From Leucobacter sp. wl10 (lineage in GTDB: Bacteria > Actinomycetota > Actinomycetes > Actinomycetales > Microbacteriaceae): 64,000 bases of DNA. Position 1 is the stretch's first letter. The number at the start of each line of letters is the position of its first letter. Positions 1 through 64,000 of the stretch are shown here, piece by piece. The notes beneath the pieces were generated by a model. It was not told the DNA's origin. It made no database searches and was given only the letters and a program-made list of their open reading frames with translations. The position numbers and the translations under genes were made by a program. The stretch is taken from assembly GCF_003569785.1 (NCBI RefSeq), contig NZ_KZ983989.1, positions 1-64,000 of the forward strand, given 5' to 3'.

Positions 1-24
1 TTCGATCTGCGACTGCTCGAGCAC
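1..24 (-). CDS. start of a gene running off the left edge
   Basis: Only eight codons are visible. A GTG at 24 down to 22 is preceded on the minus strand by GGAGG at 33-29, a 4-base spacer. The frame reads M-L-E-Q-S-Q-I-E to the window edge. It lies 17 bases past the stop of the aldehyde dehydrogenase gene on the same strand, so it would be the next gene of the catabolic cluster. The product cannot be judged. Confidence 0.35.
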
Positions 25-40
25 GTGTCCTCCGTCTCCG

Positions 41-1396
41 TTACTCCGCGAAGCGGAAGAGCTTCTTGTTGGCGAATTCGAGCATGCCGGCCTGACCCAT
101 CTCGCGACCGTAGCCCGACTTCTTCACACCGCCGAACGGCACGTCCGGCCCGCCGAGCATGCCGGCGCCGATGAACACCATGCCCACGTCGAGCTGATTC
201 CCGATGCGCTCGGCGCGGTCGAGGTCCTCGCAGATGATCACGGCGCTCAGGCCGTAGGGCGAGGAGTTCGTCAGCTCGATCGCCTCCTCGTCGCTCGCCA
301 CGCGGTACAGCTGCGCGACCGGGCCGAACAGCTCCTCGCCGTACACATCCATCTCCGGGGTGATGTCCGTGAGGATCGACGGGGTGTACACGTTGCCCCG
401 AGGCTCGTTGTCGCCGATGAGCAGCCGAGCGCCCTGATCGAGCGCGCTCTGCACCTGCCCGGTGAGCGTCCTGGTCGCCGAGGCCGAGGACAGCGGGCCG
501 AAGTCGCCCGCCTCGTAGGACTGCCCGCCGATCGCCTCCCGGAACCGCTCCGCGAAGGCGTCGAAGAGCGCGTCGGCGACCACGATCCGTTTCGATCCGC
601 TGCAGCTCTGACCGGTGTTGTCCATGCGCCCGATGACGGCCTGCTCGACTGCGCGGTCGAGGTCGTCGGTGTCGAGCACCAGGAAGACGTCGGAACCGCC
701 CAGCTCGAGCACGCACTTCTTCAACGCGCGTCCCGCCTGCTCGGCGACGATCGCGCCGGCCGTCTCGGAGCCGGTCAGCGACACGCCCTGCACGCGGTCG
801 TCGGCGATGATGTCGCCGATCTGCCGGTGGGAGGCGAACACGTTCACGTAGGCGCCATCCGGGAAGCCCGCGTCGCGGAACAGACCCTCGAGCGCCAACG
901 CGGACTCGGGGCACTGACTGGCGTGCCGCAGGATGACGGTGTTGCCCAGGATCAGGTTCGGCACCGCGAACCGCGCGACCTGATAGTACGGGTAGTTCCA
1001 CGGCATGACACCGAGGATCACGCCGGTTCCCTGGAACCGGAAGAAGCTCCGCAGGCCATCCGCCACAGGCAGGGGTTCGTCGGCCAGCCAGGTCTCGGCG
1101 TTCCGGGCGAACGCCGAGACGATCGCCGCGGTGAACTCGATCTCCCCCGCACCCTGCCGCAACGGCTTGCCCATTTCGCGGTTGATGATCGCCGCAAGGC
1201 CGTCCCTGCGCTCGATGAAGAGCTCCGCGAGGCGCTGGGCGAGCGCGGCGCGTTCGGCGATCGTGGTGCCTCGCGCCCATTCGCGGTAGGAACGCTGTGC
1301 GGCGGCGAGCGCCCACTCGATCTCACCGTCCTGCGTCGCGGGGTACTCGGCGACGCTCTGCCCCGTCGCCGGATCGGTCACGGCGAATGCTGCCAT
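41..1396 (-). CDS. NAD(P)-dependent aldehyde dehydrogenase (succinate-semialdehyde dehydrogenase-like)
   Basis: This is an aldehyde dehydrogenase superfamily enzyme that oxidises an aldehyde to a carboxylate in the cytoplasm. The 451 residues match the short semialdehyde dehydrogenase branch. Visible landmarks are MPWNYP with the oxyanion Asn134, the SLTGSETAG cofactor loop (about 206-214), the general base Glu231 in ELGGSD, and the nucleophile Cys265 in GQSCSGSKR. The C-terminal PFGGVKKSGYGRE motif is present. It starts at an ATG 37 bases after the IolD-like stop, so it is probably co-transcribed at the end of the catabolic cluster. A terminal role, turning a semialdehyde from the aminotransferase or ring cleavage into an acid, fits the context. 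The substrate is inference; the family call is firm. Confidence 0.92.
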   Translation of the reverse strand: MAAFAVTDPATGQSVAEYPATQDGEIEWALAAAQRSYREWARGTTIAERAALAQRLAELFIERRDGLAAIINREMGKPLRQGAGEIEFTAAIVSAFARNAETWLADEPLPVADGLRSFFRFQGTGVILGVMPWNYPYYQVARFAVPNLILGNTVILRHASQCPESALALEGLFRDAGFPDGAYVNVFASHRQIGDIIADDRVQGVSLTGSETAGAIVAEQAGRALKKCVLELGGSDVFLVLDTDDLDRAVEQAVIGRMDNTGQSCSGSKRIVVADALFDAFAERFREAIGGQSYEAGDFGPLSSASATRTLTGQVQSALDQGARLLIGDNEPRGNVYTPSILTDITPEMDVYGEELFGPVAQLYRVASDEEAIELTNSSPYGLSAVIICEDLDRAERIGNQLDVGMVFIGAGMLGGPDVPFGGVKKSGYGREMGQAGMLEFANKKLFRFAE

Positions 1397-1433
1397 CTGT
1401 GCTCTCCTTCAGCCTTCAGTCGAGACGGGCCGC

Positions 1434-3350
1434 TCAGATCCGGCCCGGCGCCGCAGTGGCGGCGTAGAAGCGCTGGCGCGCGCGCCCCTCGAGATGCTTG
1501 GCGGTGCCCTCCCGGTTCCCCGGACGTTCCGAGGTCATCGGGACCCCCACGTCCCAGAAGGCTCCGTTGCCGGAGAGATACCGGTACGGCTCGACCCTGG
1601 CGACGATCACCGCGGGGCGATCCTCGACCGTCCGGGCCTCTGCGAGCGCATCCCGGAGCTCATCGACGGTCGTCGCCGTCCAGGCGGCCGCGCCCATGCT
1701 GGCAGCGTTCGCCGCGATGTCGATGTCGACCAGGGTCCCGTCGAAGTTGCCGCGCTCAGCGGTGCGCTCGCGCAGCTGGGTGCCGAACTCCGCACCCTTG
1801 CCGCCTTTGGCCTCCTGCAGCGGCCAGATGCACTGATTGCCGCGGTTGTCGATCACCACGACCGTGAACTTCTCGCGCAGCTGCGTACCCGTGACGAGCT
1901 CCGTGGGCTGCATGAAGTAGGTGCCGTCACCGATGAGCACAAAGACGTCGCCTGGGGCACCGGGCGTTGCGAGGCGATAGCCGAGGCCCGCGGGGATCTC
2001 GTGGCCCATGCACGAGTTCGCGTACTCGAAGTGGATCTCGGTACCGTTGGACGGGTCCCAGGACTTGTGCACCAGCTCGACCGCCCCGCCCGAACCCAGC
2101 ACGAGCGCATCCTCGGCCCCCGTGTGCTCGTTGAGCACTCGGGCCACCTGCGCCTGGCTCATGACCTCGCCGGGGAAATCCTGCAGGTCGTGCTCGAGCC
2201 GCTCTGCCGTCTCCCGCTGTGCGTCGGCGATCTCGATGCTGTACTCCTCGGGGGTGGCATACCCCGAGTCGGTCAGCTGCTCGTGCAGTGCGGCCAGGGA
2301 GAGCTTCGCGTCCCCCACCACCGGGAACGAGCCCATCTTGTGCGCGTCGAAGGAGCTGACGTTGAGATGCACGAACCGCACCTCGGGGTTCTGGAACAGC
2401 GAGTGCGAAGCGGTGATGAAGTCCTGCAGGCGGGTGCCCACGGCGATCACGCAATCCGCCTGCTCCGCGAGACGGTCGGCTCCGACGGTGCCGGTGACCC
2501 CGAGGCCGCCGACGCCCAGCTCACCGATCGGACCGGCGCCCTTGCCCGCGAAGGTCTCGGACACGGGGATCCCGAACTCCGCGCTGAAAGCGGCCAGGGC
2601 TTCCTGCGCCTTCGCGTAGCGCACGCCGCCGCCGGCGACGATGAGGGGCCGCTTCGCGCCGCGGATGATCTCGACGGCGTCCTGAAGCTCGGCCGGGGTG
2701 GCGGGACGGCGGCGGATCGGCCAGACGCGCGGAGCGAAGAACGACTCGGGGAAGTCGAACTCGGCGCCCTGGATGTCCTGCGGCAGGCAGACGACGACCG
2801 CGCCGGTATCGACGGGATCCGTCAGCGCGCGCATCGCCTCGGGCAGGGTGGACAACAGTTGCGCCGGGTGGGTGATGCGATCGAAGTAGCGGCTGACGGG
2901 CCGGAAGCAGTCGTTCGCCGACACGTCGCGCTCGACGGGGTGCTCGACCTGCTGCAGCACGGGGTCGCCGAAGCGGTTGGTGATGATATCCGCAGGGAAG
3001 AGCAGCACGGGCAGACGGTTGGTCGTGGCCGTCGCCGCGCCGGTGACCATGTTGGTCGATCCCGGGCCGGCCGAAGCCGTGCACGCGAGCGTGGACATGC
3101 GGTTGGTCGCCTTGGCGTAGCCGATCGCCGCATGCACCATGGATTGCTCGTTCTTGCCCGGATAGAAGGGGAAATCGGTCCCGTACTCGTCGATGCCCTG
3201 CGCGAGACCGACCGAGTTGCCGTGCCCGAAGATGCCGTACATGCCCGGCACCAGGCGCCGGCGCTCCCCGTCATACTCGCTGTACTGGACCTGCAGGTAC
3301 TCGACGATGGCCTGCGCGACGGTGCGACGGCGTACCTCTGTGCTGCTCAT
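1434..3350 (-). CDS. iolD: ThDP-dependent IolD-like ring-cleaving hydrolase
   Basis: This thiamine-diphosphate enzyme most resembles IolD, the 3D-trihydroxycyclohexane-1,2-dione hydrolase of inositol catabolism, in length (638 aa) and motifs. The N-terminal Pyr domain has MYGIFGHGN (about 37-45) and the catalytic Glu68 in KNEQSMVHAA. A central domain follows, and the C-terminal PP domain carries the ThDP/Mg motif GDGTYFM at 474 with Asn502. The C-terminus keeps the FWDVGVP segment seen in IolD. No iolB, iolC or iolE is nearby, so classical myo-inositol use is not supported. The related cyclohexane-1,2-dione hydrolases show that the fold also cleaves other cyclic diones. It starts at ATG, with the PucR regulator gene 130 bases upstream. 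The exact substrate is unknown. Confidence 0.8.
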   Translation of the reverse strand: MSSTEVRRRTVAQAIVEYLQVQYSEYDGERRRLVPGMYGIFGHGNSVGLAQGIDEYGTDFPFYPGKNEQSMVHAAIGYAKATNRMSTLACTASAGPGSTNMVTGAATATTNRLPVLLFPADIITNRFGDPVLQQVEHPVERDVSANDCFRPVSRYFDRITHPAQLLSTLPEAMRALTDPVDTGAVVVCLPQDIQGAEFDFPESFFAPRVWPIRRRPATPAELQDAVEIIRGAKRPLIVAGGGVRYAKAQEALAAFSAEFGIPVSETFAGKGAGPIGELGVGGLGVTGTVGADRLAEQADCVIAVGTRLQDFITASHSLFQNPEVRFVHLNVSSFDAHKMGSFPVVGDAKLSLAALHEQLTDSGYATPEEYSIEIADAQRETAERLEHDLQDFPGEVMSQAQVARVLNEHTGAEDALVLGSGGAVELVHKSWDPSNGTEIHFEYANSCMGHEIPAGLGYRLATPGAPGDVFVLIGDGTYFMQPTELVTGTQLREKFTVVVIDNRGNQCIWPLQEAKGGKGAEFGTQLRERTAERGNFDGTLVDIDIAANAASMGAAAWTATTVDELRDALAEARTVEDRPAVIVARVEPYRYLSGNGAFWDVGVPMTSERPGNREGTAKHLEGRARQRFYAATAAPGRI

Positions 3351-3424
3351 GCGTTCTCCTCACATCGATGCTCCCGGCGGTCGCGCCGGTTCGTGTCGAG
3401 GATCATGCTTCCACCGGCGCGCAC

Positions 3425-3438
3425 GGCACCGGTGTGCC
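3425..3438. promoter_or_regulatory. candidate operator before the iolD-like gene
   Basis: The 130-base gap between the PucR gene and the IolD-like gene contains an inverted repeat with arms GGCAC and GTGCC and a 4-base centre, about 75 bases before the IolD start. An AT-rich CCATTTTGG follows directly. This is the only distinctive structure in the gap and could bind the adjacent PucR protein. No good -35/-10 pair was recognised. Confidence 0.25.
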
Positions 3439-3480
3439 ATTTTGGTACGCGGGTGGTCGCCTGCGGTGCCGATCCCGCAC

Positions 3481-4980
3481 CTACTCGATGAGGGATCGGG
3501 CCTCCACCGCGAGCCAGAGCTCGAAGAGATCGCGGTAGAGCTTCAGGCTCCGCCCCGTGAGCTGCTCGATGCGGCGAAGCCGGTACGTCAGGGTGTGCTC
3601 GTGGACGAAGAGCTGCGCGGCGGCCTTCCGCAGCCGGCCCTGCTGCTGGAAGTACACGGAGAGCGTGTGCAGCAGCTCGGTTCCATGCTCGGCGTCGTGC
3701 CGCATGATCGGCAGCAGCGCCCCGTTCGCGAGCTGCTCCATCGTCTCCACGTCTGGGTTCAGCCAGCGGGTCAGGCCGAACTGCTCCTCCGCGAGCACGA
3801 CCGCGTTCTCCGGCGACTCCCCCGCGAGGTTCAACGCCCAGAGGCTCTGCCGCTGCGCGCGCGGCAGTTCGGCGATTCCGGTGATCGACGAGCTCGCGCC
3901 CGCTCGGATCCCGAGTTCGGCGACGAGGCTCTGCAGCTCCGATTCGCCGCAGGCGACCAGCGCGAACAGCCTGCCCTGCGCCAGCAGCAGATGGGGCAGG
4001 GCCCGATCGGCGAGCCAGTCGCGCACCCGGATCTCGCTCAACCCACCACTCGGCTGCTCGAGGGCGAGCAGCCTCAGGCCTTGGGCGGGATCGAGGCCGG
4101 CATCGATGAGCTGATCCTCCAGGTCATCTGCGGCGAGCTGCCCATCCAGCGCGCTCGACAGCAGCGCGCTCCCTCGACGGTGCACCGCCTCGCGTCGCCG
4201 CTGGTCGTCGATGGCGTCGAGCACCGCGAGTGTGCTCACATGCTGCAGCGCCGCGAGGCCGCCCGGAGCGACCCCGGCTCGTTCCTTGCCCACGAGATAC
4301 GCGGTCACCCGATCACCGACGTAGAGCGGGAGCACGTACCCGTCGGGGATCACCCGCAGATCAGCAGCGGCCTCGGTGCCGTGATGCAGCTCCAGCCCAT
4401 CGGGCACCCAGCTCCAGTCGCTCAGCAGCGGGCGCCCGGCCGGGGATACCAGCGCCAGGCGGTATCCGGAGATCTGCTCCAGCTGCGCATAGATCTCGAC
4501 GCCGTTGTTCTCGGCGCCGTTCCGCAGCCGGAGCGTCTCGAAGATCCGCAGATGGCGGGAGAGGCGCCCTCGCGCCGACCGCTCGCTCGCCCCGGCGACG
4601 AGATGCGAGAGCTCGATGAACGGCACCTGGCGCGGGATGCGCAGCACGGGGAACGAGAGACGGTCGGCCTCGTCGAGCAGTTCCTGGCTCAACTCGGGCG
4701 CTTTGACGCTCACGGCCAGACCTGCGAGACGGTGATGCGCCAGTCGGGCGAGGTACTCGACCTGCCCCTCGGGATCCGGTGGGATGCCGAAGCCGTTCAC
4801 GATCAGCAGCTCCCCGCCCTCCAACCACGGCCCGGGATCGGAGAGCTCGGAGACGTGCGTCCACAGCACGGGGTTCGTCGCCGCGCTCGCGCCGGCGACG
4901 AGCCGCAGGCCCAAATGCGGCATGGCGACGAGGTCGGCGATCGTCAGGAACTCCCGCGCAACGGTGTGGTTCACAGGCAC
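3481..4980 (-). CDS. PucR-family transcriptional regulator
   Basis: A 499-residue regulator with the PucR architecture: an N-terminal PucR domain beginning LTIADLVAMPHLGLRLVAG, a central GGDEF-like/CdaR region, and a C-terminal PucR helix-turn-helix (HEHTLTYRLRRIEQLTGRS). The family controls catabolism of purines, hydantoins and other nitrogen compounds. The frame is open to 5253, but that overlaps the upstream oxidoreductase. The chosen GTG at 4980 has GGAGG about 7 bases upstream, and the PucR domain begins about 11 residues after it. A second GTG two codons on is possible. Its position inside the hyuAB/iolD cluster implies it regulates that cluster. The effector is unknown. Confidence 0.88.
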   Translation of the reverse strand: MPVNHTVAREFLTIADLVAMPHLGLRLVAGASAATNPVLWTHVSELSDPGPWLEGGELLIVNGFGIPPDPEGQVEYLARLAHHRLAGLAVSVKAPELSQELLDEADRLSFPVLRIPRQVPFIELSHLVAGASERSARGRLSRHLRIFETLRLRNGAENNGVEIYAQLEQISGYRLALVSPAGRPLLSDWSWVPDGLELHHGTEAAADLRVIPDGYVLPLYVGDRVTAYLVGKERAGVAPGGLAALQHVSTLAVLDAIDDQRRREAVHRRGSALLSSALDGQLAADDLEDQLIDAGLDPAQGLRLLALEQPSGGLSEIRVRDWLADRALPHLLLAQGRLFALVACGESELQSLVAELGIRAGASSSITGIAELPRAQRQSLWALNLAGESPENAVVLAEEQFGLTRWLNPDVETMEQLANGALLPIMRHDAEHGTELLHTLSVYFQQQGRLRKAAAQLFVHEHTLTYRLRRIEQLTGRSLKLYRDLFELWLAVEARSLIE

Positions 4981-5071
4981 TGCGCCCCCTCCTCGTGTCG
5001 ATTCCGACGATGTCGCCGCGGCCGCGCGGCGAGCGCGTGTGCGCCCCGGGACCGCGGGGCGCACCTCGCCG

Positions 5072-6220
5072 TCAGTCGAAGCGGTACGGCTCCTGCGGAC
5101 CGACCGAGGGCAGCGGCCGCGGCCGTTCGCAGGTGCTCTCGATCTCGATGTGCCGGCCCTGCTCCGAGGAGGCCTCGAAGGCGAGCAGGATCTCCAGCAC
5201 GTGGTAGGCGAACTCGCCGCCCGTCCGCGGCTCGACGTCGGCGCGGATCGCATAGCCGAACTCGGCCAGGCCGATCCCGCGATACGCGTCGTCGCGGTGA
5301 GTGATCGACGTCTCCCGCCAGTCGCCCCCGCCGGGAGGTGTCATATCGAGCGCGAGGTCCCGCGGTTCACCGCGCCGCAGCACCGGAGCGCCGGAGAAGT
5401 GATCGGGGTTCGGTGCCGCGATGGATCCGCTCGTCCCGTAGATCTCCAGATGGGGCAGGTGGTGGTTCCACACGTCCCAGCTCACCACCACCGTGGCGAC
5501 CGCTCCCGACTCGAAGTCGATCGTGCCCGTCACATGGGTGGGGGTACGGATATCGATGACGCCGTCGAAGCCGCCGTCGCCCGTCGGCCGGGGCCGGGTT
5601 TCGGACGAACGGGGAGCCGAGGCGCTCACGCGCGCCGCGGGCCCGAAGAGGTTCACCAGATTGGTGATGAGGTACGGGCCGATGTCGAGCATGGGACCGG
5701 CGCCCGCGCTGTAGAACGGATCCACGTTCGGATGCCAGTACTCGTACCCCCGGCAGGCGAAGGATCCGAACGCTGCGACGGGCCGTCCGATCCAGCCGTC
5801 GTCGATGAGTTTGCGGCTCGTCTGCATCCCCGAGCCGAGGAAGGTCGTGGGAGCCGAGCCCACCTTGACACCGGCTTCGCGGGCGGCCTCGAGGATCTGC
5901 CTCGCCTCGTCGAGCGTGGTCGCGAAGGGCTTCTCGGAGAGCACGTGCTTTCCCGCTGCGATCGCCTGCAGTGTGACGGGGGCGTGGAGCTTCGGCGGTG
6001 TGAGGTTGAGCACCAGCTCCACCTCGTCGTCGGCGAGCAACTCGTCCGGCGAGAGCGCCTTCGGCACCGCGTACTCGGCCGCGCGCGCCTGCGCCGCCGC
6101 CGCGTTGACGTCGGCGAGGGCGACGATGCTCACGTCGGGGTGCACGCCGATCTTGTCCAGATACTGGTTCAGCACGTTCCCGACACCGATGATGCCGACT
6201 CGAATGGGTTCCATGCTCAT
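5072..6220 (-). CDS. Gfo/Idh/MocA-family oxidoreductase
   Basis: A 382-residue NAD(P)-dependent dehydrogenase of the Gfo/Idh/MocA superfamily, which oxidises or reduces sugars, cyclitols and related polyols. The N-terminal Rossmann fold starts IRVGIIGVGN. The conserved SEKPFATT motif, whose Lys is catalytic, is at about 100, followed by the alpha/beta substrate domain. The ATG overlaps the hyuB stop as ATGA, so translation is coupled, and an upstream GGAGAAGGCGAGGG gives a ribosome site. Inositol dehydrogenase IolG is in this superfamily, so with the IolD-like gene a cyclitol-type substrate is one possibility. Sequence alone does not decide it. Confidence 0.87.
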   Translation of the reverse strand: MSMEPIRVGIIGVGNVLNQYLDKIGVHPDVSIVALADVNAAAAQARAAEYAVPKALSPDELLADDEVELVLNLTPPKLHAPVTLQAIAAGKHVLSEKPFATTLDEARQILEAAREAGVKVGSAPTTFLGSGMQTSRKLIDDGWIGRPVAAFGSFACRGYEYWHPNVDPFYSAGAGPMLDIGPYLITNLVNLFGPAARVSASAPRSSETRPRPTGDGGFDGVIDIRTPTHVTGTIDFESGAVATVVVSWDVWNHHLPHLEIYGTSGSIAAPNPDHFSGAPVLRRGEPRDLALDMTPPGGGDWRETSITHRDDAYRGIGLAEFGYAIRADVEPRTGGEFAYHVLEILLAFEASSEQGRHIEIESTCERPRPLPSVGPQEPYRFD

Positions 6221-7968
6221 GCCCTCGCCTTCTCCGTAGCCTCGTCGTCGATTGTGCCATCGACGATCACCACGCCGTAGATCGCCCGTGCCGCCTCCGG
6301 TGTGACGCGCAGTTCTCGCACGTCGTCGAGCACCGCCTCGGGGTCGCGCTCCCGCGGATCCCCGTATCCGCCGCCGCCGGGGGTGATCGAGACGATCTTC
6401 TGCCCGCGCAGCAGTTCGTATCGGCCGACGACTGGGACCTCGCTGCGCTCGCCGGTCTCCAGGTCCTCGACCCAGGTGATCGGTTCGGCGCCGCCGCGAC
6501 CGCCGCGCACCCCCTTGGGCGGGTTAAGTTTTCCCTCGATCCCGTAGGTGAGCGTCACCTGCGCAACCCGGGATTCCATGGTCACTCGCGATCCCAGACC
6601 GCCGCGCTGGCGGCCGGCGCCACCGGAGTCCGCCACGAGGGCGCGCTCGTGGATGAGAATCGGATAGCGCTGCTCGTCGACCTCGACGCTGTCGTGATAG
6701 AGCAGCGCGTTGCACACGGGCCGCTGGTAGGTGGGCCAGCCGTCGACATACGGCGTCGCGGGACCGCCGACCCCGCCCACGAGGATCTGGTTCACGTACG
6801 CGTTGCCGGTGCGCTCGTCGGTTCCCGAGATCACTGATTTCGCCGGGGCCTGCCCCGCGGCGCCCTCTGCGGTGCCGTAGCCATCCGCGATCTGGGAGAA
6901 CGCCGCCTGCGCGATGTTCACGATCCGATCGGCGAGATTCGTCGTCCCGGACGAGCAGGAGAACGGATGCCGGGGGATCCCGACCGCGCTGCCCTCGCGC
7001 AGCAGCACGTCGACCCGGCGGAAGGTGCCCGCATTGCTCGGCAGATTCTCCGGGATCCCCGAGAGGATGCCGGCGAGCGCCGCACCCGTCGCGGTCGCGC
7101 GGGTGAGGTTCAGCCCGTTCGGCAGGTTGTCGGGGTTGTCCCGCAGATCGATCGAGATGCGGCCTTCCGGGGGTTTGACCTCGATCGTCGCCTGCAGCTG
7201 CACGCCCTCGGGACCCGTGCCGGGGAAGGGATCGTGTGTTGACCGGCCGTGCAGCACGCACTCCGGCATCGTCTCGATGGCGCTCGCAGCCAGGCGTTCG
7301 GAGTAGTCGAACCAGGCGTCGACGAAGTCGACGAGGTCGACGACCCCGAACTTCTCCGCGAGCTCCGTGATGCGGCGCTCTGCGATGCGCGAGGCGCCGA
7401 CCGAGGCGAGGTAGTCGCCGTACCACTGGTCCGGCACGCGGATGCGGGCCCGGCACATGCGGACGATGTCGTCGATGTCGGTGTAGTCGCGCTGCACCCG
7501 GACGCACGGGAAGATCAGCGCGCCCTCCTCGTAGACATCGCGAGCGGTTGCGAAGAAGGTCGTCGGCAGCGAGTTGCCGCAGTCGGCCTGGTGCGCCTTC
7601 GTCACCGCGGTGAACAGATGCCGGCCCTCGAGGAAGATGGGCACGAGGATCACGTGATCAGCGGCGTGGGAGTTGCCCCGATACGGGTCGTTGTGCAGGA
7701 AGGCGTCTCCCTCGCGGATGTCGTCGTGCAGCTCGATCATGTCCTCGCCCAGCGGTCCGGCGCCGAACACGTGCACCGGCACGCCCTCGGCAGCGGCGAG
7801 CAGCTGGTTGTCCGCGGTCAGCACGGCGCACGAGAAATCCCGCGCCGTGTTGATGACCGAGGAGCGAGCCGATCGGAGCAGTCCGTTCGTCATCTCTCGC
7901 ACGATGCCGTCGAACGCATTGGCCAGCACCGAGAGCTTCACAGGGTCGAATTCGCGCGTCACGATCAC
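6217..7968 (-). CDS. hyuB: hydantoinase B / oxoprolinase beta-type subunit
   Basis: A 583-residue protein of the hydantoinase B/oxoprolinase family (Pfam Hydantoinase_B). With HyuA it forms an ATP-dependent amidase that opens cyclic amides such as N-methylhydantoin, 5-oxoproline or caprolactam. The related acetone and acetophenone carboxylases use the same fold. Landmarks are the HNDPYRGNSHAADH segment near 92-105, which belongs to the metal site in the family, and the C-terminal TPGGGGYGDP motif. The GTG start overlaps the hyuA stop as GTGA, the usual coupling for two subunits of one complex. Which ring it opens cannot be read from the sequence. Confidence 0.9.
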   Translation of the reverse strand: MIVTREFDPVKLSVLANAFDGIVREMTNGLLRSARSSVINTARDFSCAVLTADNQLLAAAEGVPVHVFGAGPLGEDMIELHDDIREGDAFLHNDPYRGNSHAADHVILVPIFLEGRHLFTAVTKAHQADCGNSLPTTFFATARDVYEEGALIFPCVRVQRDYTDIDDIVRMCRARIRVPDQWYGDYLASVGASRIAERRITELAEKFGVVDLVDFVDAWFDYSERLAASAIETMPECVLHGRSTHDPFPGTGPEGVQLQATIEVKPPEGRISIDLRDNPDNLPNGLNLTRATATGAALAGILSGIPENLPSNAGTFRRVDVLLREGSAVGIPRHPFSCSSGTTNLADRIVNIAQAAFSQIADGYGTAEGAAGQAPAKSVISGTDERTGNAYVNQILVGGVGGPATPYVDGWPTYQRPVCNALLYHDSVEVDEQRYPILIHERALVADSGGAGRQRGGLGSRVTMESRVAQVTLTYGIEGKLNPPKGVRGGRGGAEPITWVEDLETGERSEVPVVGRYELLRGQKIVSITPGGGGYGDPRERDPEAVLDDVRELRVTPEAARAIYGVVIVDGTIDDEATEKARA

Positions 7969-10061
7969 GCCTCCTTACGGGTCAGGTAGATGTTGGATCG
8001 ATCATCGAGCTGCGCATCCCACTCGGGAGGGATGACGATCGTGGTCGTCGGCTGATCGATGATCGCGGGGCCGTCCACCCGCTCGCCCGGCGAGAGCGTG
8101 ACCCCGCGGTAGCGCGGGGTGTCGTGGCTCTCGCCGCCGAACACGATCGGATCGGTGCGATGGACGACCGTCTCCCCCACCGACCCGGACTCGGCGCTCA
8201 GCTGCTCGGGACGCGGGATCTCGACCCGCACGCCCCAGGTGATGATCTCGACGCGGCTGTCGGGATCGTGCGTGCCGTTGCGGCGGTCGTGCTCGGCGTG
8301 GAAGGCGCGCTCGATCGCCCGGGCCGCGTCCCCTTCCGGGTTCGGGACCCCCTCCAGATACACCCGGAGGTCCCAGGCCTGACCGGGGTAGCGCGCATCG
8401 ACGAAGTAACTGGTCGTCGCATCGGGATTCACGCCGAGGAAGCGTTCGGCGAACGCCGCGCCCTTGGCTGAGAGGCCGTCGATCGCGGTGCGCGCCGACA
8501 CCGGGTTGAAGCCGCGGGTGTCGTTATGCAGGGGCGACAGGAACTCCGTGGCGATCGGGGCGCGATGCGCCCCGTAGGCCGCGAGCACACCCGCCGTGGC
8601 GGGAATGAGCACGGTGTCGGTCTCGAGGATCTTTCCGATGATCGCCGCGACCATCGCGCCGGCGCCGCCACCCGCGACGACGAGGGCACCGCGCGGATCC
8701 ACGCCCTGCTCCAGCGCGGCCTGGCGCGTCGCCGTGGCCATCTGGTGCGCGGAGACCTCGAGGATCGCCTGCGCGGCCTGCAGCGTGTCCATGCCGAGCG
8801 GCCCGGCGATCCTGGTGTCGATCGCACGAACCGCGGCCTCGCGGTCCAGGGTGAAGCCGCCTTCGAAGCCCTCGACGTCGAGGTAGCCCAGCGCGACGCA
8901 GGCGTCGGTGACGGTCGGCTCGATGCCGCCGCGACCGTATGCCGCAGGACCGGGAGTGCTGCGGGCGCTCTGCGGTCCGACGCGCAGCAGGCCTCCTCCA
9001 TCGATCCACGCGATGCTGCCGCCTCCCGCACCGATGCTGGTGACCGCGACCGAGGACAGACCGGTCAGATGCCCGATGAACGGTTCGCCCAGCCAGGCTT
9101 CGCGGGTGTGGCGCACCACGCCCTTCTCCACGAGCGAGACGTCGAAGGTCGTGCCGCCCATGTCGCACACGACCACGGTCTCCCGGTCCGGTGCGGCGGC
9201 CGCGCCGACGAGCGGCGCCATCGAGGGGCCCGAGTTGAGCAGCAGCACCGGCCGGTCGAGCACGTCGACTACGTCGAGCACGGCACCCTCAGAGGTCACC
9301 ACGAGCAGATCGCCGCCGAACCCGAACTCGAGCAGGTCGGAGCGCAGCTTGCCCAGGTGATCCGCCATGAGCGGCTTCAGCGAGGCGTCGATCGCGGCCG
9401 CGGAGGCACGCCGATACTCCCGGATCGTCGGGTTCGCGTCGTGCGAGAGGGTGTAAGGAATGCCCGGCAGCTCCTCCTCGATGAGCTCCGCGATCCGGCG
9501 TTCATGTGCACTGTTGATGATCGACCAGAGACAGGCCACGGCCACCGCCTCGATGCCCCGATCGGCGAGGGGCCTCAGCGACTCGCGCACTCGGTCCTCA
9601 TCGAGCGGGACGAGCACCTCGCCCTCGGCGGAGATGCGCTCGGTCACCTCCAGGGTGAGGTGGCGCGGAACGTAGGGCGGCGGATAGGCGGCCTTCGAAT
9701 CGAATGCCTCGCGACGTCCGCCCTCGCGCAGCAGCAGCGTGTCAGCAAAGCCGTCGGTCACGAGCAGCGCGGTCTTCGCGACCTTCCCGGTCAGCACTGC
9801 GTTCGTCGCGTGGGTCGTGCCGTAGACGATCACATCGGCGTGGCGCAGTACCTGCTCCCCCGTCCACCCGACCGACTCGGCTGCGCGCGACACGGCGGCC
9901 AGGAATCCTGTGAACACCCGGTCGTAGGTGGTGAGGGCCTTGCCGACCGCCATCTGCCCACTGCTGGAGCCGACCACCACATCGGTGAAGGTTCCTCCGG
10001 TGTCGACGGCGATGCGGAATCTCAGGTCCTCGCCGGCTCGTCCAACTGCGATCTCGTTCAT
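7965..10061 (-). CDS. hyuA: hydantoinase A / oxoprolinase alpha-type subunit
   Basis: The ATP-binding partner of HyuB, 698 residues, in the acetate/sugar-kinase-like fold. The N-terminal domain has the phosphate loop VDTGGTFTDVVVG at about 19-31. The central domain has the second phosphate motif CDMGGTTFDVSLVE, then SIGAGGGSIAWID and the adenosine-region VVAGGGAGAMVA. It is expected to phosphorylate the amide oxygen so that HyuB can hydrolyse the ring. It starts at ATG 10061, 17 bases after the stop of the FAH-family gene. The length is typical for hydantoinase A rather than a carboxylase subunit, but no residue seen here separates the two roles. Confidence 0.9.
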   Translation of the reverse strand: MNEIAVGRAGEDLRFRIAVDTGGTFTDVVVGSSSGQMAVGKALTTYDRVFTGFLAAVSRAAESVGWTGEQVLRHADVIVYGTTHATNAVLTGKVAKTALLVTDGFADTLLLREGGRREAFDSKAAYPPPYVPRHLTLEVTERISAEGEVLVPLDEDRVRESLRPLADRGIEAVAVACLWSIINSAHERRIAELIEEELPGIPYTLSHDANPTIREYRRASAAAIDASLKPLMADHLGKLRSDLLEFGFGGDLLVVTSEGAVLDVVDVLDRPVLLLNSGPSMAPLVGAAAAPDRETVVVCDMGGTTFDVSLVEKGVVRHTREAWLGEPFIGHLTGLSSVAVTSIGAGGGSIAWIDGGGLLRVGPQSARSTPGPAAYGRGGIEPTVTDACVALGYLDVEGFEGGFTLDREAAVRAIDTRIAGPLGMDTLQAAQAILEVSAHQMATATRQAALEQGVDPRGALVVAGGGAGAMVAAIIGKILETDTVLIPATAGVLAAYGAHRAPIATEFLSPLHNDTRGFNPVSARTAIDGLSAKGAAFAERFLGVNPDATTSYFVDARYPGQAWDLRVYLEGVPNPEGDAARAIERAFHAEHDRRNGTHDPDSRVEIITWGVRVEIPRPEQLSAESGSVGETVVHRTDPIVFGGESHDTPRYRGVTLSPGERVDGPAIIDQPTTTIVIPPEWDAQLDDRSNIYLTRKEA

Positions 10062-10078
10062 CTGCTCTCTGCACCTTC

Positions 10079-11005
10079 TTACGTGTTTGCCTGTGTGTTC
10101 GCGGCGGCCGCGGCCGGATCCGCCACGCGGTTGCTGAGCACCCCGACCCGCTCGATCTCGATCTCGATCTCATCCCCCGGGTGCAGCCAGATCGGCGGGT
10201 TGCGCTTCGCCCCGATGCCCTGCGGTGTGCCCGTGGCGATCACGTCGCCGGGCGACAGCGTCAGGAATCGCGAGAGGTAGGAGACGATGTCGGCGACCCG
10301 GAAGATCTGGTGCCGCGTGTTGGATCGCTGCAGCTCCACGCCGTTGACGCGCGTCGCGAGCTCCAGGGACTGCGGATCGCCGACCTCGTCGAGGGTGACG
10401 ATCGCCGGCCCCCACGGCGTGGAGCCGTCGACCGATTTACCCGCGAGCCACTGCGTTCCGCGATACTGCAGGTCGCGGGCCGTGATGTCGTTCAGGACGG
10501 CGAAACCGGCGACGTGGTCGAGCGCCTCATCGGGGCCGACCCGGCTCGCGGACCGCCCGATGACCACCGCGAGTTCTCCCTCGAAGTCGAGGTTCTCGGT
10601 GATGTCGGCTCCCCCGATCTCGTCCTCCGGACCGATCATGGTCGAGGCAAACTTCGGGAAGATGTCCGGATACTCGGGCAGCGCCCGACCGGTCTCCGCG
10701 ACGTGGTCGCGGTAGTTCAGGCCGACGCAGAGCACCTTCGCGGGGTCCGGCAGTGGAGCCGTCAGCCGAACCTCTGAGCGCGCGCCGACGCGGTCCCTCG
10801 CGTTCGCCCCGGCCAGCCGTACGATCTCGGCGGAGAGCGCGCCGAGCCGGTCGCCGTAGAGGCTCAGGAACTCCCGCACCGACGCCGTCGAGCCGAACAC
10901 GGCTCCGTCGGCCGCGTCGAGCAGATCTTCGAGATCGTACACCGAGTCGTCGACGAGCACGCCGCCCCGCGCACCCGAATCGTGGGCGTAGGAAACGATT
11001 TTCAC
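10079..11005 (-). CDS. fumarylacetoacetate hydrolase family protein
   Basis: A 308-residue FAH-superfamily enzyme. These metal-dependent enzymes cleave C-C bonds of acylpyruvates or act as 2-keto-acid hydratases or decarboxylases in catabolic pathways. Motifs: LCVGLNYRDHVAETG (about 91-105), metal-ligand acids in FEGELAVVIGR, NDITARDLQ, and the C-terminal TGTPQGIG loop. It starts at a GTG with AAAGGAAG upstream. It follows the aminotransferase gene after 30 bases and precedes hyuA, all on the same strand. It could split or hydrate a 2-oxo acid formed later in the pathway. The activity within the superfamily is undetermined. Confidence 0.88.
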   Translation of the reverse strand: MKIVSYAHDSGARGGVLVDDSVYDLEDLLDAADGAVFGSTASVREFLSLYGDRLGALSAEIVRLAGANARDRVGARSEVRLTAPLPDPAKVLCVGLNYRDHVAETGRALPEYPDIFPKFASTMIGPEDEIGGADITENLDFEGELAVVIGRSASRVGPDEALDHVAGFAVLNDITARDLQYRGTQWLAGKSVDGSTPWGPAIVTLDEVGDPQSLELATRVNGVELQRSNTRHQIFRVADIVSYLSRFLTLSPGDVIATGTPQGIGAKRNPPIWLHPGDEIEIEIERVGVLSNRVADPAAAAANTQANT

Positions 11006-11035
11006 CGTTCGTCTTCCTTTCTTCTGGGTTCGGGA

Positions 11036-12307
11036 TCAGGCAGCCGTGGCGAGGACCGCATCGGCCAGGCGTTCGACGATGTCGTCGACCGCGCCCTGAT
11101 CCATCGGGGTGGACAGCGACAGCAGGTTCGCCGGCGAGCCCAGCAGGCCGCGCTCGTAGCTCTCCCACCACAACCGGTACTGGGTGGCCTCGTCGACCTT
11201 CTCCGCGCCGACGGGCACGGCCCGGATCAGCGATCCACGGCCTCGAACCTCCCACCCGGCGTCCGCGACGCGCGCGTTCAGCGTCTCGCGCGCGGCGTCG
11301 CCAAGGCGGTTCAGACGCTCCACCTCGTCCGCCGGGTACAGCCGCAGCGCCGCGGCGCCGGCCGCCATCGACACGGGGTTCCCGGAGAACGTCCCCCCGT
11401 AGGGGAGGCTGCCCGGGCGGGTCGGATCGGTCTCTCGCATGAGCGCCTCCAATCCGACCACGGCGCCCACGGGGAGGCCGCCGCCGATGAGCTTTCCGGT
11501 GGTGAGCAGGTCGGGCGATACCCCGCACTCGCCGCTCGCTCCGCCGTGGCCGAGGCGCAGACTGATGGTCTCGTCGATGATCAGCACGATCCCGTGCCTG
11601 GTCGCGAGCTGCCGTGCCTCGCGCACGAACGGTTCTGAGACGCTCAGCAGTCCGGCGCGGTTCGGCAGGAGGTCGAGGATGATCGCCGCGTAGCCGCTCG
11701 CATCCGCCTCGACCGCCTCCCGCAGCGAAGCGATGTCGTTGAGCGGCACCGTCGTCACGTCCTTGACGACGCCCCGGGTGACCCCGCGGGTGTAGCCGGG
11801 ACCGCCGGGCACCAGCGCCACCTCCGAGGTGCCGTGGTATCCCCCGCGCGTCACGATCACCCGTTCGCGTCCGGTGCTCGCGCGGGCGATGCGGATCGCC
11901 GACATCACGGCTTCGGTGCCCGAGTTCGCGAAGCGCACCTGGTCCAGCTGCGGCAGGCGCGCGAGCAGCAGCTCCGCGAGATCCCACTCGTACAGGTTCG
12001 GGATCCCCCAGCTCGCGCCCTCGGAGAGCGCCTTCGTGGCGGCCTCGACAATCTCGGGGTGGGCGTTGCCGTGGATGAGGGCGGTGAAGTTGTTGTTCGC
12101 GTCGATCAGTTCCCGGCCTCGGTCGTCGGTCACGAGGTACCCCGTGCCGCAGATCGCGTAGGGGCTGGGCGCGCCGGTGTAGTAGGTGGATCGGCCGTAG
12201 CCCCCGGGAAGGAGCGGATGACCGCGCGGCCCGCGTCGCAGGTGCGGATCCTCCGCGGTCTGCCGGTCGGTCGCGGCGGGCCGCTCCGTCTGATTGCTCG
12301 TCGTCAC
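11036..12307 (-). CDS. class III PLP-dependent aminotransferase (glutamate-1-semialdehyde aminomutase-like)
   Basis: A 423-residue class III aminotransferase. The PLP Lys lies in LLTTGKLIGGGLPVGA, the PLP-ring Asp in LIIDETISLRLG, and the phosphate-binding NSGTEAVMSA segment is intact. The closest look is glutamate-1-semialdehyde aminomutase-like enzymes, but the catabolic setting suggests an omega- or beta-amino acid transaminase rather than haem synthesis. The frame is open far upstream through the dehydrogenase gene. I chose the GTG at 12307, 9 bases after GGAG; a GTG at 12322 directly after the upstream stop is an alternative. Acting on the amino acid released by HyuAB and handing a semialdehyde to the aldehyde dehydrogenase would be coherent. 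This is inference. Confidence 0.87.
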   Translation of the reverse strand: MTTSNQTERPAATDRQTAEDPHLRRGPRGHPLLPGGYGRSTYYTGAPSPYAICGTGYLVTDDRGRELIDANNNFTALIHGNAHPEIVEAATKALSEGASWGIPNLYEWDLAELLLARLPQLDQVRFANSGTEAVMSAIRIARASTGRERVIVTRGGYHGTSEVALVPGGPGYTRGVTRGVVKDVTTVPLNDIASLREAVEADASGYAAIILDLLPNRAGLLSVSEPFVREARQLATRHGIVLIIDETISLRLGHGGASGECGVSPDLLTTGKLIGGGLPVGAVVGLEALMRETDPTRPGSLPYGGTFSGNPVSMAAGAAALRLYPADEVERLNRLGDAARETLNARVADAGWEVRGRGSLIRAVPVGAEKVDEATQYRLWWESYERGLLGSPANLLSLSTPMDQGAVDDIVERLADAVLATAA

Positions 12308-12324
12308 GTTCTGCGTCTCCACTC

Positions 12325-13275
12325 TTACTCGGTCACCAGGTCGATCAGGGGCTGATCCGTGAGCGCGAGGCGCACGCGCTCCACGGCGCCGTCCTGGAGG
12401 GCCCCTGTGGATCGGTTCGACCGCCATGCGATGTGCGGGGTGAGGATCGTATTCGGCGCGGAGCGCAGGGGATGCTCCGGGTCGAGCGGCTCCTGTGCGA
12501 AAGTGTCGATGCCGGCGCCGGCGATGCGACCCGACCGCAGCGCGGCGGCGAGCGCCACCTCGTCGACGAGGCCGCCGCGGGAGACGTTGACCACCACCGC
12601 TCCCTCGCGCATGCGCTGCAGCACCTCGTCCGAGACGAGGTTCCAGGTCGCGTCGCTCAGGGGCAGGTGCAGGGACACGACGTCGGAGTTCTCGAGCACG
12701 TCGTCCAGGCCCGCCATCTCGACGAAGCTCTCGGTGACGAACGGGTCGTAGGCCCGCACGCTCGCGCCGACCGCTGAGTACATCCGTGCGACGTGCTGAC
12801 CGATGCGTCCCATGCCGACGACGCCCACCTCGAGCGCCGAGAGAGGCGGGGTGTCGTAACCGATGATGCCGCCCCAGCCGAAGTCGCGGATCGCCGTGTC
12901 GCCCGCCGGGAGCCGCCGCGTCAGCGCGAGCCCCATCGCGAAGGCGTGCGACGCCACCTCCTCGGACGCGGTGCCGGGCACGATCGAGACCGGGATCCCG
13001 GCCCGTGCGGCTGCACCGACGTCGATGTTGTCGTAGCCGATTCCGTAGCGGATCACCGCTCTGCACTGGCGCATGAGGGGGAAATCCTCCGCGGTGAGTC
13101 GCGCATAGGGCGTGACCATCACGATCTCCGCCTCGGGCAGGCCCGCGCGGAACGAGTCGGCGTCGGCGGCGACGACCAGCTCGTAGCCGAACTCGTCGGC
13201 GAGCGACCGCTCACGGTCCAGGTCCGGGAAGTGGTGGGGGGCCACCAGGATCTTTCCCCCGCTGTCACGGCTCAT
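12325..13275 (-). CDS. D-2-hydroxyacid dehydrogenase family protein
   Basis: A 316-residue NAD-dependent 2-hydroxyacid dehydrogenase of the phosphoglycerate dehydrogenase/CtBP type. The NAD loop GVVGMGRIGQHVAR is central. The catalytic Arg is in VNVSRGGLVDE, the Glu in DTFAQEPLDPEHP, and the His in LTPHIAW. The reading frame extends to 13413, but the ATG at 13275 has GAGAGGA 9 bases upstream and gives a normal family length. It is the first gene of the catabolic cluster, with a terminator and inverted repeats just upstream, so the cluster promoter should lie in 13276-13417. It interconverts a 2-hydroxy and a 2-oxo acid; the substrate is unknown. Confidence 0.88.
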   Translation of the reverse strand: MSRDSGGKILVAPHHFPDLDRERSLADEFGYELVVAADADSFRAGLPEAEIVMVTPYARLTAEDFPLMRQCRAVIRYGIGYDNIDVGAAARAGIPVSIVPGTASEEVASHAFAMGLALTRRLPAGDTAIRDFGWGGIIGYDTPPLSALEVGVVGMGRIGQHVARMYSAVGASVRAYDPFVTESFVEMAGLDDVLENSDVVSLHLPLSDATWNLVSDEVLQRMREGAVVVNVSRGGLVDEVALAAALRSGRIAGAGIDTFAQEPLDPEHPLRSAPNTILTPHIAWRSNRSTGALQDGAVERVRLALTDQPLIDLVTE

Positions 13276-13301
13276 CGCCCGCTGTCCTCTCTCTCCATGT
13301 C

Positions 13302-13378
13302 TGCTGCTGCCGTCGAATCGTGGATTCGTGCAGCAGCGCGTGGAGTCAAGTACAGCGCGGAATCGTCGCCGCATTCCG
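13302..13378. promoter_or_regulatory. tandem inverted repeats upstream of the catabolic cluster
   Basis: The leader of the first catabolic gene holds two inverted repeats. The first has arms CGAATC (13314-13319) and GATTCG (13323-13328) around GTG, nested in outer GCTGCTGC/GCAGCAGC arms. The second has CGGAAT (13358-13363) and ATTCCG (13373-13378) nine bases apart. They share a GAAT/ATTC core and sit 27-103 bases before the ATG, so they are candidate sites for the AcoR-like or PucR regulator. A TTGACT lies between them, but no clear -10 pairs with it. Confidence 0.35.
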
Positions 13379-13417
13379 TCCCAGATCGGAACATGATAGG
13401 CGCCTGAAAACACGCAA

Positions 13418-13453
13418 GCCGCGGTGCCCGGAGGGGTCTCCGGGCACCGCGGC
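13418..13453 (-). terminator. rho-independent terminator after the AcoR-like gene
   Basis: A perfect 16-base-pair stem (13418-13433 with 13438-13453) and a 4-base loop begin 31 bases past the AcoR-like stop. Read on the minus strand it is followed by TTGCGTGTTTTC, a T-rich tail. It separates the regulator transcript from the catabolic operon. Confidence 0.8.
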
Positions 13454-13484
13454 CGTTCCGAGCGCGCCTCGGTTGCGGATCAGC

Positions 13485-15275
13485 TCAGAGTTCGAGGCCT
13501 CGGCTCTTGAAGTAGTCCATTCGCCGGTACAGGGTGGAGCGGCCGATCTGCAGCAGTTCCGCCGCGAGCCGTCGATTGCCGCGCGCCTCCTGGAGCGCCG
13601 CACGCAGTTCGCTGAGCTCGGCATCCTCCAGCCGGGAGAGCTTGTCACCGGTGACCACCCGCTGGAACCCCTGCGGCAGATCATCGACCGTCACCTCGGC
13701 GCCGCGCGCGCGTTCAACCGCGTTCGAGACCACCACCCGCAACTGGTCGATGTTCCGCGGCCAGTCGGCATTCGTGAGCGCGGTCAGGAGGCGGCGCGTC
13801 AGTCCACGATCCCCCAGCTCGCGCGCGAACGCCTCGGCGAGTACGGGAATGTCCTCGCGCCGGCTCCGGAGCGGCGAGAGCGGGATCTCGAGCAGGTCGC
13901 AGGCCTCGGCCACCAGCATCGTCGCGTCGGTCGGTCGAGCGACCGTCATCAGCACCCGGGTGCCGGTGATCGCCTTCAACGTGCGGACCAGCTCCTGCGC
14001 CTGCGGGCGAAGCAGCGCATCCGCGTCCTTCACGATCAGCGCGGACGGCGGAGCGGCGGCGATCCGGCGGATCTGCTGCGAGAAGCGGAGGCCCTGCGAC
14101 TCGGGCTCCAGACAGTCGATCTCGAGCGCGTCGCCCAGTCTCCGCGCGATCGCCGCGGCGAGCCGTCCGCGCCCCGTACCGCTCTCGCCGACCAGGATCA
14201 CGTGCCGCCGCTGAGCGATCGCCTTGCGTGCGAGATCGAGCGCCCCGTCGAGCTCCGCGCTCACACCGTCGAACTCGTCGTCCAGGCCGTCGGCCGGCCG
14301 TGCCGGTCGCACGAGCCCGGATTCGATCCGCACCGCGTCCCCCTGCAGGCCCGCGCGTGGCCGGATGACGACGATCGCCCCCGCTCGTTTCTGAGTCAGG
14401 GGCACCGGCGAGACCTCCAGCGTCACCAGTCCCAGGCCGCGCAGGTGCACCTCGCGCCTCGTGCCTCGCGAGGCGGTCATCACGTCCTTGGCGTAACTCG
14501 AGACGACCGCGAAGTCGCCTTGCTCCAGCGTCGCGGTCGCCATGGCGTTCATCAGAGTGTTCTTGCCGTCGGTCGCGAGCACGGCGGAACCGCCTCGGCG
14601 TCTCGACACCGTCAGGTACTCGTTCAGGAGCAACCGCTCGTCAGCCGAGGCCCTGGCCTCGATCTCACGTGCCACCTCTGCCGCGACGCCCTCGAGCATC
14701 AGCAGCGTCGAGGCCGGATCGAGGCTGCGCACCCGGTTCGCGGGAAAGGTCAGCGCGATGACGGCACGCACTCGGCTGTGGAAGGGATCCAGCACCAGCG
14801 AGGCGAAGCACCAGTTGCGCCGCATGTCCTCCCGGAAGTGCTCCTCGGGGGCGAGCCAGACGCTGCGGCCCTCTTCGAGCGCCAGGCCCTCGCCGTTGCT
14901 TCCGCAGTGCTCTTCGAGAAGCGAGTACCCCGCCGGGAACCCCTCGGTGTAGCGGAGGAAGTCCGTCCCCTTGATGGACCCGTTCGGCGCGGTGAGCGTG
15001 GCGTAACCGCCAAGATCGGCCGCGAAATCGTCGAGCTTCCGCAGAATCGGCTCCGCGATTCGAAGCGTGTGCGCATCGATTCTGCCCTCTTCGAAAACGC
15101 CTCGATCCACCGTTGCATCGACCCCGGCCGCCCGGCTCCGGTACCAGGATCGCGCGACGACAGGCCTGACACCCGCCAGATCTGCCGCGGGTTCGCTGAG
15201 AAATCGCTCCCAGATGCGCGCGACCTCACCAGACGGTTCTGCGGGCCGAACCTGCGCGAGTTGTGCTGAAGCCAT
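13485..15275 (-). CDS. AcoR-like GAF/AAA+/Fis regulator with degenerate ATPase
   Basis: A 596-residue regulator with the layout of AcoR-type bacterial enhancer-binding proteins: an N-terminal GAF-like sensor (about 50-210), an AAA+ region (about 345-535) and a C-terminal Fis helix-turn-helix (RRLAAELLQIGRSTLYRRM). The AAA+ part looks inactive. The Walker A position reads GESGTGRGRL, with Arg where Lys is required. The Walker B region reads ALIVKDADAL without the usual DE. No GAFTGA sigma-54 loop is present. Actinobacteria generally lack sigma-54, so it probably acts as a conventional regulator. It starts at ATG with GGAGG 8 bases upstream. It lies upstream of, and on the same strand as, the catabolic cluster, its likely target. 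Confidence 0.85.
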   Translation of the reverse strand: MASAQLAQVRPAEPSGEVARIWERFLSEPAADLAGVRPVVARSWYRSRAAGVDATVDRGVFEEGRIDAHTLRIAEPILRKLDDFAADLGGYATLTAPNGSIKGTDFLRYTEGFPAGYSLLEEHCGSNGEGLALEEGRSVWLAPEEHFREDMRRNWCFASLVLDPFHSRVRAVIALTFPANRVRSLDPASTLLMLEGVAAEVAREIEARASADERLLLNEYLTVSRRRGGSAVLATDGKNTLMNAMATATLEQGDFAVVSSYAKDVMTASRGTRREVHLRGLGLVTLEVSPVPLTQKRAGAIVVIRPRAGLQGDAVRIESGLVRPARPADGLDDEFDGVSAELDGALDLARKAIAQRRHVILVGESGTGRGRLAAAIARRLGDALEIDCLEPESQGLRFSQQIRRIAAAPPSALIVKDADALLRPQAQELVRTLKAITGTRVLMTVARPTDATMLVAEACDLLEIPLSPLRSRREDIPVLAEAFARELGDRGLTRRLLTALTNADWPRNIDQLRVVVSNAVERARGAEVTVDDLPQGFQRVVTGDKLSRLEDAELSELRAALQEARGNRRLAAELLQIGRSTLYRRMDYFKSRGLEL

Positions 15276-15347
15276 CTGGGGTGCCTCCTTCGTCGAACCA
15301 CCGCGAAGCCGCCGATTGATTGATCAAGCTAACACAGGCAGCGGGGC

Positions 15348-15401
15348 TGTGGGTTTCGACTTCGCCACAATCCACCACACCCGGCCTTGGCAGAACCCAC
15401 A
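15348..15401. promoter_or_regulatory. TGTGG/CCACA repeat cluster before the AcoR-like gene
   Basis: The roughly 195-base gap between rarA and the AcoR-like gene contains perfect 8-base arms TGTGGGTT (15348-15355) and AACCCACA (15394-15401). Two more CCACA copies lie between them, and a CACAG/CTGTG pair lies just beside them. The cluster is 73-126 bases before the start codon, a plausible autoregulatory site. No convincing -35/-10 pair was found. Confidence 0.3.
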
Positions 15402-15470
15402 ATGCCCCGGCGACCTACTCTCGAGAGTCGCGTGCGCGGCGCGGCGCCAGACCATGCGCCGCCAGCACAC

Positions 15471-16841
15471 TCAGCCGCCGCGCGTGATGCGGCGGATCTT
15501 CTCCAGGCGGTCGGCGATCTCGCGCTCGTTGCCGTGCTGCGTCGGCGAGTAGTAGACCCTGTCGACCAGTTCGTCGGGCAGGTACTGCTGCTGCGACACG
15601 CCGCGCGGGTCGCTGTGCGGGTAGCGGTAGCCCTTGCCGTGGCCCATGCGCTTCGCGCCGGGGTAATGGGCGTCGCGCAGGTGCTTCGGCACGAGGCCGA
15701 AACTGCCGCGCTTGACATCGGCGATCGCGGCGTCGATCGCGGTGATCACGGCGTTCGACTTGGGGGCCGTGGCGATGTAGATGGTCGCCTCGGCGAGCGG
15801 GATCCGCGCCTCCGGCAGCCCGATGAGCTGCGTGGCCTCGGCCGCCGCGACCGCGACCTGCAGCGCCTGGGGATCCGCCATGCCGACGTCCTCCGCCGCG
15901 TGCACCATGAGCCGGCGCGCGATGAAGCGCGGATCCTCCCCCGCCTCGATCATGCGGGCCAGGTAGTGGATCGCCGCGTCGGGATCCGAGCCGCGCATCG
16001 ACTTGATGAACGCGCTGATCACGTCGTAGTGCTGATCGCCGTCGCGGTCGTACCGGAGCAGCGCCCGGTCGACCGAGACCGACACGATCTCGGGGGTGAC
16101 CCGGGGCCTCTCGCCCGCCTCCGACTCGGGCCGCTCCATCGCGAGCGCCGAGGCCGCGGCCGCCTCGAGGCCCGTGAGCGCTCGGCGCGCATCCCCCGAG
16201 GCGAGCTGCACGAGTGCCGCGAACGCCTCGTCGTCGACCTCGACGGCGCCCGAGAGGCCCCGCGGATCCTCCACGGCACGCTCGAGCAGGACGCGCAGAT
16301 CGGCGTGCTGCAGAGGCTCGAGCGTCAGGAGCAGCGAGCGCGAGAGCAGCGGGCTGATCACCGAGAAGGAGGGGTTCTCGGTCGTCGCCGCGACGAGCGT
16401 CACCCACCCGTTCTCCACGCCGGGCAGCAGCGCGTCCTGCTGGGCCTTGGTGAAGCGGTGGATCTCGTCGAGGAAGAGCACGGTGGAGGTGTCGTAGAGA
16501 TCCCGGTCGTCGAGCGCGCGCTCCATCACCGCGCGCACGTCCTTGATGCCCGCCGTGACCGCGGAGAGCTCGACGAAGCGGCGACCGCTCGAGTGCGCGA
16601 TCGCCTGGGCGAGCGTGGTCTTGCCCGTCCCCGGCGGTCCCCACAGGATCACCGACACCGCTCCCCCGCCCCCTTCCGAATCGGCGGCGAGCGTGCGCAG
16701 CGGGGATCCGGGTCGCAGCAGATGCTGCTGCCCCACCACCTCATCGAGCGTGCGCGGCCGCATGCGCACCGCCATGGGGGCGGTGTGCGACGGCACGGCT
16801 CTCGATTCCACGTCCACAATGGTATCGATCGCCACCGACAT
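15471..16841 (-). CDS. rarA: replication-associated recombination protein A (RarA/MgsA AAA+ ATPase)
   Basis: A clamp-loader-like AAA+ ATPase that acts at stalled replication forks. Walker A is [16 protein letters not shown] and Walker B is [10 protein letters not shown]; sensor residues follow in TTENPSFSV. The C-terminal half carries the tetramerisation region with [10 protein letters not shown] and [15 protein letters not shown]. The N-terminal [17 protein letters not shown] matches the family start. The frame is open to 16985. I chose the ATG at 16841 (456 aa, family-normal), though its ribosome site is weak and a later ATG at 16775 is possible. The gene is divergent from the DUF349 gene. 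Confidence 0.93.
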
Positions 16842-16932
16842 CCCGGCCTCGAACCCCCTGGCTGTGGCATAGTGGAGGGGTCTATTCCGTATGGTCGGCG
16901 CGCCGGCCCACACACGACAGGTGAGCAGAACC

Positions 16933-18168
16933 GTGAGTGAAGCGAGCAACGAAACGGCCTGGGGGCGCGTCGACGACGACCGCACCGTCTACGTGCGCGA
17001 GGGCGACGGCGAGCGCGCGGTGGGCTCCTTCCCCGACGGCACGCCGGAAGAGGCGCTGGCCTACTTCACCCGCAAGTACGCTGACCTCGAGGGTCAGGTC
17101 ACGCTGCTCGAGGCCCGCATCGCCCGGGGCACCGCGGATGTCTCGGCCGCGGACTCCGTCGCCAAGCTGCGCGAGCAGCTCGTCGAGCCCGCTGCGGTGG
17201 GCGACCTCCCCGCGCTGCGCGCGCGCATCGACAAGCTCGGAGCGAAGACCGCCGAGCTGAGCGAGAAGCAGCAGGCCGAGCGCGAGGCGGCCCGGAGGGA
17301 GGCGCTCGAGAAGCGCGAGGCCATCGTCGCGGAGGCCGAGCGCCTCGCAGCCCAGCCCGAGGAGTCGATCCGCTGGAAGGACACCAGCCAGGCCTTCGAG
17401 CACCTGTTCGCCGACTGGCAGTCGGCGCAGCGCGGAGGCCCGCAGATCCCGAAGGCGCAGGCCGATGCGCTCTGGAAGCGCTTCCGCGCCGCCCGCCAGT
17501 CCTTCGACTCGGCCCGCCGCTCGCACTTCGCCCGAATGGACGCGAACAACAAGGAGGTCAGGCAGCGCAAGGAGCGCATCATCGCCGCCGCGGAGGCGCT
17601 CGCCCCCAGCGGCATCGAGGGCATCCCCGCCTATCGCGGCCTGCTCGACGAGTGGAAGGCCGCCGGGCGCGCCAGTCGCAAGCTCGACGACCAGCTGTGG
17701 GCTCGCTTCAAGGCCGCGGGCGACGTGCTCTACGAGGCGAAAGCCGCCGAGGTCGCCCAGACCAACGAGGAGTACACGGCCAACCTCTCCGCGAAGGAGG
17801 CCCTGCTCGAGGAGGCCGCACCGATCCTCGAGCAGCGGGATCACTCGGCCGCGCGCAGGCGGCTCACCGAGATCCAGCTGCGCTGGGACGAGATCGGGCG
17901 CGTGCCGCGCGAGGTGCTGCGCGAGGTCGAGGGCCGCCTGCGCCGCATCGAGGACCACGTCAAGCACCTCGAGGACGAGCACTGGCGCAGGAGCAACCCC
18001 GAGACGAAGGCCCGCAGCGAGGGCCTGCGCGGCCAGCTCGAGGCGTCGATCGCCGAGCTGGAGGCGCAGGCCGAGGCGGCCCGCGCCGCGGGCGACGCCA
18101 AGGCGCAGGCCGAGGCCGAGGAGAAGCTCGCGGCCCAGCAGTCCTGGCTCGCCGCGATCGGCGACTGA
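16933..18168 (+). CDS. DUF349 domain-containing protein
   Basis: A 411-residue highly charged, largely helical cytoplasmic protein of the DUF349 family, common in actinobacteria and of no established function. It has repeated DUF349 units with the W-K/R-pattern (for example [19 protein letters not shown] and [12 protein letters not shown]) and long Glu/Ala/Arg stretches typical of coiled coil, with very Ala-rich C-terminal heptads. The frame is open from 16891. The GTG at 16933 has AGGTGA about 9 bases upstream and precedes the conserved part; a GTG at 16921 is possible. It lies divergent from rarA and upstream of a small AbiEi-like gene. Confidence 0.85.
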
Positions 18169-18259
18169 GCGGGATCCCGCCTCCCGCCCTCGCTTCGCTC
18201 AGAAGCGCGAGTTATCCACATTCTGCCGTGAACCGGCGGCGACGACGCTCGGCTCGGGC

Positions 18260-18265
18260 CACACT
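18260..18265 (+). promoter_or_regulatory. -10 box six bases before the start of the AbiEi-like gene
   Basis: CACACT is followed by six bases and then ATG. This spacing is the leaderless pattern seen at several genes here; the GGAGG that overlaps the spacer is too close to the ATG to act as a ribosome site. No -35 was recognised. Confidence 0.35.
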
Positions 18266-18271
18266 GGAGGC

Positions 18272-18838
18272 ATGACCTCCACGACCCCCTTCCCGGTGTG
18301 GCGCGCGCGACCGCGCGCGATCCCCCGGATCGACCGCTGGCCCCAGGCCGTCCGGTCGGCGGAGCTGCTGCGCGGCGCGCTCGCGCGCTGCGGGCCCGGA
18401 CTGCGCCCGGTCGGGTGGCCCGAGACCCCTCGCGTGCGCGCTGCCGCGCTCGCCCCCTGGCTCGCACCCGACCGCATCGCCATCCGCATGAGCGCCGCCT
18501 GGATCTGGGGCGCCGCGCGCGACCCGGGCGCACCGCTCGAGTTCTCGACGGCCGGCCGGCGCAGGCCCGCGCGGCGGGTGCACCCCGACCACCTGCTGCA
18601 CCAGTTCGGCTACGCCGAAGACGCGGTCGAGCGGCTCGGCGACTTCTCGGTGACCACCCCCGAGCAGACCGTCCACGACCTGCTGCGCCTGCCGGCCGGC
18701 TTCACCGCGCGCCACCGCGTCGCCTGCCGTCTCCTGCTGCAGCTCGTCCCGGACGGGCGCCGGGGCGTGGCCGAGCGTCTCTGCGCGCAGCACGCCCAGT
18801 ACCGCGCCCTGGCGCGCGAGCGCCTGAGCGGCCTCTGA
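18272..18838 (+). CDS. hypothetical protein, AbiEi/DUF559-type N-terminal region without nuclease
   Basis: A 188-residue Arg/Ala-rich protein. The segments [34 protein letters not shown] and FSVTTPEQTVHDLLRLP resemble the actinobacterial AbiEi-antitoxin/DUF559 family, in which an (A)AAWxxG segment and a VTTPxRTxxDL segment recur. Here the protein ends without a DUF559 endonuclease domain, and no AbiEii toxin gene lies next to it. So it may be a stand-alone or truncated member. ATG 18272 is chosen; the frame upstream overlaps the DUF349 gene. The stop is 8 bases from the convergent rel stop. The function is unknown and the family call is tentative. Confidence 0.6.
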   Translation: MTSTTPFPVWRARPRAIPRIDRWPQAVRSAELLRGALARCGPGLRPVGWPETPRVRAAALAPWLAPDRIAIRMSAAWIWGAARDPGAPLEFSTAGRRRPARRVHPDHLLHQFGYAEDAVERLGDFSVTTPEQTVHDLLRLPAGFTARHRVACRLLLQLVPDGRRGVAERLCAQHAQYRALARERLSGL

Positions 18839-18850
18839 ACCGGGCTCAGG
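18823..18850. terminator. possible shared hairpin between convergent genes
   Basis: Arms CCTGAGC (18823-18829) and GCTCAGG (18844-18850) can pair across a 14-base loop spanning the last codons of both the AbiEi-like gene and rel. There is no T-run on either strand, so termination is uncertain. Confidence 0.25.
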
Positions 18851-21098
18851 TCGTGATGCGGTAGACGTCGTAGACGCCGTCGATGCGGCGCACCGCGTTG
18901 AGCACGTGCTCGAGGTGCGTGGCGTTCGCCATCTCGAAGACGAAGCGGCTGATCGCCAGCCGGGAGCTCGAGGTGTTGACCGACGCCGAGAGGATGTTGA
19001 CGTGGTGCTCGGCGAGCGTGCGCGTCACGTCCGAGAGCAGCGCCGAGCGATCGAGCGCCTCGACCTGGATCTGCACCAGGAACAGGCTCTTCGCGGTCGG
19101 CGCCCACTCCACCTCGACCACGCGGTCCTGCTGCTCCCGCAGGTTGACGAAGTTGTGGCAGTCGACGCGGTGCACCGACACTCCCTGCCCCTTGGTGACG
19201 AAGCCGAGGATCTCGTCGCCCGGCACCGGCGTGCAGCACTTGGCGAGCTTCGCCAGCACCTCCGAGGCGCCCTTGACCACCACGCCGCTCTCGCCGCCGG
19301 CCTTACCGGCGCGCGGCGCCTCGATGATCGGCAACGTCGAGAGCGCGGGCTCCGTCGAGGTCTGCTCGTCGACCACGAGCGCGGTGACCTTCTCGATCAC
19401 CGACTGCGCCGAGACGTGACCCTCGCCCACCGCCGCGTACAGCGCCGTCACGTCCGCGTAGCGCAGCTGCAGCGCCACCTGCTGCAGGGCCTCCGAGTTC
19501 ATCACCTGGTGCAGCGGCAGCCCCAGCTTGCGCAGCGCCTTGGTGATCTCCACCTTGCCGGTCTCGGCGGCCTCCTCGCGGCGCTCCTTCGTGAACCACT
19601 GGCGGATCTTGTTCTGGGCCCGCTTGCTCTTGACGAACGTCAGCCAGTTCTGATTGGGCCCGGCATTCGGATCCTTCGAGGTGAACACCTCGACCACGTC
19701 GCCGTTCTGCAGCGCGGTCTCGAGCGGCACCAGGCGCCCGTTGACCCGGGCGCCCATGGTGCGGTGCCCCACCTCGGTGTGGACGGCGTAGGCGAAATCG
19801 ACCGTGGTCCCGCCGGCCGGCAGGCCGATGACCCGCCCCTTGGGCGTGAAGACGTAGACCTCCTTCGCCCCGATCTCGTAGCGCAGCGCGTCGAGGAACT
19901 CGCTGGGGTCCTCGGTCTCGGCCTGCCAGTCCGAGATGTGCGCGAGCCAGGCCATGTCGTTGGAGCTCGGCCCCTCCTGCTGGCCCTGCTGGCGCTGCTT
20001 GTACTTCCAGTGGGCCGCCACGCCGTACTCGGCGCGCTGGTGCATCTCGACGGTGCGGATCTGGATCTCGACGGCCCGGCCGTCCGGGCCGATCACCGTC
20101 GTGTGCAGCGACTGGTAGAGGTTGAACTTCGGGGTCGCGATGTAGTCCTTGAACCGGCCAGGGATCGGGGTCCATCGGGCGTGAACCGCCCCCAGCACGG
20201 CGTAGCAGTCGCGGATCGAGTTGACCAGCACGCGGATGCCGACGAGGTCGTAGATGTCGTCGAAGTCGCGCCCGCGCACGATCATCTTCTGGTAGATCGA
20301 GTACAGCTCCTTCGGGCGCCCCGTCACCTCGCCGCGGATCTTCGCCTCCCGCAGATCCGCCTCGATCGAGCTGATCACCACCCCGACCAGCTCGTCCCGC
20401 TGCGGGTTGCGCTGCGACACCAGATTCTGGATCTCCGCGTACAGCTTCGGCTTGAGCACGGCGAAGGAGAGATCCTCCAGCTCCGACTTCATCGACTGGA
20501 TGCCCAGCCGGTGCGCGAGGGGCGCGTAGATCTCGAGCGTCTCCTGCGCCTTGCGCTTCGCGGAGTCGCTCGAGACGAAGCCCCAGGTCCGCGCGTTGTG
20601 CAGGCGATCCGCGAGCTTGATCACGAGCACGCGGATGTCCTTCGACATCGCGACCACCATCTTGCGCACCGTCTCGGCCTGCGCCGAGTCGCCGTACTTG
20701 ACCTTGTCGAGCTTGGTCACCCCGTCGACCAGCATCGCGATCTCGTCGCCGAAGTCGGCCGCGAGCTGATCGAGTCCGTAGTCGGTGTCCTCGACCGTGT
20801 CGTGCAGCAGCGCCGCCGCGATCGCGACGGGCGCGACGCCCAGATCGGCGAGGATCTGGGCGACCGCGATGGGGTGCGTGATGTAGGGCTCGCCGCTGCG
20901 GCGCTTCTGACCGCGGTGCGCGCGCTCGGCCACGGTGTACGCCCGCTCGATGATCGACAGGTCGGCGCGCGGGTAGTTGCTGCGCACCGTGCGCACGAGC
21001 TGATCGACGGCCCCCGGGGAGCTGCCTCGGGAGAAGATGCGCGGCACCAGACGTCGCAGCGCAGTCGTGCCGCCCTGTGTGACGTCATTCGCTACCAC
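18846..21098 (-). CDS. rel: bifunctional (p)ppGpp synthetase/hydrolase
   Basis: The long-form RelA/SpoT homologue (about 750 aa) that makes and degrades (p)ppGpp. Domain order: HD hydrolase with ALLHDTVEDTDYG (about 110-122), synthetase with YQSLHTTVIGPDG and EIQIRTVEMH, TGS domain (KEVYVFTPKGRVIGLP), helical/zinc-finger region with CCTPVPGDEI, and a C-terminal ACT domain. Both active sites look intact. An ATG at 21104 is directly abutted by GGGAGG. The GTG two codons on, at 21098, lies 6 bases after it, so I chose the GTG. Its position next to secF-secD-yajC-ruvBA is conserved in actinobacteria. Confidence 0.95.
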   Translation of the reverse strand: MVANDVTQGGTTALRRLVPRIFSRGSSPGAVDQLVRTVRSNYPRADLSIIERAYTVAERAHRGQKRRSGEPYITHPIAVAQILADLGVAPVAIAAALLHDTVEDTDYGLDQLAADFGDEIAMLVDGVTKLDKVKYGDSAQAETVRKMVVAMSKDIRVLVIKLADRLHNARTWGFVSSDSAKRKAQETLEIYAPLAHRLGIQSMKSELEDLSFAVLKPKLYAEIQNLVSQRNPQRDELVGVVISSIEADLREAKIRGEVTGRPKELYSIYQKMIVRGRDFDDIYDLVGIRVLVNSIRDCYAVLGAVHARWTPIPGRFKDYIATPKFNLYQSLHTTVIGPDGRAVEIQIRTVEMHQRAEYGVAAHWKYKQRQQGQQEGPSSNDMAWLAHISDWQAETEDPSEFLDALRYEIGAKEVYVFTPKGRVIGLPAGGTTVDFAYAVHTEVGHRTMGARVNGRLVPLETALQNGDVVEVFTSKDPNAGPNQNWLTFVKSKRAQNKIRQWFTKERREEAAETGKVEITKALRKLGLPLHQVMNSEALQQVALQLRYADVTALYAAVGEGHVSAQSVIEKVTALVVDEQTSTEPALSTLPIIEAPRAGKAGGESGVVVKGASEVLAKLAKCCTPVPGDEILGFVTKGQGVSVHRVDCHNFVNLREQQDRVVEVEWAPTAKSLFLVQIQVEALDRSALLSDVTRTLAEHHVNILSASVNTSSSRLAISRFVFEMANATHLEHVLNAVRRIDGVYDVYRITT

Positions 21099-21113
21099 GT
21101 GCATCCTCCCTCG

Positions 21114-21152
21114 AATGTTTGAACATTACACTCGGCAAGCCGGTCAGGGCAA
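21114..21152 (-). promoter_or_regulatory. rel promoter candidate with overlapping palindrome
   Basis: On the minus strand TTGCCC (21152-21147) and TGTAAT (21130-21125) are 16 bases apart, a fair -35/-10 pair. A 14-base palindrome with arms AATGTT and AACATT (21114-21127) overlaps the -10 and the likely start site, so it could be an operator. Confidence 0.45.
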
Positions 21153-21183
21153 AGCGGGAGGCGGCGTGGATTGCGGATCCGGA

Positions 21184-22209
21184 TCAGACCTCGGCGGCCG
21201 CTTCCGTATCCGCCGGCGCGCTCCTCGTCCCCCGCGCCCGCAGCACCCTCTCGTCGTGACGCTTGACCGCCGCGTCGCCCTGGCGCAGGTGCGCGTAGGC
21301 GGGCGCCGCGATGAAGATGGTCGAGTAGGCGCCGACCATGATCCCGATGAAGAGCGCCAGCGAGATGTCCCGCAGCGTGCCCGCGCCGAGCACGAACGCG
21401 CCGATGAAGAGGATCGAGCCGACCGGCAGCAGCGCGACCACCGAGGTGTTGATCGATCGCACCAGCGTCTGATTGACGCCGAGGTTGACCGACTCCGCGA
21501 AGGTGCGCCGGTCGTTCAACTCGCCCGGAGCCGTGTTCTCGCGGATCTTGTCGAAGACCACGACGGTGTCGTAGAGCGAGTATCCGAGGATCGTGAGGAA
21601 GCCGATCATGGCCGCCGGGGTGATCTCGAAGCCGGAGATGCCGTAGATGCCCGCCGTGATGACGAGGTCGTGGAAGAGCGCGATGATGGCCGCGAGCGAC
21701 ATCTTCCAGGTGCGGAAGTAGATCGCCATGACGAGTGCCGCGAACAGGATGAACACGATGAGCGCGATGATCGCCTGCCTCGTGATGTCCTGGCCCCACG
21801 CGGGGCCGATGTAGGAGTAGGTGACCTCGTCCTCCGACACCCCGTAGCCCTGCGCGAGCGCCGCGGTGACCTCGCGGTTCTCGGCGTTTTTCAGCGCCTC
21901 CGTCTGCACGCGGATCCCGTTCGCGCCGAGTTGAGTGACGCGCGGCGCGATCGCCGGCAGCACCCCCGCAACGGCGTCCTCGGCGACCGCGAGGTCGCGG
22001 TCCTGCCCGTTCGGGAGCTGCACCTGGAACTGGCTGCCGCCCGTGAACTCGATCCCGAAGGCGAATCCGCCGCGCAGCGCCGGACCGACGATGGAGAGCA
22101 CGATGAGCACGATCGAGATGAGGTACCAGGTCTTGCGCCTGCCGATGAAGTCGATCGACTTCTCCCCGGTGTAGAGGGCGTTGCCAAACTCGGCGAATGA
22201 GCGAGCCAT
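21184..22209 (-). CDS. secF: protein translocase subunit SecF
   Basis: The inner-membrane SecF (341 aa), which with SecD uses the proton gradient to help export through SecYEG. It has a first membrane helix (TWYLISIVLIVLSIVGPAL), the conserved GIEFTGGSQFQV at about 52-63, a periplasmic domain, then five membrane segments. These include IMVGAYSTIFIAAP and the RND-type DLVITAGIYG region. A basic, Ala-rich tail follows. The ATG is one base after the secD stop, so the two genes are co-translated. The order ruvB-yajC-secD-secF-rel is conserved. Confidence 0.95.
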   Translation of the reverse strand: MARSFAEFGNALYTGEKSIDFIGRRKTWYLISIVLIVLSIVGPALRGGFAFGIEFTGGSQFQVQLPNGQDRDLAVAEDAVAGVLPAIAPRVTQLGANGIRVQTEALKNAENREVTAALAQGYGVSEDEVTYSYIGPAWGQDITRQAIIALIVFILFAALVMAIYFRTWKMSLAAIIALFHDLVITAGIYGISGFEITPAAMIGFLTILGYSLYDTVVVFDKIRENTAPGELNDRRTFAESVNLGVNQTLVRSINTSVVALLPVGSILFIGAFVLGAGTLRDISLALFIGIMVGAYSTIFIAAPAYAHLRQGDAAVKRHDERVLRARGTRSAPADTEAAAEV

Positions 22210-22210
22210 G

Positions 22211-23938
22211 TCAGCTCTCCTTTCCGGCGGTCGCGCCCGCGTTCTCCGACGCCTTGCGCTCGGCGATCGTCTGACGGCGCTCCGCCTCGCCCCGGCTGCG
22301 CGCGTTCTTCCTGCCCGCGCTCTTGCCCGTCACGACGGGAGCGCGGAACTGCGCACGGCCGCGGTACACCGCTCCCAGGCGCTTCGGGTCGAGCCCGGAG
22401 GCCGGGTGGCCCTCGCGGTAGAAGCGGGTGCGGGCGAGCAGCGCCATCATGGGGTGCGTGAAGAGCGCGACCACGATCACGTCGACGAGCGTCGTGAGGC
22501 CGAGGGTGAACGCGAAGCCCTTGACGTTGCCCACGGCGAGGATGAAGAGGATGAGCGCCGCCAGGAAGTTGACGCCGTCGGAGGCCAGCACCGTGCGGAA
22601 CGCCCGCTTCCAGCCGTGCTCGACCGCGGCCCCGATCGAGAAGCCGTCGCGCAGGGCGTCGCGGATGCGCTCGAAGTAGACGATGAAGGAGTCGGCCGTG
22701 AAGCCGACCGCGACGATGATGCCGGCGACGCCCGCGAGCGAGAGGCGGTACCCCTGCCGCCAGGAGAAGAAGGTCAGCAGCAGGTAGGTGAGCACGCCCG
22801 CGATGACGAGCGACGCGATGGTCAGCGTGCCGAGCGCGCGGTACTGGAACAGCGAGTACACGACCACGAGCAGCAGGCCGATGAGGCCCGCGAGCAGGCC
22901 GGCGCCGAGCTGGCTGGTGCCGAGCGTGGCCGAGATGTCCTCCTGGCTCTGCACCGTGAAGTCGATGGGGAGTGCGCCGAACTTCAGCTGATCCGCGAGC
23001 GCCTGCGCGGACTCCTGCGTGAAGTTGCCGCTGATCGACGGGCGGCCGTCGAGGATCTGCCCCTGCATGGTCGGGGCCGACAGCACGCTGCCGTCGAGCA
23101 CGAACGCGAACTGGTTCTGGGGCGCCTGAGCGCCGTACAGACGGGTGCTGATCTTGCCGAACGCATCGGCGCCCTTCTGGTTCATGGTGATCTGCACCAC
23201 CCACCCGCCGGTCGTCGCGCCGGACTGGGTGGAGGCCATCTGGGCGCTGGCGTCGGTGATGACGTCGCCGCTCAGCTCGACGGGACCGAGCACGTACTTC
23301 GCGGCTCCCGAGTCGTCGCAGGTGATGAGCGGACGGTCGGCCGGCCGGTCGCGGGTGTCGAGCGCGGCGTTCGAGCCGCAGGTGAACGCGTCGAACTGCT
23401 GCTGCAGCGCCGGGGTGATCCACGCGGGATCCCCGGCTCCCTTGGGAAGCGGATCAGGATCGACCGGGCCTGGATCCCCTGTCGGGGCCGTCCCGTCGCT
23501 CCCGGCGGCGGGATCCCCGCCCGCCGGATTCTGAGGGGCCGCAGCGGGCGCCGTGGCGAGCACCGGACGGAAGTCGAGCTTCGCGGAGGCCTCGATGCGC
23601 TGCAGCGTCGCCTCGTCGGCCTTGCCGGGGATCGACACCGAGATGTTCTGGCTGCCCTGCGTGGTGATCTCGGCCTCCGACACCCCCGCCGCGTCCACGC
23701 GCTGCCGGATGATCGACACGGCCTGCTGCAGCTGCTCGCCGCCGACCGCCTGGCCGTCGGTCTGCTCGGCGGCGAGCAGGATCTGCGTGCCGCCCTGCAG
23801 GTCGAGCGCGAGCTTCGGCGTCCAGGTCGCGTCGCCGCGGAACACGCCCAGCGTGATCACGCCCGCGAGGGCGGCGAGGATGACCAACAGGAACACGAGG
23901 GAACGGCGGGCCCTGTGTACGGCGGGTGTGGACGCCAA
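22211..23938 (-). CDS. secD: protein translocase subunit SecD
   Basis: SecD (575 aa), partner of SecF. An N-terminal membrane helix (LVFLLVILAALAGVITLG) is followed by KLALDLQGGTQILL and the large periplasmic P1 region with an Ala/Pro/Gly-rich low-complexity insert near 190-235. Five further membrane segments include the GFTADSFIVYFERIRD motif. The start is TTG at 23938, which keeps the whole first helix; no better start was seen, and the ribosome site is weak. It lies 63 bases after yajC. Confidence 0.94.
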   Translation of the reverse strand: MASTPAVHRARRSLVFLLVILAALAGVITLGVFRGDATWTPKLALDLQGGTQILLAAEQTDGQAVGGEQLQQAVSIIRQRVDAAGVSEAEITTQGSQNISVSIPGKADEATLQRIEASAKLDFRPVLATAPAAAPQNPAGGDPAAGSDGTAPTGDPGPVDPDPLPKGAGDPAWITPALQQQFDAFTCGSNAALDTRDRPADRPLITCDDSGAAKYVLGPVELSGDVITDASAQMASTQSGATTGGWVVQITMNQKGADAFGKISTRLYGAQAPQNQFAFVLDGSVLSAPTMQGQILDGRPSISGNFTQESAQALADQLKFGALPIDFTVQSQEDISATLGTSQLGAGLLAGLIGLLLVVVYSLFQYRALGTLTIASLVIAGVLTYLLLTFFSWRQGYRLSLAGVAGIIVAVGFTADSFIVYFERIRDALRDGFSIGAAVEHGWKRAFRTVLASDGVNFLAALILFILAVGNVKGFAFTLGLTTLVDVIVVALFTHPMMALLARTRFYREGHPASGLDPKRLGAVYRGRAQFRAPVVTGKSAGRKNARSRGEAERRQTIAERKASENAGATAGKES

Positions 23939-24001
23939 GACTGACTGCTTTCTCTCTGGAACGGAGACGATGAGGTCGCGGGATGCCCCGCGAGGACCGG
24001 G

Positions 24002-24505
24002 TCAGGCCCTGGGGGCCGGCCCGTCGCCGCGTTCCTCGGTGCCGGGCTGCTCGGTGCCGGGCTCCTCGGCGCCGGGCTGCTCGGGATGGTCGCCATCGCG
24101 GGACTCCTGGGGCGGGGCGTCGCCGTTCTCGACCGAGCCGTTCTCGACCGAGCTGTTCTCGACCGAGCCGTTCGCGACGCGCTCGCCGAACGCCGGGTCG
24201 TCGTCCGGTGCGAGCGCCGCGTCCGCCGGCTCATCCTCGGGGGCATCGCTCGGGGTGACGATCTGCGACACCGCGTTGCGGTGCACGACGAAGGTGCTGC
24301 CGCCGCTCGTCAGCGTCACGCGGTTCTCGGCCTCATCGATCGAGTCGATCGTCCCGAAGATGCCGGCCTGCAGCATCACCTCGGCTCCGGGGCGCAGTCC
24401 GTTCTGCAGCTCCTGCATCGCGGCCTGCCGCTTCTTGCCGTTGCGGAACATGAAGAAGATCAGCAGCGCGATCAGCGCGAACATCACAATGGTGATCGGG
24501 TCCAA
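24002..24505 (-). CDS. yajC: preprotein translocase subunit YajC with repetitive tail
   Basis: YajC is a single-pass membrane protein that associates with SecDF. It has an N-terminal helix (ITIVMFALIALLIFFMFRN), KKRQAAMQELQNGLRPG and the beta core with GIFGTIDSID and HRNAVSQIV. The TTG at 24505, 6 bases after AAAGGA, is chosen because it puts the helix at the very N-terminus; longer reading to 24550 would add an unlikely leader. The 167 residues exceed the roughly 110 usual because of an acidic tail made of VENG/VENS and EQPG/EEPG repeats. A TACACT at 24561-24566 may be the -10 box. Confidence 0.9.
   Translation of the reverse strand: MDPITIVMFALIALLIFFMFRNGKKRQAAMQELQNGLRPGAEVMLQAGIFGTIDSIDEAENRVTLTSGGSTFVVHRNAVSQIVTPSDAPEDEPADAALAPDDDPAFGERVANGSVENSSVENGSVENGDAPPQESRDGDHPEQPGAEEPGTEQPGTEERGDGPAPRA
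24125..24169. repeat. three 15-bp direct repeats inside yajC
   Basis: Three head-to-tail copies of a 15-base unit (GTTCTCGACCGAGCC or with final T) encode VENGS/VENSS-type repeats in the YajC tail. A decayed fourth copy follows at 24170. Units are whole codons, so copy number can change without breaking the frame. Confidence 0.85.
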
Positions 24506-24644
24506 CGGTGGTCCTTTCGATGGGCGTGCGCGTGCGTATGCGAAGGGCACAGATCTGAGAAGTGTACCGCGCCCAGACTGGGAGCCCCTGCAGCCAGGCC
24601 GAGAAAACGGGATCCATCCGATGAATCGCGTCCACCCGGACGCG

Positions 24645-25664
24645 TCACAGCAGCGTCGGCGGCCCCCCCTGCACCGGCGGAGGAGCCAGCCCCACGTGAT
24701 CCCAGCCGAGCCGGGTCGCCACGCGACCCCGCGGCGTCCGCGTGAGCAGTCCCGCTCGCACCAGGAACGGCTCGACGACGGCCTCGATCGTCTCCGCCTC
24801 CTCGCCCACCGAGACCGCGAGCGTCGAGAGGCCGACCGGGCCGCCGCCGAAGCGCTCCACCACCGCGCGCAGCACCTCCCGATCGAGACGGTCGAGACCG
24901 TGCTGATCCACGTCGTACAGCAACAGTGCGGCCCGCACGCTCTCGGTGTCCCCGGGCGTCTCGTGCACCAGGCTGTAGTCGCGCACGCGGCGCAGCAGCC
25001 GGTTGGCGATGCGCGGCGTGCCGCGGGATCTCCGCGCGATCTCGGCGACGCCCTGCTCCGACAGCGCGAAGCCGAGCAGGCCGGCCGCTCGGCGCACCAC
25101 GCTGACGAGCTCGTCGTCCGAGTAGAACTCGAGGTGGGCGGTGAAGCCGAAGCGGTCGCGCAGCGGGTTCGGCAGCAGGCCGGCCCTCGTGGTCGCGCCC
25201 ACCAGGGTGAACGGTGCGAGCTCGAGCGGCACCGACGTGGCGCCCGCGCCTTTGCCGACCATGATGTCGACCTTGAAGTCCTCCATCGCGAGGTAGAGCA
25301 TCTCCTCGGCGCTGCGCGCCATGCGGTGGATCTCGTCGACGAAGAGCACCTCGCCCGGCGTCAGCGCCGAGAGCACCGCCGCCAGATCGCCCGCGTGCTG
25401 GATCGCGGGCCCCGACGTCTGGTGCAGGGGCTTGTCGAGCTCGGCCGCGACGATCATCGACAGCGTGGTCTTGCCGAGACCGGGCGGTCCCGCCAGCAGG
25501 ATGTGGTCCGGGGCGTGCTGCCGCATCGTCGCGGCGTTCAGCAGCAGCCCGAGCTGCCGTCGCACCTTCGACTGGCCGACGAACTCCGCGAGGGTGGCCG
25601 GGCGCAGCGCGCCCTCGTACCCCTGCTCGGAGGGCGCGGCCTGCGGCGAGAGCTCCCCCGTCAT
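24645..25664 (-). CDS. ruvB: Holliday junction branch-migration helicase RuvB
   Basis: The AAA+ motor of the RuvAB complex (339 aa). Walker A is [13 protein letters not shown], Walker [11 protein letters not shown], sensor 1 [10 protein letters not shown], and the arginine finger lies in LRDRFGF. The C-terminal winged helix ends with [16 protein letters not shown]. The ATG at 25664 overlaps the ruvA stop as ATGA. The frame continues upstream through ruvA, but that extension has no family similarity. Downstream are yajC, secD and secF on the same strand. Confidence 0.96.
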
Positions 25665-26287
25665 CGCTTCGCCCCGCCGCGGGCCGCCTGCAGCAGCGCG
25701 AGCGCCGCGCGCAGCAGGGCCGAGTGCTCCGCCGGAGCGCCCGCTTCGCGCGCATCCTGCACCGCCTGCCAGGCGTCGGGCTCGCTCCAGCCGAGGCCGA
25801 CGAGGCCGTCGCGCACCGCCTCCGCCGCGAGCCGCGCGGGATCCTCGTCGTCGGCCGGTCCAGCGCCCCCGGCAGCGGCGAGCCCGAGCTCGGACAGCTT
25901 GCCCGCGAGCGAGACGACGATCAGCTTCGCCGTCTTGGGCCCGATGCCGGAGACCCTGCGGAACGGCTTCTCGTCCTCGGCCGCCACCGCGCGCGCCACG
26001 TCGGACGGGGCGAGCGCCGAGAGCACCCCGAGGGCGCTGCGCGGCCCCACTCCGGACACGGCGATGAGGTGGCCGAACACGTCCAGCTCGTCCTGGGTGG
26101 CGAAGCCGAAGAGCGTCAGCGAGTCCTCGCGCACGACGAGCGAGGTGCGCAGGTCGATCTCGTCGCCCGGCACCGCCTGGGACACCCGGCCGCTCGGCAC
26201 CTCCACGCGCATGCCGACCCCGCCGACGCCCAAGACGACCCAACCTGCACCGGAGGCGAGCACGGGCCCGCGAATCGAAGCAATCAC
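25661..26287 (-). CDS. ruvA: Holliday junction-binding protein RuvA
   Basis: RuvA (208 aa) binds four-way junctions and loads RuvB. The N-terminal OB-fold begins [10 protein letters not shown]. The helix-hairpin-helix domain has [20 protein letters not shown] and [14 protein letters not shown], and the C-terminal domain III contacts RuvB. It starts at a GTG. In most actinobacteria ruvC precedes ruvA; here leuA occupies that position 78 bases upstream on the same strand, so ruvC must lie elsewhere. Confidence 0.95.
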
Positions 26288-26293
26288 ACACTC

Positions 26294-26299
26294 ACCCTA
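26294..26299 (-). promoter_or_regulatory. -10 box for a leaderless ruvA transcript
   Basis: On the minus strand TAGGGT is followed by six bases and the ruvA GTG. It is identical in sequence and spacing to the boxes at holA and pabC. Confidence 0.5.
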
Positions 26300-26340
26300 G
26301 AGCGAACCTCCGACGCGCGGACCCGCGCCACTCCGGCCGT

Positions 26341-26356
26341 TCGAACAAAACTACGA
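26341..26356. promoter_or_regulatory. candidate LexA (SOS) box upstream of ruvAB
   Basis: TCGAAC-AAAA-CTACGA matches 10 of the 12 fixed positions of the actinobacterial SOS box TCGAAC-N4-GTTCGA, with the left half perfect. It lies 54 bases before ruvA and just inside the gap after leuA. LexA control of ruv genes is known in mycobacteria. Confidence 0.5.
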
Positions 26357-26365
26357 ACACCCGCC

Positions 26366-28204
<1,839 letters not shown>

Positions 28205-28220
<16 letters not shown>

Positions 28221-28249
28221 CAGCTAAGGAGAAGCGAGCCGAACAGCAT
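28205..28249 (-). CDS. leuL: leucine-rich leader peptide of leuA
   Basis: A 14-codon frame, ATG to TAG, reads MLFGSLLLSCRDES, with four Leu including three in a row, between the promoter and leuA. Leader peptides rich in the end product amino acid are the signature of ribosome-mediated attenuation, and such leaders are known before leuA in actinobacteria. The stop lies within the loop of the hairpin formed by 28182-28220. The peptide is expected to be a regulator in cis only. Confidence 0.75.
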
Positions 28250-28255
28250 GCCTCC

Positions 28256-28261
28256 ACTGTA
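28256..28261 (-). promoter_or_regulatory. -10 box before the leuA leader peptide
   Basis: TACAGT on the minus strand is six bases from the leader ATG, so the transcript may begin at or near the ATG. The GGAGG in the spacer is only one base from the ATG and is unlikely to be a ribosome site. Confidence 0.45.
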
Positions 28262-28318
28262 CCACTCCCCGCCGCGGCGCACGCGGGCCCCGAGTGCGGC
28301 TCCGAGTCCGGGCCCGAC

Positions 28319-28324
28319 TACCCT
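28319..28324 (+). promoter_or_regulatory. -10 box before the DUF2207 gene
   Basis: TACCCT is followed by seven bases and ATG 28332. A GGTGAG between them could instead serve the ATG at 28338, so leadered initiation is not excluded. Confidence 0.35.
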
Positions 28325-28331
28325 GGTGAGC

Positions 28332-30146
28332 ATGAGAATGCAGCGCAGTCCGCTCGCACGGTTCCTCGCAGGGCTCGGGATCGCGATCGGTGCCGCGGCG
28401 ATCCTCGGTCTCGGCATCGCGGCGCCGGCCGCGGCCGACGTGTCCGATTTCAGCTACGACAGCTGGGAGGTGGAGTACCGGATCGACGTCGACGAGGAGG
28501 GCCGGGCCGTCGCCCGCGTGACCGAGACGCTGACCGCCCGGTTCCCCGACTTCGATCAGAACCGAGGGCTGGTGAGGGGGCTGCCGGTCGACTACGAGGG
28601 TTCTTCCACCGATCCGCGCGACTTCACGGTGACCGATGAGACGGGTGCGCCGATCCCCTTCGACGTCGAGCGCGAGGGCGGCTTCGTCTCCGTGCTCACC
28701 GGCGACGATCGGTACGTGCGCGGCGTGCAGACCTACGTCATCGGCTACACGCTGAGCGACGTGATCCTCGCGCGAGACGACGGCGCCGCCGACGAGTTCT
28801 ACTGGGATCTGACCGACTTCGAGCACGTTCAGCCGATCGACGCGTTCTCGGCGACCATCGAGTTCTCCCCCGGGCTGGCCGAGCGCCTGAACGGCGACGC
28901 GAGGTGCTACTCCGGCCCCGCCCGGTCCGACCGGGAGTGCGCGATCACCGCGTCCGGCGGGTCCCTCTCGGTCTCGGTTCCGCAGCTCGGCGCCCGCGAG
29001 GGCGTGACGGTGGCGATCGGACTGGATCCGGGCAGCGTCGTGCAGCCCCCGGCCCGCCTGCCCAACTTCGCCTTCGACACGCTGCCGTACATCGGCGGGG
29101 CGGCGGTACTGGGGATCGGCGCGGCCGGCGTCCTCTCAGTGGTCGCGCTGCGCCGCAGGCACCGCACCGCCCGCGGCACGATCGTGGCGCAGTACGAGGT
29201 GCCGGCCTCGCTGCCGCCGCTCGTCGCGGCGCCGATCATCGGCTCGACGTCGAACGCCGCGTCGGCGCAGCTCGTGCACCTCGCGGTGAACGGTACCCTG
29301 CGCATCGAGGACGGCGCGGAGGAGCCGGGCCTCCTCGGAGACAAGAAGCCGCGGCCCGTGCTGCGGCTTCTCGATCCCGCGCGGGCCGTCGATCCGCTCG
29401 ACCGCGAGACCATGCTGCAGCTCTTCCCGGAGGCGGAGCCGGGCGAGACGTTCACCGTGCCGAAGCAGAGCGAGTCGTTCGCCTCGAAGATGCGGAAGCT
29501 GCAGTCGAGCGGGGTCGGGCAGGCCCGCGAACGCGGATACCTGCAGCGGCTGCAGAGCCCGCAGGGTCGCCTGCTCGGCATCATCGGGATCGCGGGATCC
29601 CTCGCACTCGCGGCGCTCTCCCTGATCGGCCTCTCCCAGCGCGGCGGCGCGGCCGCCGTGGTGGGTCTGATCGCCGGGGCGGTCGCGCTCGTGCTGTCGA
29701 TCATCGCCGTGTCCCCCCAGCGGGTGCACACCCCGGCGGGGGCCGAGACCCGCGAGTACCTCGAGGGGGTCCGCGAGTTCATCCGGGTCGCCGAGGCGGA
29801 TCGCATCGAGATGCTGCAGTCGTACTCGGGCGCGGAGCGCCTCGAGGACGGCGCCGTCAACGTGATCCACCTCTACGAGAAGCTGCTCCCCTACGCGATG
29901 CTCTTCGAGCTCGAGAAGGAGTGGAGTCGCGCGCTGGCGGTGCACTACGAGCAGAGCCCCGGCTACGTGCCGTACTGGTACCCGGCCGTCGCGGCGCACG
30001 GCATCGCTTCGTTCGACAGCACCGTCTCGCAGTTCACGAGCTCGCTCAACTCGTCCGTCAGCTACACGTCCAGCAGCTCGGGCGGGTCGAGCGGGGGCGG
30101 TTTCTCGGGCGGCGGCGGTGGCGGCGGCTTCAGCGGCGGGCGCTGA
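28332..30146 (+). CDS. DUF2207 domain membrane protein
   Basis: A 604-residue exported membrane protein of the DUF2207 (YciQ-like) family, function unknown. It has a signal peptide (LARFLAGLGIAIGAAAILGL, cleavage near APAAAD) and an extracellular beta-rich DUF2207 domain (about 40-230). A membrane helix lies near 255, followed by a cytoplasmic part and a hairpin of two helices (LLGIIGIAGSLALAALSLIG and AAVVGLIAGAVALVLSIIAV). The C-terminus is Ser- then Gly-rich (SSGGSSGGGFSGGGGG), usual for the family. It is divergent from leuA, sharing a gap of about 80 bases with the leader peptide. ATG at 28332 or 28338. Confidence 0.87.
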   Translation: MRMQRSPLARFLAGLGIAIGAAAILGLGIAAPAAADVSDFSYDSWEVEYRIDVDEEGRAVARVTETLTARFPDFDQNRGLVRGLPVDYEGSSTDPRDFTVTDETGAPIPFDVEREGGFVSVLTGDDRYVRGVQTYVIGYTLSDVILARDDGAADEFYWDLTDFEHVQPIDAFSATIEFSPGLAERLNGDARCYSGPARSDRECAITASGGSLSVSVPQLGAREGVTVAIGLDPGSVVQPPARLPNFAFDTLPYIGGAAVLGIGAAGVLSVVALRRRHRTARGTIVAQYEVPASLPPLVAAPIIGSTSNAASAQLVHLAVNGTLRIEDGAEEPGLLGDKKPRPVLRLLDPARAVDPLDRETMLQLFPEAEPGETFTVPKQSESFASKMRKLQSSGVGQARERGYLQRLQSPQGRLLGIIGIAGSLALAALSLIGLSQRGGAAAVVGLIAGAVALVLSIIAVSPQRVHTPAGAETREYLEGVREFIRVAEADRIEMLQSYSGAERLEDGAVNVIHLYEKLLPYAMLFELEKEWSRALAVHYEQSPGYVPYWYPAVAAHGIASFDSTVSQFTSSLNSSVSYTSSSSGGSSGGGFSGGGGGGGFSGGR

Positions 30147-30267
30147 TCGCGGAGCCCACCCCTCTCACCCCCACCCCCGGATCTGCGGCGTCGAGACGCG
30201 GGGCGGGAATCGCCGCTGCGCTCGCGGTGCGCTGTTCGGCGCGCCGGGCGATGGCGTGAGAATCAGA

Positions 30268-30287
30268 CGTGCTACCGATCGTGCTAC
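30268..30287. promoter_or_regulatory. direct repeats before the toxin-antitoxin operon
   Basis: CGTGCTAC occurs at 30268-30275 and again at 30280-30287, 12 bases apart centre to centre, ending 9 bases before the antitoxin ATG. Phd-type antitoxins usually repress their own promoter, so this is a candidate operator overlapping the -10 region. Confidence 0.4.
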
Positions 30288-30296
30288 ACGGACGGT

Positions 30297-30551
30297 ATGG
30301 CTACGATCACGCATCGTGAACTCCGCAACAACTCCGCTGACGTGTTGCGCCGTGTCGCCGCTGGAGAGGCGATGGAGGTGACTAACCGCGGTGTCGTCGT
30401 CGCGCATCTCACCCCTGTAGCGACTCCGGTGCTGCCATTCCCGGTATCGCGGCCCGCACGCCGAATCGGTGGCTGGTCGACGCTCCCGAAGGTCACGCTC
30501 AGTCGATCCGTGAGCGAGATCGTCGATGACGAGCGCGAGGATCGTCGGTGA
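30297..30551 (+). CDS. Phd/YefM-family antitoxin
   Basis: An 84-residue antitoxin of a type II module. The N-terminal dimerisation and DNA-binding fold is visible as ITHRELRNNSADVLRRVAAGE and MEVTNRGVVVAHLTP. The C-terminal tail is Pro- then acid/Arg-rich (LSRSVSEIVDDEREDRR) and would cover the toxin active site. The stop overlaps the toxin start as GTGA, typical of coupled antitoxin-toxin pairs. The pair sits between a conserved membrane gene and the decayed isochorismatase, suggesting it was acquired. Confidence 0.87.
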   Translation: MATITHRELRNNSADVLRRVAAGEAMEVTNRGVVVAHLTPVATPVLPFPVSRPARRIGGWSTLPKVTLSRSVSEIVDDEREDRR

Positions 30552-30961
30552 CGGGTACGACCGCGGTATCCGCGCCGGCGCAGGCGGTCTATCTCGATAC
30601 CTCGGCGGCGGTGAAGCTCATCAGCGACGAGCGGGAGTCGGATGGACTGCGCGGCTACCTGGACGAAGGGCTGACTCTCGTCTCCAACGATCTCCTCGAG
30701 ACCGAGCTCCGCCGAATCGGCGTGCGTTACCGCATTGATCAGGTGCTGATCACCGCCGTTCTCGACGGCGTGACGCTGACCCCGCTAACGAGGGAGCAGT
30801 TCCGCGAAGCCGGCCTGTACCCGCGACTCGGCCTGGGCAGTCTCGATGCGCTGCACCTTGCCGCTGCGCTGGGAGTCGAAGCTTCGGCGATGCTGACGTA
30901 CGACATCAGGCTCGCCGAGGCTGCCCGCGCACACGGAATAGAGGTCGTCGCGCCGGGGTAG
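30548..30961 (+). CDS. VapC-family PIN-domain toxin
   Basis: A 137-residue PIN-domain ribonuclease, the toxin of the module. Acidic active-site residues are all present: Asp in YLDTSAAVKL, Glu in DLLETELRR, Asp in GSLDALHLAAAL and Asp in LTYDIRLAEAA. VapC toxins cut tRNA or rRNA in the cytoplasm until bound by the antitoxin. The GTG start overlaps the antitoxin stop by 4 bases. Pairing of a VapC with a Phd-like antitoxin is common. The gene looks intact. Confidence 0.88.
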   Translation: MTGTTAVSAPAQAVYLDTSAAVKLISDERESDGLRGYLDEGLTLVSNDLLETELRRIGVRYRIDQVLITAVLDGVTLTPLTREQFREAGLYPRLGLGSLDALHLAAALGVEASAMLTYDIRLAEAARAHGIEVVAPG

Positions 30962-30985
30962 ACCGCGTTGCACGCCGGGGCGCTC

Positions 30986-31350
30986 GCCTCCCAGGAGCGC
31001 CGAGGTGGTGGTGACGGTGGCGAAAGCGGTGTCGTAGCCGAGGTTTCCTGCGACGCGGGCGGTCGTCTCGCAGCAGTGGTTCGTCGTGATCCCGCATATG
31101 ACCACCTGCTCGATGCCTTCCCGTTGGAGCCAAGCGTGCAGGTCGGGGGTGCCGTGGAAGCTCGAGTTCACGGTCTTGCCGACCAGCAGATCGGGCTCTC
31201 CGGTGATGATGTCCTTGAAGGCGTTGCCGGGCGTGCCGACCGCGAGCGGCGATTCCGGGTCGGCCGAGTCGTGTCGCACGAACACGATCGGCCAGGAGCG
31301 GTCGCGCCAGAGCACGATGAGGGCCGCGATGTTCTCTTCGCGGGCCGGGG
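30986..31350 (-). pseudogene. isochorismatase-family (cysteine hydrolase) remnant
   Basis: The minus-strand frame from just after the era stop reads ENIAALIVLWRDRSWPIVFV, then VGKTVNSSFHGTPDLHAWL and VVICGITTNHCCETTARVAG. These are plain isochorismatase-family motifs with the catalytic Lys and Cys. The N-terminal strand that carries the catalytic Asp (LLVIDVQ) is missing; homology begins only about 10 bases past the era stop. Near 31023 the frame jumps from GYDTAF to ATVTTTSALLG, losing the segment of about 35 residues that should lie between. The frame then runs on as non-homologous sequence to 30785. It cannot encode an active enzyme. Confidence 0.75.
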
Positions 31351-31351
31351 C

Positions 31352-32305
31352 CTACTCGAAGCCCAGCCTGCCCAGCGCCTTCGGGTCCCGCTGCCACTCC
31401 TTGAGCACCTTCACGCGCAACGACAGGTACACGCGCCGGCCGAGCAGCGCCTCGATCTCACGGCGCGCCCGCTCGCCGACGTCGCGCAGCCGCGCGCCGC
31501 CCCTGCCGATCACGATGCCCTTCTGGCTGTCGCGCTCGACGTAGATCGAGGCGTAGATCTCCAGCAGGCCCGGCCGCCCGTCCCGACTCTCGCGCTCCTC
31601 GCGATCGTCGACGGTCGCGGCGAGCGAGTGCGGCAGCTCCTCGCGCGCGCCCTCGAGCGCCGCCTCCCTGATCAGCTCGGCGATGCGGTCGTCCTCGCTC
31701 TCATCGGTCGTCTGCGCGTCCCCGTACAGGGGCGGCGACTCGGGCATGAGACCCAGCAGCACGCCCGAGAGCACGTCGAGCCGATCCCGGGTCATCGAGG
31801 AGACGGGCACCACGGCGTCCCACTCGCGCAGCGCGCCGAGGCGGGCGAGCTGGTCGATCACCTCGCCCCTCGCGGCCCCGTCGACCTTCGTCAGGATCGC
31901 CACCTTCCTGGCCCGGGGAAAGTCGTCCAGCCGCTCGTTGATGAAGCGGTCTCCGGGACCGAGCTTCTCGTTCGCCGGTACGCAGAAGCCGATCACGTCG
32001 ACGTCGCCGAGCGTCGCCTCGACGAGCGCGTTGAGCCGCTCGCCGAGCAGGGTGCGCGGCCGGTGGATGCCCGGCGTGTCGACGATGATGAGCTGGCCGT
32101 CGGGGCGGTGCACGATGCCGCGGATCGCGCGCCGCGTCGTCTGCGGCTGGGGACTCGTGATGGCGACCTTCTCGCCCACGAGCGCGTTCGTGAGCGTCGA
32201 CTTGCCCGCGTTGGGCCGGCCGACGAAGGAGACGAATCCGGCGCGGAACCCGGGCCCGGTTCCGGATCCCTCGGCCGCGCCGGCGCCCGGCTGCTGCTCG
32301 CTCAT
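31352..32305 (-). CDS. era: GTPase Era
   Basis: The 16S rRNA-binding GTPase needed for 30S assembly, 317 aa. G1 is GRPNAGKST (about 29-37), the switch region carries SPQPQTTRRAI, G3 is DTPG, and G4 reads TKVD where NKxD is typical, a common variant. The C-terminal KH domain has GIVIGRGGARLRDVGERAR. The ATG overlaps the upstream CNNM-gene stop as ATGA. Its stop borders an isochorismatase remnant, where recO or leuA would often be found in relatives. Confidence 0.96.
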   Translation of the reverse strand: MSEQQPGAGAAEGSGTGPGFRAGFVSFVGRPNAGKSTLTNALVGEKVAITSPQPQTTRRAIRGIVHRPDGQLIIVDTPGIHRPRTLLGERLNALVEATLGDVDVIGFCVPANEKLGPGDRFINERLDDFPRARKVAILTKVDGAARGEVIDQLARLGALREWDAVVPVSSMTRDRLDVLSGVLLGLMPESPPLYGDAQTTDESEDDRIAELIREAALEGAREELPHSLAATVDDREERESRDGRPGLLEIYASIYVERDSQKGIVIGRGGARLRDVGERARREIEALLGRRVYLSLRVKVLKEWQRDPKALGRLGFE

Positions 32306-33585
32306 TCGCCCTCCTCATCGCGGTATCCGACCCAGCGCGCCTCGACGGTGAGCAGGCGCTGCCGCTTCCGCTCCATGTCGGCCGCGGTCAGCTCGATGCC
32401 GCCCACGACCACGGCGTCGCCGGTCTCGGGCAGCCGTCCCAGGTGCTTCGCGACGAGCCCGCCGACGCTGTCCACCTCGTCGTCCTCCAGCTCCACCTCG
32501 AACAGCTCGCCGAGCCGCTCGACCGAGAGCCTCGCGTTCACGAGGAGCGCCCCGTCCTCCCGCAGCTCCACCTCGGGCACCGCGCGGTCGTGCTCGTCGG
32601 AGATGTCGCCGAGCAGCTCCTCGATCAGGTCCTCGAGGGTCACGAGCCCCGAGATGCCCCCGTACTCGTCGACGACGAGCGCCAGGTGGTTCGACTCGCG
32701 CTGCATGTGGCGCAGCAGCTCGTCGGCGCGCTGCAGCTCCGGCACGAACATGGCCGGCTTGGCGATGCGGCTCACCGGAACGATCTCCGCCTCGCCCGGT
32801 CGTCGCAGCACGAACCCGCTCGCGTCGCGCAGGTAGGCGATGCCGACGACGTCGTCGACCTCGCCGGCGATCACGGGGATGCGGGAGTGGCGCGCCGCGA
32901 GCAGCTGCTCGAGCGCGGCGCGCACCGTGTCCTCGCTCGACACCGTGACCATGTCGATGCGCGGGATCATCACCTCGCGCACGAGCGTGTCGCCGAACTG
33001 CACGAGGGAGTGGATGTACTCGCGGTCGTCGTCCTCGAGCAGCGCGTGCTCGGCGGCCTGGTCCACCATCGAGAGCAGCTGCTGCTCGTCCCGGATGCGC
33101 CCGGATCCGCGGCCGGGGGTGACGCGGTCGCCGAATCGCGCGAGGCCGATGGCGATCGGGCCGAGCAGCACGCGGAGGGCGCGCACGGTCGGCGCCGAGA
33201 AGCGGATCACGCCGTCGGGCCGGTGCATGCCCACGGTGCGCGGGCTCGAGCCCACGAGCACGAAGGTCGTCGCGGTCATCACGAGCGTGGCGAGCACGAG
33301 CTCGAGCCAGAGCGCCTGGAGCGAATAGGCCACAACGAGCGTGATGAGCACGGCCGAGAGCGTCTCGGCGAACACGCGCGCGAAGCTCAGCGCGCTCACG
33401 TGCGCCGGCTCGTCCTCGGCGATGGCGCGGATCGCGCGGCCCGTGCGGGGCGAATCGTCCGCGAGTGCGAGCAGCTCTGCCCGGGATCGGACGCTCAGCG
33501 CGGCGTCGGCCGCCGCGAGCAGACCGCCCACACCCATCAGCGCGCCGGCCGCGGCGAGCAGCAGCAGTGCGAGGCCGAGGGTCAT
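32302..33585 (-). CDS. CNNM/CorC-type hemolysin-family membrane protein
   Basis: A 427-residue membrane protein with the DUF21-CBS-CBS-CorC_HlyC layout, a family linked to magnesium and other divalent-ion efflux. The N-terminal DUF21 region has membrane helices (LGLALLLLAAAGALMGVGGL and two near 75-125) but is more degenerate than usual. The CBS pair starts at VREVMIPRIDMVTV and includes HSRIPVIAGEVDDVVGI and HLALVVDEYGGISGLVTLED. A C-terminal transporter-associated domain follows. The start overlaps the ybeY stop and the stop overlaps the era start, both as ATGA. The position between ybeY and era is conserved. Confidence 0.92.
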   Translation of the reverse strand: MTLGLALLLLAAAGALMGVGGLLAAADAALSVRSRAELLALADDSPRTGRAIRAIAEDEPAHVSALSFARVFAETLSAVLITLVVAYSLQALWLELVLATLVMTATTFVLVGSSPRTVGMHRPDGVIRFSAPTVRALRVLLGPIAIGLARFGDRVTPGRGSGRIRDEQQLLSMVDQAAEHALLEDDDREYIHSLVQFGDTLVREVMIPRIDMVTVSSEDTVRAALEQLLAARHSRIPVIAGEVDDVVGIAYLRDASGFVLRRPGEAEIVPVSRIAKPAMFVPELQRADELLRHMQRESNHLALVVDEYGGISGLVTLEDLIEELLGDISDEHDRAVPEVELREDGALLVNARLSVERLGELFEVELEDDEVDSVGGLVAKHLGRLPETGDAVVVGGIELTAADMERKRQRLLTVEARWVGYRDEEGE

Positions 33586-34043
33586 CGGGATCGCTCGTGC
33601 ATGGCGAAGGCGAGCAGCAGGTCCCGCTGCAGGCCGAACATCTCGGCCTCCTCGTCGGGGGTCGCGTGGTCGAAGCCCAGCAGGTGGAGCATGCCGTGCG
33701 TCAGCAGCACCGACATCTCCTGAGCGAGGTCGTGCCCGGCCGCCTCGGCCTGGGCCTCGGCCACCTGCGGGCAGATCACGACGTCACCGAGCAGACCCGC
33801 CGGCGTCTGCGCGTCGACGCGGCCGGGCCGCAGCTCGTCCATGGGAAAGCTCAGCACGTCGGTGGGCCCGGGCTCGTCCATCCACTGCACATGCAGCTGC
33901 TCGATCGCCGCCTCGTCGACCATCATCACGCCGAGCTCGGTGTCGGGGTGCACGTGCAGCGACTCGAGCACGAAGGCGGCGAGGCGCTGCAGCCGGGCCT
34001 CATCGATGCGGATGCCGGATTCGTTGTTGACCTCGACGCTCAC
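33582..34043 (-). CDS. ybeY: rRNA maturation endoribonuclease YbeY
   Basis: A 153-residue zinc-dependent endonuclease for 16S rRNA 3'-end maturation and ribosome quality control. The zinc motif HGMLHLLGFDH near 120-130 supplies the three His ligands, and PTDVLSFPMDE is the other conserved block. The GTG start overlaps the phoH stop as GTGA, and the stop overlaps the CNNM gene start. Confidence 0.95.
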   Translation of the reverse strand: MSVEVNNESGIRIDEARLQRLAAFVLESLHVHPDTELGVMMVDEAAIEQLHVQWMDEPGPTDVLSFPMDELRPGRVDAQTPAGLLGDVVICPQVAEAQAEAAGHDLAQEMSVLLTHGMLHLLGFDHATPDEEAEMFGLQRDLLLAFAMHERSR

Positions 34044-35080
34044 GGTGCGTCTCCCCTCTGCTGCGCGGTCCGATCCTGCCCGCTCCGATCCTGCCCGCTC
34101 CGCTCCTGCCCGCTCCGCTCGTAGTCCGAGTAGGCGTCGACGATGCGGCTCACGAGATTGTGCCGCACGATGTCGTCGGAGTCCAGCTCGGCGAAGTGGA
34201 TGTCCTCGACGCCGCGCAGGATGCGGTTCACCACGCGCAGGCCGCTCGCGGCGATCGGCAGGTCGGCCTGCGTGACGTCCCCGGTGACCACCATCTTGGA
34301 GCCGTACCCCAGGCGCGTGAGGAACATCTTCATCTGCTCGGGCGTGGTGTTCTGCGCCTCGTCGAGGATCACGAACGACTCGTTGAGCGTGCGCCCGCGC
34401 ATGTAGGCGAGCGGCGCCACCTCGATCGTGCCGCTCGCGAGCAGCTTGGGCACCACGTCCGGGTCCATCATCGATCCGACGGCGTCGAAGAGGGGCCGCA
34501 GGTACGGATCGATCTTGTCCTCGAGGGTGCCGGGCAGGTACCCGAGCCGCTCGCCCGCCTCGACGGCCGGGCGGGTCAGGATGATCTTCGCCACCTCGCG
34601 GCGCTGCAGTGCCTGCACGGCCTTCGCCATGGCCAGGTAGGTCTTGCCCGTGCCCGCCGGGCCGATCCCGAACACGATCGTGTGCTCGTCGATCGCGTCG
34701 ACGTACGCCCGCTGCCCCCGGGTCTGCGCGCGCACCGCGTGCCCGCGCACCGTGAGGATGGGCTCGCTGAGCACCTGAGCGGCCGTCGGCCCGTTGCCCT
34801 CGTGCACCATGCGGGTCACCTCTTTCACGTCGTGGCGCGACACCGCGCCGCCGAGTCGCGCGAGCTGCAGGATCTCCCGCACGACCGCCTCCGCCGCGAG
34901 CACCTCATCAGCCGGGCCGCGCATCGTGAGCACCTGGTCCCGCGCGTGGAAGCCGACGCGGGGGTGCTGCGCCTCCAGGTCGGCGATGAGCTGATCCCGA
35001 TGGCCGAGGAAGGACGCGAGATCCACCCCGGTCAGCATCACGGTGCGCTGCAGTTCGGGCGTCTCGGCTTCAGGATCCAA
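34040..35080 (-). CDS. phoH: PhoH-family ATPase with repetitive tail
   Basis: A PhoH-like NTPase (346 aa), an RNA-linked ATPase regularly placed beside ybeY. Walker A is FGIGPAGTGKTYLAMA, Walker B is VILDEAQNTTPEQMK, and the TGDVTQADLP block follows. It starts at TTG 35080, with AGGAG about 10 bases upstream, overlapping the end of the HIT gene by 11 bases. The C-terminus carries an unusual hydrophilic tail of ERSGQ/DRSGQ repeats encoded by 15-base DNA repeats, absent from typical PhoH proteins. Confidence 0.93.
   Translation of the reverse strand: MDPEAETPELQRTVMLTGVDLASFLGHRDQLIADLEAQHPRVGFHARDQVLTMRGPADEVLAAEAVVREILQLARLGGAVSRHDVKEVTRMVHEGNGPTAAQVLSEPILTVRGHAVRAQTRGQRAYVDAIDEHTIVFGIGPAGTGKTYLAMAKAVQALQRREVAKIILTRPAVEAGERLGYLPGTLEDKIDPYLRPLFDAVGSMMDPDVVPKLLASGTIEVAPLAYMRGRTLNESFVILDEAQNTTPEQMKMFLTRLGYGSKMVVTGDVTQADLPIAASGLRVVNRILRGVEDIHFAELDSDDIVRHNLVSRIVDAYSDYERSGQERSGQDRSGQDRTAQQRGDAP
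34074..34118. repeat. three 15-bp direct repeats in the phoH 3' end
   Basis: Three copies of TCCTGCCCGCTCCGA (last base A or C) in tandem encode the (E/D)RSGQ repeats at the PhoH C-terminus, close to the ybeY start. Whole-codon units allow slippage without frame loss. Confidence 0.85.
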
Positions 35081-35420
35081 CGAGCGATCGCTCCTCGAGG
35101 CCGCCGGCGAGCACGTGGGCGTGCGCGTGGAACACGGTCTGCCCCGCGCTCGCGCCGTTGTTGAAGATGAGGCGGTACTCGCCGTTCGCGTACTGCTCCG
35201 CGAGCCGCTTCGCGACCGCGACCAGCTCGGCGAGAAGCTCGGGATCGCCCGCAGCGAGCTCGGTCACGTTCGCGTACTCGGCGGTCTTGGGGATCACGAC
35301 GAGGTGCACCGCGGCCTGGGGCGCGATGTCGCGGAACGCGAGGATCCGTTCGGTCTCCGCGACGATATCGGCGGGGATCTCGCCGGCCACGATCTTGCCG
35401 AACACGGTCTCTGCTGCCAT
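35070..35420 (-). CDS. HIT-family protein (histidine triad hydrolase)
   Basis: A 116-residue HIT/HINT protein, a nucleotide phosphoramidate hydrolase. The N-terminal TVFGKIVAGEIPADIVAE and the C-terminal histidine triad FHAHAHVLAGG are both present, with LIFNNGASAGQTV before it. The ATG at 35420 is chosen; the longer frame upstream is only a shadow of rsmE. It lies between rsmE and phoH, a common actinobacterial order, and has its own -10-like TAGACT seven bases upstream. Confidence 0.92.
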   Translation of the reverse strand: MAAETVFGKIVAGEIPADIVAETERILAFRDIAPQAAVHLVVIPKTAEYANVTELAAGDPELLAELVAVAKRLAEQYANGEYRLIFNNGASAGQTVFHAHAHVLAGGLEERSLVGS

Positions 35421-35427
35421 GCGCACC

Positions 35428-35433
35428 AGTCTA
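35428..35433 (-). promoter_or_regulatory. -10 box before the HIT gene
   Basis: TAGACT on the minus strand is seven bases from the ATG, and no Shine-Dalgarno sequence is present in that spacer. It suggests an internal leaderless promoter within the lepA-era chain. Confidence 0.4.
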
Positions 35434-35443
35434 CCGGGTGCGG

Positions 35444-36202
35444 CTACCAGCGTCCCAGCGCCGCGTTCAGCACCGCGAGTGCGGCCGGCCCGGCCGACGA
35501 GGTGCGCAGCACCGTCTCGCCGAGCGCGAGGGTCCGGGCGCCCGCGGCCTCGAGCGCGTCGAGCTCCCCGTCGGCGAAGCCGCCCTCCGGGCCGACCACG
35601 ACGACGAGTTCGCGCGCGATCCCCGCCCTCTCGCTCATCGCCCACTCGGTGAGCCGCCGCCCGGCGCGGGGGTGCAGCGCGAGCGCCTCGACGCCCTCCC
35701 GCGCGGCCAGCGCGCACAGCCCGGCGAGGTCGAGCGGCTCGCGGATGTCGGGGATCCGGGCTCTGAGCGACTGCTTCGAGGCCTCGCGCGCGATCCGCCC
35801 CCACTTCGCGACGCCCCTCGCGGCCTTCTCGCCGCCGTCCCACCGGGACACGGAGCGCGCGGCCGACCAGGGCGCGACCGCGTCGACGCCGAACTCGGTG
35901 GCCTGCTCCACGGCCCGCTCGTCGCGGTCGCCCTTCGCGAGGGCCTGCGCGAGCACAAGGCGCCGCGCGGGCTCGGGATCGCGCCGAACCGCGTCGATCC
36001 GCACCGAGAAGCTGTCCCTCTCAGCCGAGTTGACGACGCCCTCGCCGACCGCGCCGCGCCCGTCGCCCACCGCGATCCGCTCGCCCGCGCGCAGGCGGCT
36101 CACGCGGACCGCGTGACGCGCCTCCTCCCCCGTCACCGCGACGAGCCCGCCGACGACGATGGCGCCGTCCGGGAGGTCCTCGCGGTAGTAGAGACCCGCC
36201 AC
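35444..36202 (-). CDS. rsmE: 16S rRNA m3U1498 methyltransferase
   Basis: RsmE (252 aa), a SPOUT-fold methyltransferase of 16S rRNA U1498. An N-terminal PUA-like domain (EEARHAVRVSRLRAGERIAV) is followed by the knotted domain with LVVVVGPEGGFADGELDAL and LALGETVLRTSSAG, the SAM-binding segments. It starts at GTG, 4 bases after the dnaJ stop. Confidence 0.95.
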   Translation of the reverse strand: MAGLYYREDLPDGAIVVGGLVAVTGEEARHAVRVSRLRAGERIAVGDGRGAVGEGVVNSAERDSFSVRIDAVRRDPEPARRLVLAQALAKGDRDERAVEQATEFGVDAVAPWSAARSVSRWDGGEKAARGVAKWGRIAREASKQSLRARIPDIREPLDLAGLCALAAREGVEALALHPRAGRRLTEWAMSERAGIARELVVVVGPEGGFADGELDALEAAGARTLALGETVLRTSSAGPAALAVLNAALGRW

Positions 36203-36206
36203 CGCC

Positions 36207-37307
36207 TCAGCCCTGGCGGAAGAATCGGTCGCGGAGCTTGCCGAAGAGGCCCTGTTGGAACTCGCCGAGGTGCGGCGAGTCGTCGCCGCGCAGCGAGGCG
36301 AGCTGGCGCACCAGATCCCTCTCCCGGCCCGAGAGCTTGGTGGGCGTGACCACCTGCACCGCGATCTTCAGGTCGCCGCGGGTGGTGCTGCGGAGCCCCT
36401 GGATGCCGCGGCCCCGCACGGTGAGCACGTCGCCGGACTGCGTGCCCGCCTCCACCGAGACGGTCACCTCTCCGTCGAGCGCCGCGAGCTTCGCCTCGGT
36501 GCCGAGGATCGCGTCGGTCATCGAGAGCTGCATGGTGCAGAGCAGGTCGTTGCCGTCGCGGCTGAAGACGTCGTGGTGCATCACGCGGAACTCGATGAAG
36601 AGGTCGCCGTTGGGCCCGCCGCCCGGGCCCACCTCGCCGCCGCCCCGCATCTGCAGGCGCGTGCCGGTGTCGATGCCGGACGGCACGTCGATCGGGATCG
36701 TACGCCGCTCGCGCACCCTCCCCTTGCCGCCGCACTCCACGCAGGGGTGCTCGATGACCGTGCCGTACCCCTGGCAGCTGCCGCACGGGTGCATGGTGAC
36801 GACGTTGCCGAACAGCGAGCGCACCTGCCGCTGCACCTGGCCCTGGCCGCCGCACACATCGCACGTGACCGGGTGGGTGCCCGGCTGGCAGCAGCTCCCC
36901 TGGCACGTGCCGCAGAGCACGGCCGTGTTGACGGCGACCTCGCGGTGCGCCCCGAAGATGACCTCCTCGAGCGACACGTCCACGCGGATCATCGCGTCGT
37001 CGCCCCGCTCCGAGCGCGAGCGCGGGCCGCGCTGGCCGGCTCCGCCGAAGCCGCCGCCGAAGAAGGTCTCGAAGATGTCGCCGAAGCCGCCCATGCCGGC
37101 CTGCCCGCCGCCCAGGTCGTAGCGCTGGCGCTGCTCGGGATCGCTCAGCACGTCGTACGCGTGCGTCACGTCCTTGAAGCGCTCCGCCGCGTCCTCGCTG
37201 GGATTCACGTCGGGGTGCAGCTCGCGCGCGAGCCGCCGATAGGCCCTCTTGATCTCTTCGGCCGTCGCCTCGCGCGGCACGCCGAGGGTCTCGTAGTGGT
37301 CGGCCAC
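36207..37307 (-). CDS. dnaJ: molecular chaperone DnaJ
   Basis: A full DnaJ (366 aa). It has the J domain with the HPD motif in RLARELHPDVNPSED, a short Gly/Phe region (FFGGGFGGAGQRG), and a zinc domain with four CxxCxG repeats (CGTCQGSC, CDVCGGQG, CGSCQGYG, CVECGGKG; the first ends in Cys rather than Gly). The C-terminal substrate domain follows. It starts at GTG with GAGGAGCTGACACA upstream. It lies 53 bases after hrcA, so it should be HrcA/heat-shock controlled. This is the hrcA-linked DnaJ2 of actinobacteria. Confidence 0.96.
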   Translation of the reverse strand: MADHYETLGVPREATAEEIKRAYRRLARELHPDVNPSEDAAERFKDVTHAYDVLSDPEQRQRYDLGGGQAGMGGFGDIFETFFGGGFGGAGQRGPRSRSERGDDAMIRVDVSLEEVIFGAHREVAVNTAVLCGTCQGSCCQPGTHPVTCDVCGGQGQVQRQVRSLFGNVVTMHPCGSCQGYGTVIEHPCVECGGKGRVRERRTIPIDVPSGIDTGTRLQMRGGGEVGPGGGPNGDLFIEFRVMHHDVFSRDGNDLLCTMQLSMTDAILGTEAKLAALDGEVTVSVEAGTQSGDVLTVRGRGIQGLRSTTRGDLKIAVQVVTPTKLSGRERDLVRQLASLRGDDSPHLGEFQQGLFGKLRDRFFRQG

Positions 37308-37360
37308 TGTGTCAGCTCCTCAAAACGGGGTGTAGTCGGAATGATTGGTTCGGGGCCGGA

Positions 37361-38404
37361 TCAGGCCTGCCGGTCCTCGCCCAGCAGGCGGTTGAGGTAG
37401 CGCGCCACGGCGCGGACGGCGGCGATGTTGCCCGCGTAGTCCATGCGCAGCGGGCCGAGCACCCCGAGCTTCGAGACGGGGGTGCCCTCGTCCTCGTAGT
37501 TGGACGCGATCACCGAGGTCTCGGCGAGGCCGTACACCTCGTTCTCGCGGCCGATCGAGGCGGCGACGTCGCGCCCGTCCTGCACGAGCTCGTCGAAGAG
37601 GCGCAGCAGGGTCACCTGCTCCTCGATCGCCTCCAGCACCAGCGGCAGGGCGCCGCCGAACTCGCCCGGGCGCGAGATGTTCGCGGCCCCCGCGACCGCG
37701 ATGCGGTCGCTGCGGTTGGCCTGGAGCTGGCGGCGCACCACCTCGAGCACGCTGCCCACCACGTCGGCCTCGTCGGCCCGCACGACGGTGCGCATGCGCT
37801 CCTCGAGATCGGCGACGGCGGCCACCGCGGTCTCGACGTCGGCGCCGACGGCCGCGTCCGCGATCCGCTCGCGCAGGCCGTGCACCCAGGCCTCGGTGAC
37901 CCGCGACGCCGGCAGCCAGGCCACCTGCTGCTCGACAACGCCGCTGCCGAGGATCAGCACGCACAGCACCCGATCCTCCCCGACCGCGACGAGGTCGATG
38001 TGCCGCACCACGGTGCGCCGCAGCGAGGGGTACTGGGCCACGGCCACCTGGTTGGTGAGCTGGGCGAGCAGCCTCACGGTCCGCGCCATGACGTCGTCGA
38101 GGCCGGCGGACTCGCCGAGGAAGCGCTCGATCGCCGACCGCTGGGCGCTCGTGAGCGGGCGGATCTTCGCCAGGGTGTCGACGTAGAGACGGTACCCCTT
38201 GTCGGTCGGCACGCGCCCCGACGAGGTGTGCGGCTGGGCGATCAGCTCGTCCTCCTCGAGCAGGGCCATATCGTTGCGGATCGTGGCCGCCGAGACGCCG
38301 AAGCTGTGCCGGTCGACGATGGCCTTCGACCCCACGGGCTCGTTGGAGGAGACGTAGTCGCTCACGATCGCGTGCAGAACCGCCAGGCTGCGCTCGGATA
38401 CCAT
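37361..38404 (-). CDS. hrcA: heat-inducible transcription repressor HrcA
   Basis: The repressor of class I heat-shock genes (347 aa). The N-terminal winged helix has SERSLAVLHAIVSDYVSSN and the recognition segment GVSAATIRNDMALLEE, followed by the conserved PHTSSGRVPTDKGYR. The rest is the GAF-like/dimerisation part. It starts at ATG with GAGGAGGG upstream. A CIRCE operator lies 14-40 bases upstream, so it represses itself and dnaJ. Confidence 0.96.
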   Translation of the reverse strand: MVSERSLAVLHAIVSDYVSSNEPVGSKAIVDRHSFGVSAATIRNDMALLEEDELIAQPHTSSGRVPTDKGYRLYVDTLAKIRPLTSAQRSAIERFLGESAGLDDVMARTVRLLAQLTNQVAVAQYPSLRRTVVRHIDLVAVGEDRVLCVLILGSGVVEQQVAWLPASRVTEAWVHGLRERIADAAVGADVETAVAAVADLEERMRTVVRADEADVVGSVLEVVRRQLQANRSDRIAVAGAANISRPGEFGGALPLVLEAIEEQVTLLRLFDELVQDGRDVAASIGRENEVYGLAETSVIASNYEDEGTPVSKLGVLGPLRMDYAGNIAAVRAVARYLNRLLGEDRQA

Positions 38405-38417
38405 CGTCCCTCCTCTG

Positions 38418-38444
38418 CTGGCACTCGATCCTTCCGAGTGCCAA
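38418..38444 (-). promoter_or_regulatory. CIRCE operator of hrcA-dnaJ
   Basis: Minus-strand half-sites TTGGCACTC and GAGTGCCAG are separated by exactly nine bases, the CIRCE layout, differing from the TTAGCACTC consensus at one or two positions per half. A TAGACT (38450-38445 on the minus strand) directly upstream is a likely -10, so HrcA binding would cover the start site. Confidence 0.9.
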
Positions 38445-38471
38445 GTCTACCGCAGGCTCAGGAGCGCGCCG

Positions 38472-39710
38472 TCAGCCGAGCAGCCGGTGCACCACCGTGT
38501 CGGCGAGCAGCCGCCCGCGCAGCGTGGGCACGACCCGCGCGGCGCGGCCGGGCGCGGCGATCGCGGCCCGGCCGTCGATGAGGCCGTCGGCGATGAGCGG
38601 CGGGATCGCCCGGCGCTCCACGGGCGTCAGCACGTCGGCGGGCAGGCCGTCGGCGATCCTCGTCTCGAGCAGGACCCGCTCCTCCCGCCGGGCCTCGTCG
38701 CTCAGCAGCTCCCGCGCGTGCGCCGGGGAGACGGCCGCCGCGATGCGCTGCGCGTAGGCCCCGGGGTGCTTCACGTTCCACCAGCGCACGCCGCCGACGT
38801 GGCTGTGCGCCCCCGGGCCGGCGGCCCACCAGTCCTCCCCCGTCCAGTACGAGAGATTGTGGCGCGAGCGCGTCCCGCGGCCGCGCGACCAGTTGCTGAT
38901 CTCGTACCACTCGAACCCCGCCGCGGCGAGGCGCGCGTCGGCCAGCTCGTACATCTCCGCGTGCAGGTCCTCGTCGGGCTCCGGCACCTCGCCGCGGCGG
39001 ATGCGCGCCGCCAGCTTCGTGCCCCGCTCGACGATCAGCGCGTACGCCGAGACGTGGTCGGGATCCGTCGCGAGGGCGGCGTCGATGGATCGCTCCCAGT
39101 CGGCGAGGCTCTCCCCCGGCGTGCCGTAGATCAGGTCGACGCTCACCTGCAGGCCGGCCTCGCGCGCCCAGCGGGTCACGAGCGGGACCCGCTCGGGCGT
39201 GTGCGTGCGGTCGAGCGTGCGCAGCACGTGCGGCACGGCGGACTGCATGCCGAAGCTGACGCGCGTGAAGCCCGCCTCGGCGAGTCGCCGCAGGTACGCC
39301 GCGTCGACGGAGTCGGGGTTCGCCTCCGTCGTGACCTCGGCCCCCGGGGCCAGCCCCCACTCGCCGCGGATCCGGCCCAGCATCGCCGCCAGGTCGTCGG
39401 CGGGCAGCAGCGTCGGCGTGCCGCCGCCGAAGAACACGGTCGAGACCGGGCGATCCGGCACCCCGGCGCGCCGCAGCACGTCGGCCCCGAAGCTCAGCTC
39501 CCGCTGCACCTGGCCCGCGTAGTCGTCGCGGCGGGTGCCGCCGAGCTCGCTCGCCGTGTAGGTGTTGAAGTCGCAGTAACCGCAGCGCACCCGGCAGTAC
39601 GGCACGTGCACGTACACGCCGAAGCGGCGATCCCGCGCCCCGGCCGCGGCGCTCGCCGGCAGCGCGCCGTCGGCAGGGGCCGGATCGCCGTCGGGAAGAG
39701 CGCTCGGCAT
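38472..39710 (-). CDS. hemW: radical SAM heme chaperone HemW
   Basis: HemW (412 aa), formerly annotated as oxygen-independent coproporphyrinogen III oxidase; members act as haem chaperones rather than oxidases. The radical-SAM cluster motif is YCRVRCGYCDFN near 38-49, with the SAM-binding TVFFGGGTPTLL and the VTTEANPD block. The C-terminal HemW domain includes NWSRGRGTRSRHNLSYW. It starts at ATG, 6 bases after the DUF1990 stop. Position before hrcA is conserved. Confidence 0.94.
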   Translation of the reverse strand: MPSALPDGDPAPADGALPASAAAGARDRRFGVYVHVPYCRVRCGYCDFNTYTASELGGTRRDDYAGQVQRELSFGADVLRRAGVPDRPVSTVFFGGGTPTLLPADDLAAMLGRIRGEWGLAPGAEVTTEANPDSVDAAYLRRLAEAGFTRVSFGMQSAVPHVLRTLDRTHTPERVPLVTRWAREAGLQVSVDLIYGTPGESLADWERSIDAALATDPDHVSAYALIVERGTKLAARIRRGEVPEPDEDLHAEMYELADARLAAAGFEWYEISNWSRGRGTRSRHNLSYWTGEDWWAAGPGAHSHVGGVRWWNVKHPGAYAQRIAAAVSPAHARELLSDEARREERVLLETRIADGLPADVLTPVERRAIPPLIADGLIDGRAAIAAPGRAARVVPTLRGRLLADTVVHRLLG

Positions 39711-39716
39711 CGCGGG

Positions 39717-40369
39717 TCAGGCCGCGGGCTGCGCGCCGGGGGCGAGCGCGGCGAGCTGCTCCGTCGCGGCGTCGATGGCGGTGCGGATCGCCGAGCGCCC
39801 CTTCACGCCGAGCAGTCCGCTCTTCGGCGCGAAGAGGAAGCCGCGCGCGATCGCCCACACGGTGTCGTCGTCGCGGTGCTCGACCACGAAGAGCTGCTCG
39901 CCCACGGCGCCGTTCTCGTCGCTCGTGCCCCAGGCGAACCCCACGCGGCGATCCTCGTCGACGGTGTAGACGACCAGGACGCCGCGGGGCTCCCGCCCCT
40001 CTGCGCGCAGCGTCGCGGTCGTGCCCGCGACGAGGTACGGTTCGCCGTCGGGCCCGAAGTGCTCCTCGACCGACTCGGCGGCCTCCGGCGTGCCGTCGTC
40101 GCCGAAGCTGGGCCCGGCGTACAGGGCGCCCGGCCCGCGCACGACCTCCTCGACGCTCACGCCGCCGCCGCGCTGCGCGCCCCACGTCATCAGCAGGTTC
40201 GAGGCCAGCAGGAAACGCTCCTGACCGCTGCCGAGGCGCAGCTCCTCCTCGTACGGCGTGCTCCCCTCGGGCGGGAAGCGCATGAGATCGGGCAGCTTCG
40301 ACGCCCCCACCGCCGCGTACGCGACGGGCATCTCGACGTGGCTCGAGCGCTTGGGCTGCTCCCGCTTGC

Positions 40370-40373
<4 letters not shown>
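39717..40373 (-). CDS. DUF1990 family protein
   Basis: A 218-residue protein of the DUF1990 family, with no established function. Visible blocks are [60 protein letters not shown] and [20 protein letters not shown], which fit the family. The ATG overlaps the lepA stop as ATGA, so it is translated with lepA. An upstream extension of the frame is a shadow of lepA. Its insertion between lepA and hemW is seen in some related genomes. Confidence 0.8.
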
Positions 40374-42220
<1,847 letters not shown>

Positions 42221-42299
42221 TGCCGTCAAGTATTCCACAGCGCGCCTGCGCTCACGCGCGAAGCCGCCCGCCCCCACGCGGTTCTGCGAGGATGGCTGC

Positions 42300-43148
42300 A
42301 TGGCCCAGGTCTCAGCCCTCTACCGCTATCCCGTGAAGGGGTTCACACCCGAGCGCCCCGAACGGCTCGTGGTGCAGGCCGACGGCCGCATCGCCGGGGA
42401 CCGGGTGCTCGCCTTCCGCTTCGCCGACGCGGCGGTCCCGGAGCGGCGCGACGGGCTCGACTACTGGCCGAAGGCGAGGGGGCTCGCCCTGCAGGACTTC
42501 CCGGCGCTCGCCGCCCTGCGGCTCGAGTACGACGAGACGGCGCTGCGAGTGCGCGTCTCGGAGGCTGCGGAGGCGGGCTCCTCGGGCGGAACGCTCGTGG
42601 AGGCGGGGCTCGACCCCGAGGGCCGGGAGCGGATCGTGCGCGCGGTCACCGACTTCGTGCTCGGCACGCGGGAGGGGTCGCGTCTGCGGCGCCCGGGCCG
42701 CCTGCCGCTCGTCCTCGTCGGCGACGGCGTGCGCTCCCGCTTCCAGGATCGGCCGCGGGGCTTCGTGTCGGTGCACGGCAGCGCGAGCGTGGACGCGCTG
42801 GGCGCAGCGCTCGGGTTCCCGGTCGACGACCGCCGGTTCCGCTCGAACGTCGTCATCGACGGCGTCGAGGCGTGGGCGGAGCTCGGCTGGACGGGGCGGG
42901 TGCGGATCGGCGACCTCGTGTTCCTCGCGGAGGGCCCGATCGTGCGCTGCCTCGCGACCCACGCGAACCCCGACACGGGGGTGCGCGACGCGCGCGTGCT
43001 CACGACGCTCACGCAGCGCATCGGCCAGTCGGAGCCGACGCTCGGACGGCTGCTGCTCCCGGAGGGGTCGGCGGCGCACCGCCTCCCAGGCTCGGGAGGC
43101 GAGCCGCTCGGGACCATCCGGATCGGCGACGAGGTCGAGCCGCTGTGA
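42300..43148 (+). CDS. MOSC domain-containing protein
   Basis: A 282-residue protein with an N-terminal MOSC beta-barrel ([20 protein letters not shown]) and a C-terminal MOSC domain. The conserved Cys lies in [23 protein letters not shown] proteins handle molybdenum-cofactor sulfur chemistry or detoxify N-hydroxylated compounds; which applies here is unknown. ATG 42300 has GAGG about 8-10 bases upstream. The gene is divergent from lepA and ends 165 bases before rpsT. Confidence 0.9.
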
Positions 43149-43312
43149 GCCGGACGGCTCGGCGACCGTGCGCACTGTGCCGCGGCACGAGAATCTGCTA
43201 GGATCGATTCTTGGCTTGCGTGTGGATCACATCCGCACATGCCGCGAGGCGCCCTCTCTCGCCGAGCGGAACAACCCGTCAACCTCTACCTTTTCTAAGG
43301 ACACAACTCAAC

Positions 43313-43573
43313 GTGGCAAACATCAAGTCGCAGATCAAGCGCATCAAGACCAACCGCAAGGCGACCGAGCGCAACAGGGCGTACAAGAGCGAGCTGCGCA
43401 CCGTCGTGCGCGCGACCCGCGAGGCCATCGCCTCGGGCGACAGGGCCGCCGCCGAGGCCAAGCTGGCCGCCGCCGGCAAGAAGCTCGACAAGGCCGTCTC
43501 CAAGGGCGTCATCCACAAGAACCAGGCGGCGAACCGCAAGTCGAAGCTCGCCGTGCAGGTCGCGGCGCTCTGA
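43313..43573 (+). CDS. rpsT: 30S ribosomal protein S20
   Basis: The small basic protein S20 (86 aa), starting at GTG and reading [20 protein letters not shown] and ending [11 protein letters not shown], both typical. An AAGGA lies 12 bases upstream. A TAGGAT at 43199-43204 is the likely -10, giving a leader of about 100 bases, where S20 autoregulation could act. A 12-base palindrome GTGCCGCGGCAC lies at 43177-43188 just before it. The gene ends at a strong bidirectional terminator. Confidence 0.97.
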
Positions 43574-43592
43574 GCCCGCCCCCGCAGACCGA

Positions 43593-43618
43593 AGAAGCCC
43601 CGCCTCGGCGGGGCTTCT
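43593..43618. terminator. bidirectional terminator between rpsT and holA
   Basis: A perfect 12-base-pair stem (43593-43604 with 43607-43618; AGAAGCCCCGCC and its complement) lies between the convergent stops of rpsT and holA. Short T/A-containing flanks occur on both sides. Confidence 0.85.
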
Positions 43619-43624
43619 CGCGTT

Positions 43625-44632
43625 CTAGCGCCCCTTCCGCGCGACGAAGAGCAGGTACTTCTCGAGGGCGTACTCGGGATCCCTGCTGCCGCCCTTCAAG
43701 AGCCACTCGGTCTCGGCGGCGAGATCGATGCACCTCGCCAGATCCTCCTCGCGCCAGCCCCGAACCTCGCGCAGCGCGCGATCGACCTGCCACGGCGCCA
43801 TCCCCAGCTCCCTCGCCAGCTGCCCGCTCGACCCGCGCGCGCCGTACACCCGCGCCATCGCGCGCAGCTTCATGTTGAGCGCCGCGAGCATCGGGATCGG
43901 ATCGGTGCCCGTCGAGAGCGCCTGGCGCAGCAGCACGAGCGCATCGGCCGCCCGGCCCGCCGTCGCGGCGTCGGCGACCTTGAAGGCGCTCGTCTCGACA
44001 CGGCCCTCCGTCGCGCGGTTCACCTCCTCCTCCGTGAGGCGCGAGCCCGCGTCCGACACCAGCTGCTCGCAGGCTCCGGCGAGCTCGCCGATGCCGCCCG
44101 AGTAGGCCGCGACGATCATGCGCAGCCCGCCGGGGGTGATCTGCGCCCCCAGACGCCGGAACTCGGCCTGGGCGAAGGCCAGCCGATCCTGGTCCCTCTT
44201 CACCTCGGGGCAGACGACCTCGATGCCGCTGCCCGCCCCGCCCCGCACGAGGTCGAGCAGCGCCTTGCCGCGCTGTCCGCCGCCGTGCCGCAGCACGAGG
44301 GTCGTGTCGTCGGCCGGCCCGGCGACGTAGCGCTTCGCGTCCTCGAGGAACGCGTCGGAGCACTTCTCGACGCCCTCGACTCGGATGAGGCGAGGCTCGG
44401 CGAAGAGCGACGGGCTCGCGATGGTGAACAGCTCGCCGGCGGTGTAGCTCGCGGCGTCGACGTCGTGCACCTCGAGGTCGCTGTGCTCGCCCTTCAGCGC
44501 ATCGCGGATCGCCTGGCTCGCGCGGTCGGCAAGGAAGCCCTCCGGCCCGCTCACGAGCACCACCGGCGCCGGGCGGGCCTCGCTCCAGTCGAGCTGCGGG
44601 ATCCTGCTCTTCGCTCCTCGTGCTGCTGCCAC
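43625..44632 (-). CDS. holA: DNA polymerase III subunit delta
   Basis: HolA (335 aa), the clamp-loader wrench that opens the beta clamp. It has the degenerate AAA+ fold with LVSGPEGFLADRA at the N-terminus, LFAEPRLIRVEGVEK in the middle, and the C-terminal collar domain (LAALNMKLRAMARVYGARG and WQVDRALREVRGW). It starts at GTG. The gene follows comEC with a 9-base gap; comEA-comEC-holA-rpsT proximity is typical. A TAGGGT -10 overlaps the comEC stop. Confidence 0.95.
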   Translation of the reverse strand: MAAARGAKSRIPQLDWSEARPAPVVLVSGPEGFLADRASQAIRDALKGEHSDLEVHDVDAASYTAGELFTIASPSLFAEPRLIRVEGVEKCSDAFLEDAKRYVAGPADDTTLVLRHGGGQRGKALLDLVRGGAGSGIEVVCPEVKRDQDRLAFAQAEFRRLGAQITPGGLRMIVAAYSGGIGELAGACEQLVSDAGSRLTEEEVNRATEGRVETSAFKVADAATAGRAADALVLLRQALSTGTDPIPMLAALNMKLRAMARVYGARGSSGQLARELGMAPWQVDRALREVRGWREEDLARCIDLAAETEWLLKGGSRDPEYALEKYLLFVARKGR

Positions 44633-44638
44633 CCCTCA

Positions 44639-44644
44639 ACCCTA
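44639..44644 (-). promoter_or_regulatory. -10 box for a leaderless holA transcript
   Basis: TAGGGT, whose TAG is also the comEC stop codon, is followed by six bases and the holA GTG, the same spacing as at ruvA and pabC. Confidence 0.5.
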
Positions 44645-47134
44645 CTGGGAGCCGGGGACGGGCCCGGCCGCCCGCTCCACCCAGATGCGCAGCGACCCCG
44701 GCGCCCCGGCGATCGCGATGGAGCCGTGGCGGTCGGTGCGCAGCGGTCGGGATCCGGCCGCGACGTAGGCGTCGAGCGCCTCGGCCGTGGGGTGCCCGTA
44801 GCCGTTGCCGACGCCGACCGATACGAGCGCGACCTCGGCCCCGACCGCCTCGGCCAGGGCGGGATCCTGATCCCGGCTGCCGTGGTGCGCGACCTTCGCG
44901 ACCGACGCGCGCACCGCGGTACCGGCGGCGCGCAGAGCGCGCTGCTCCTCCTCCCCCGTGTCCCCGAGCATCAGCACGGGCAGCTCCCCGGCCCGCACGA
45001 GCAGCACCACGCTCGCGGCGTTCGTGTCGGCCGGTGTGCGGTCCGGGGCGGGCGCGAGCGCCTCCCAGCTCAGCCCGCCCTCGGCACCCGTCATTCCGGC
45101 CGTGACCGCGCGGTACGGGATCCCGGCGGCGTCGAGCTGGGCGAGCACGGGCCGGTCCGCGCCGTCCTCGCTGTTGTCGGGTGCGACGAGGGCCGCCTCG
45201 GCCGCGTCGGCGGCCGCGCCGAGCGCGCCCGCGTGGTCGCGGTCGTCGTGGGTGAGCACGAGCAGCGCGATGCTGCGCACGCCGAAGCGGTCGAGGCAGG
45301 CCCGCAGCAGTTCGGCGTCGTCGCCCGTGTCGACCAGCGCGACCCGTTCGGGGCGCGCGGGGTCGCGCAGCAGGATCGCGTCGCCCTGCCCGACGTCGCA
45401 GGCGACCACGCTCCAGTCGCGCGGCGCATCGGCCCCGCTCACGAGCGGAGCCACGACGGTCGGCCCGGCGAACGCGCCGGCCGCCGCGCAGAGCAGCACG
45501 GCGGCGATCGCGCGGCCCCGCGCGGAGAGCGGGCGGCGGCCCCGCCACGGCAGGCGCCCGGATCCGCGATCCTCGCGCAGCCGGATCCGGCGCGACGCGA
45601 TCCACCACGACACCAGCGCCGCGGCCTGCACCGCCGCGAGCAGCAGCGCGCCCGGCCACCCCTCCGGCCAGGGCCACCGCGCGAGCGGCAGCTGCGCCGA
45701 GACCTCGGCGGTCGCGGCGACCCACCGCGCCGGCAGGCCGGCGAGCACCGTCGCGGCGCCGCCGAGCGCCTCGGACGCGGGCAGGAGCAGCAGCGCCATC
45801 AGCCCGAGGCCGGTGCCGAGCGGCGCGGCCGGCGCGGCGAGCACGTTCGCGAGGATCCCGACCGCCGGGATGCCGGGCTGCAGCAGGACGAGGAGCGGCC
45901 CGCATGCGAGCTGCGCCGCAAGCGCGACGGCCACGGGCAGCACCAGCCAGCGCGGAAGCGGGAGCAGGCGCGATAGGCCGCGCTCGATCCCGGGCACGAG
46001 GAGCAGGATCCCAGCGGTCGCGGCCACCGAGAGCGCGAAGCCGGGCTGCAGCGCCTGCCAGGGGTCGAGCAGCAGCAGCGCGATCACGGCGGCGCCGAGC
46101 GCGGGAAGCGCGACCGCCCGTTTCCCGCCGAAGCCCGAGACCAGCACGACGGCGGCCATCAGGGCCGCCCGCTGCACGCTCGCGTCCGGACCCACGACGA
46201 ACACGAAGGCGCCGAGCGCCGCGCCGGCCAGCACTATTCGCAGTCGCCGCCCGACGCCGAGCACCGCCGAGAAGCGCACAATCGCCCCCGTGACGAGCGC
46301 GCAGTTCGCCCCGGAGACCGCGACCAGGTGAAGGAGGGAGCTCTGCTGCATGCGCCGCTCGAGCGACTCGTCGACGAGCGCCGTATCTCCCACGGCGAAT
46401 CCGGGCACGAGCTCGGCGCCAGGAACCGCGGCAGCGGCCTCGCGCAGCTGCGCGCGCAGCGAGGCCGCGACCCGGCCGGCCCCGGCGACCCAGCCGGCGG
46501 CTCCACCCCCGTCCGGCGCCGCCTCCGCGCGCTCCACCCGCACGCCGTACGCGGCCGCCGATCCCGCCTCCAGTTCGACCGGTCCACCGCGCACCTGCAA
46601 CCGCGTGCCCGGCGCCCACGACTCCGCACTCACCGAGTCGGTCTCCTCGCCGCTCAGCCAGAGCACCACCGGCACCTCGCCGCCCGGCGTGCGCACGCCG
46701 GCCTCCGCCCAGGCCCGCGGGTCCCCGCTCGAGGCCCGTACCTGCGGGAACCCGCGCAGCACCACGTCCAGCTCGAGGGAGCGCTGCTGCTCGGCCGCCC
46801 GGGCCAGACCGGGATCCGACCGCACCCGCTCGGCCCCCTCGATGCTCGCTCCCAGGAGAAGCAGCACCGCACACGCGATGGCCCCGTGGCGCAGCCCCAG
46901 ACGCGCGGCCCTCCGGAGCGCGGTCTCCCGAGGCGCCCAGGCGAGCACCAGCAGAAGGGCTCCGCTCGCGCCCGCCGCCACGGCGAGCACCCGACCGCTG
47001 CCGGGGTGCAGGATCGCAACGGCGGCACAGCCCCACGCGAGCAGCGCGGGCCCGAACAGCCGCCACGTCCCGGGCGGGGGCGAGCGGTTCCGCGCCTCCC
47101 GCTCGAGGGACCCGGTCCGAGCCGATGCATCCAT
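44642..47134 (-). CDS. comEC: ComEC/Rec2 competence channel protein
   Basis: The large polytopic protein (830 aa) that passes single-stranded DNA into the cell. The N-terminal hydrophobic and DUF4131-like region is followed by the Competence domain with HLVAVSGANCALVTGAIV near 240 and many membrane helices. The C-terminal metallo-beta-lactamase-like domain has VVACDVGQGDAILLR, LVLTHDDRDHAGAL and KVAHHGSRDQD. All core motifs are intact. Its ATG overlaps the comEA stop by one base (TGATG), so the two are coupled. No pilus genes are visible in the window. Confidence 0.95.
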   Translation of the reverse strand: MDASARTGSLEREARNRSPPPGTWRLFGPALLAWGCAAVAILHPGSGRVLAVAAGASGALLLVLAWAPRETALRRAARLGLRHGAIACAVLLLLGASIEGAERVRSDPGLARAAEQQRSLELDVVLRGFPQVRASSGDPRAWAEAGVRTPGGEVPVVLWLSGEETDSVSAESWAPGTRLQVRGGPVELEAGSAAAYGVRVERAEAAPDGGGAAGWVAGAGRVAASLRAQLREAAAAVPGAELVPGFAVGDTALVDESLERRMQQSSLLHLVAVSGANCALVTGAIVRFSAVLGVGRRLRIVLAGAALGAFVFVVGPDASVQRAALMAAVVLVSGFGGKRAVALPALGAAVIALLLLDPWQALQPGFALSVAATAGILLLVPGIERGLSRLLPLPRWLVLPVAVALAAQLACGPLLVLLQPGIPAVGILANVLAAPAAPLGTGLGLMALLLLPASEALGGAATVLAGLPARWVAATAEVSAQLPLARWPWPEGWPGALLLAAVQAAALVSWWIASRRIRLREDRGSGRLPWRGRRPLSARGRAIAAVLLCAAAGAFAGPTVVAPLVSGADAPRDWSVVACDVGQGDAILLRDPARPERVALVDTGDDAELLRACLDRFGVRSIALLVLTHDDRDHAGALGAAADAAEAALVAPDNSEDGADRPVLAQLDAAGIPYRAVTAGMTGAEGGLSWEALAPAPDRTPADTNAASVVLLVRAGELPVLMLGDTGEEEQRALRAAGTAVRASVAKVAHHGSRDQDPALAEAVGAEVALVSVGVGNGYGHPTAEALDAYVAAGSRPLRTDRHGSIAIAGAPGSLRIWVERAAGPVPGSQ

Positions 47135-48066
47135 CAGACCGTCACCAGCTCCCGGAAGCCGTCGAGGGTCTTCGCCCCGATGCCCGAGACCTCGAGCAGC
47201 TGCTCGACCGAGGTGAACCCGCCGTTCGCCTCGCGCCAGTCGATGATGCGCTGGGCGAGCGCGGGCCCGACCCGCGGCAGCGTCTCGAGCGCCGCCGCGT
47301 CCGCGGCGTTGAGGTTCAGCGGGCCGGAGCCGGTGCCCGCCTCCGACGGCGCGGTCGAACCGCTGCTCCCCGCGGCTCCGGCTGCGGCGCCTCCGCCCGA
47401 GGCCGCCTGCTCCGCGTTCGGCACGAGGATCTGCTCGCCGTCGGCGACCGTACGCGCCAGGTTGACACCCGAGAGCACCGCGGCCTCGCCGACCCCTCCC
47501 GCGGCCTCGATCGCATCGGCCACCCTGGATTCCGCCGGGAGCTCGACCACTCCCGGGCTCTTCACCTCGCCGACGACGTGGACGAGTACCGGCGCGGCCG
47601 AGCCGGACGCTGTCGGCTGAGCGCGCTCGGACGACGCGTCAGGGTCCTGCCCTCCGCCCGCGGTCTCCCCCCGAGGCGCCGCCTCGCCGACCGAGCGGGT
47701 GATCTCCTCGGCGGCCTCGGCGGCCGGGCGCAGCTGCAGCGCGGTGAGCACGATCGCGATCACCACGGCGATGAGGAAGGCGACCGTTCCCGCCGCCGCG
47801 GGGACCGCGACCGCGCGCCCGATCCTCCGGCCCAGCGGCGCGTCCGGCCGCCGCTCGAGCGCGGGCGGGAGACCCGGCGAGCCGAACGCGTCGAGCCCGT
47901 CCGTCGGGGTGGCCGCCGCGGCCCGCTCCCGCCAGTCCTGCCGCTCCAGCACGGCCTCGGGCGTCAACGCGTCGGCTGAGCCCGCTTCGGCGCGGCGCCG
48001 AGCGTGCCGACCGGTTCCGGGCGCACCTGCGAGGCCTGTCTGCGCGGGGCTGTTCTCGGGATGCAT
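47134..48066 (-). CDS. comEA: ComEA-type DNA-binding protein
   Basis: A 310-residue membrane-anchored DNA receptor. An Arg-rich cytoplasmic N-terminus (about 1-80) precedes one membrane helix (GTVAFLIAVVIAIVLTALQL, about 93-112). A Ser/Gly/Ala-rich linker and an SLBB domain (VLVHVVGEVKSPGVVELP) follow, then a second linker. The helix-hairpin-helix domain reads LNLNAADAAALETLPRVGPA and GIGAKTLDGFRELVTV. The long cytoplasmic N-terminus is common in Microbacteriaceae. It is first in comEA-comEC-holA and starts at ATG, with TAGCGT six bases upstream. Confidence 0.94.
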   Translation of the reverse strand: MHPENSPAQTGLAGAPGTGRHARRRAEAGSADALTPEAVLERQDWRERAAAATPTDGLDAFGSPGLPPALERRPDAPLGRRIGRAVAVPAAAGTVAFLIAVVIAIVLTALQLRPAAEAAEEITRSVGEAAPRGETAGGGQDPDASSERAQPTASGSAAPVLVHVVGEVKSPGVVELPAESRVADAIEAAGGVGEAAVLSGVNLARTVADGEQILVPNAEQAASGGGAAAGAAGSSGSTAPSEAGTGSGPLNLNAADAAALETLPRVGPALAQRIIDWREANGGFTSVEQLLEVSGIGAKTLDGFRELVTV

Positions 48067-48072
48067 GCGGCC

Positions 48073-48078
48073 ACGCTA
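48073..48078 (-). promoter_or_regulatory. -10 box for a leaderless comEA transcript
   Basis: TAGCGT on the minus strand is followed by six bases and the comEA ATG, with no ribosome site between. The region upstream to 48245 shows no other gene. Confidence 0.45.
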
Positions 48079-48245
48079 GGCCGCCCACGCTCGACTCCGC
48101 CCCCCGCCGGCGCCTCGATGTGGAAAGGTTCCCCGCAACGCGGCAAAATAAGCGCGTTGTGGGCGACGGAGAGCACTCGCGTCGACGTCCCGCGCAGGCC
48201 TGCGCCCCGACGCCGGCGCCCTAAGCGGCTATCAGCACCCCAGCT

Positions 48246-48407
48246 TCACGATACCGGCCGGGGCGGAGTTGAGCCGCGAACCGGCGCCGACCGAACACCG
48301 ATGCCAGGAGCTTCCAACGTGAGAATCATGTTGCCGTCGTCCCAGGAGATCTCGTTCGGTGCGACCTGGGTTCCTCCGGGGTAGTCGGCAAGGGCGGTGA
48401 CGGTCTG
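48246..48407 (-). pseudogene. fragment of a secreted peptidase inhibitor I36-like protein
   Basis: A 53-codon frame without a start reads through ALADYPGGTQVAPNEISWDD and GNMILTLEAPG to a TGA. The YPGG-x-N-EISW-x-DG pattern is that of the mature N-terminus of actinobacterial secreted proteins annotated as peptidase inhibitor family I36. There is no signal peptide upstream (a TGA lies directly before) and no Cys-containing core downstream, so only a middle piece remains. It lies on the same strand just past the frameshifted sigma-factor partner gene. The family call rests on a short stretch. Confidence 0.45.
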
Positions 48408-48417
48408 TCAGCATGGG

Positions 48418-49220
48418 TTATCTCCAGAGGGTGTACGAGGTGACATCTCCCGGAGCGATATGGAACTCCGGGAATCCATCGATACTGATGGTTTCCGAGG
48501 CGAGGATCCGCCAAGAGGTGGTGTCGATGACGATCTGATCATGCGACTCCTGAGATTGCAGCGTGCCGGGCTCGAGGTCCAGGAGCAGCTCGCTGCGCGG
48601 CGTCACTCAACGTCCATGTCTGCATAAGGGTGACGAGAGCGAACGCGTAGTCCCCCGCCCGGTAATCGTTGGGCTCCTCTGAGCCGCTCTGCGCCAGATA
48701 CGCCTTGAGATATGCGCGCATGGATTCCGCGTCCTCCGGTGGCTCTGCCGGAAACGCAGAGAGCAGCGACCCGGGCTCAGCCGGCATCTCCTCAAGCAGG
48801 GTTCCCGGAGCCGGAGCGTCCTTCGGGAGTGGCGAAATGGGTTTCGAACGGGCGTCCATCGGGGCACCGGCGTAGATGCGCGTCACTCCCGAACCGTCAG
48901 GAAGTACCAGCCTTCGAGAGAGTATCCGGGCTGAGAACGCTGACCGGACGGAGGGTTCGAAGCACGCAGTTCGTTCAACAGCACCTCTATCGTCGCCGTG
49001 GTCGTCCGGACGGGCAGAGGACGCGGAACAACCGCGAGCGCAACCGCCGCGACCAAGGCCAGCGAGTATGCGGACTGCGCGAGGGACGATGCTCAGCGGG
49101 AGAATCGGCTGGCCGCCTCTCTCCCGCGTTGAGCTCCCGCAGCGATCGCGCGCCCGACGCCGGCAACTCACGCTCCTGGTAGGAAGTCGCCTGACGTAGA
49201 CGCTGTGTCAGATCATCCAT
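48418..49220 (-). pseudogene. frameshifted membrane protein partner of the sigma factor (CU044_5270-like)
   Basis: The gene starts at an ATG 4 bases after the sigma-factor stop (MDDLTQRLRQATSYQEREL). Similarity then continues in other frames: a membrane helix YSLALVAAVALAVVP and VRTTTATIEVLLNELRASN in frame two, SGVTRIYAGAPMDARSKPIS to LMQTWTLSDAAQRA in frame three, and LLLDLEPGTLQSQ to TSYTLWR back in frame two. Joined, they give about 265 residues laid out like actinobacterial CU044_5270-family proteins: short N-terminus, one helix, extracellular domain. These regularly follow an ECF sigma gene. Shifts fall near 49080-49120, 48890-48910 and 48560-48590. As read it cannot be functional. Confidence 0.6.
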
Positions 49221-49223
49221 GTC

Positions 49224-49751
49224 TCAGTCCTCCGAGGCCTTCGCCGCGTCCAGCGCCGCCGGCTCAGTTTCCTCTGCGAGCAACTTCCGGAGCGCACGCC
49301 TGGCCCGGGACAGCCGAGCCCAGAAAGCGGGCGTCGAGCACTCCATGACAACCGCGGCTTCAGAAGCCCGCAGGCCGTCCCAGTAGCTCAGCTGCAGAGC
49401 CAGCGCGTCCGCAGGATTCAGATGAGTCATCGCGAGTCTCAGTTCCACGTGCTCGTAGTCCCCATCCCATGCGCCCAGCTCGGCGAGTTCCTCCGTCAGG
49501 ACGCGCAGGATCCGAGCCCGCTCGGTGGATCTACGCTGGTACTCGTTGCCGATCAGGTTTCTCGCGGTAGCGACGAGCCAGGGCATCGCGACCCGTAGAC
49601 CGTCCCGATGCTTCGCCCACGCTCGGGCAAACACTTCGGCACTCAGATCCTCGGCGAGTTCTCGGTCGTCCACCCGCTGATATACGTAGCGGAGAATCAC
49701 CCGATAGTGGCGCCGAAAGAGAGTGTCGAAGTCGTCCGCCGCTTGTCCCAA
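49224..49751 (-). CDS. ECF-like RNA polymerase sigma factor
   Basis: A 175-residue sigma-70-family factor with only regions 2 and 4. Region 2 spans FDTLFRRHYRVILRYVYQRV to ELAEDLSAEVFARAWAKHR. Region 4 contains LALQLSYWDGLRASEAAVVM and FWARLSRARRALRKLL. It starts at TTG 49751, with AAGGAG about 5 bases upstream. The next gene, a membrane protein that should be its partner or regulator, is broken by frameshifts, so the factor may be unchecked. An inverted repeat lies 65-77 bases upstream. The target promoters are unknown. Confidence 0.85.
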   Translation of the reverse strand: MGQAADDFDTLFRRHYRVILRYVYQRVDDRELAEDLSAEVFARAWAKHRDGLRVAMPWLVATARNLIGNEYQRRSTERARILRVLTEELAELGAWDGDYEHVELRLAMTHLNPADALALQLSYWDGLRASEAAVVMECSTPAFWARLSRARRALRKLLAEETEPAALDAAKASED

Positions 49752-49815
49752 GCCGTCTCCTTCGAGTTCAGCGAATCGGACGCCGACGCGTCCTCACATC
49801 AATAAGTTTGTCCTC

Positions 49816-49828
49816 CAAGATAATCTTG
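49816..49828. promoter_or_regulatory. palindrome in the AT-rich sigma-gene promoter region
   Basis: CAAGAT and ATCTTG around a single central base form a near-perfect palindrome in an AT-rich stretch (49795-49845) standing out from the GC-rich surroundings, 65-77 bases upstream of the sigma-factor start. Likely promoter/operator of the sigma gene; no separate -35/-10 assignment is safe. Confidence 0.4.
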
Positions 49829-49849
49829 ACAGAAGAATTCCGGCCGCAT

Positions 49850-49933
49850 CTACGCGCCATAGCTCGTGGGGTTGAGCGCATACTGGGCTAGGCAGTGCTC
49901 GTAGGCGAGTTCGTGGGGCGTCAGGGCTCCCAT
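49850..49933 (-). pseudogene. short coding remnant upstream of the sigma gene
   Basis: A 27-codon frame, MGALTPHELAYEHCLAQYAL plus NPTSYGA and a stop, looks coding in composition. Directly upstream another frame reads PERVVRISYVHKQIEAWEP before a stop. Together they resemble the end of a small protein broken by a frameshift. I do not recognise the family. It may instead be an intact very small gene. Confidence 0.25.
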
Positions 49934-50036
49934 GCCTCGATCTGCTTGTGAACGTAGGAGATCCTGACGACCCGCTCTGGCAATAGCGAGGCATCAATCC
50001 GCTCGCTCCTGGTTCGGTGTCACCAGGAGGTGCAGA

Positions 50037-50441
50037 TCAGGATTCGAGCAGTCCCTCGTCGTACCGACGGATACCCATCTCGAAGAGGTCGCCGCCGAAG
50101 AGCAGCTGAGCGAAGATGAGCCCCGCGAGGCTCGCGATGACCAGAGCCGCGGCACCGAACGCCAGGCCCCTGCCGCCCCACCCTCGCCAGCCGTTGTACA
50201 GCAGCAGACCGAGGCCGATCGCGTGAGCGATGACCAATGGAACCAAGCCGAAGGTTGCAGCAAAACCCTCCATGGTGGTGCCAGCAACAAGCGCTTTCCC
50301 TTGCTCCGATTCCTCCTCGTACAGCGTCAGTCCGTACCAGGCCCAGGCGATCGGCATGACGATCAGGCCGACGCCCGCCAACATCCAGAAGGCGATACGC
50401 GCACTTCCGCTCAGCTCATAGTCGTTTCGAATGGTGGCCAT
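50037..50441 (-). CDS. small three-helix membrane protein of unknown function
   Basis: A 134-residue protein with three predicted membrane segments: IAFWMLAGVGLIVMPIAWAW (about 15-34), GFAATFGLVPLVIAHAIGLG (about 60-85) and LAFGAAALVIASLAGLIFAQ (about 93-115). A charged loop (TLYEEESEQGKA) lies between the first two. The ATG at 50441 is chosen; the 35 residues upstream in frame look non-coding. The gene stands alone between the sigma-factor region and a divergent pair of exported-protein genes. I do not recognise the family. Confidence 0.75.
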   Translation of the reverse strand: MATIRNDYELSGSARIAFWMLAGVGLIVMPIAWAWYGLTLYEEESEQGKALVAGTTMEGFAATFGLVPLVIAHAIGLGLLLYNGWRGWGGRGLAFGAAALVIASLAGLIFAQLLFGGDLFEMGIRRYDEGLLES

Positions 50442-50768
50442 CCCCTTTGTCCGCTCCGACCTGCTGGTTCCCGTGGAAGGGTAAGTATGCGCGGTGAACG
50501 CGATGGTACCTGATCTGACTCTACTCAACGGAACGTCTCGTGCCACTTGGTCGAGCCCCAGGGGCGCCGCTCACCATTGAGCAGCAGTCAGGCCTACCGC
50601 CCGACATCTGAGGAGTTTGGCGGGCCGGGGGTTCCTGACCCGCAATGAGCCGTTTCCCAGCTGTTCACTTCTAGCCGATGATCACACATCTTCCTCGGGC
50701 CGGACCCTTGTCAGGATCCGTGTGCTCGTCAAACTCCATCCACAACGGCCACCCGGAAGGAGAACTCA
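50442..50768. other. 327-base intergenic region between divergent genes
   Basis: This gap separates the minus-strand membrane protein from the plus-strand secreted-protein pseudogene. It has lower GC than the surroundings and holds no credible gene. The only promoter-like element seen is the plus-strand pair at 50708-50735; nothing convincing was seen for the minus-strand gene. Confidence 0.5.
50708..50735 (+). promoter_or_regulatory. possible promoter of the secreted-protein/lipoprotein pair
   Basis: TTGTCA and CAAACT are 16 bases apart, 34 bases before the ATG at 50769, which itself has GGAAGGAG as ribosome site. The -10 match is weak. Confidence 0.3.
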
Positions 50769-51140
50769 ATGAGGAGCAAGGGTGTTGTCGCTCCGATCGC
50801 AGCGGTCGTTCTGGCCGCTGGAGCGTTCATAGCGAGCTCGGTGTCGGCCGCAACCTCAGGGCGACCCCATGTGGGTCGGTGAGGAGCCGGTGTTCCTGAC
50901 CTCGCGTGAAGCCGTGTCGAGATGGAACGGGCAGCTCGGTGCGAGAAGCTCGAGACCTGGCTCGGCGACCCGAGCCTCTCGGCAAAGCAGGTGGGGGCGG
51001 ACGCTGAGAAGGACGGCATCTCGGTCGCCGCACCCTCGCAGGCCTCTTCGAGTTACACGTACGTGGTACGGAACGGTCATCTGGAACCAGTACTGAGCAT
51101 CTCGGAAGAGCCTCGAACCGCCCCCTGGAGGATCGCATGA
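50769..51140 (+). pseudogene. frameshifted secreted protein
   Basis: The gene starts well (AAGGAG, then ATG) with a clear signal peptide, VVAPIAAVVLAAGAFIASSV then SAAT. Soon after, the frame hits a TGA at about 50880. Coding similarity in style continues in another frame as DPMWVGEEPVFLTSREAVSR, then back in the first frame as CEKLETWLGDPSLSAKQVGA to the TGA at 51140. That stop overlaps the next gene as ATGA, which shows the last frame was once translated through. The two shifts compensate. The product would be a small exported protein of about 123 residues of unknown family. Confidence 0.6.
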
Positions 51141-51562
51141 TTACTGACAAGCAACGAGCCGGTTCCGCTCTCGCGTCGCTCGCCCTCGCACTGGCGCTGA
51201 GCGCCTGCGCCGGAGAAAGCCAGCAGCAGGCGGAGCCTGACAACACGCTCTCCCTGAGCGGCACCTGCGATGGAATCGGCGTGCTGCAGGGCCACTTCGG
51301 GGACGAGATGATGGCGTACATGGCCGGAGAGCGGACCCTCGCCGAGCTTCGGGAGGCCGAGGCTGCGCTCTCCGAGCGCTGGGGCGCCCTGGCCGCCGAG
51401 AGCGCCCCCGAGCTGAAGGAGGCGCTGAGCGTGGTGGCGGAGGAGTCGAAGGCCGGGGACTTCGAGAACAACCGTGCGGCAGGCCAAGCGCTCGGAACGG
51501 CAGTGGAAGCCTGCGAAGCCGCCGGCTACCCCATACAGGTGAAGGCCACACGCGGGGGCTGA
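51137..51562 (+). CDS. putative lipoprotein of unknown function
   Basis: A 141-residue exported lipoprotein. The N-terminus is basic, then ALASLALALALSACAGES gives a signal sequence with lipobox LSAC, so the Cys should be lipidated. The mature part is acidic and helical, with two further Cys (GTCDGIG and AVEACEA) that may form a disulfide. The ATG overlaps the end of the preceding pseudogene as ATGA, suggesting a former two-gene unit. It is convergent with leuS, 30 bases apart. I do not recognise the family. Confidence 0.75.
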   Translation: MITDKQRAGSALASLALALALSACAGESQQQAEPDNTLSLSGTCDGIGVLQGHFGDEMMAYMAGERTLAELREAEAALSERWGALAAESAPELKEALSVVAEESKAGDFENNRAAGQALGTAVEACEAAGYPIQVKATRGG

Positions 51563-51592
51563 GACGTCAGCGCATAACTCCCCCGCCTGGCC

Positions 51593-54133
51593 TCAGCGCG
51601 TGACGACGCTCACGATCTTCGGCACGCGCACCACCACGTTGACCACCTCGCGGTCCCCGATCGAGCGCTGCACGGCCGCCGACGCCCGCGCCGCGGCCTC
51701 GGCCTCCGCCTCCGTCACCGAGGCCGGCAGCGTGAGGCGATCCCGCACCTTGCCGTCGACCTGCACGACCATCGTCACCTCGTCCTCGACGAGGAGCGAG
51801 GGATCCGCCGCCGGCCACTCGGCCAGCGCCACCGTTGGCTCGTGCCCCAGCTTCGCCCACATGTCCTCCGCCGCGTATGGCGCGAAGAGCGACAGGATCA
51901 CCGCGATCGCCTCGGCCGACTCGCGCACCGCGGGATCCGCGGCGCCGCAGCCCGAGTCGATCGCCTTGCGGGTCACGTTGACCTGGTCCATGAGACGGGC
52001 CACGACCACGTTGAACTTGTAGGCCTCGATGAGCCCCGGGGCGTCCGCGAGCAGCTGGTGGGTGTGCTTGCGCAGGGCCGCGTCGCCGCCGGAGAGGTCG
52101 GCCCCCGCCGGCGCGCCGGCGAGCTCCACGTCGTCGGCCACGCGCCAGGCGCGCCCGAGGAACTTCGCCGAGCCCTGCACCGACACGTCGGCCCAGTCGA
52201 TGTCGTCCTCGGGGGGCCCTGCGAACGCGAGGGTCACGCGCAGCGCGTCGGCGCCGTGCTCCTTCAACTCCGAGGCGAACTCGACCAGGTTGCCCTTCGA
52301 CTTCGACATCTTCGCGCCGTCCTGCAGCACCATGCCCTGGTTGAGCAGCGCCGAGAAGGGCTCCTCGAAGTCGAGGTAGCCGAGGTCGTGCAGCACCTTC
52401 GTGATGAAGCGCGAGTAGAGCAGGTGCAGGATGGCGTGCTCGACGCCGCCCGCGTACTGGTCGATGGGGCCCCACCGCTTGGCCAGCTCGGGATCGAAGG
52501 CCTGCGTGTCGTCGTTCGCCGACAGGAAGCGCAGATAGTACCAGGAGCTGTCGACGAAGGTGTCCATGGTGTCGGGATCGCGCGTCCAGGTCTCGCCGGT
52601 GCCGGGGTCGATCACGGTCGCCCACTCGGTCGCCGCGCCGAGCGGCGAGGCGCCCTTGGGCTTCAGGTCGAGGCCCTCGGAGGGGGGCAGCTCGACCGGC
52701 AGCGCCGAGGGGTCGACGGGCTTCATCTCCCCCTCGTGCTCGCCGGTGCCGTGCAGGATCGGGATCGGCGTGCCCCAGTAGCGCTGACGCGAGATCAGCC
52801 AGTCGCGCAGCCGGTAGGTGGTGGCCGCGCGGCCGGTGCCGCGCGCCTCCAGCACCTCGATGGCCCTCCGGATCGCGTCCTCCTTGGCGAGCCCGTCGAG
52901 CTCGCCCGAGTTGACGAGCACGCCGTCGCCCGCGGTCGCCACGCCGCTCAGAGCCGGATCCGGCAGCGGCTCGCCCTCGGCGTCGCGCGCGTCGACGACC
53001 ACCCGCACCGGCAGCTCGAACCTGAGCGCGAAGTCGAGGTCGCGCTGGTCGTGGGCGGGCACGGCCATGATGGCCCCGTGCCCGTAGTCGGCCAGCACGT
53101 AGTCGGATGCCCAGACGGGGATGCGCTCGCCGTTCACCGGGTTCACCGCGAAGTGGTCGAGGAAGACCCCGGTCTTCTCGCGGTCGGCGTTCTGCCGCTC
53201 GATCTCGGTCTGCTTCTGGGTCTGCTCGAGATATGCCTGAAACTGCATGCGCACCTCGGCGGAGGCGCCGGCGGCCAGCTCGGCGGCCAGGTCGGAGTCG
53301 GGGGCGACCACCATGAAGGTGGCGCCGTGCAGCGTGTCGGGTCGGGTCGTGAAGACCGGCACCCGCTCCTCCCGGCCCTCGATCTCGAACTCGACCTCCG
53401 CGCCGCGCGAGCGCCCGATCCAGTTGCGCTGCATGTTCAGCACCTTGGCGGGCCACCGCCCCTCGAGCGCGTCGAGGTCGTCGAGCAGGCGATCCGCGTA
53501 GTCGGTGATGCGGAAGTACCACTGCGTGAGCTTCTTCTTCACCACCACGGCGCCCGAGCGCTCGGAGGTGCCGTCCGGCAGCACCTGCTCGTTCGCGAGC
53601 ACGGTCTGATCCACCGGGTCCCAGTTGACCCAGCTCGCCTTGCGGTACGCGAGGCCCTTCTCGTACATCTTGAGGAACAGCCACTGGTTCCAGCGGTAGT
53701 ACTCGGGGTCGCTCGTGTGCAGCACCCGGCTCCAGTCGAACGAGGGCGCGTAGACGCGGAAGCTGGCCTTCTGCTGCTCGATGTTGGCGTAGGTCCACTC
53801 GCGGGGGTCGACCCCGCGAACGATCGCGGCGTTCTCGGCGGGCAGGCCGAAGGAGTCCCAGCCGATGGGGTGCAGCACCTCGTAGCCGCGGCCGCGCCAG
53901 TAGCGGGCGAGCACGTCGCCGAAGCAGAACGCCTCCGCGTGGCCCATGTGCAGATCGCCGGAGGGGTACGGGAACATGTCGAGCACGTACTTGCGGGGCC
54001 GGCCGGAGGTTGCACCGGCACCGTCCGCGTCACCGACCTCGAACGGCTTCAGCCGGTCCCAGACGGGAAGCCACCGATCCTGGACCGCCCTGAAATCGTA
54101 GCCCTCGATCTCGCGCGCCTGCTGCTCGCTCAC
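51593..54133 (-). CDS. leuS: leucyl-tRNA synthetase (internal start within the PabB-LeuS frame)
   Basis: If translated from the internal GTG at 54133 this is a normal LeuS of 846 aa. The class Ia motifs are [14 protein letters not shown] (HIGH signature) and [10 protein letters not shown] (KMSKS). The CP1 editing domain has [20 protein letters not shown] and [13 protein letters not shown]. The [11 protein letters not shown] and anticodon-binding regions are complete, as is the C-terminal extension. GAGG lies 5 bases before the GTG; another GTG is two codons upstream. The N-terminal [20 protein letters not shown] is the usual actinobacterial LeuS beginning, which favours this as the main start. 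Confidence 0.85.
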
Positions 54134-55531
54134 ACACACCTCGATATCGTTCGTGAGTTCGGGATCGCGCCCGATGCCGCGGGCGCGCACATCCCTCAAG
54201 ACTACCCCGTCTGCCTCGGCGCGAGGCACCGCCCGCCCCGCGCCGAGCGCCGCGATCAGCGGCGCCGCCTTGAGGTGCTTCTCGGCGACCTCGCTCGCCG
54301 CGCACGAGTCGGCCGTGATCCCGCCCCCGGCGCCGACGAGCGCCCGGTCGCCGCGCAGCTCGACCCCTCGGATCGTCATCGCGAGCTCGGCGTCGCCGCC
54401 GCGGTCGATCCACCCGAAGCACCCGGAGTACAGCCCGCGCGGCCCCGCCTCGAGCCCGGCGAGGATCTCCACGGCGCGCCGCTTCGGCGCCCCCGTCATG
54501 GACCCGCCCGGGAAGCACGCCTCGATCGCGGTGAAGGTGTCTTCGCCCCGGCGCAGATCCCCGGTCACCGTGCTCACCAACTGGTGCACGTGGGGGTGCG
54601 CCTCCACGTGCAGGAAGCCCTCGACGGCCACCGAGCCGGGTTCGCACACGCGGCTGAGGTCGTTGCGCATGAGGTCCACGATCATGAGGTTCTCGGCGCG
54701 CTCCTTCGGATCGGCGGCGAGCTGCTCGGAGAGCTCCCGGTCCGCCTCGGGAGTCTCGCCCCGGCGCCTCGTGCCCTTGACCGGCCGGGTCGCGATCCGC
54801 CTCCCGCGCACCGAGAGGAAGCGCTCGGGGCTCGCGCTCACGAGCGCGCGATCCCCCGCGACGATCACGCCGCCCCGCGTCGCGGCTCCGCTCGCCCGCA
54901 GCCTCAGGTAGAGCTCGAGCGGGTCGAAGCGCCCGCGCACCTCGGCCGTGTCGGTGAGGCACAGCACGTACGCCTCGCCATCGCGGATGGCTTCGCGGCA
55001 GGCCTCGACCTCGGCGGCGTACGCCTCGTCGGTGCGGCGCCAGACGATCGGGGCCGGGTCGAGGCCCCGATCCGGTCCGGCGCCGGCAGCCGGGTGCCGC
55101 CGATCGAGGATCCCGCTCAGCCGCCCGACCGCCCCGGCCTCGCCGAGCAGCTCCCCGCCCCCGCTGCCGTGGTCGACGGCGAGCACCGCGTCGAGCCGCA
55201 GCGCGAACCCGGGCGCGGCCGTGTCGGGTGCGGGATCGAGCCCGAGCAGCGCCGCCCCGAACTCGTAGCCCAGCGCGACCGCCCATCCGCCGCGCAGGCC
55301 GCCGGCGCCCGGCGCCCGCTCGCCGCCGACGCCCTCGCGCAGGCCCGCCAGGAACCCGCGCTCGCGCCCGCGCTCCGCGGTCCGCACCTCGCTCGCGACC
55401 CCGAGGCGGCTCACGCGCGGCTCCCCGGGCGCGGCGGCCTCCCCGTCGAACCAGCACCAGGGCAGGCCGCTCGCTGCGAGCGCGCGGGCGGCGGCCGCGG
55501 CGTCGGCCCGCCGGGCAGGTCTCCCAGTCAC
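51593..55531 (-). CDS. pabB: continuous PabB-LeuS reading frame (1312 codons)
   Basis: One frame without any stop joins two enzymes. Residues 1-430 are aminodeoxychorismate synthase component [17 protein letters not shown] at 280, the chorismate-binding [14 protein letters not shown] at 340, and the C-terminal [13 protein letters not shown]. Residues about 468-1312 are a complete leucyl-tRNA synthetase. Between them, 431-466 is a non-conserved Arg/Asp-rich linker where a pabB stop would be expected. Either a real fusion is made, or LeuS is mostly made from the internal GTG at 54133, which has GAGG at the right distance. PabB makes 4-amino-4-deoxychorismate for folate; the divergent neighbour is its lyase PabC. 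The N-terminal start is ATG 55531. Confidence 0.7.
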
Positions 55532-55593
55532 CCGACCACTGTACCGGCCGTCGGTCGCCGTCGGGGGCTGGAGACGCCGGGAGATGCCCGCGG

Positions 55594-55599
55594 TAGGGT
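55594..55599 (+). promoter_or_regulatory. -10 box for a leaderless pabC transcript
   Basis: TAGGGT is followed by six bases and the pabC GTG, identical to the arrangement at ruvA and holA. Confidence 0.5.
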
Positions 55600-55605
55600 G
55601 GGCGC

Positions 55606-56370
55606 GTGACTGCAGGACCGCCCCGGCTGCTCGCGGCCGACTCGTTCCGCGTGCGGGCGAACCCCCGCACGGGCGTCGCCGAGGCGCGGGGGCCGGACCT
55701 GCACCTCGATCGCTTCACCCGGACCGCGCTCGCGGCGTGGCCGGGCGAGGACGGGAGCGCCCTCGAGCGGATCCGGGCGTTCCTCGACGAGGCCGTCGCC
55801 CGCATCGCGGAATACGGCGAGGGGTTCCCCCGCCTCGAACTCCGGGGGCCCGACGATCCCGGCGGCGATCCCGAGCTCTCGTGCGCGCTGCGCCCGCTGC
55901 CCGAGCTGCGCGACACGATCGAGCTGCGCACCGCCCCCGGGGTGCGCCTCGACCGCCCTGAGCGCAAGGGGCCGAGCATCGCGCGGCTCTCCGAGCTGAA
56001 TCGCCGGCTCGGCGCCGAGGCGCTGCTGCTCGACGGCGACGGCCGGGTGATCGAGGGCGCCACGACGAGCATCGTCTGGTGGCGGGACGGCACCGACGAC
56101 TCGGGCCGCTGCGTCGCCCCTCCGTCTTCCGGGACCCGCAATCGCGTCGAATCGGTGACCGAGGCGCTGCTGCGGGAGGCCGCGTCGCTCTCCGAGGGGC
56201 GCCCCGCTCCCGAGGAGCTCGCGCGATGCGAGACCTGGGCGGTGAACGCGCTGCACGGCATCCGGCTGGTGACGGGCATCGACGGCGCTCCGCCCCCCGC
56301 CCCCCGGGCGGACAGGCTGCGACGGTTCCGCGAGGCGCTCGACCGGCGCTGGCGTCCGCTCGAAAAGTGA
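55606..56370 (+). CDS. pabC: class IV aminotransferase, probable aminodeoxychorismate lyase
   Basis: A 254-residue PLP fold-type IV protein. The Lys is in [16 protein letters not shown] and the cofactor region in [20 protein letters not shown], with the C-terminal [14 protein letters not shown] loop. Divergence from pabB, 74 bases away, points to 4-amino-4-deoxychorismate lyase, which releases p-aminobenzoate for folate. Branched-chain or D-amino acid aminotransferase activity is the alternative but less likely at this length. It starts at GTG. The TGA stop lies inside a palindrome that precedes the next gene. Confidence 0.8.
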
Positions 56371-56387
56371 TATCATTTTTATATCAC
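56367..56387. promoter_or_regulatory. AT-rich palindrome before the SPFH-Arc pair
   Basis: Perfect arms GTGATAT (56367-56373) and ATATCAC (56381-56387) flank seven bases CATTTTT. In a genome this GC-rich such a stretch is striking. It overlaps the pabC stop and ends 18 bases before the SPFH ATG, with TATCAT/TTATAT available as -10. It is a candidate operator for the small Arc-type protein encoded downstream or for a PadR-type repressor elsewhere. Confidence 0.65.
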
Positions 56388-56405
56388 CGAGCGAAAGGCA
56401 GCGAC

Positions 56406-57383
56406 ATGAGCGATGCTCACGACCCCACGACCCCGCAGGTCGAACCCGTCAACACCGAGCCGGTCGGGCACGACGGCGTGCGCGTCGACATCTCCGAGCG
56501 CCCGGCCTGGCACCGGGGCAGCGCCGCAGGCATCGCCGCGTTCCTGCTGGGGGTGCTCGCGATCCCTGGCGGCGTCCTCCTCGTCATCCGGGGCGCCATG
56601 GTGCTCGACGGGGGCAGCGCCGCGGGTGGCCTGATCGTCGTCCTGGGCGTCCTGGCCGTCGTCGCGGCGCTGCTCGTGTTCACCATGTTCACCATCGTCG
56701 CGCCCGGTCAAACCTCAGTGCGGCAGTTCTTCGGCCGGTACGTCGGCACGGTGCGCAGCAACGGCATCAGCTTCGTCGCCCCCTTCACGACGGGGCGCAA
56801 GGTCTCGGTGCGCGTGCACAACTTCGAGACCAACGAGCTCAAGGTGAACGACTCCGACGGCAACCCCGTCCACATCGCCGCCATCGTCGTGTGGCAGGTC
56901 GCCGACACCGCGAAGGCCGTGTTCGCGGTCGAGGACTACCGGGAGTTCATCGAGACGCAGGCCGAGGCCGCCCTGCGCCACGTCGCCACCACCCACCCCT
57001 ACGACGAGCCCGCGCCGGGCGAGCAGTCGCTGCGCGGCAGCACCGACGTCGTGTCCGCCCAGCTCGCCGAGGAGGTCGCAGCGCGCGTGGCCATCGCCGG
57101 CCTCGAGGTGCTCGAGGTGCGCATCTCCTCCCTGGCCTACGCCCCCGAGATCGCGCAGGCCATGCTGCAGCGGCAGCAGGCGAGCGCGATCATCGCGGCT
57201 CGGGAGAAGATCGTCGAGGGCGCGGTGACCATGGTGGATCAGGCCCTCAGCCGCCTCGAGCACGAGGACATCGTTACGCTCGACGACGAGCGCCGCGCTC
57301 AGATGGTGTCGAACCTGCTGCTCGTGCTGACGAGCGACCAGCGGGCGACGCCCGTGATCAACGCGGGATCGCTCTACGGCTGA
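56406..57383 (+). CDS. SPFH/Band 7 domain membrane protein
   Basis: A 325-residue SPFH (stomatin-like) protein. Two membrane segments, [20 protein letters not shown] and [20 protein letters not shown], are followed by the SPFH core from [20 protein letters not shown] through [20 protein letters not shown] to [21 protein letters not shown] short coiled-coil tail follows. Members scaffold membrane microdomains; the client is unknown. The ATG has AAAGG 7 bases upstream. The small DNA-binding gene starts 1 base after the stop, so they form one operon. Confidence 0.9.
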
Positions 57384-57384
57384 C

Positions 57385-57615
57385 ATGTCCGAGGAGGATC
57401 GCGCCGGCCCGTCCCGCGGGAGCAGGAAGCAACTGCTGCTGCGGCTCGACCCCGCCGTGCACACGGCGGTCGCAAAGTGGGCCGCCGACGACCTGCGCTC
57501 CGTGAACGCGCAGATCGAGGTGCTGCTGAGGCGCGCCCTGATCGACGCCGGCCGCGATCCTCGCGCGAACCCGATGCCGCGACGGGGACGCCCCCGGAAG
57601 GACTCGGCGGACTAG
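57385..57615 (+). CDS. Arc-type ribbon-helix-helix DNA-binding protein
   Basis: A 76-residue basic protein. The RHH pattern is visible in KQLLLRLDPAVHTAVAKWAA and DDLRSVNAQIEVLLRRALID, matching Arc/MetJ-type repressors in which the strand (LLLRLD) contacts DNA. A basic Pro/Arg tail (PMPRRGRPRKDSAD) follows. It is translated directly after the SPFH protein and could autoregulate through the palindrome upstream of that gene. Arc-SPFH pairs recur in actinobacteria. Its TAG stop overlaps the convergent cydC TAG in the shared CTAG. Confidence 0.8.
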   Translation: MSEEDRAGPSRGSRKQLLLRLDPAVHTAVAKWAADDLRSVNAQIEVLLRRALIDAGRDPRANPMPRRGRPRKDSAD

Positions 57616-59303
57616 AGCTCGAGCCGGGCCGCCTCGATCCCCGCCGGCAGCCCGGTGTGCGTGATGACGATCACGGCCCGGTCGGCGGGCACCGCGCCGA
57701 CGAGGTCTGCCAGCAGGCGATCGGCGAGCTCCCGGTCGACCCCGGCCGTCGGCTCGTCGAGCACCACGACCGGGAAGTCGGCGAGGAGCGCGCGCGCGAG
57801 GGCGATGCGCTGCGCCTGACCGCCGGAGACGAGCGCGCCGCGTTCGCCGACGCGGGCGTCGAGCCCGCCGCGCTCCCGCGCCCAGTCGCCGAGTCCCACC
57901 CGGTCCAGCGCGGCCATGAGCTCCGCATCGCTCCCGGCGCCCCGGTCGGCGCTGTCGCGCGCGAACTTGAGGTTCTGCCGCAGATCGGCGTCGAAGAGGT
58001 GCGGCGTCTGCTCGCAGAGGCCCACGGTGCGGCGCACGGCCGCGGCCGGGAGCTCGCGCGCCTCGACGCCGCGCAGCCGGTAGCTGCCCCGGTAATCGAG
58101 GAGGCGCACGAGCGCGAGCGCGAGGGAGCTCTTGCCCGCACCGCTATCCCCCGTCACCGCGAGCGTCTGCCCGGCGCGCAACTCGAAGCCCACGCCGTCG
58201 ACCGCGTCGCGGGACGCCCCCGGGTGGCGCACCGCGAGATCGCGCACCTCGATGAGCGGCGCTGCGGGATCCGCCTCCTCCCGCGGCCCGTCGGCGCCGG
58301 GATCGTCCACCGGGATCTCCGGCGGCAGCTCCGTCTCCGTGAGCTCGGCGACGCGCCCCGCGCTCGCCTCCACCGCGCGCCGGGCGACGAGCGCCGCGGG
58401 CACCTGGGCGAACACCTCGAACACGGCGGCGGGCACCACGACCACGGCGGCGAAGAGCGGGGCCGAGAGCCCGCCCTGGCCGGGCTCCGGCAGCAGCAGC
58501 ACGAGCGCGAGCAGCGAGGCGAGACCCGCCCCGAGGGCGAGCAGCGCCCCCGTGAGCCCGGCGGCTCGGGTGCGGCGCAGCTGCACCTCGGAGAGCCGGG
58601 CCTCCGCGGCGGCGATCCGCTCGCGCTGCCGCGGAAGCGCCCCGTAGGCCGCGAGCACCTCTGCGGCCGCGAATCGCTCGAGCAGGGTGTCCGAGAGCGC
58701 GGCGCGGGCGGCGCTGAGCTCGCGGTCGGAGGCGCCGGCCATGCGGCGGGCGAGCGGGATCGCGATCCCGCCGCTCGCGAGCAGCGCGCCCGCGAGCACC
58801 GCGCCCGCGAGCGGCGAGACGACGCCCACGAGGACCACGCTGAGCCCGACGACCACCCCGCTCACGAGCAGCGGCTGCCGCACCCGCAGCGGCTCATCCT
58901 GCAGCTGGTCGACGTCGTCCACGAACGCCGCGAGCACGTCGCCGCGTCGGTGCGACTCGATCGCGCCCGGCACCCGCGGCACGAGCGCCTCGAACGTGCG
59001 AGCCCGCAGCACGGCGAGCTGGGCCAGCGCGGCGTCGTGGCTGAGCAGGCGGTCGGTGTAGCGGAACGCGGCGCGACCGATCGCGAGCGCGCGCACACCC
59101 ACGATCGCGAAGGTGAGGTGCAGGATCGGCGGCTGCTCGGCGGCCCGCACGATGAGCCACATGCTGAGGCCGAGCAGCCCGACCACGCAGAGGTCGGCGA
59201 GCGCCCCGAGCGTCAGCCCGGGCGCCCGGCGCCGGCGCGACGGCACCGCCCGCGCGAGCACCGCCCGGCGGCGCTCCCGTTCCACCGCCCCGCTCCCGCT
59301 CAT
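57612..59303 (-). CDS. cydC: thiol reductant ABC exporter subunit CydC
   Basis: Half of the CydDC exporter (563 aa) that moves glutathione/cysteine-type thiols needed to assemble cytochrome bd. The N-terminal membrane domain has about six helices, with a conserved FRYTDRLLSHDAALAQLAVL block. The ATPase domain has Walker A TGDSGAGKSSLALAL, signature VSGGQAQRIALARALL (Val for the usual Leu), Walker B VVVLDEPTAG and the H-loop His in THTG. The ATG overlaps the cydD stop as ATGA. Longer reading upstream is only a shadow of cydD. Confidence 0.93.
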   Translation of the reverse strand: MSGSGAVERERRRAVLARAVPSRRRRAPGLTLGALADLCVVGLLGLSMWLIVRAAEQPPILHLTFAIVGVRALAIGRAAFRYTDRLLSHDAALAQLAVLRARTFEALVPRVPGAIESHRRGDVLAAFVDDVDQLQDEPLRVRQPLLVSGVVVGLSVVLVGVVSPLAGAVLAGALLASGGIAIPLARRMAGASDRELSAARAALSDTLLERFAAAEVLAAYGALPRQRERIAAAEARLSEVQLRRTRAAGLTGALLALGAGLASLLALVLLLPEPGQGGLSAPLFAAVVVVPAAVFEVFAQVPAALVARRAVEASAGRVAELTETELPPEIPVDDPGADGPREEADPAAPLIEVRDLAVRHPGASRDAVDGVGFELRAGQTLAVTGDSGAGKSSLALALVRLLDYRGSYRLRGVEARELPAAAVRRTVGLCEQTPHLFDADLRQNLKFARDSADRGAGSDAELMAALDRVGLGDWARERGGLDARVGERGALVSGGQAQRIALARALLADFPVVVLDEPTAGVDRELADRLLADLVGAVPADRAVIVITHTGLPAGIEAARLEL

Positions 59304-60976
59304 GCTCGGCTCCCCACGACGCGCGGCGCGATCCGCACCACCCGGTCCGCGGCCGCGAGCACGGCCGGGCGGTGGCTCGCGACGAGCACCGCGCGGCCGG
59401 CCTCGGCCTCGCGGCGCAGCGCCGCGCAGACCACCGCCTCGTTGGCGGCGTCGAGCGCCGAGCTGGGCTCGTCGAGCAGCAGCACGCGCGCGTCCCTGCT
59501 CCACGCGCGGTAGAGGCAGCGGGCGACCGCGACGCGCTGCGCCTGTCCGCCGGAGAGGCCCGCTCCCGAGGCGCCGAGGGCGCGCCCGGGATCGACATCG
59601 CGCAGCCCCGCGGCCTGCAGCGCGCGGCGCACGAGCGCCGGATCCGGCTCCCCCTCGCCGAGCGCGACGTTCTCGGCGATGCTGCCCTGCAGCAGGCCGG
59701 GCCGCTGGCCGCACCAGGCGATCCCGCCGCCGACCTCGATCGCGCCCGTCTCCGGCCGCACGAAGCCCAGCGCCGCGGCGATCAGCGTCGACTTCCCGGA
59801 GCCGGAGGGCCCCGCGAGCGCGATGAACTCGCCGCGATCGACCGCGAACGACACGGGCCCCGCGACGGGCCGGCCGCCGCGCGCGACCGTCACCGCGTCG
59901 AGCCGCAGCCCGGCCACCCCCTCCCGGTCCGCGGGGGGCGCGGCAGCACCCGAGGAGCCCGACGGGCCGTCGATGATCTCGAACACGCGGCTCGAGGCCG
60001 CGAGGCCCTCGACGGAGGCGTGGAAGGCCGCGCCCACCTGCCGGATCGGGACGAACACCTCGGGCAGCAGCAGCAGCACGAACAGTCCGAGGCCGAGCGG
60101 GAACTCACCGTTCACCAGCCGCGTCCCCACGGTCACCGCGACGAGCGCGATCGAGAACGTGCCCGCCAGGTCGAGCACGAAACCCGAGAGGAACGTGACG
60201 CGCAGCACCCGCACGGTCCGGGTGCGGTACTCCTCGGTCTCGCGGGCGATGCGCGCGGACTGCCGTCCCTCGCGTCCGAAGATCTTGAGGGTGGCGAGGC
60301 CCGACACTGCGTCGAGGAACGACGCGGAGAGGTGCTCCAGCTGCGTCCACTGCCGGTCCTGCACGGCCTGCGTGGCGAGGCCGATGAGCAGCATGAAGAC
60401 CGGGATCACGGGGAAGACGATGAGCACGGTGACGCCGCTGACCGGATCGGCGAGCAGCACCGCGGCGACGAGCAGCGGGGTCGCGACGGCGGTGAGGATC
60501 AGCTGCGGCAGATAGCCCGAGAAGTACCCGTCGAGCGCGTCGAGTCCGCGGCCGAGCACGGTGGTGAGTTCGGCGTCGGAGCGGCGGTCGTCCGCCGACG
60601 CGCCGTCGGGCTGCGGCGAGCGCGCGTCCAGCGCGTCGAGAGCCGCGGCCCGCAGCTGCGCCTTGACCCGCACGGACCCGCGCGCTGCCACCGTCTCCAT
60701 CCCCCAGGACGCCGCGGAGCGCACGCAGACGGCGACGAGCGCGAGCCCGATGAGGCCGGGGAGCTCTCCCGGGCCGGAGGCGCCCTCGGGGATGCGGCCG
60801 GCCGCGCCACCCGCCCCGCCGAGCACCGGCAGCACGGCGATCGTCAGCGCCTGCGCCAGGCACCAGCACCACACGAGGATGGCGAGCGTGCGCACGAGGC
60901 CGAGCGCGGCGCCGACCAGCAGCACGCCGCGTGCGGCTCGTGCGTGGCGCAGCAGCCGCGGGTCGAGGGGCTTCAT
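59300..60976 (-). CDS. cydD: thiol reductant ABC exporter subunit CydD
   Basis: The other half of CydDC (558 aa). The N-terminal membrane domain includes LVRTLAILVWCWCLAQALTI and the ISFDPVSG-like LADPVSGVTVLIVFPVIPVF region. The ATPase domain has Walker A GPSGSGKSTLIAAAL, signature LSGGQAQRVAVARCLY and Walker B VLLLDEPSSALD. It lies 25 bases after cydB in the order cydA-cydB-cydD-cydC, the usual actinobacterial operon, and is needed for bd oxidase assembly. Confidence 0.94.
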   Translation of the reverse strand: MKPLDPRLLRHARAARGVLLVGAALGLVRTLAILVWCWCLAQALTIAVLPVLGGAGGAAGRIPEGASGPGELPGLIGLALVAVCVRSAASWGMETVAARGSVRVKAQLRAAALDALDARSPQPDGASADDRRSDAELTTVLGRGLDALDGYFSGYLPQLILTAVATPLLVAAVLLADPVSGVTVLIVFPVIPVFMLLIGLATQAVQDRQWTQLEHLSASFLDAVSGLATLKIFGREGRQSARIARETEEYRTRTVRVLRVTFLSGFVLDLAGTFSIALVAVTVGTRLVNGEFPLGLGLFVLLLLPEVFVPIRQVGAAFHASVEGLAASSRVFEIIDGPSGSSGAAAPPADREGVAGLRLDAVTVARGGRPVAGPVSFAVDRGEFIALAGPSGSGKSTLIAAALGFVRPETGAIEVGGGIAWCGQRPGLLQGSIAENVALGEGEPDPALVRRALQAAGLRDVDPGRALGASGAGLSGGQAQRVAVARCLYRAWSRDARVLLLDEPSSALDAANEAVVCAALRREAEAGRAVLVASHRPAVLAAADRVVRIAPRVVGSRA

Positions 60977-61001
60977 CGAGATCCAGTCCGGGAGTCGGCG
61001 C

Positions 61002-62030
61002 TCAGTGAGCGGCGGCCGGGATCGCCTCGCGGGTGAGGCGCTTGCGGAACACCCAGTAGGTCCAGGCCTGGTAGGCGAGCACGAGCGGCATCGTGAAGCC
61101 GGCGACCCAGGTCATCAGCTCGAGCGTCTTCTGCGAGCTCGCGGCGCCCGAGATCGACATCGAGTAGGCGGGATCGATGCTCGAGTGCATGACGTTGGGG
61201 AACATCGACATGAACACCGCGAGCAGCGCGAAGACGATCGCCGCCGCGTTGGCGGTGAAGGCCCAGCCCTCGCGGCCGAGCAGGTTGGCGACCCAGCCGC
61301 CGATCAGCGCCGCCGCCGCGAGCGCCGAGCAGAGCGCGATCACCCAGAACGTGTCGCTGTCGCGATGCTGCACGAGTGTCCACGCGAGGAACGCCGCTCC
61401 GGCGAGGATCGCGCCGATCCCGACGCGGGTGGCCAGACGTCGGGCCCGATCCCGCATGTCGCCCGCGGTCTTCAGCGACACGAACACGAGACCGTGCGTG
61501 AAGGTGATGAGCAGCAGCGTGAGCCCGCCGAGCAGGCTGTAGGGGTTGAGCAGGGTCAGCAGGGTGCCCTCGTAGATCCAGCCGCCGTTCTCGAGGGGCG
61601 CGATGGGCACGCCCTGGGCGAGATTGGCGAACGCGACGCCCCACAGCAGGGGCGGGATCACGGAGCCCCAGAAGATAAACCGGTCGAACCAGCCCGTCCA
61701 CTGCGCACCCTTGCCCTGATGCCGGTACTCGAAGGAGACCCCGCGCAGGATCAGCGCGACGAGGATGACGAGCAGGGCGAGGTAGAAGCCCGAGAACATC
61801 GTCGCGTACCACTCCGGGAAGGCCGCGAACAGCGCTGCGCCCGCGACGATGAGCCAGGTCTCGTTGAGATCCCACACCGGCCCGATGGTGTTGATGATGA
61901 GGCGGCGGTCGGTGTCGTCGCGGCCGAGGAACGGCAGCGACATGCCGACGCCGAAGTCGAAGCCGTCGAGCACGAAGTACCCGATGAGCAGCACGCCGAC
62001 GATGAAGAACCAGAGCGTGGTGAGTTCCAT
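61002..62030 (-). CDS. cydB: cytochrome bd oxidase subunit II
   Basis: CydB (342 aa), the second core membrane subunit of the quinol oxidase. The signature LDGFDFGVGMSLPFLG is near 22-37, with GPVWDLNETWLI and FEYRHQGKGAQW following. About eight membrane helices are visible, and QAWTYWVFRKRL closes the protein. The ATG at 62030 has GAGGG about 12-16 bases upstream. It lies 26 bases after cydA. Confidence 0.96.
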   Translation of the reverse strand: MELTTLWFFIVGVLLIGYFVLDGFDFGVGMSLPFLGRDDTDRRLIINTIGPVWDLNETWLIVAGAALFAAFPEWYATMFSGFYLALLVILVALILRGVSFEYRHQGKGAQWTGWFDRFIFWGSVIPPLLWGVAFANLAQGVPIAPLENGGWIYEGTLLTLLNPYSLLGGLTLLLITFTHGLVFVSLKTAGDMRDRARRLATRVGIGAILAGAAFLAWTLVQHRDSDTFWVIALCSALAAAALIGGWVANLLGREGWAFTANAAAIVFALLAVFMSMFPNVMHSSIDPAYSMSISGAASSQKTLELMTWVAGFTMPLVLAYQAWTYWVFRKRLTREAIPAAAH

Positions 62031-62056
62031 GATGCGCGTTTTCCCTCGTTCGTCGT

Positions 62057-63496
62057 TCAGTACACCGTCGCGAGCCGCTGCGGGTCGGGTTCGCCGCTGT
62101 CGTCCTGCTCGATATCCGGCGGGCCCTCCTTGGCCGCCTTCGTGATCAGCTTGAACTCGACCACCGCGAGGGCGCCGTAGACCAGCGTGAACACGATCAG
62201 CGACGTGAGCACCGCCCAGCCGGGCACGCCGGGAGACACACCCTGCTCGGTGGTCATGACCCCGAATACGATCCACGGCTGCCGCCCCATCTCGGTGAAG
62301 AGCCAGCCGACGAGCGACGCGAGCATGGGGATCGGCGCGGTCCAGATGGCGACCTTCCACACCCACTTCGGCAGGTCGATGCTCTTGCGCGTGATCCAGA
62401 GCCCGACTGCGGAGACGAGCGCCGCGAAGGCGCCGAGGCCGATCATCCAGCGGAACGCCCAGTAGGTGACCCAGATGATGGGGGCGAACTGCCCGTTGCT
62501 CGGGCAGGTCAGCAGGGAGCCGGCGCCGCAGTAGAGGGCTTCGTACTGCGTCTGCAGGTCGCGGATCCCCTCGACGCTGCCGTCGAAGGTGCCGTTCGAG
62601 AGGTAGGACAGCAGGTAGGGGATGCGGATCGAGAAGATCTCCTGCGTGCCGTCCGGCGTGCCCCAGCTGAAGATCGAGAACGACGCGTCGGCGCCGCTCG
62701 CGGTGTTGTAGAGCGCCTCGGCGGCGGCCATCTTCATGGGCTGCGTCTGCGTCATGACCCGGGCGAGCAGGTCACCGGAGAGGGCTGCGCCCGCGAACGC
62801 GACGATGTTCGTCCACGCGCCGAAGCGCAGTGCGGTGCGCATCTCGTCGACGTACTGCCCCCGCTGCAGGTGCCACGCGGCAACCGCCACGATCACGACG
62901 CCGGCGAACATGGCCGCCGCGAAGACCGTGTGCGGGAACTGGGTCACCGCGACGGGGTTCGTGAGCACCGCGCCGATGTCCTGGAGCTCGGCCCTACCGC
63001 GCTCCTCGTTGATCGTGAAGCCCACCGGGTTCTGCATGAAGGCGTTGGCGGCGAGGATGAAGTAGGCCGAGGCCACGGTGCCGATCCAGACCATCCAGAT
63101 GGTGAGCAGGTGCACCTTCTTCGGCAGCTTGTCCCAGCCGAAGATCCAGAGCCCGATGAAGGTCGCCTCGAAGAAGAAGGCGATGAGGCCCTCCATCGCG
63201 AGCGGCGCCCCGAAGATGTCGCCGACGAAGCGGGAGTAGTTCGACCAGTTCATGCCGAACTGGAACTCCTGCACGATGCCGGTCACCACGCCCATGGCGA
63301 AGTTGATGAGGAAGATCCGGCCGAAGAGCCGGGTGAGGCGCAGGTACTTGTCCTTGCCCGTGCGCACCCACGCGGTCTGCAGGATGGCCACGAGCAGGGC
63401 CATGCCGACCGTGAGCGGCACGAAGATGAAGTGGTACAGCGTCGTCAGCCCGAACTGCCAGCGCGCCAGGATCAGCGGATCGAGGAACTCGTCCAT
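62057..63496 (-). CDS. cydA: cytochrome bd oxidase subunit I
   Basis: CydA (479 aa), the catalytic subunit with haems b558, b595 and d, which reduces oxygen with quinol at low oxygen or under stress. The N-terminus LDPLILARWQFGLTTLYHFI carries the conserved His of the first helices. FGMNWSNYSRFVGDIFGAPL and EATFIGLWIFGWDKL follow. The GRQPW motif is present in FTEMGRQPWIVFG, and the Q-loop is of the short type. The ATG at 63496 has GGAG about 6 bases upstream; the open frame beyond it is non-conserved. It leads cydABDC. Confidence 0.96.
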   Translation of the reverse strand: MDEFLDPLILARWQFGLTTLYHFIFVPLTVGMALLVAILQTAWVRTGKDKYLRLTRLFGRIFLINFAMGVVTGIVQEFQFGMNWSNYSRFVGDIFGAPLAMEGLIAFFFEATFIGLWIFGWDKLPKKVHLLTIWMVWIGTVASAYFILAANAFMQNPVGFTINEERGRAELQDIGAVLTNPVAVTQFPHTVFAAAMFAGVVIVAVAAWHLQRGQYVDEMRTALRFGAWTNIVAFAGAALSGDLLARVMTQTQPMKMAAAEALYNTASGADASFSIFSWGTPDGTQEIFSIRIPYLLSYLSNGTFDGSVEGIRDLQTQYEALYCGAGSLLTCPSNGQFAPIIWVTYWAFRWMIGLGAFAALVSAVGLWITRKSIDLPKWVWKVAIWTAPIPMLASLVGWLFTEMGRQPWIVFGVMTTEQGVSPGVPGWAVLTSLIVFTLVYGALAVVEFKLITKAAKEGPPDIEQDDSGEPDPQRLATVY

Positions 63497-63610
63497 GTAT
63501 CGCTCCAGAACGAAGGGCGCGGCACCCCGCCAAGGGTGCACTCCCTTAGTGAGGTCCGCCACGAGATGTCATTCTCGCCGGAGCTGCCGGTCGGCGACCG
63601 GCCAACTCTG

Positions 63611-63640
63611 ATTTTATCCTCTCTGTGAATCGCCTGCGAA
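63611..63640 (-). promoter_or_regulatory. cydA promoter candidate
   Basis: On the minus strand TTCGCA (63640-63635) and TAAAAT (63616-63611) are 18 bases apart, giving a leader of about 110 bases before cydA. TAAAAT is the best -10 box in the gap. Confidence 0.5.
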
Positions 63641-63720
63641 TGCGGTTTGACGTCGAACTACTTTTCGCTCGGGCTCGAGACACTTCTCGCCCGGCGCCGC
63701 GCCGAGCGAAGCGCTCGCCC

Positions 63721-63726
63721 TAGACT
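63721..63726 (+). promoter_or_regulatory. -10 box for a leaderless App1-family transcript
   Basis: TAGACT followed by six bases and GTG 63733. The same hexamer precedes the HIT gene and hrcA. Confidence 0.45.
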
Positions 63727-63732
63727 GGCTGG

Positions 63733-64000
63733 GTGATATCGAACACCCAGCCCGATCCCCGGCCCCGCCTCGCGGCGCGTCTGGAGGGCTGGGTGCACGG
63801 GCGCCGCGCCCGCCGCGCCGTGTCGCACGGCAAGACGCCGTCGGTGATCCCGTACCTGAGCTACGGCAGCACCGAGTGGGTGCGCGTGCTCGGCCGAGTG
63901 CTGTATCTGAAACGCGAGAGCCGCGAGCACACCCGATTCCGCCCCGACGTCGCGGAGGTCTCCCGCGTGCGCGGCTGGCGCACCTTCACCAGCGTCTCGG
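63733..64000 (+). CDS. App1-family (phosphatase-domain) protein, N-terminal part
   Basis: Eighty-nine codons are visible before the window ends. The segments TPSVIPYLSYGSTEWVRVLG, RVLYLKRESREHTR and VRGWRTFTSVS match the N-terminus of bacterial App1-family proteins. In these a small N-terminal domain precedes a HAD-like phosphatidate-phosphatase-type catalytic domain (DUF2183). The catalytic DxDxT motif would lie beyond the edge. GTG start with TAGACT six bases upstream. Divergent from cydA. Confidence 0.7.
   Translation, partial: MISNTQPDPRPRLAARLEGWVHGRRARRAVSHGKTPSVIPYLSYGSTEWVRVLGRVLYLKRESREHTRFRPDVAEVSRVRGWRTFTSVS

Follow-up and report, generated by a model that had tools for sequence, protein, structure and literature searches.

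A conserved actinobacterial gene set with a predicted ATP-dependent lactamase and a diverged IolD-like enzyme, possibly for the breakdown of a nitrogen-containing polyol ring

The analyzed window, a stretch of 64,000 nucleotides from Leucobacter sp. wl10, lies at one end of contig C3, its first base being base 1 of the contig. Nine closely spaced open reading frames, all on the minus strand, were found at positions 41–13275, and they contain the motifs expected of their families. The families were assigned by Pfam and NCBIfam profile matches, the best Pfam E-values for the nine genes being from 1.5e-25 to 8.2e-125. Thus, the nine-gene catabolic island and the family calls of the initial annotation were confirmed. 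The unit also includes a tenth gene, its first one, encoding an AcoR-like AAA/Fis transcription regulator (13485–15275, minus strand; PF25601, PF02954). Next to it are genes for a D-2-hydroxyacid dehydrogenase (12325–13275; PF02826, PF00389), a class III aminotransferase (11036–12286; PF00202; the start is uncertain, perhaps up to about 40 bases further out), an FAH-family hydrolase resembling 2,4-diketo-3-deoxy-acid hydrolases (10079–11005; PF01557, 237.3 bits), a HyuA/CapA-like ATP-binding subunit (7965–10061; PF01968, PF05378), and a HyuB/CapB-like subunit of an ATP-dependent lactamase (6217–7968; PF02538, 417.6 bits), the last overlapping each of its neighbors by 4 bases. They are followed by genes for a Gfo/Idh/MocA-family dehydrogenase (5072–6220; PF01408, PF22725; EKP motif), a PucR-family transcription regulator (3481–4974; PF07905, PF13556; start inferred, reading frame open to 5253), an IolD-like ThDP enzyme (1434–3350), and a succinate-semialdehyde-dehydrogenase-like aldehyde dehydrogenase (ALDH; 41–1396; PF00171, 387.5 bits), the final gene ahead of the contig edge. 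Intergenic distances are -4 to 130 bases among the nine genes and 209 bases up to the tenth, with estimated starts being used for the PucR and aminotransferase genes. A tRNA-Pro was predicted by ARAGORN at 12929–13014. This prediction was considered false because its coordinates fall within a conserved protein gene, that for the D-2-hydroxyacid dehydrogenase, and because no Rfam match at the gathering threshold was found anywhere in the window.

For both HyuA and HyuB, the best named relative is caprolactamase, with 474.9 bits (NF050156) and 287.6 bits (NF050157), respectively, against cut-offs of 1000. In the available text of PMC8453981, D41, H99, D102, and H124 are given as metal ligands of CapB, together with residues D11, N269, P272, D295, and D302 of CapA. 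Matched by motif and spacing rather than by full alignment, these correspond to D44, H101, D104, and H126 of HyuB and to D20, N276, P279, D300, and D307 of HyuA. The first Asp and the first His are separated by 57 residues in HyuB and by 58 in CapB. With both subunits, the ATP-site residues, and the Asp-His-Asp-His metal site in place, HyuAB is predicted to be a member of the lactamase family (HyuAB/OplAB/CapAB), and the HyuA/HyuB call made earlier stands, as far as the available text of that source (PMC8453981) goes.

The IolD-like protein scores 745.8 bits with TIGR04377, the IolD equivalog model (cut-off 715), and retains E68 and the ThDP motif GDG...N. In the tree, which was restricted to non-identical matches free of internal stops and with at least 560 aligned residues (the Sphingobium IolD of locus L177 being among those left out), the IolD-like proteins of the locus form their own clade within the IolD family, with support of 100/100; this was the outcome of the phylogenetic placement proposed earlier. 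For comparison, 30 other IolDs were used, 25 from Leucobacter and 5 plasmid-borne with iol neighbors. The window protein retains 127 of the 155 columns invariant in these 30 proteins, and at 15 of the 28 others the clade has another residue throughout: at these positions, 19 to 21 of 21 clade members have in common a residue that differs from the one in at least 29 of the 30. The altered stretches are loops 46–52 and 419–427, which are probably active-site loops, plus Y450H. IolDs with 47–50% identity were found in 24 other genomes. At eleven of thirteen positions examined, all 19 further IolDs from this group have the canonical residue, as do 12 of the 19 at position 217 and 13 at position 619, where 6 have gaps. 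In the 19 loci of about 4.8 kb around these IolDs, only relatives of IolD (19) and ALDH (13) were found. By sequence comparison, the window protein thus represents a separate, diverged IolD subfamily with clade-fixed changes. Taking the ThDP enzyme, as in the initial annotation, simply as the IolD of inositol catabolism is not supported, since the probable active-site loops are altered, and with these alterations the reaction of the subfamily may be other than C-C hydrolysis of a dione. Because the protein passes the TIGR04377 cut-off and yet is diverged, the inositol-specific name probably misleads when given to members of this clade.

Among the other enzymes, the ALDH has the motifs SCSG and ELGGS, and its best NCBIfam match, NF006915, gives 427.6 bits, under the cut-off of 730. 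No PDB relative at E<=1e-20 was found for the Gfo/Idh protein, whose predicted structure is poor (mean pLDDT 55.6). The best of seven NCBIfam models matched by the FAH hydrolase is NF053535, the equivalog model for 2,4-diketo-3-deoxy-L-rhamnonate hydrolase. Its PDB relatives are 8sky, a 4-hydroxyphenylacetate-pathway isomerase/decarboxylase, and L-2,4-diketo-3-deoxyrhamnonate hydrolase (8gsr), sugar-acid enzymes thus being among them. The aminotransferase has the motifs DET and TTGK; its PDB relatives are 6k8h, ForI, GSAM, and beta-phenylalanine aminotransferase, and among solved structures its sequence places it nearest the GSAM/beta-transaminase group. The D-2-hydroxyacid dehydrogenase has the motifs SRGG, DTFAQEP, and TPHIA.

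The eight enzyme genes and the AAA/Fis regulator gene were found on the same strand and in the same order in 23 of 23 loci from 22 actinobacterial genomes, with 51–89% identity to the window proteins. The PucR gene was found in 10 of these loci. In the 22 other loci, the Gfo/Idh protein is 82–89% identical and the D-2-hydroxyacid dehydrogenase 76–83% identical. Carriers belong to at least six families (Microbacteriaceae, Micrococcaceae, Brevibacteriaceae, Nocardiaceae, Streptomycetaceae, and Pseudonocardiaceae) and probably to one more, represented by genome G783; Arthrobacter sp. NtRootA1 and Paenarthrobacter nicotinovorans SSBW5 are named carriers. HyuA similarity led to 18 of the 22 other loci (17 in one search and that of G151 in another), which makes them related copies and not independent inventions; the HyuA tree was built without matches that had fewer than 600 aligned residues, had internal stops, or were identical to another. 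An aminotransferase-seeded search gave a match in 4 of 396 genomes, the own genome included, and the remaining three all have the block, one of them being a repeat of locus L106 with its AcoR gene outside the stretch examined. The neighborhood search suggested with the initial annotation, where failure of the genes to co-occur elsewhere was to count against it, thus revealed a single unit.

The genes that come after ALDH in related genomes were found at the start of contig C11. Judged by these relatives, the remainder of the locus is encoded there: IolG, an SDR, an IlvD-type dehydratase, a second D-2-hydroxyacid dehydrogenase, an amino-acid permease, a ribose-type ABC importer, and an FAD-linked 2-hydroxyacid dehydrogenase. 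The C11 IolG scores 355.0 bits with TIGR04380 (inositol 2-dehydrogenase), whose cut-off is 355. Solved relatives of the substrate-binding protein, encoded at 10806–11774 of contig C11, are ribose- and sugar-binding proteins, and the relatives of IlvD include sugar-acid enzymes. The reported lack of a transporter was therefore an assembly-edge effect, with the window beginning at a contig end and the importer and permease lying on C11. Long flanks were compared for eight loci, including the own C11 on its separate contig. The ABC ATPase, the ABC permease, and the second 2-hydroxyacid dehydrogenase were found in all eight, the binding protein and the APC permease in seven each, and IolG, SDR, IlvD, a levoglucosan-dehydrogenase-like Gfo/Idh protein, and the FAD-oxidase in six each; proteins of G009 and G088 were the queries for most flank genes, so that presence in these two genomes is by construction. 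The ALDH gene directly adjoins iolG in seven of the eight loci having both on one contig (two of the seven belong to one genome) and lies 15 kb from it in the eighth, L172. In the available flanking DNA, IolG and SDR were not found in G036 and G037, and IlvD was not found in G009 and G024; these three proteins are therefore not essential to the core. A flavin monooxygenase, together with SDRs, adjoins the Arthrobacter cores L097 and L172, as would fit a starting compound with less sugar character. What the comparisons show directly is gene content, co-occurrence, enzyme classes, and conserved motifs. In some soil actinobacteria, about twenty genes are conserved together, one half of them being located in the window.

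Our preferred reading, a tentative one to which we give somewhat less than an even chance, is that the locus forms half of a conserved pathway of about 20 genes for use of a polyhydroxylated nitrogen-containing ring as a source of carbon and nitrogen. An aminocyclitol, an iminosugar, or a similar compound would be a candidate. The IolG-family dehydrogenase, the ribose-type importer, and the amino-acid permease added by the full locus suit a nitrogen-bearing cyclitol- or sugar-like compound. To this extent, the earlier suggestion of an amino- or carbamoyl-cyclitol, or another nitrogenous ring, fits the single unit found here, the substrate and the order of amide opening before dione cleavage being putative. 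We infer the substrate class, the order of steps, and every intermediate as follows. Either the ribose-type ABC importer or the amino-acid permease would take up the compound, and its hydroxyls would be oxidized by the Gfo/Idh and SDR dehydrogenases. HyuAB, with ATP, would open a cyclic amide, being either the substrate itself or a product of prior oxidation, and the amine would be removed by the class III aminotransferase. Oxidation of a neighboring hydroxyl would give a 1,2-dione, and its hydrolytic cleavage by the IolD-like enzyme, a proposed 1,2-diketone C-C hydrolase, an acid and an aldehyde. The latter would be oxidized by ALDH to an aldarate-like diacid without iolE, iolB, or iolC. Dehydration by IlvD, dehydrogenation, and the FAH hydrolase would then yield pyruvate and a 2-hydroxyacid, to be oxidized by the two NAD-linked and one FAD-linked D-2-hydroxyacid dehydrogenases.

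A more specific proposal, possible and rather doubtful, is that this pathway for a nitrogenous polyol ring is an undescribed one, in which lactam opening, transamination, and dione cleavage by a new IolD subfamily bypass IolE, IolB, and IolC and lead to a sugar-acid diketo-hydrolase end, with the Arthrobacter core being fed by different peripheral modules and serving several nitrogenous natural products. If true, this would reveal the genes and enzymes with which a class of nitrogenous sugar mimics or aminocyclitols is broken down, and a family labelled inositol-specific by automatic annotation would gain a diverged IolD subfamily. Since named strains are among the carriers, the question is directly testable.

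Parts of this scheme resemble known systems. Cyclohexane-1,2-dione hydrolase splits a C-C bond of a cyclic 1,2-dione hydrolytically, and the aldehyde formed is then oxidized. This enzyme (2pgn) shares with the window protein the ThDP superfamily and the proposed dione cleavage with aldehyde oxidation; the relation is weak (profile E 2.6e-24), and the window protein is itself a member of the IolD family. The non-phosphorylated diketo-hydrolase pathway for L-rhamnose and L-fucose uses an IlvD-type dehydratase, an SDR, and an FAH-type 2,4-diketo-3-deoxyrhamnonate hydrolase, a combination also found in the locus. In contrast to this pathway, the locus adds nitrogen and ThDP enzymes, and its FAH protein has 212 bits with NF053535 against the cut-off of 500. 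Rhizopine catabolism (moc genes) is aminocyclitol chemistry and, by description, would have in common with the locus the Gfo/Idh/MocA family and a binding protein of the sugar type.

Myo-inositol catabolism (IolG, IolE, IolD, IolB, and IolC) shares IolD- and IolG-family enzymes and a ribose-type ABC importer with the locus. The available text of PMC9430895 defines an inositol catabolic gene cluster as at least three of iolB, iolC, iolD, and iolE within 10 kb. With iolD alone, the locus falls outside this definition (PMC9430895, available text). As noted in the initial annotation, the locus gave no match to iolB, iolC, or iolE; the profile matches lie on contig C7, with iolB at 32899, iolC above cut-off at 29337, the sole iolE-like matches, iolG, and two iolD copies, one scoring 747.4 bits with TIGR04377. 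In view of the cluster definition and the differing IolD residues, an ordinary inositol cluster was rejected. Unlike the iol operon, the locus adds HyuAB, the aminotransferase, FAH, IlvD, and 2-hydroxyacid dehydrogenases, and its IolD clade is separate. It is also unlikely that the locus is an aminocyclitol entry branch in which, as when rhizopine is used, an inosamine-like compound is deaminated, the C7 iol operon finishes the degradation, and the IolD-like protein is a further broad IolD. The iol genes of C7, the ribose-type importer, the IolG score at its cut-off, and an IolD score above the cut-off and about as high as that of one of the two C7 copies agree with such a branch. However, it would leave the 15 clade-wide changes against 30 IolDs, the mostly canonical residues of 19 further ones, and the lack of IolG in G036 and G037 to be accommodated, and it offers no ready role for HyuAB, FAH, IlvD, and three 2-hydroxyacid dehydrogenases.

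Caprolactam degradation (CapAB, omega-aminotransferase, and 6-oxohexanoate oxidation) has in common with the locus a two-subunit ATP-dependent lactamase family, an aminotransferase, and an ALDH; according to the available text of PMC6061476, the pathway of Pseudomonas jessenii starts with the lactamase and then the aminotransferase. A non-sugar lactam or amino-acid route of the pyrrolidinone or caprolactam type, where HyuAB, the aminotransferase, and the SSADH-like ALDH would produce a dicarboxylate while other enzymes trim substituents, accords with this shared start and with caprolactamase as the nearest named relative of HyuAB, and we regard it as quite improbable. Both subunits score far under the caprolactamase cut-offs, and no Cys-Cys pair was found anywhere in the HyuB translation, in contrast to CapB with its vicinal disulphide (PMC8453981, available text). 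The aminotransferase is nearest to GSAM and beta-transaminases, and dione- and sugar-acid-type enzymes are added; the ribose-type importer, IolG, IlvD, and FAH would be left unexplained. On the cut-offs, the missing Cys-Cys pair, and the aminotransferase relatives, the caprolactam pathway itself was rejected. Of the lactam use originally suggested, the lactamase residues of HyuAB thus stand, and a plain lactam route is not supported, given the aminotransferase relatives and the sugar-acid-type enzymes.

Even more doubtful is other chemistry by the IolD-like enzyme or HyuAB, such as ThDP carboligation or decarboxylation, or ATP-dependent carboxylation. The changes in loops 46–52 and 419–427 and Y450H would allow for it, and acetone and acetophenone carboxylases belong to the HyuAB superfamily. 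It is opposed by the retained invariant IolD columns and by the lack of any extra carboxylase subunit recognized among the neighbor genes. Moreover, by its spacing D307 of HyuA is the counterpart of the lactamase residue Asp302, in place of which one acetophenone carboxylase subunit has Lys (PMC8453981, available text). A chance neighborhood of unrelated catabolic genes was rejected as practically negligible, strand and order being kept in 23 of 23 loci.

In the literature covered, outside which most subscription journals lie, no locus with both HyuAB and an IolD-like enzyme was found in the available texts; papers on rhizopine and one about bacteria that subsist on aminoglycosides were found, none naming such a gene set in its available text. 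Three further candidates were rejected. Lumichrome/riboflavin catabolism shares with the locus an FAH gene and the use of a thiamine-dependent enzyme; its route involves amidases, a P450, and xanthine-oxidase-type and Rieske enzymes, and hydantoinase is absent from the available text (PMC12746152). The Gulosibacter molinate genes include a HyuAB pair, and iolD is absent from the available text (PMC9477822). Santhopine catabolism of tobacco-root Arthrobacter depends on soc genes, with no mention of hydantoinase or inositol in the available text (PMC8262997). By its strain name, the carrier NtRootA1 belongs to this tobacco-root series; NtRootA1 itself is absent from the available text (PMC8262997).

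The source genome comprises 3.8 Mb in 64 contigs, and bases 1-64000 of its contig C3 make up the window. The nine minus-strand genes described in the initial annotation at 41-13275 were confirmed by family matches, and an AcoR-like regulator gene preceding them (13485-15275) was added to the block. The nine genes fill their region tightly: the Gfo/Idh and HyuB genes, as well as the HyuB and HyuA genes, overlap by 4 bases, and the remaining intergenic gaps are 17 to 130 bases long (two gene starts estimated). Expected motifs were found in all 8 enzyme genes; for enzymes other than HyuAB, the roles of these motifs are those generally assigned to them. A tRNA-Pro (cgg) called by ARAGORN at 12929-13014 (+), antisense within the conserved D-2-hydroxyacid dehydrogenase gene, looks false, since no Rfam match at the gathering threshold was found anywhere in the window. 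At 57657-58205 (-), distant from the locus, a stretch weakly resembles an ABC ATPase (31% identity).

Contigs of 84,980 species were scanned by HyuA alignment, and the best 80 loci were kept. The whole block was found in all 17 of these loci with HyuA identity of at least 76%. No IolD was seen in the stretches, some of them short, compared for the other 63 (HyuA identity at most 68%). Together with the window, the relatives' genomes G009 and G151, the Arthrobacter sp. StoSoilB13 plasmid (L172), and two genomes identified by an aminotransferase search, these 17 form a set of 23 loci from 22 genomes, with duplicates counted once (L098 and G024, L103 and G037, L104 and G036, L113 and G088, L205 and L106). 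HyuA similarity was the discovery route for 18 of the 22 other loci. Genes for AcoR, D-2-hydroxyacid dehydrogenase, aminotransferase, FAH, HyuA, HyuB, Gfo/Idh, IolD, and ALDH lie on one strand and in one order in all 23 loci, so the neighborhood check proposed in the initial annotation shows that these genes do co-occur elsewhere. PucR is present in 10 of the 23. In G024 (Leucobacter), genes for an MFS transporter and a 2-hydroxyacid dehydrogenase (2-HADH) are inserted between PucR and IolD, in L106 about 4 kb separates AcoR from the remaining block, and in L098 the ALDH gene is cut by the locus end. In L172, the HyuB match (16750-18496) is split between two frames that overlap, owing either to a sequencing error or to a frameshift in the gene, and it was scored as present. 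Compared with the window, the 22 other loci are most similar in Gfo/Idh (82-89% identity) and HyuB (83-88%) and least similar in the regulators (51-69%).

Searching with the IolG and FAD-oxidase of a relative gave matches in the source genome at C11:597-1592 and C11:11849-14755. Contig C11 begins with IolG (TIGR04380, 355.0 bits, cut-off 355), and next comes a Gfo/Idh of the levoglucosan-dehydrogenase-like type that is divergent (289.8 bits, cut-off 650). Beyond these lie an SDR, an IlvD/Edd dehydratase (PRK06131, 826 bits, cut-off 539), and another D-2-hydroxyacid dehydrogenase. Two transport systems come next, an amino-acid permease and a ribose-type ABC importer, and after them a YdiJ-like FAD/FeS 2-hydroxyacid dehydrogenase (412.7 bits, cut-off 1350). 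Family matches were obtained for most of the equivalent G009 genes as well. A second YdiJ-like FAD-linked enzyme is encoded at C1:323128-325983 and shares 70% identity with the G009 protein used as query. ALDH directly adjoins IolG, at no more than about 320 bases, in 7 of the 8 loci having both on one contig (G009, G024, G088, G151, L204, L101, and L113, where L113 and G088 represent one genome); the exception is L172, with 15 kb between them. Judged by these relatives, C3 and C11 would adjoin at their left ends, with the assembly broken within the locus. The initial annotation saw no transporter in the window; the permease and the importer most likely belong to the locus across the contig edge.

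By motif and spacing, HyuA D20, N276, P279, D300, and D307 correspond to the ATP-site residues of caprolactamase CapA, and HyuB D44, H101, D104, and H126 to the metal residues of CapB, as both sets are reported in PMC8453981. HyuA (475 bits) and HyuB (288 bits) score far below the caprolactamase equivalog cut-off of 1000, and HyuB lacks any Cys-Cys. Placement of HyuA, a check also proposed earlier, grouped 21 block members with L107, L108, and L109 (support 1.0; FastTree, 85 sequences); the block members by themselves have weaker support (0.68). HyuAB, the aminotransferase, and an AcoR-like regulator are retained in L107 and L109; L107 also has FAH and IlvD, and L109 a D-2-hydroxyacid dehydrogenase. 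Since no IolD was seen in the stretches compared at these two loci, an older nucleus of HyuAB and aminotransferase may have gained IolD and ALDH later. A luciferase-like monooxygenase gene adjoins HyuAB-type loci in L109 (Mycolicibacterium sp. P9-22, 3371-9198), where a RibBA gene is also near, and in L172 (7001-8323), hinting at an FMN-dependent peripheral step.

The IolD-like protein passes TIGR04377 (745.8 bits, cut-off 715), a score that does not discriminate, one of the two IolD copies on contig C7 reaching 747.4. In a tree of 53 sequences, the 21 IolD-like members form a single clade (100/100) on a long stem (1.11) and stand apart from both IolD kinds otherwise carried by Leucobacter. 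Its sister is a pair of rhizobial IolDs (98/93), although such long branches may join falsely, as the tool warned. Another 30 IolDs (25 from Leucobacter and 5 plasmid-borne with iol neighbors) share 155 nearly invariant columns. The clade keeps 127 of these, E68 and the GDG...N motif among them, and departs at 28: 15 hold a different residue of its own, 12 are mixed, and one (440) is canonical in 19 of 21 members. Ten of the 28 departures, and 9 of the 15 clade-own ones, fall in two short stretches, 46-52, flanking the HGN motif, and 419-427, aligning with the acetolactate-synthase GVGQHQM stretch; Tyr450 is replaced by His. These changes are the clade's own, since 19 fresh IolDs (47-50% identity) all have the canonical residue at 11 of the 13 positions examined (12 of 19 at position 217; 13 of 19, with 6 gaps, at 619). 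The alignment, together with what is generally known of ThDP enzymes, leads us to infer that both stretches line the active site. In L171 (14980-16857) and L173 (15001-16869), iolD relatives of 50% identity on rhizobial plasmids stand beside genes for Gfo/Idh and SDR; a sugar ABC importer as well as an SMP-30 lactonase lie near the L171 copy. No HyuAB relatives were detected within about 32 kb around them, and these loci possibly represent a further non-inositol IolD pathway.

Ordinary inositol use need not involve the window locus, because contig C7 holds iolB and iolC above cut-offs, iolE-like genes scoring below cut-off, iolG, and two further iolD genes. The latter (C7:33786-35690 and C7:55074-57041; TIGR04377, 832 and 747 bits) are mutually diverged and about 20 kb apart, and only the first stands near iolB and iolC; two such genes were also found in many other genomes of the genus.

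The locus is real and conserved and is built from known enzyme families; judged by sequence, it belongs to neither of the pathways it resembles. No description of it as a unit was found in the literature searched, and as far as these searches show it is undescribed. From the enzyme classes, ring hydroxyls would be oxidized by Gfo/Idh, IolG, and SDR, and a cyclic amide would be opened by HyuAB, followed by transamination and oxidation to a 1,2-dione. The IolD-like enzyme would then cleave a C-C bond of the dione hydrolytically, ALDH would oxidize the resulting aldehyde, IlvD would dehydrate, FAH would hydrolyze a 2,4-diketo acid, and D-2-hydroxyacids would finally be oxidized. An aminocyclitol or iminosugar with a vicinal amino-alcohol is a candidate substrate class that would employ nearly every enzyme.

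In Arthrobacter, the core has two types of neighbors: an A module (Gfo, SDR, IlvD, 2-HADH, permease, IolG, and ABC importer) and a B module (flavin monooxygenase, SDR genes, ALDH, a second AcoR-like regulator, and permease). The StoSoilB13 plasmid has the core, B, and A consecutively. The flavin monooxygenase was identified at L097 and L172; at L092 and L099, only the SDR pair was seen. Arthrobacter sp. S39 has two cores, one by A-type genes (L096) and one by SDRs as in the B type (L092). This pairing of the core with A or B modules suggests that a common core completes the breakdown of several related substrates.

The locus is rare and patchy. IolD at 76% identity or more was found in 5 of 54 genomes of the genus, including the source genome, and all four others carry the block. 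The aminotransferase search (E≤1e-90) found 4 of 396 genomes of the order, again including the source genome; the three others carry the block, one being a repeat of L106 in which the stretch compared ends short of AcoR. Among the matches listed at E≤1e-165 in 394 genomes of the class, no IolD from another genome exceeded 50% identity. A plasmid of 1.0 Mb carries one of the copies. The remaining Leucobacter copies join G151 in the IolD tree (99/95), apart from the window copy, which suggests horizontal movement of the locus.
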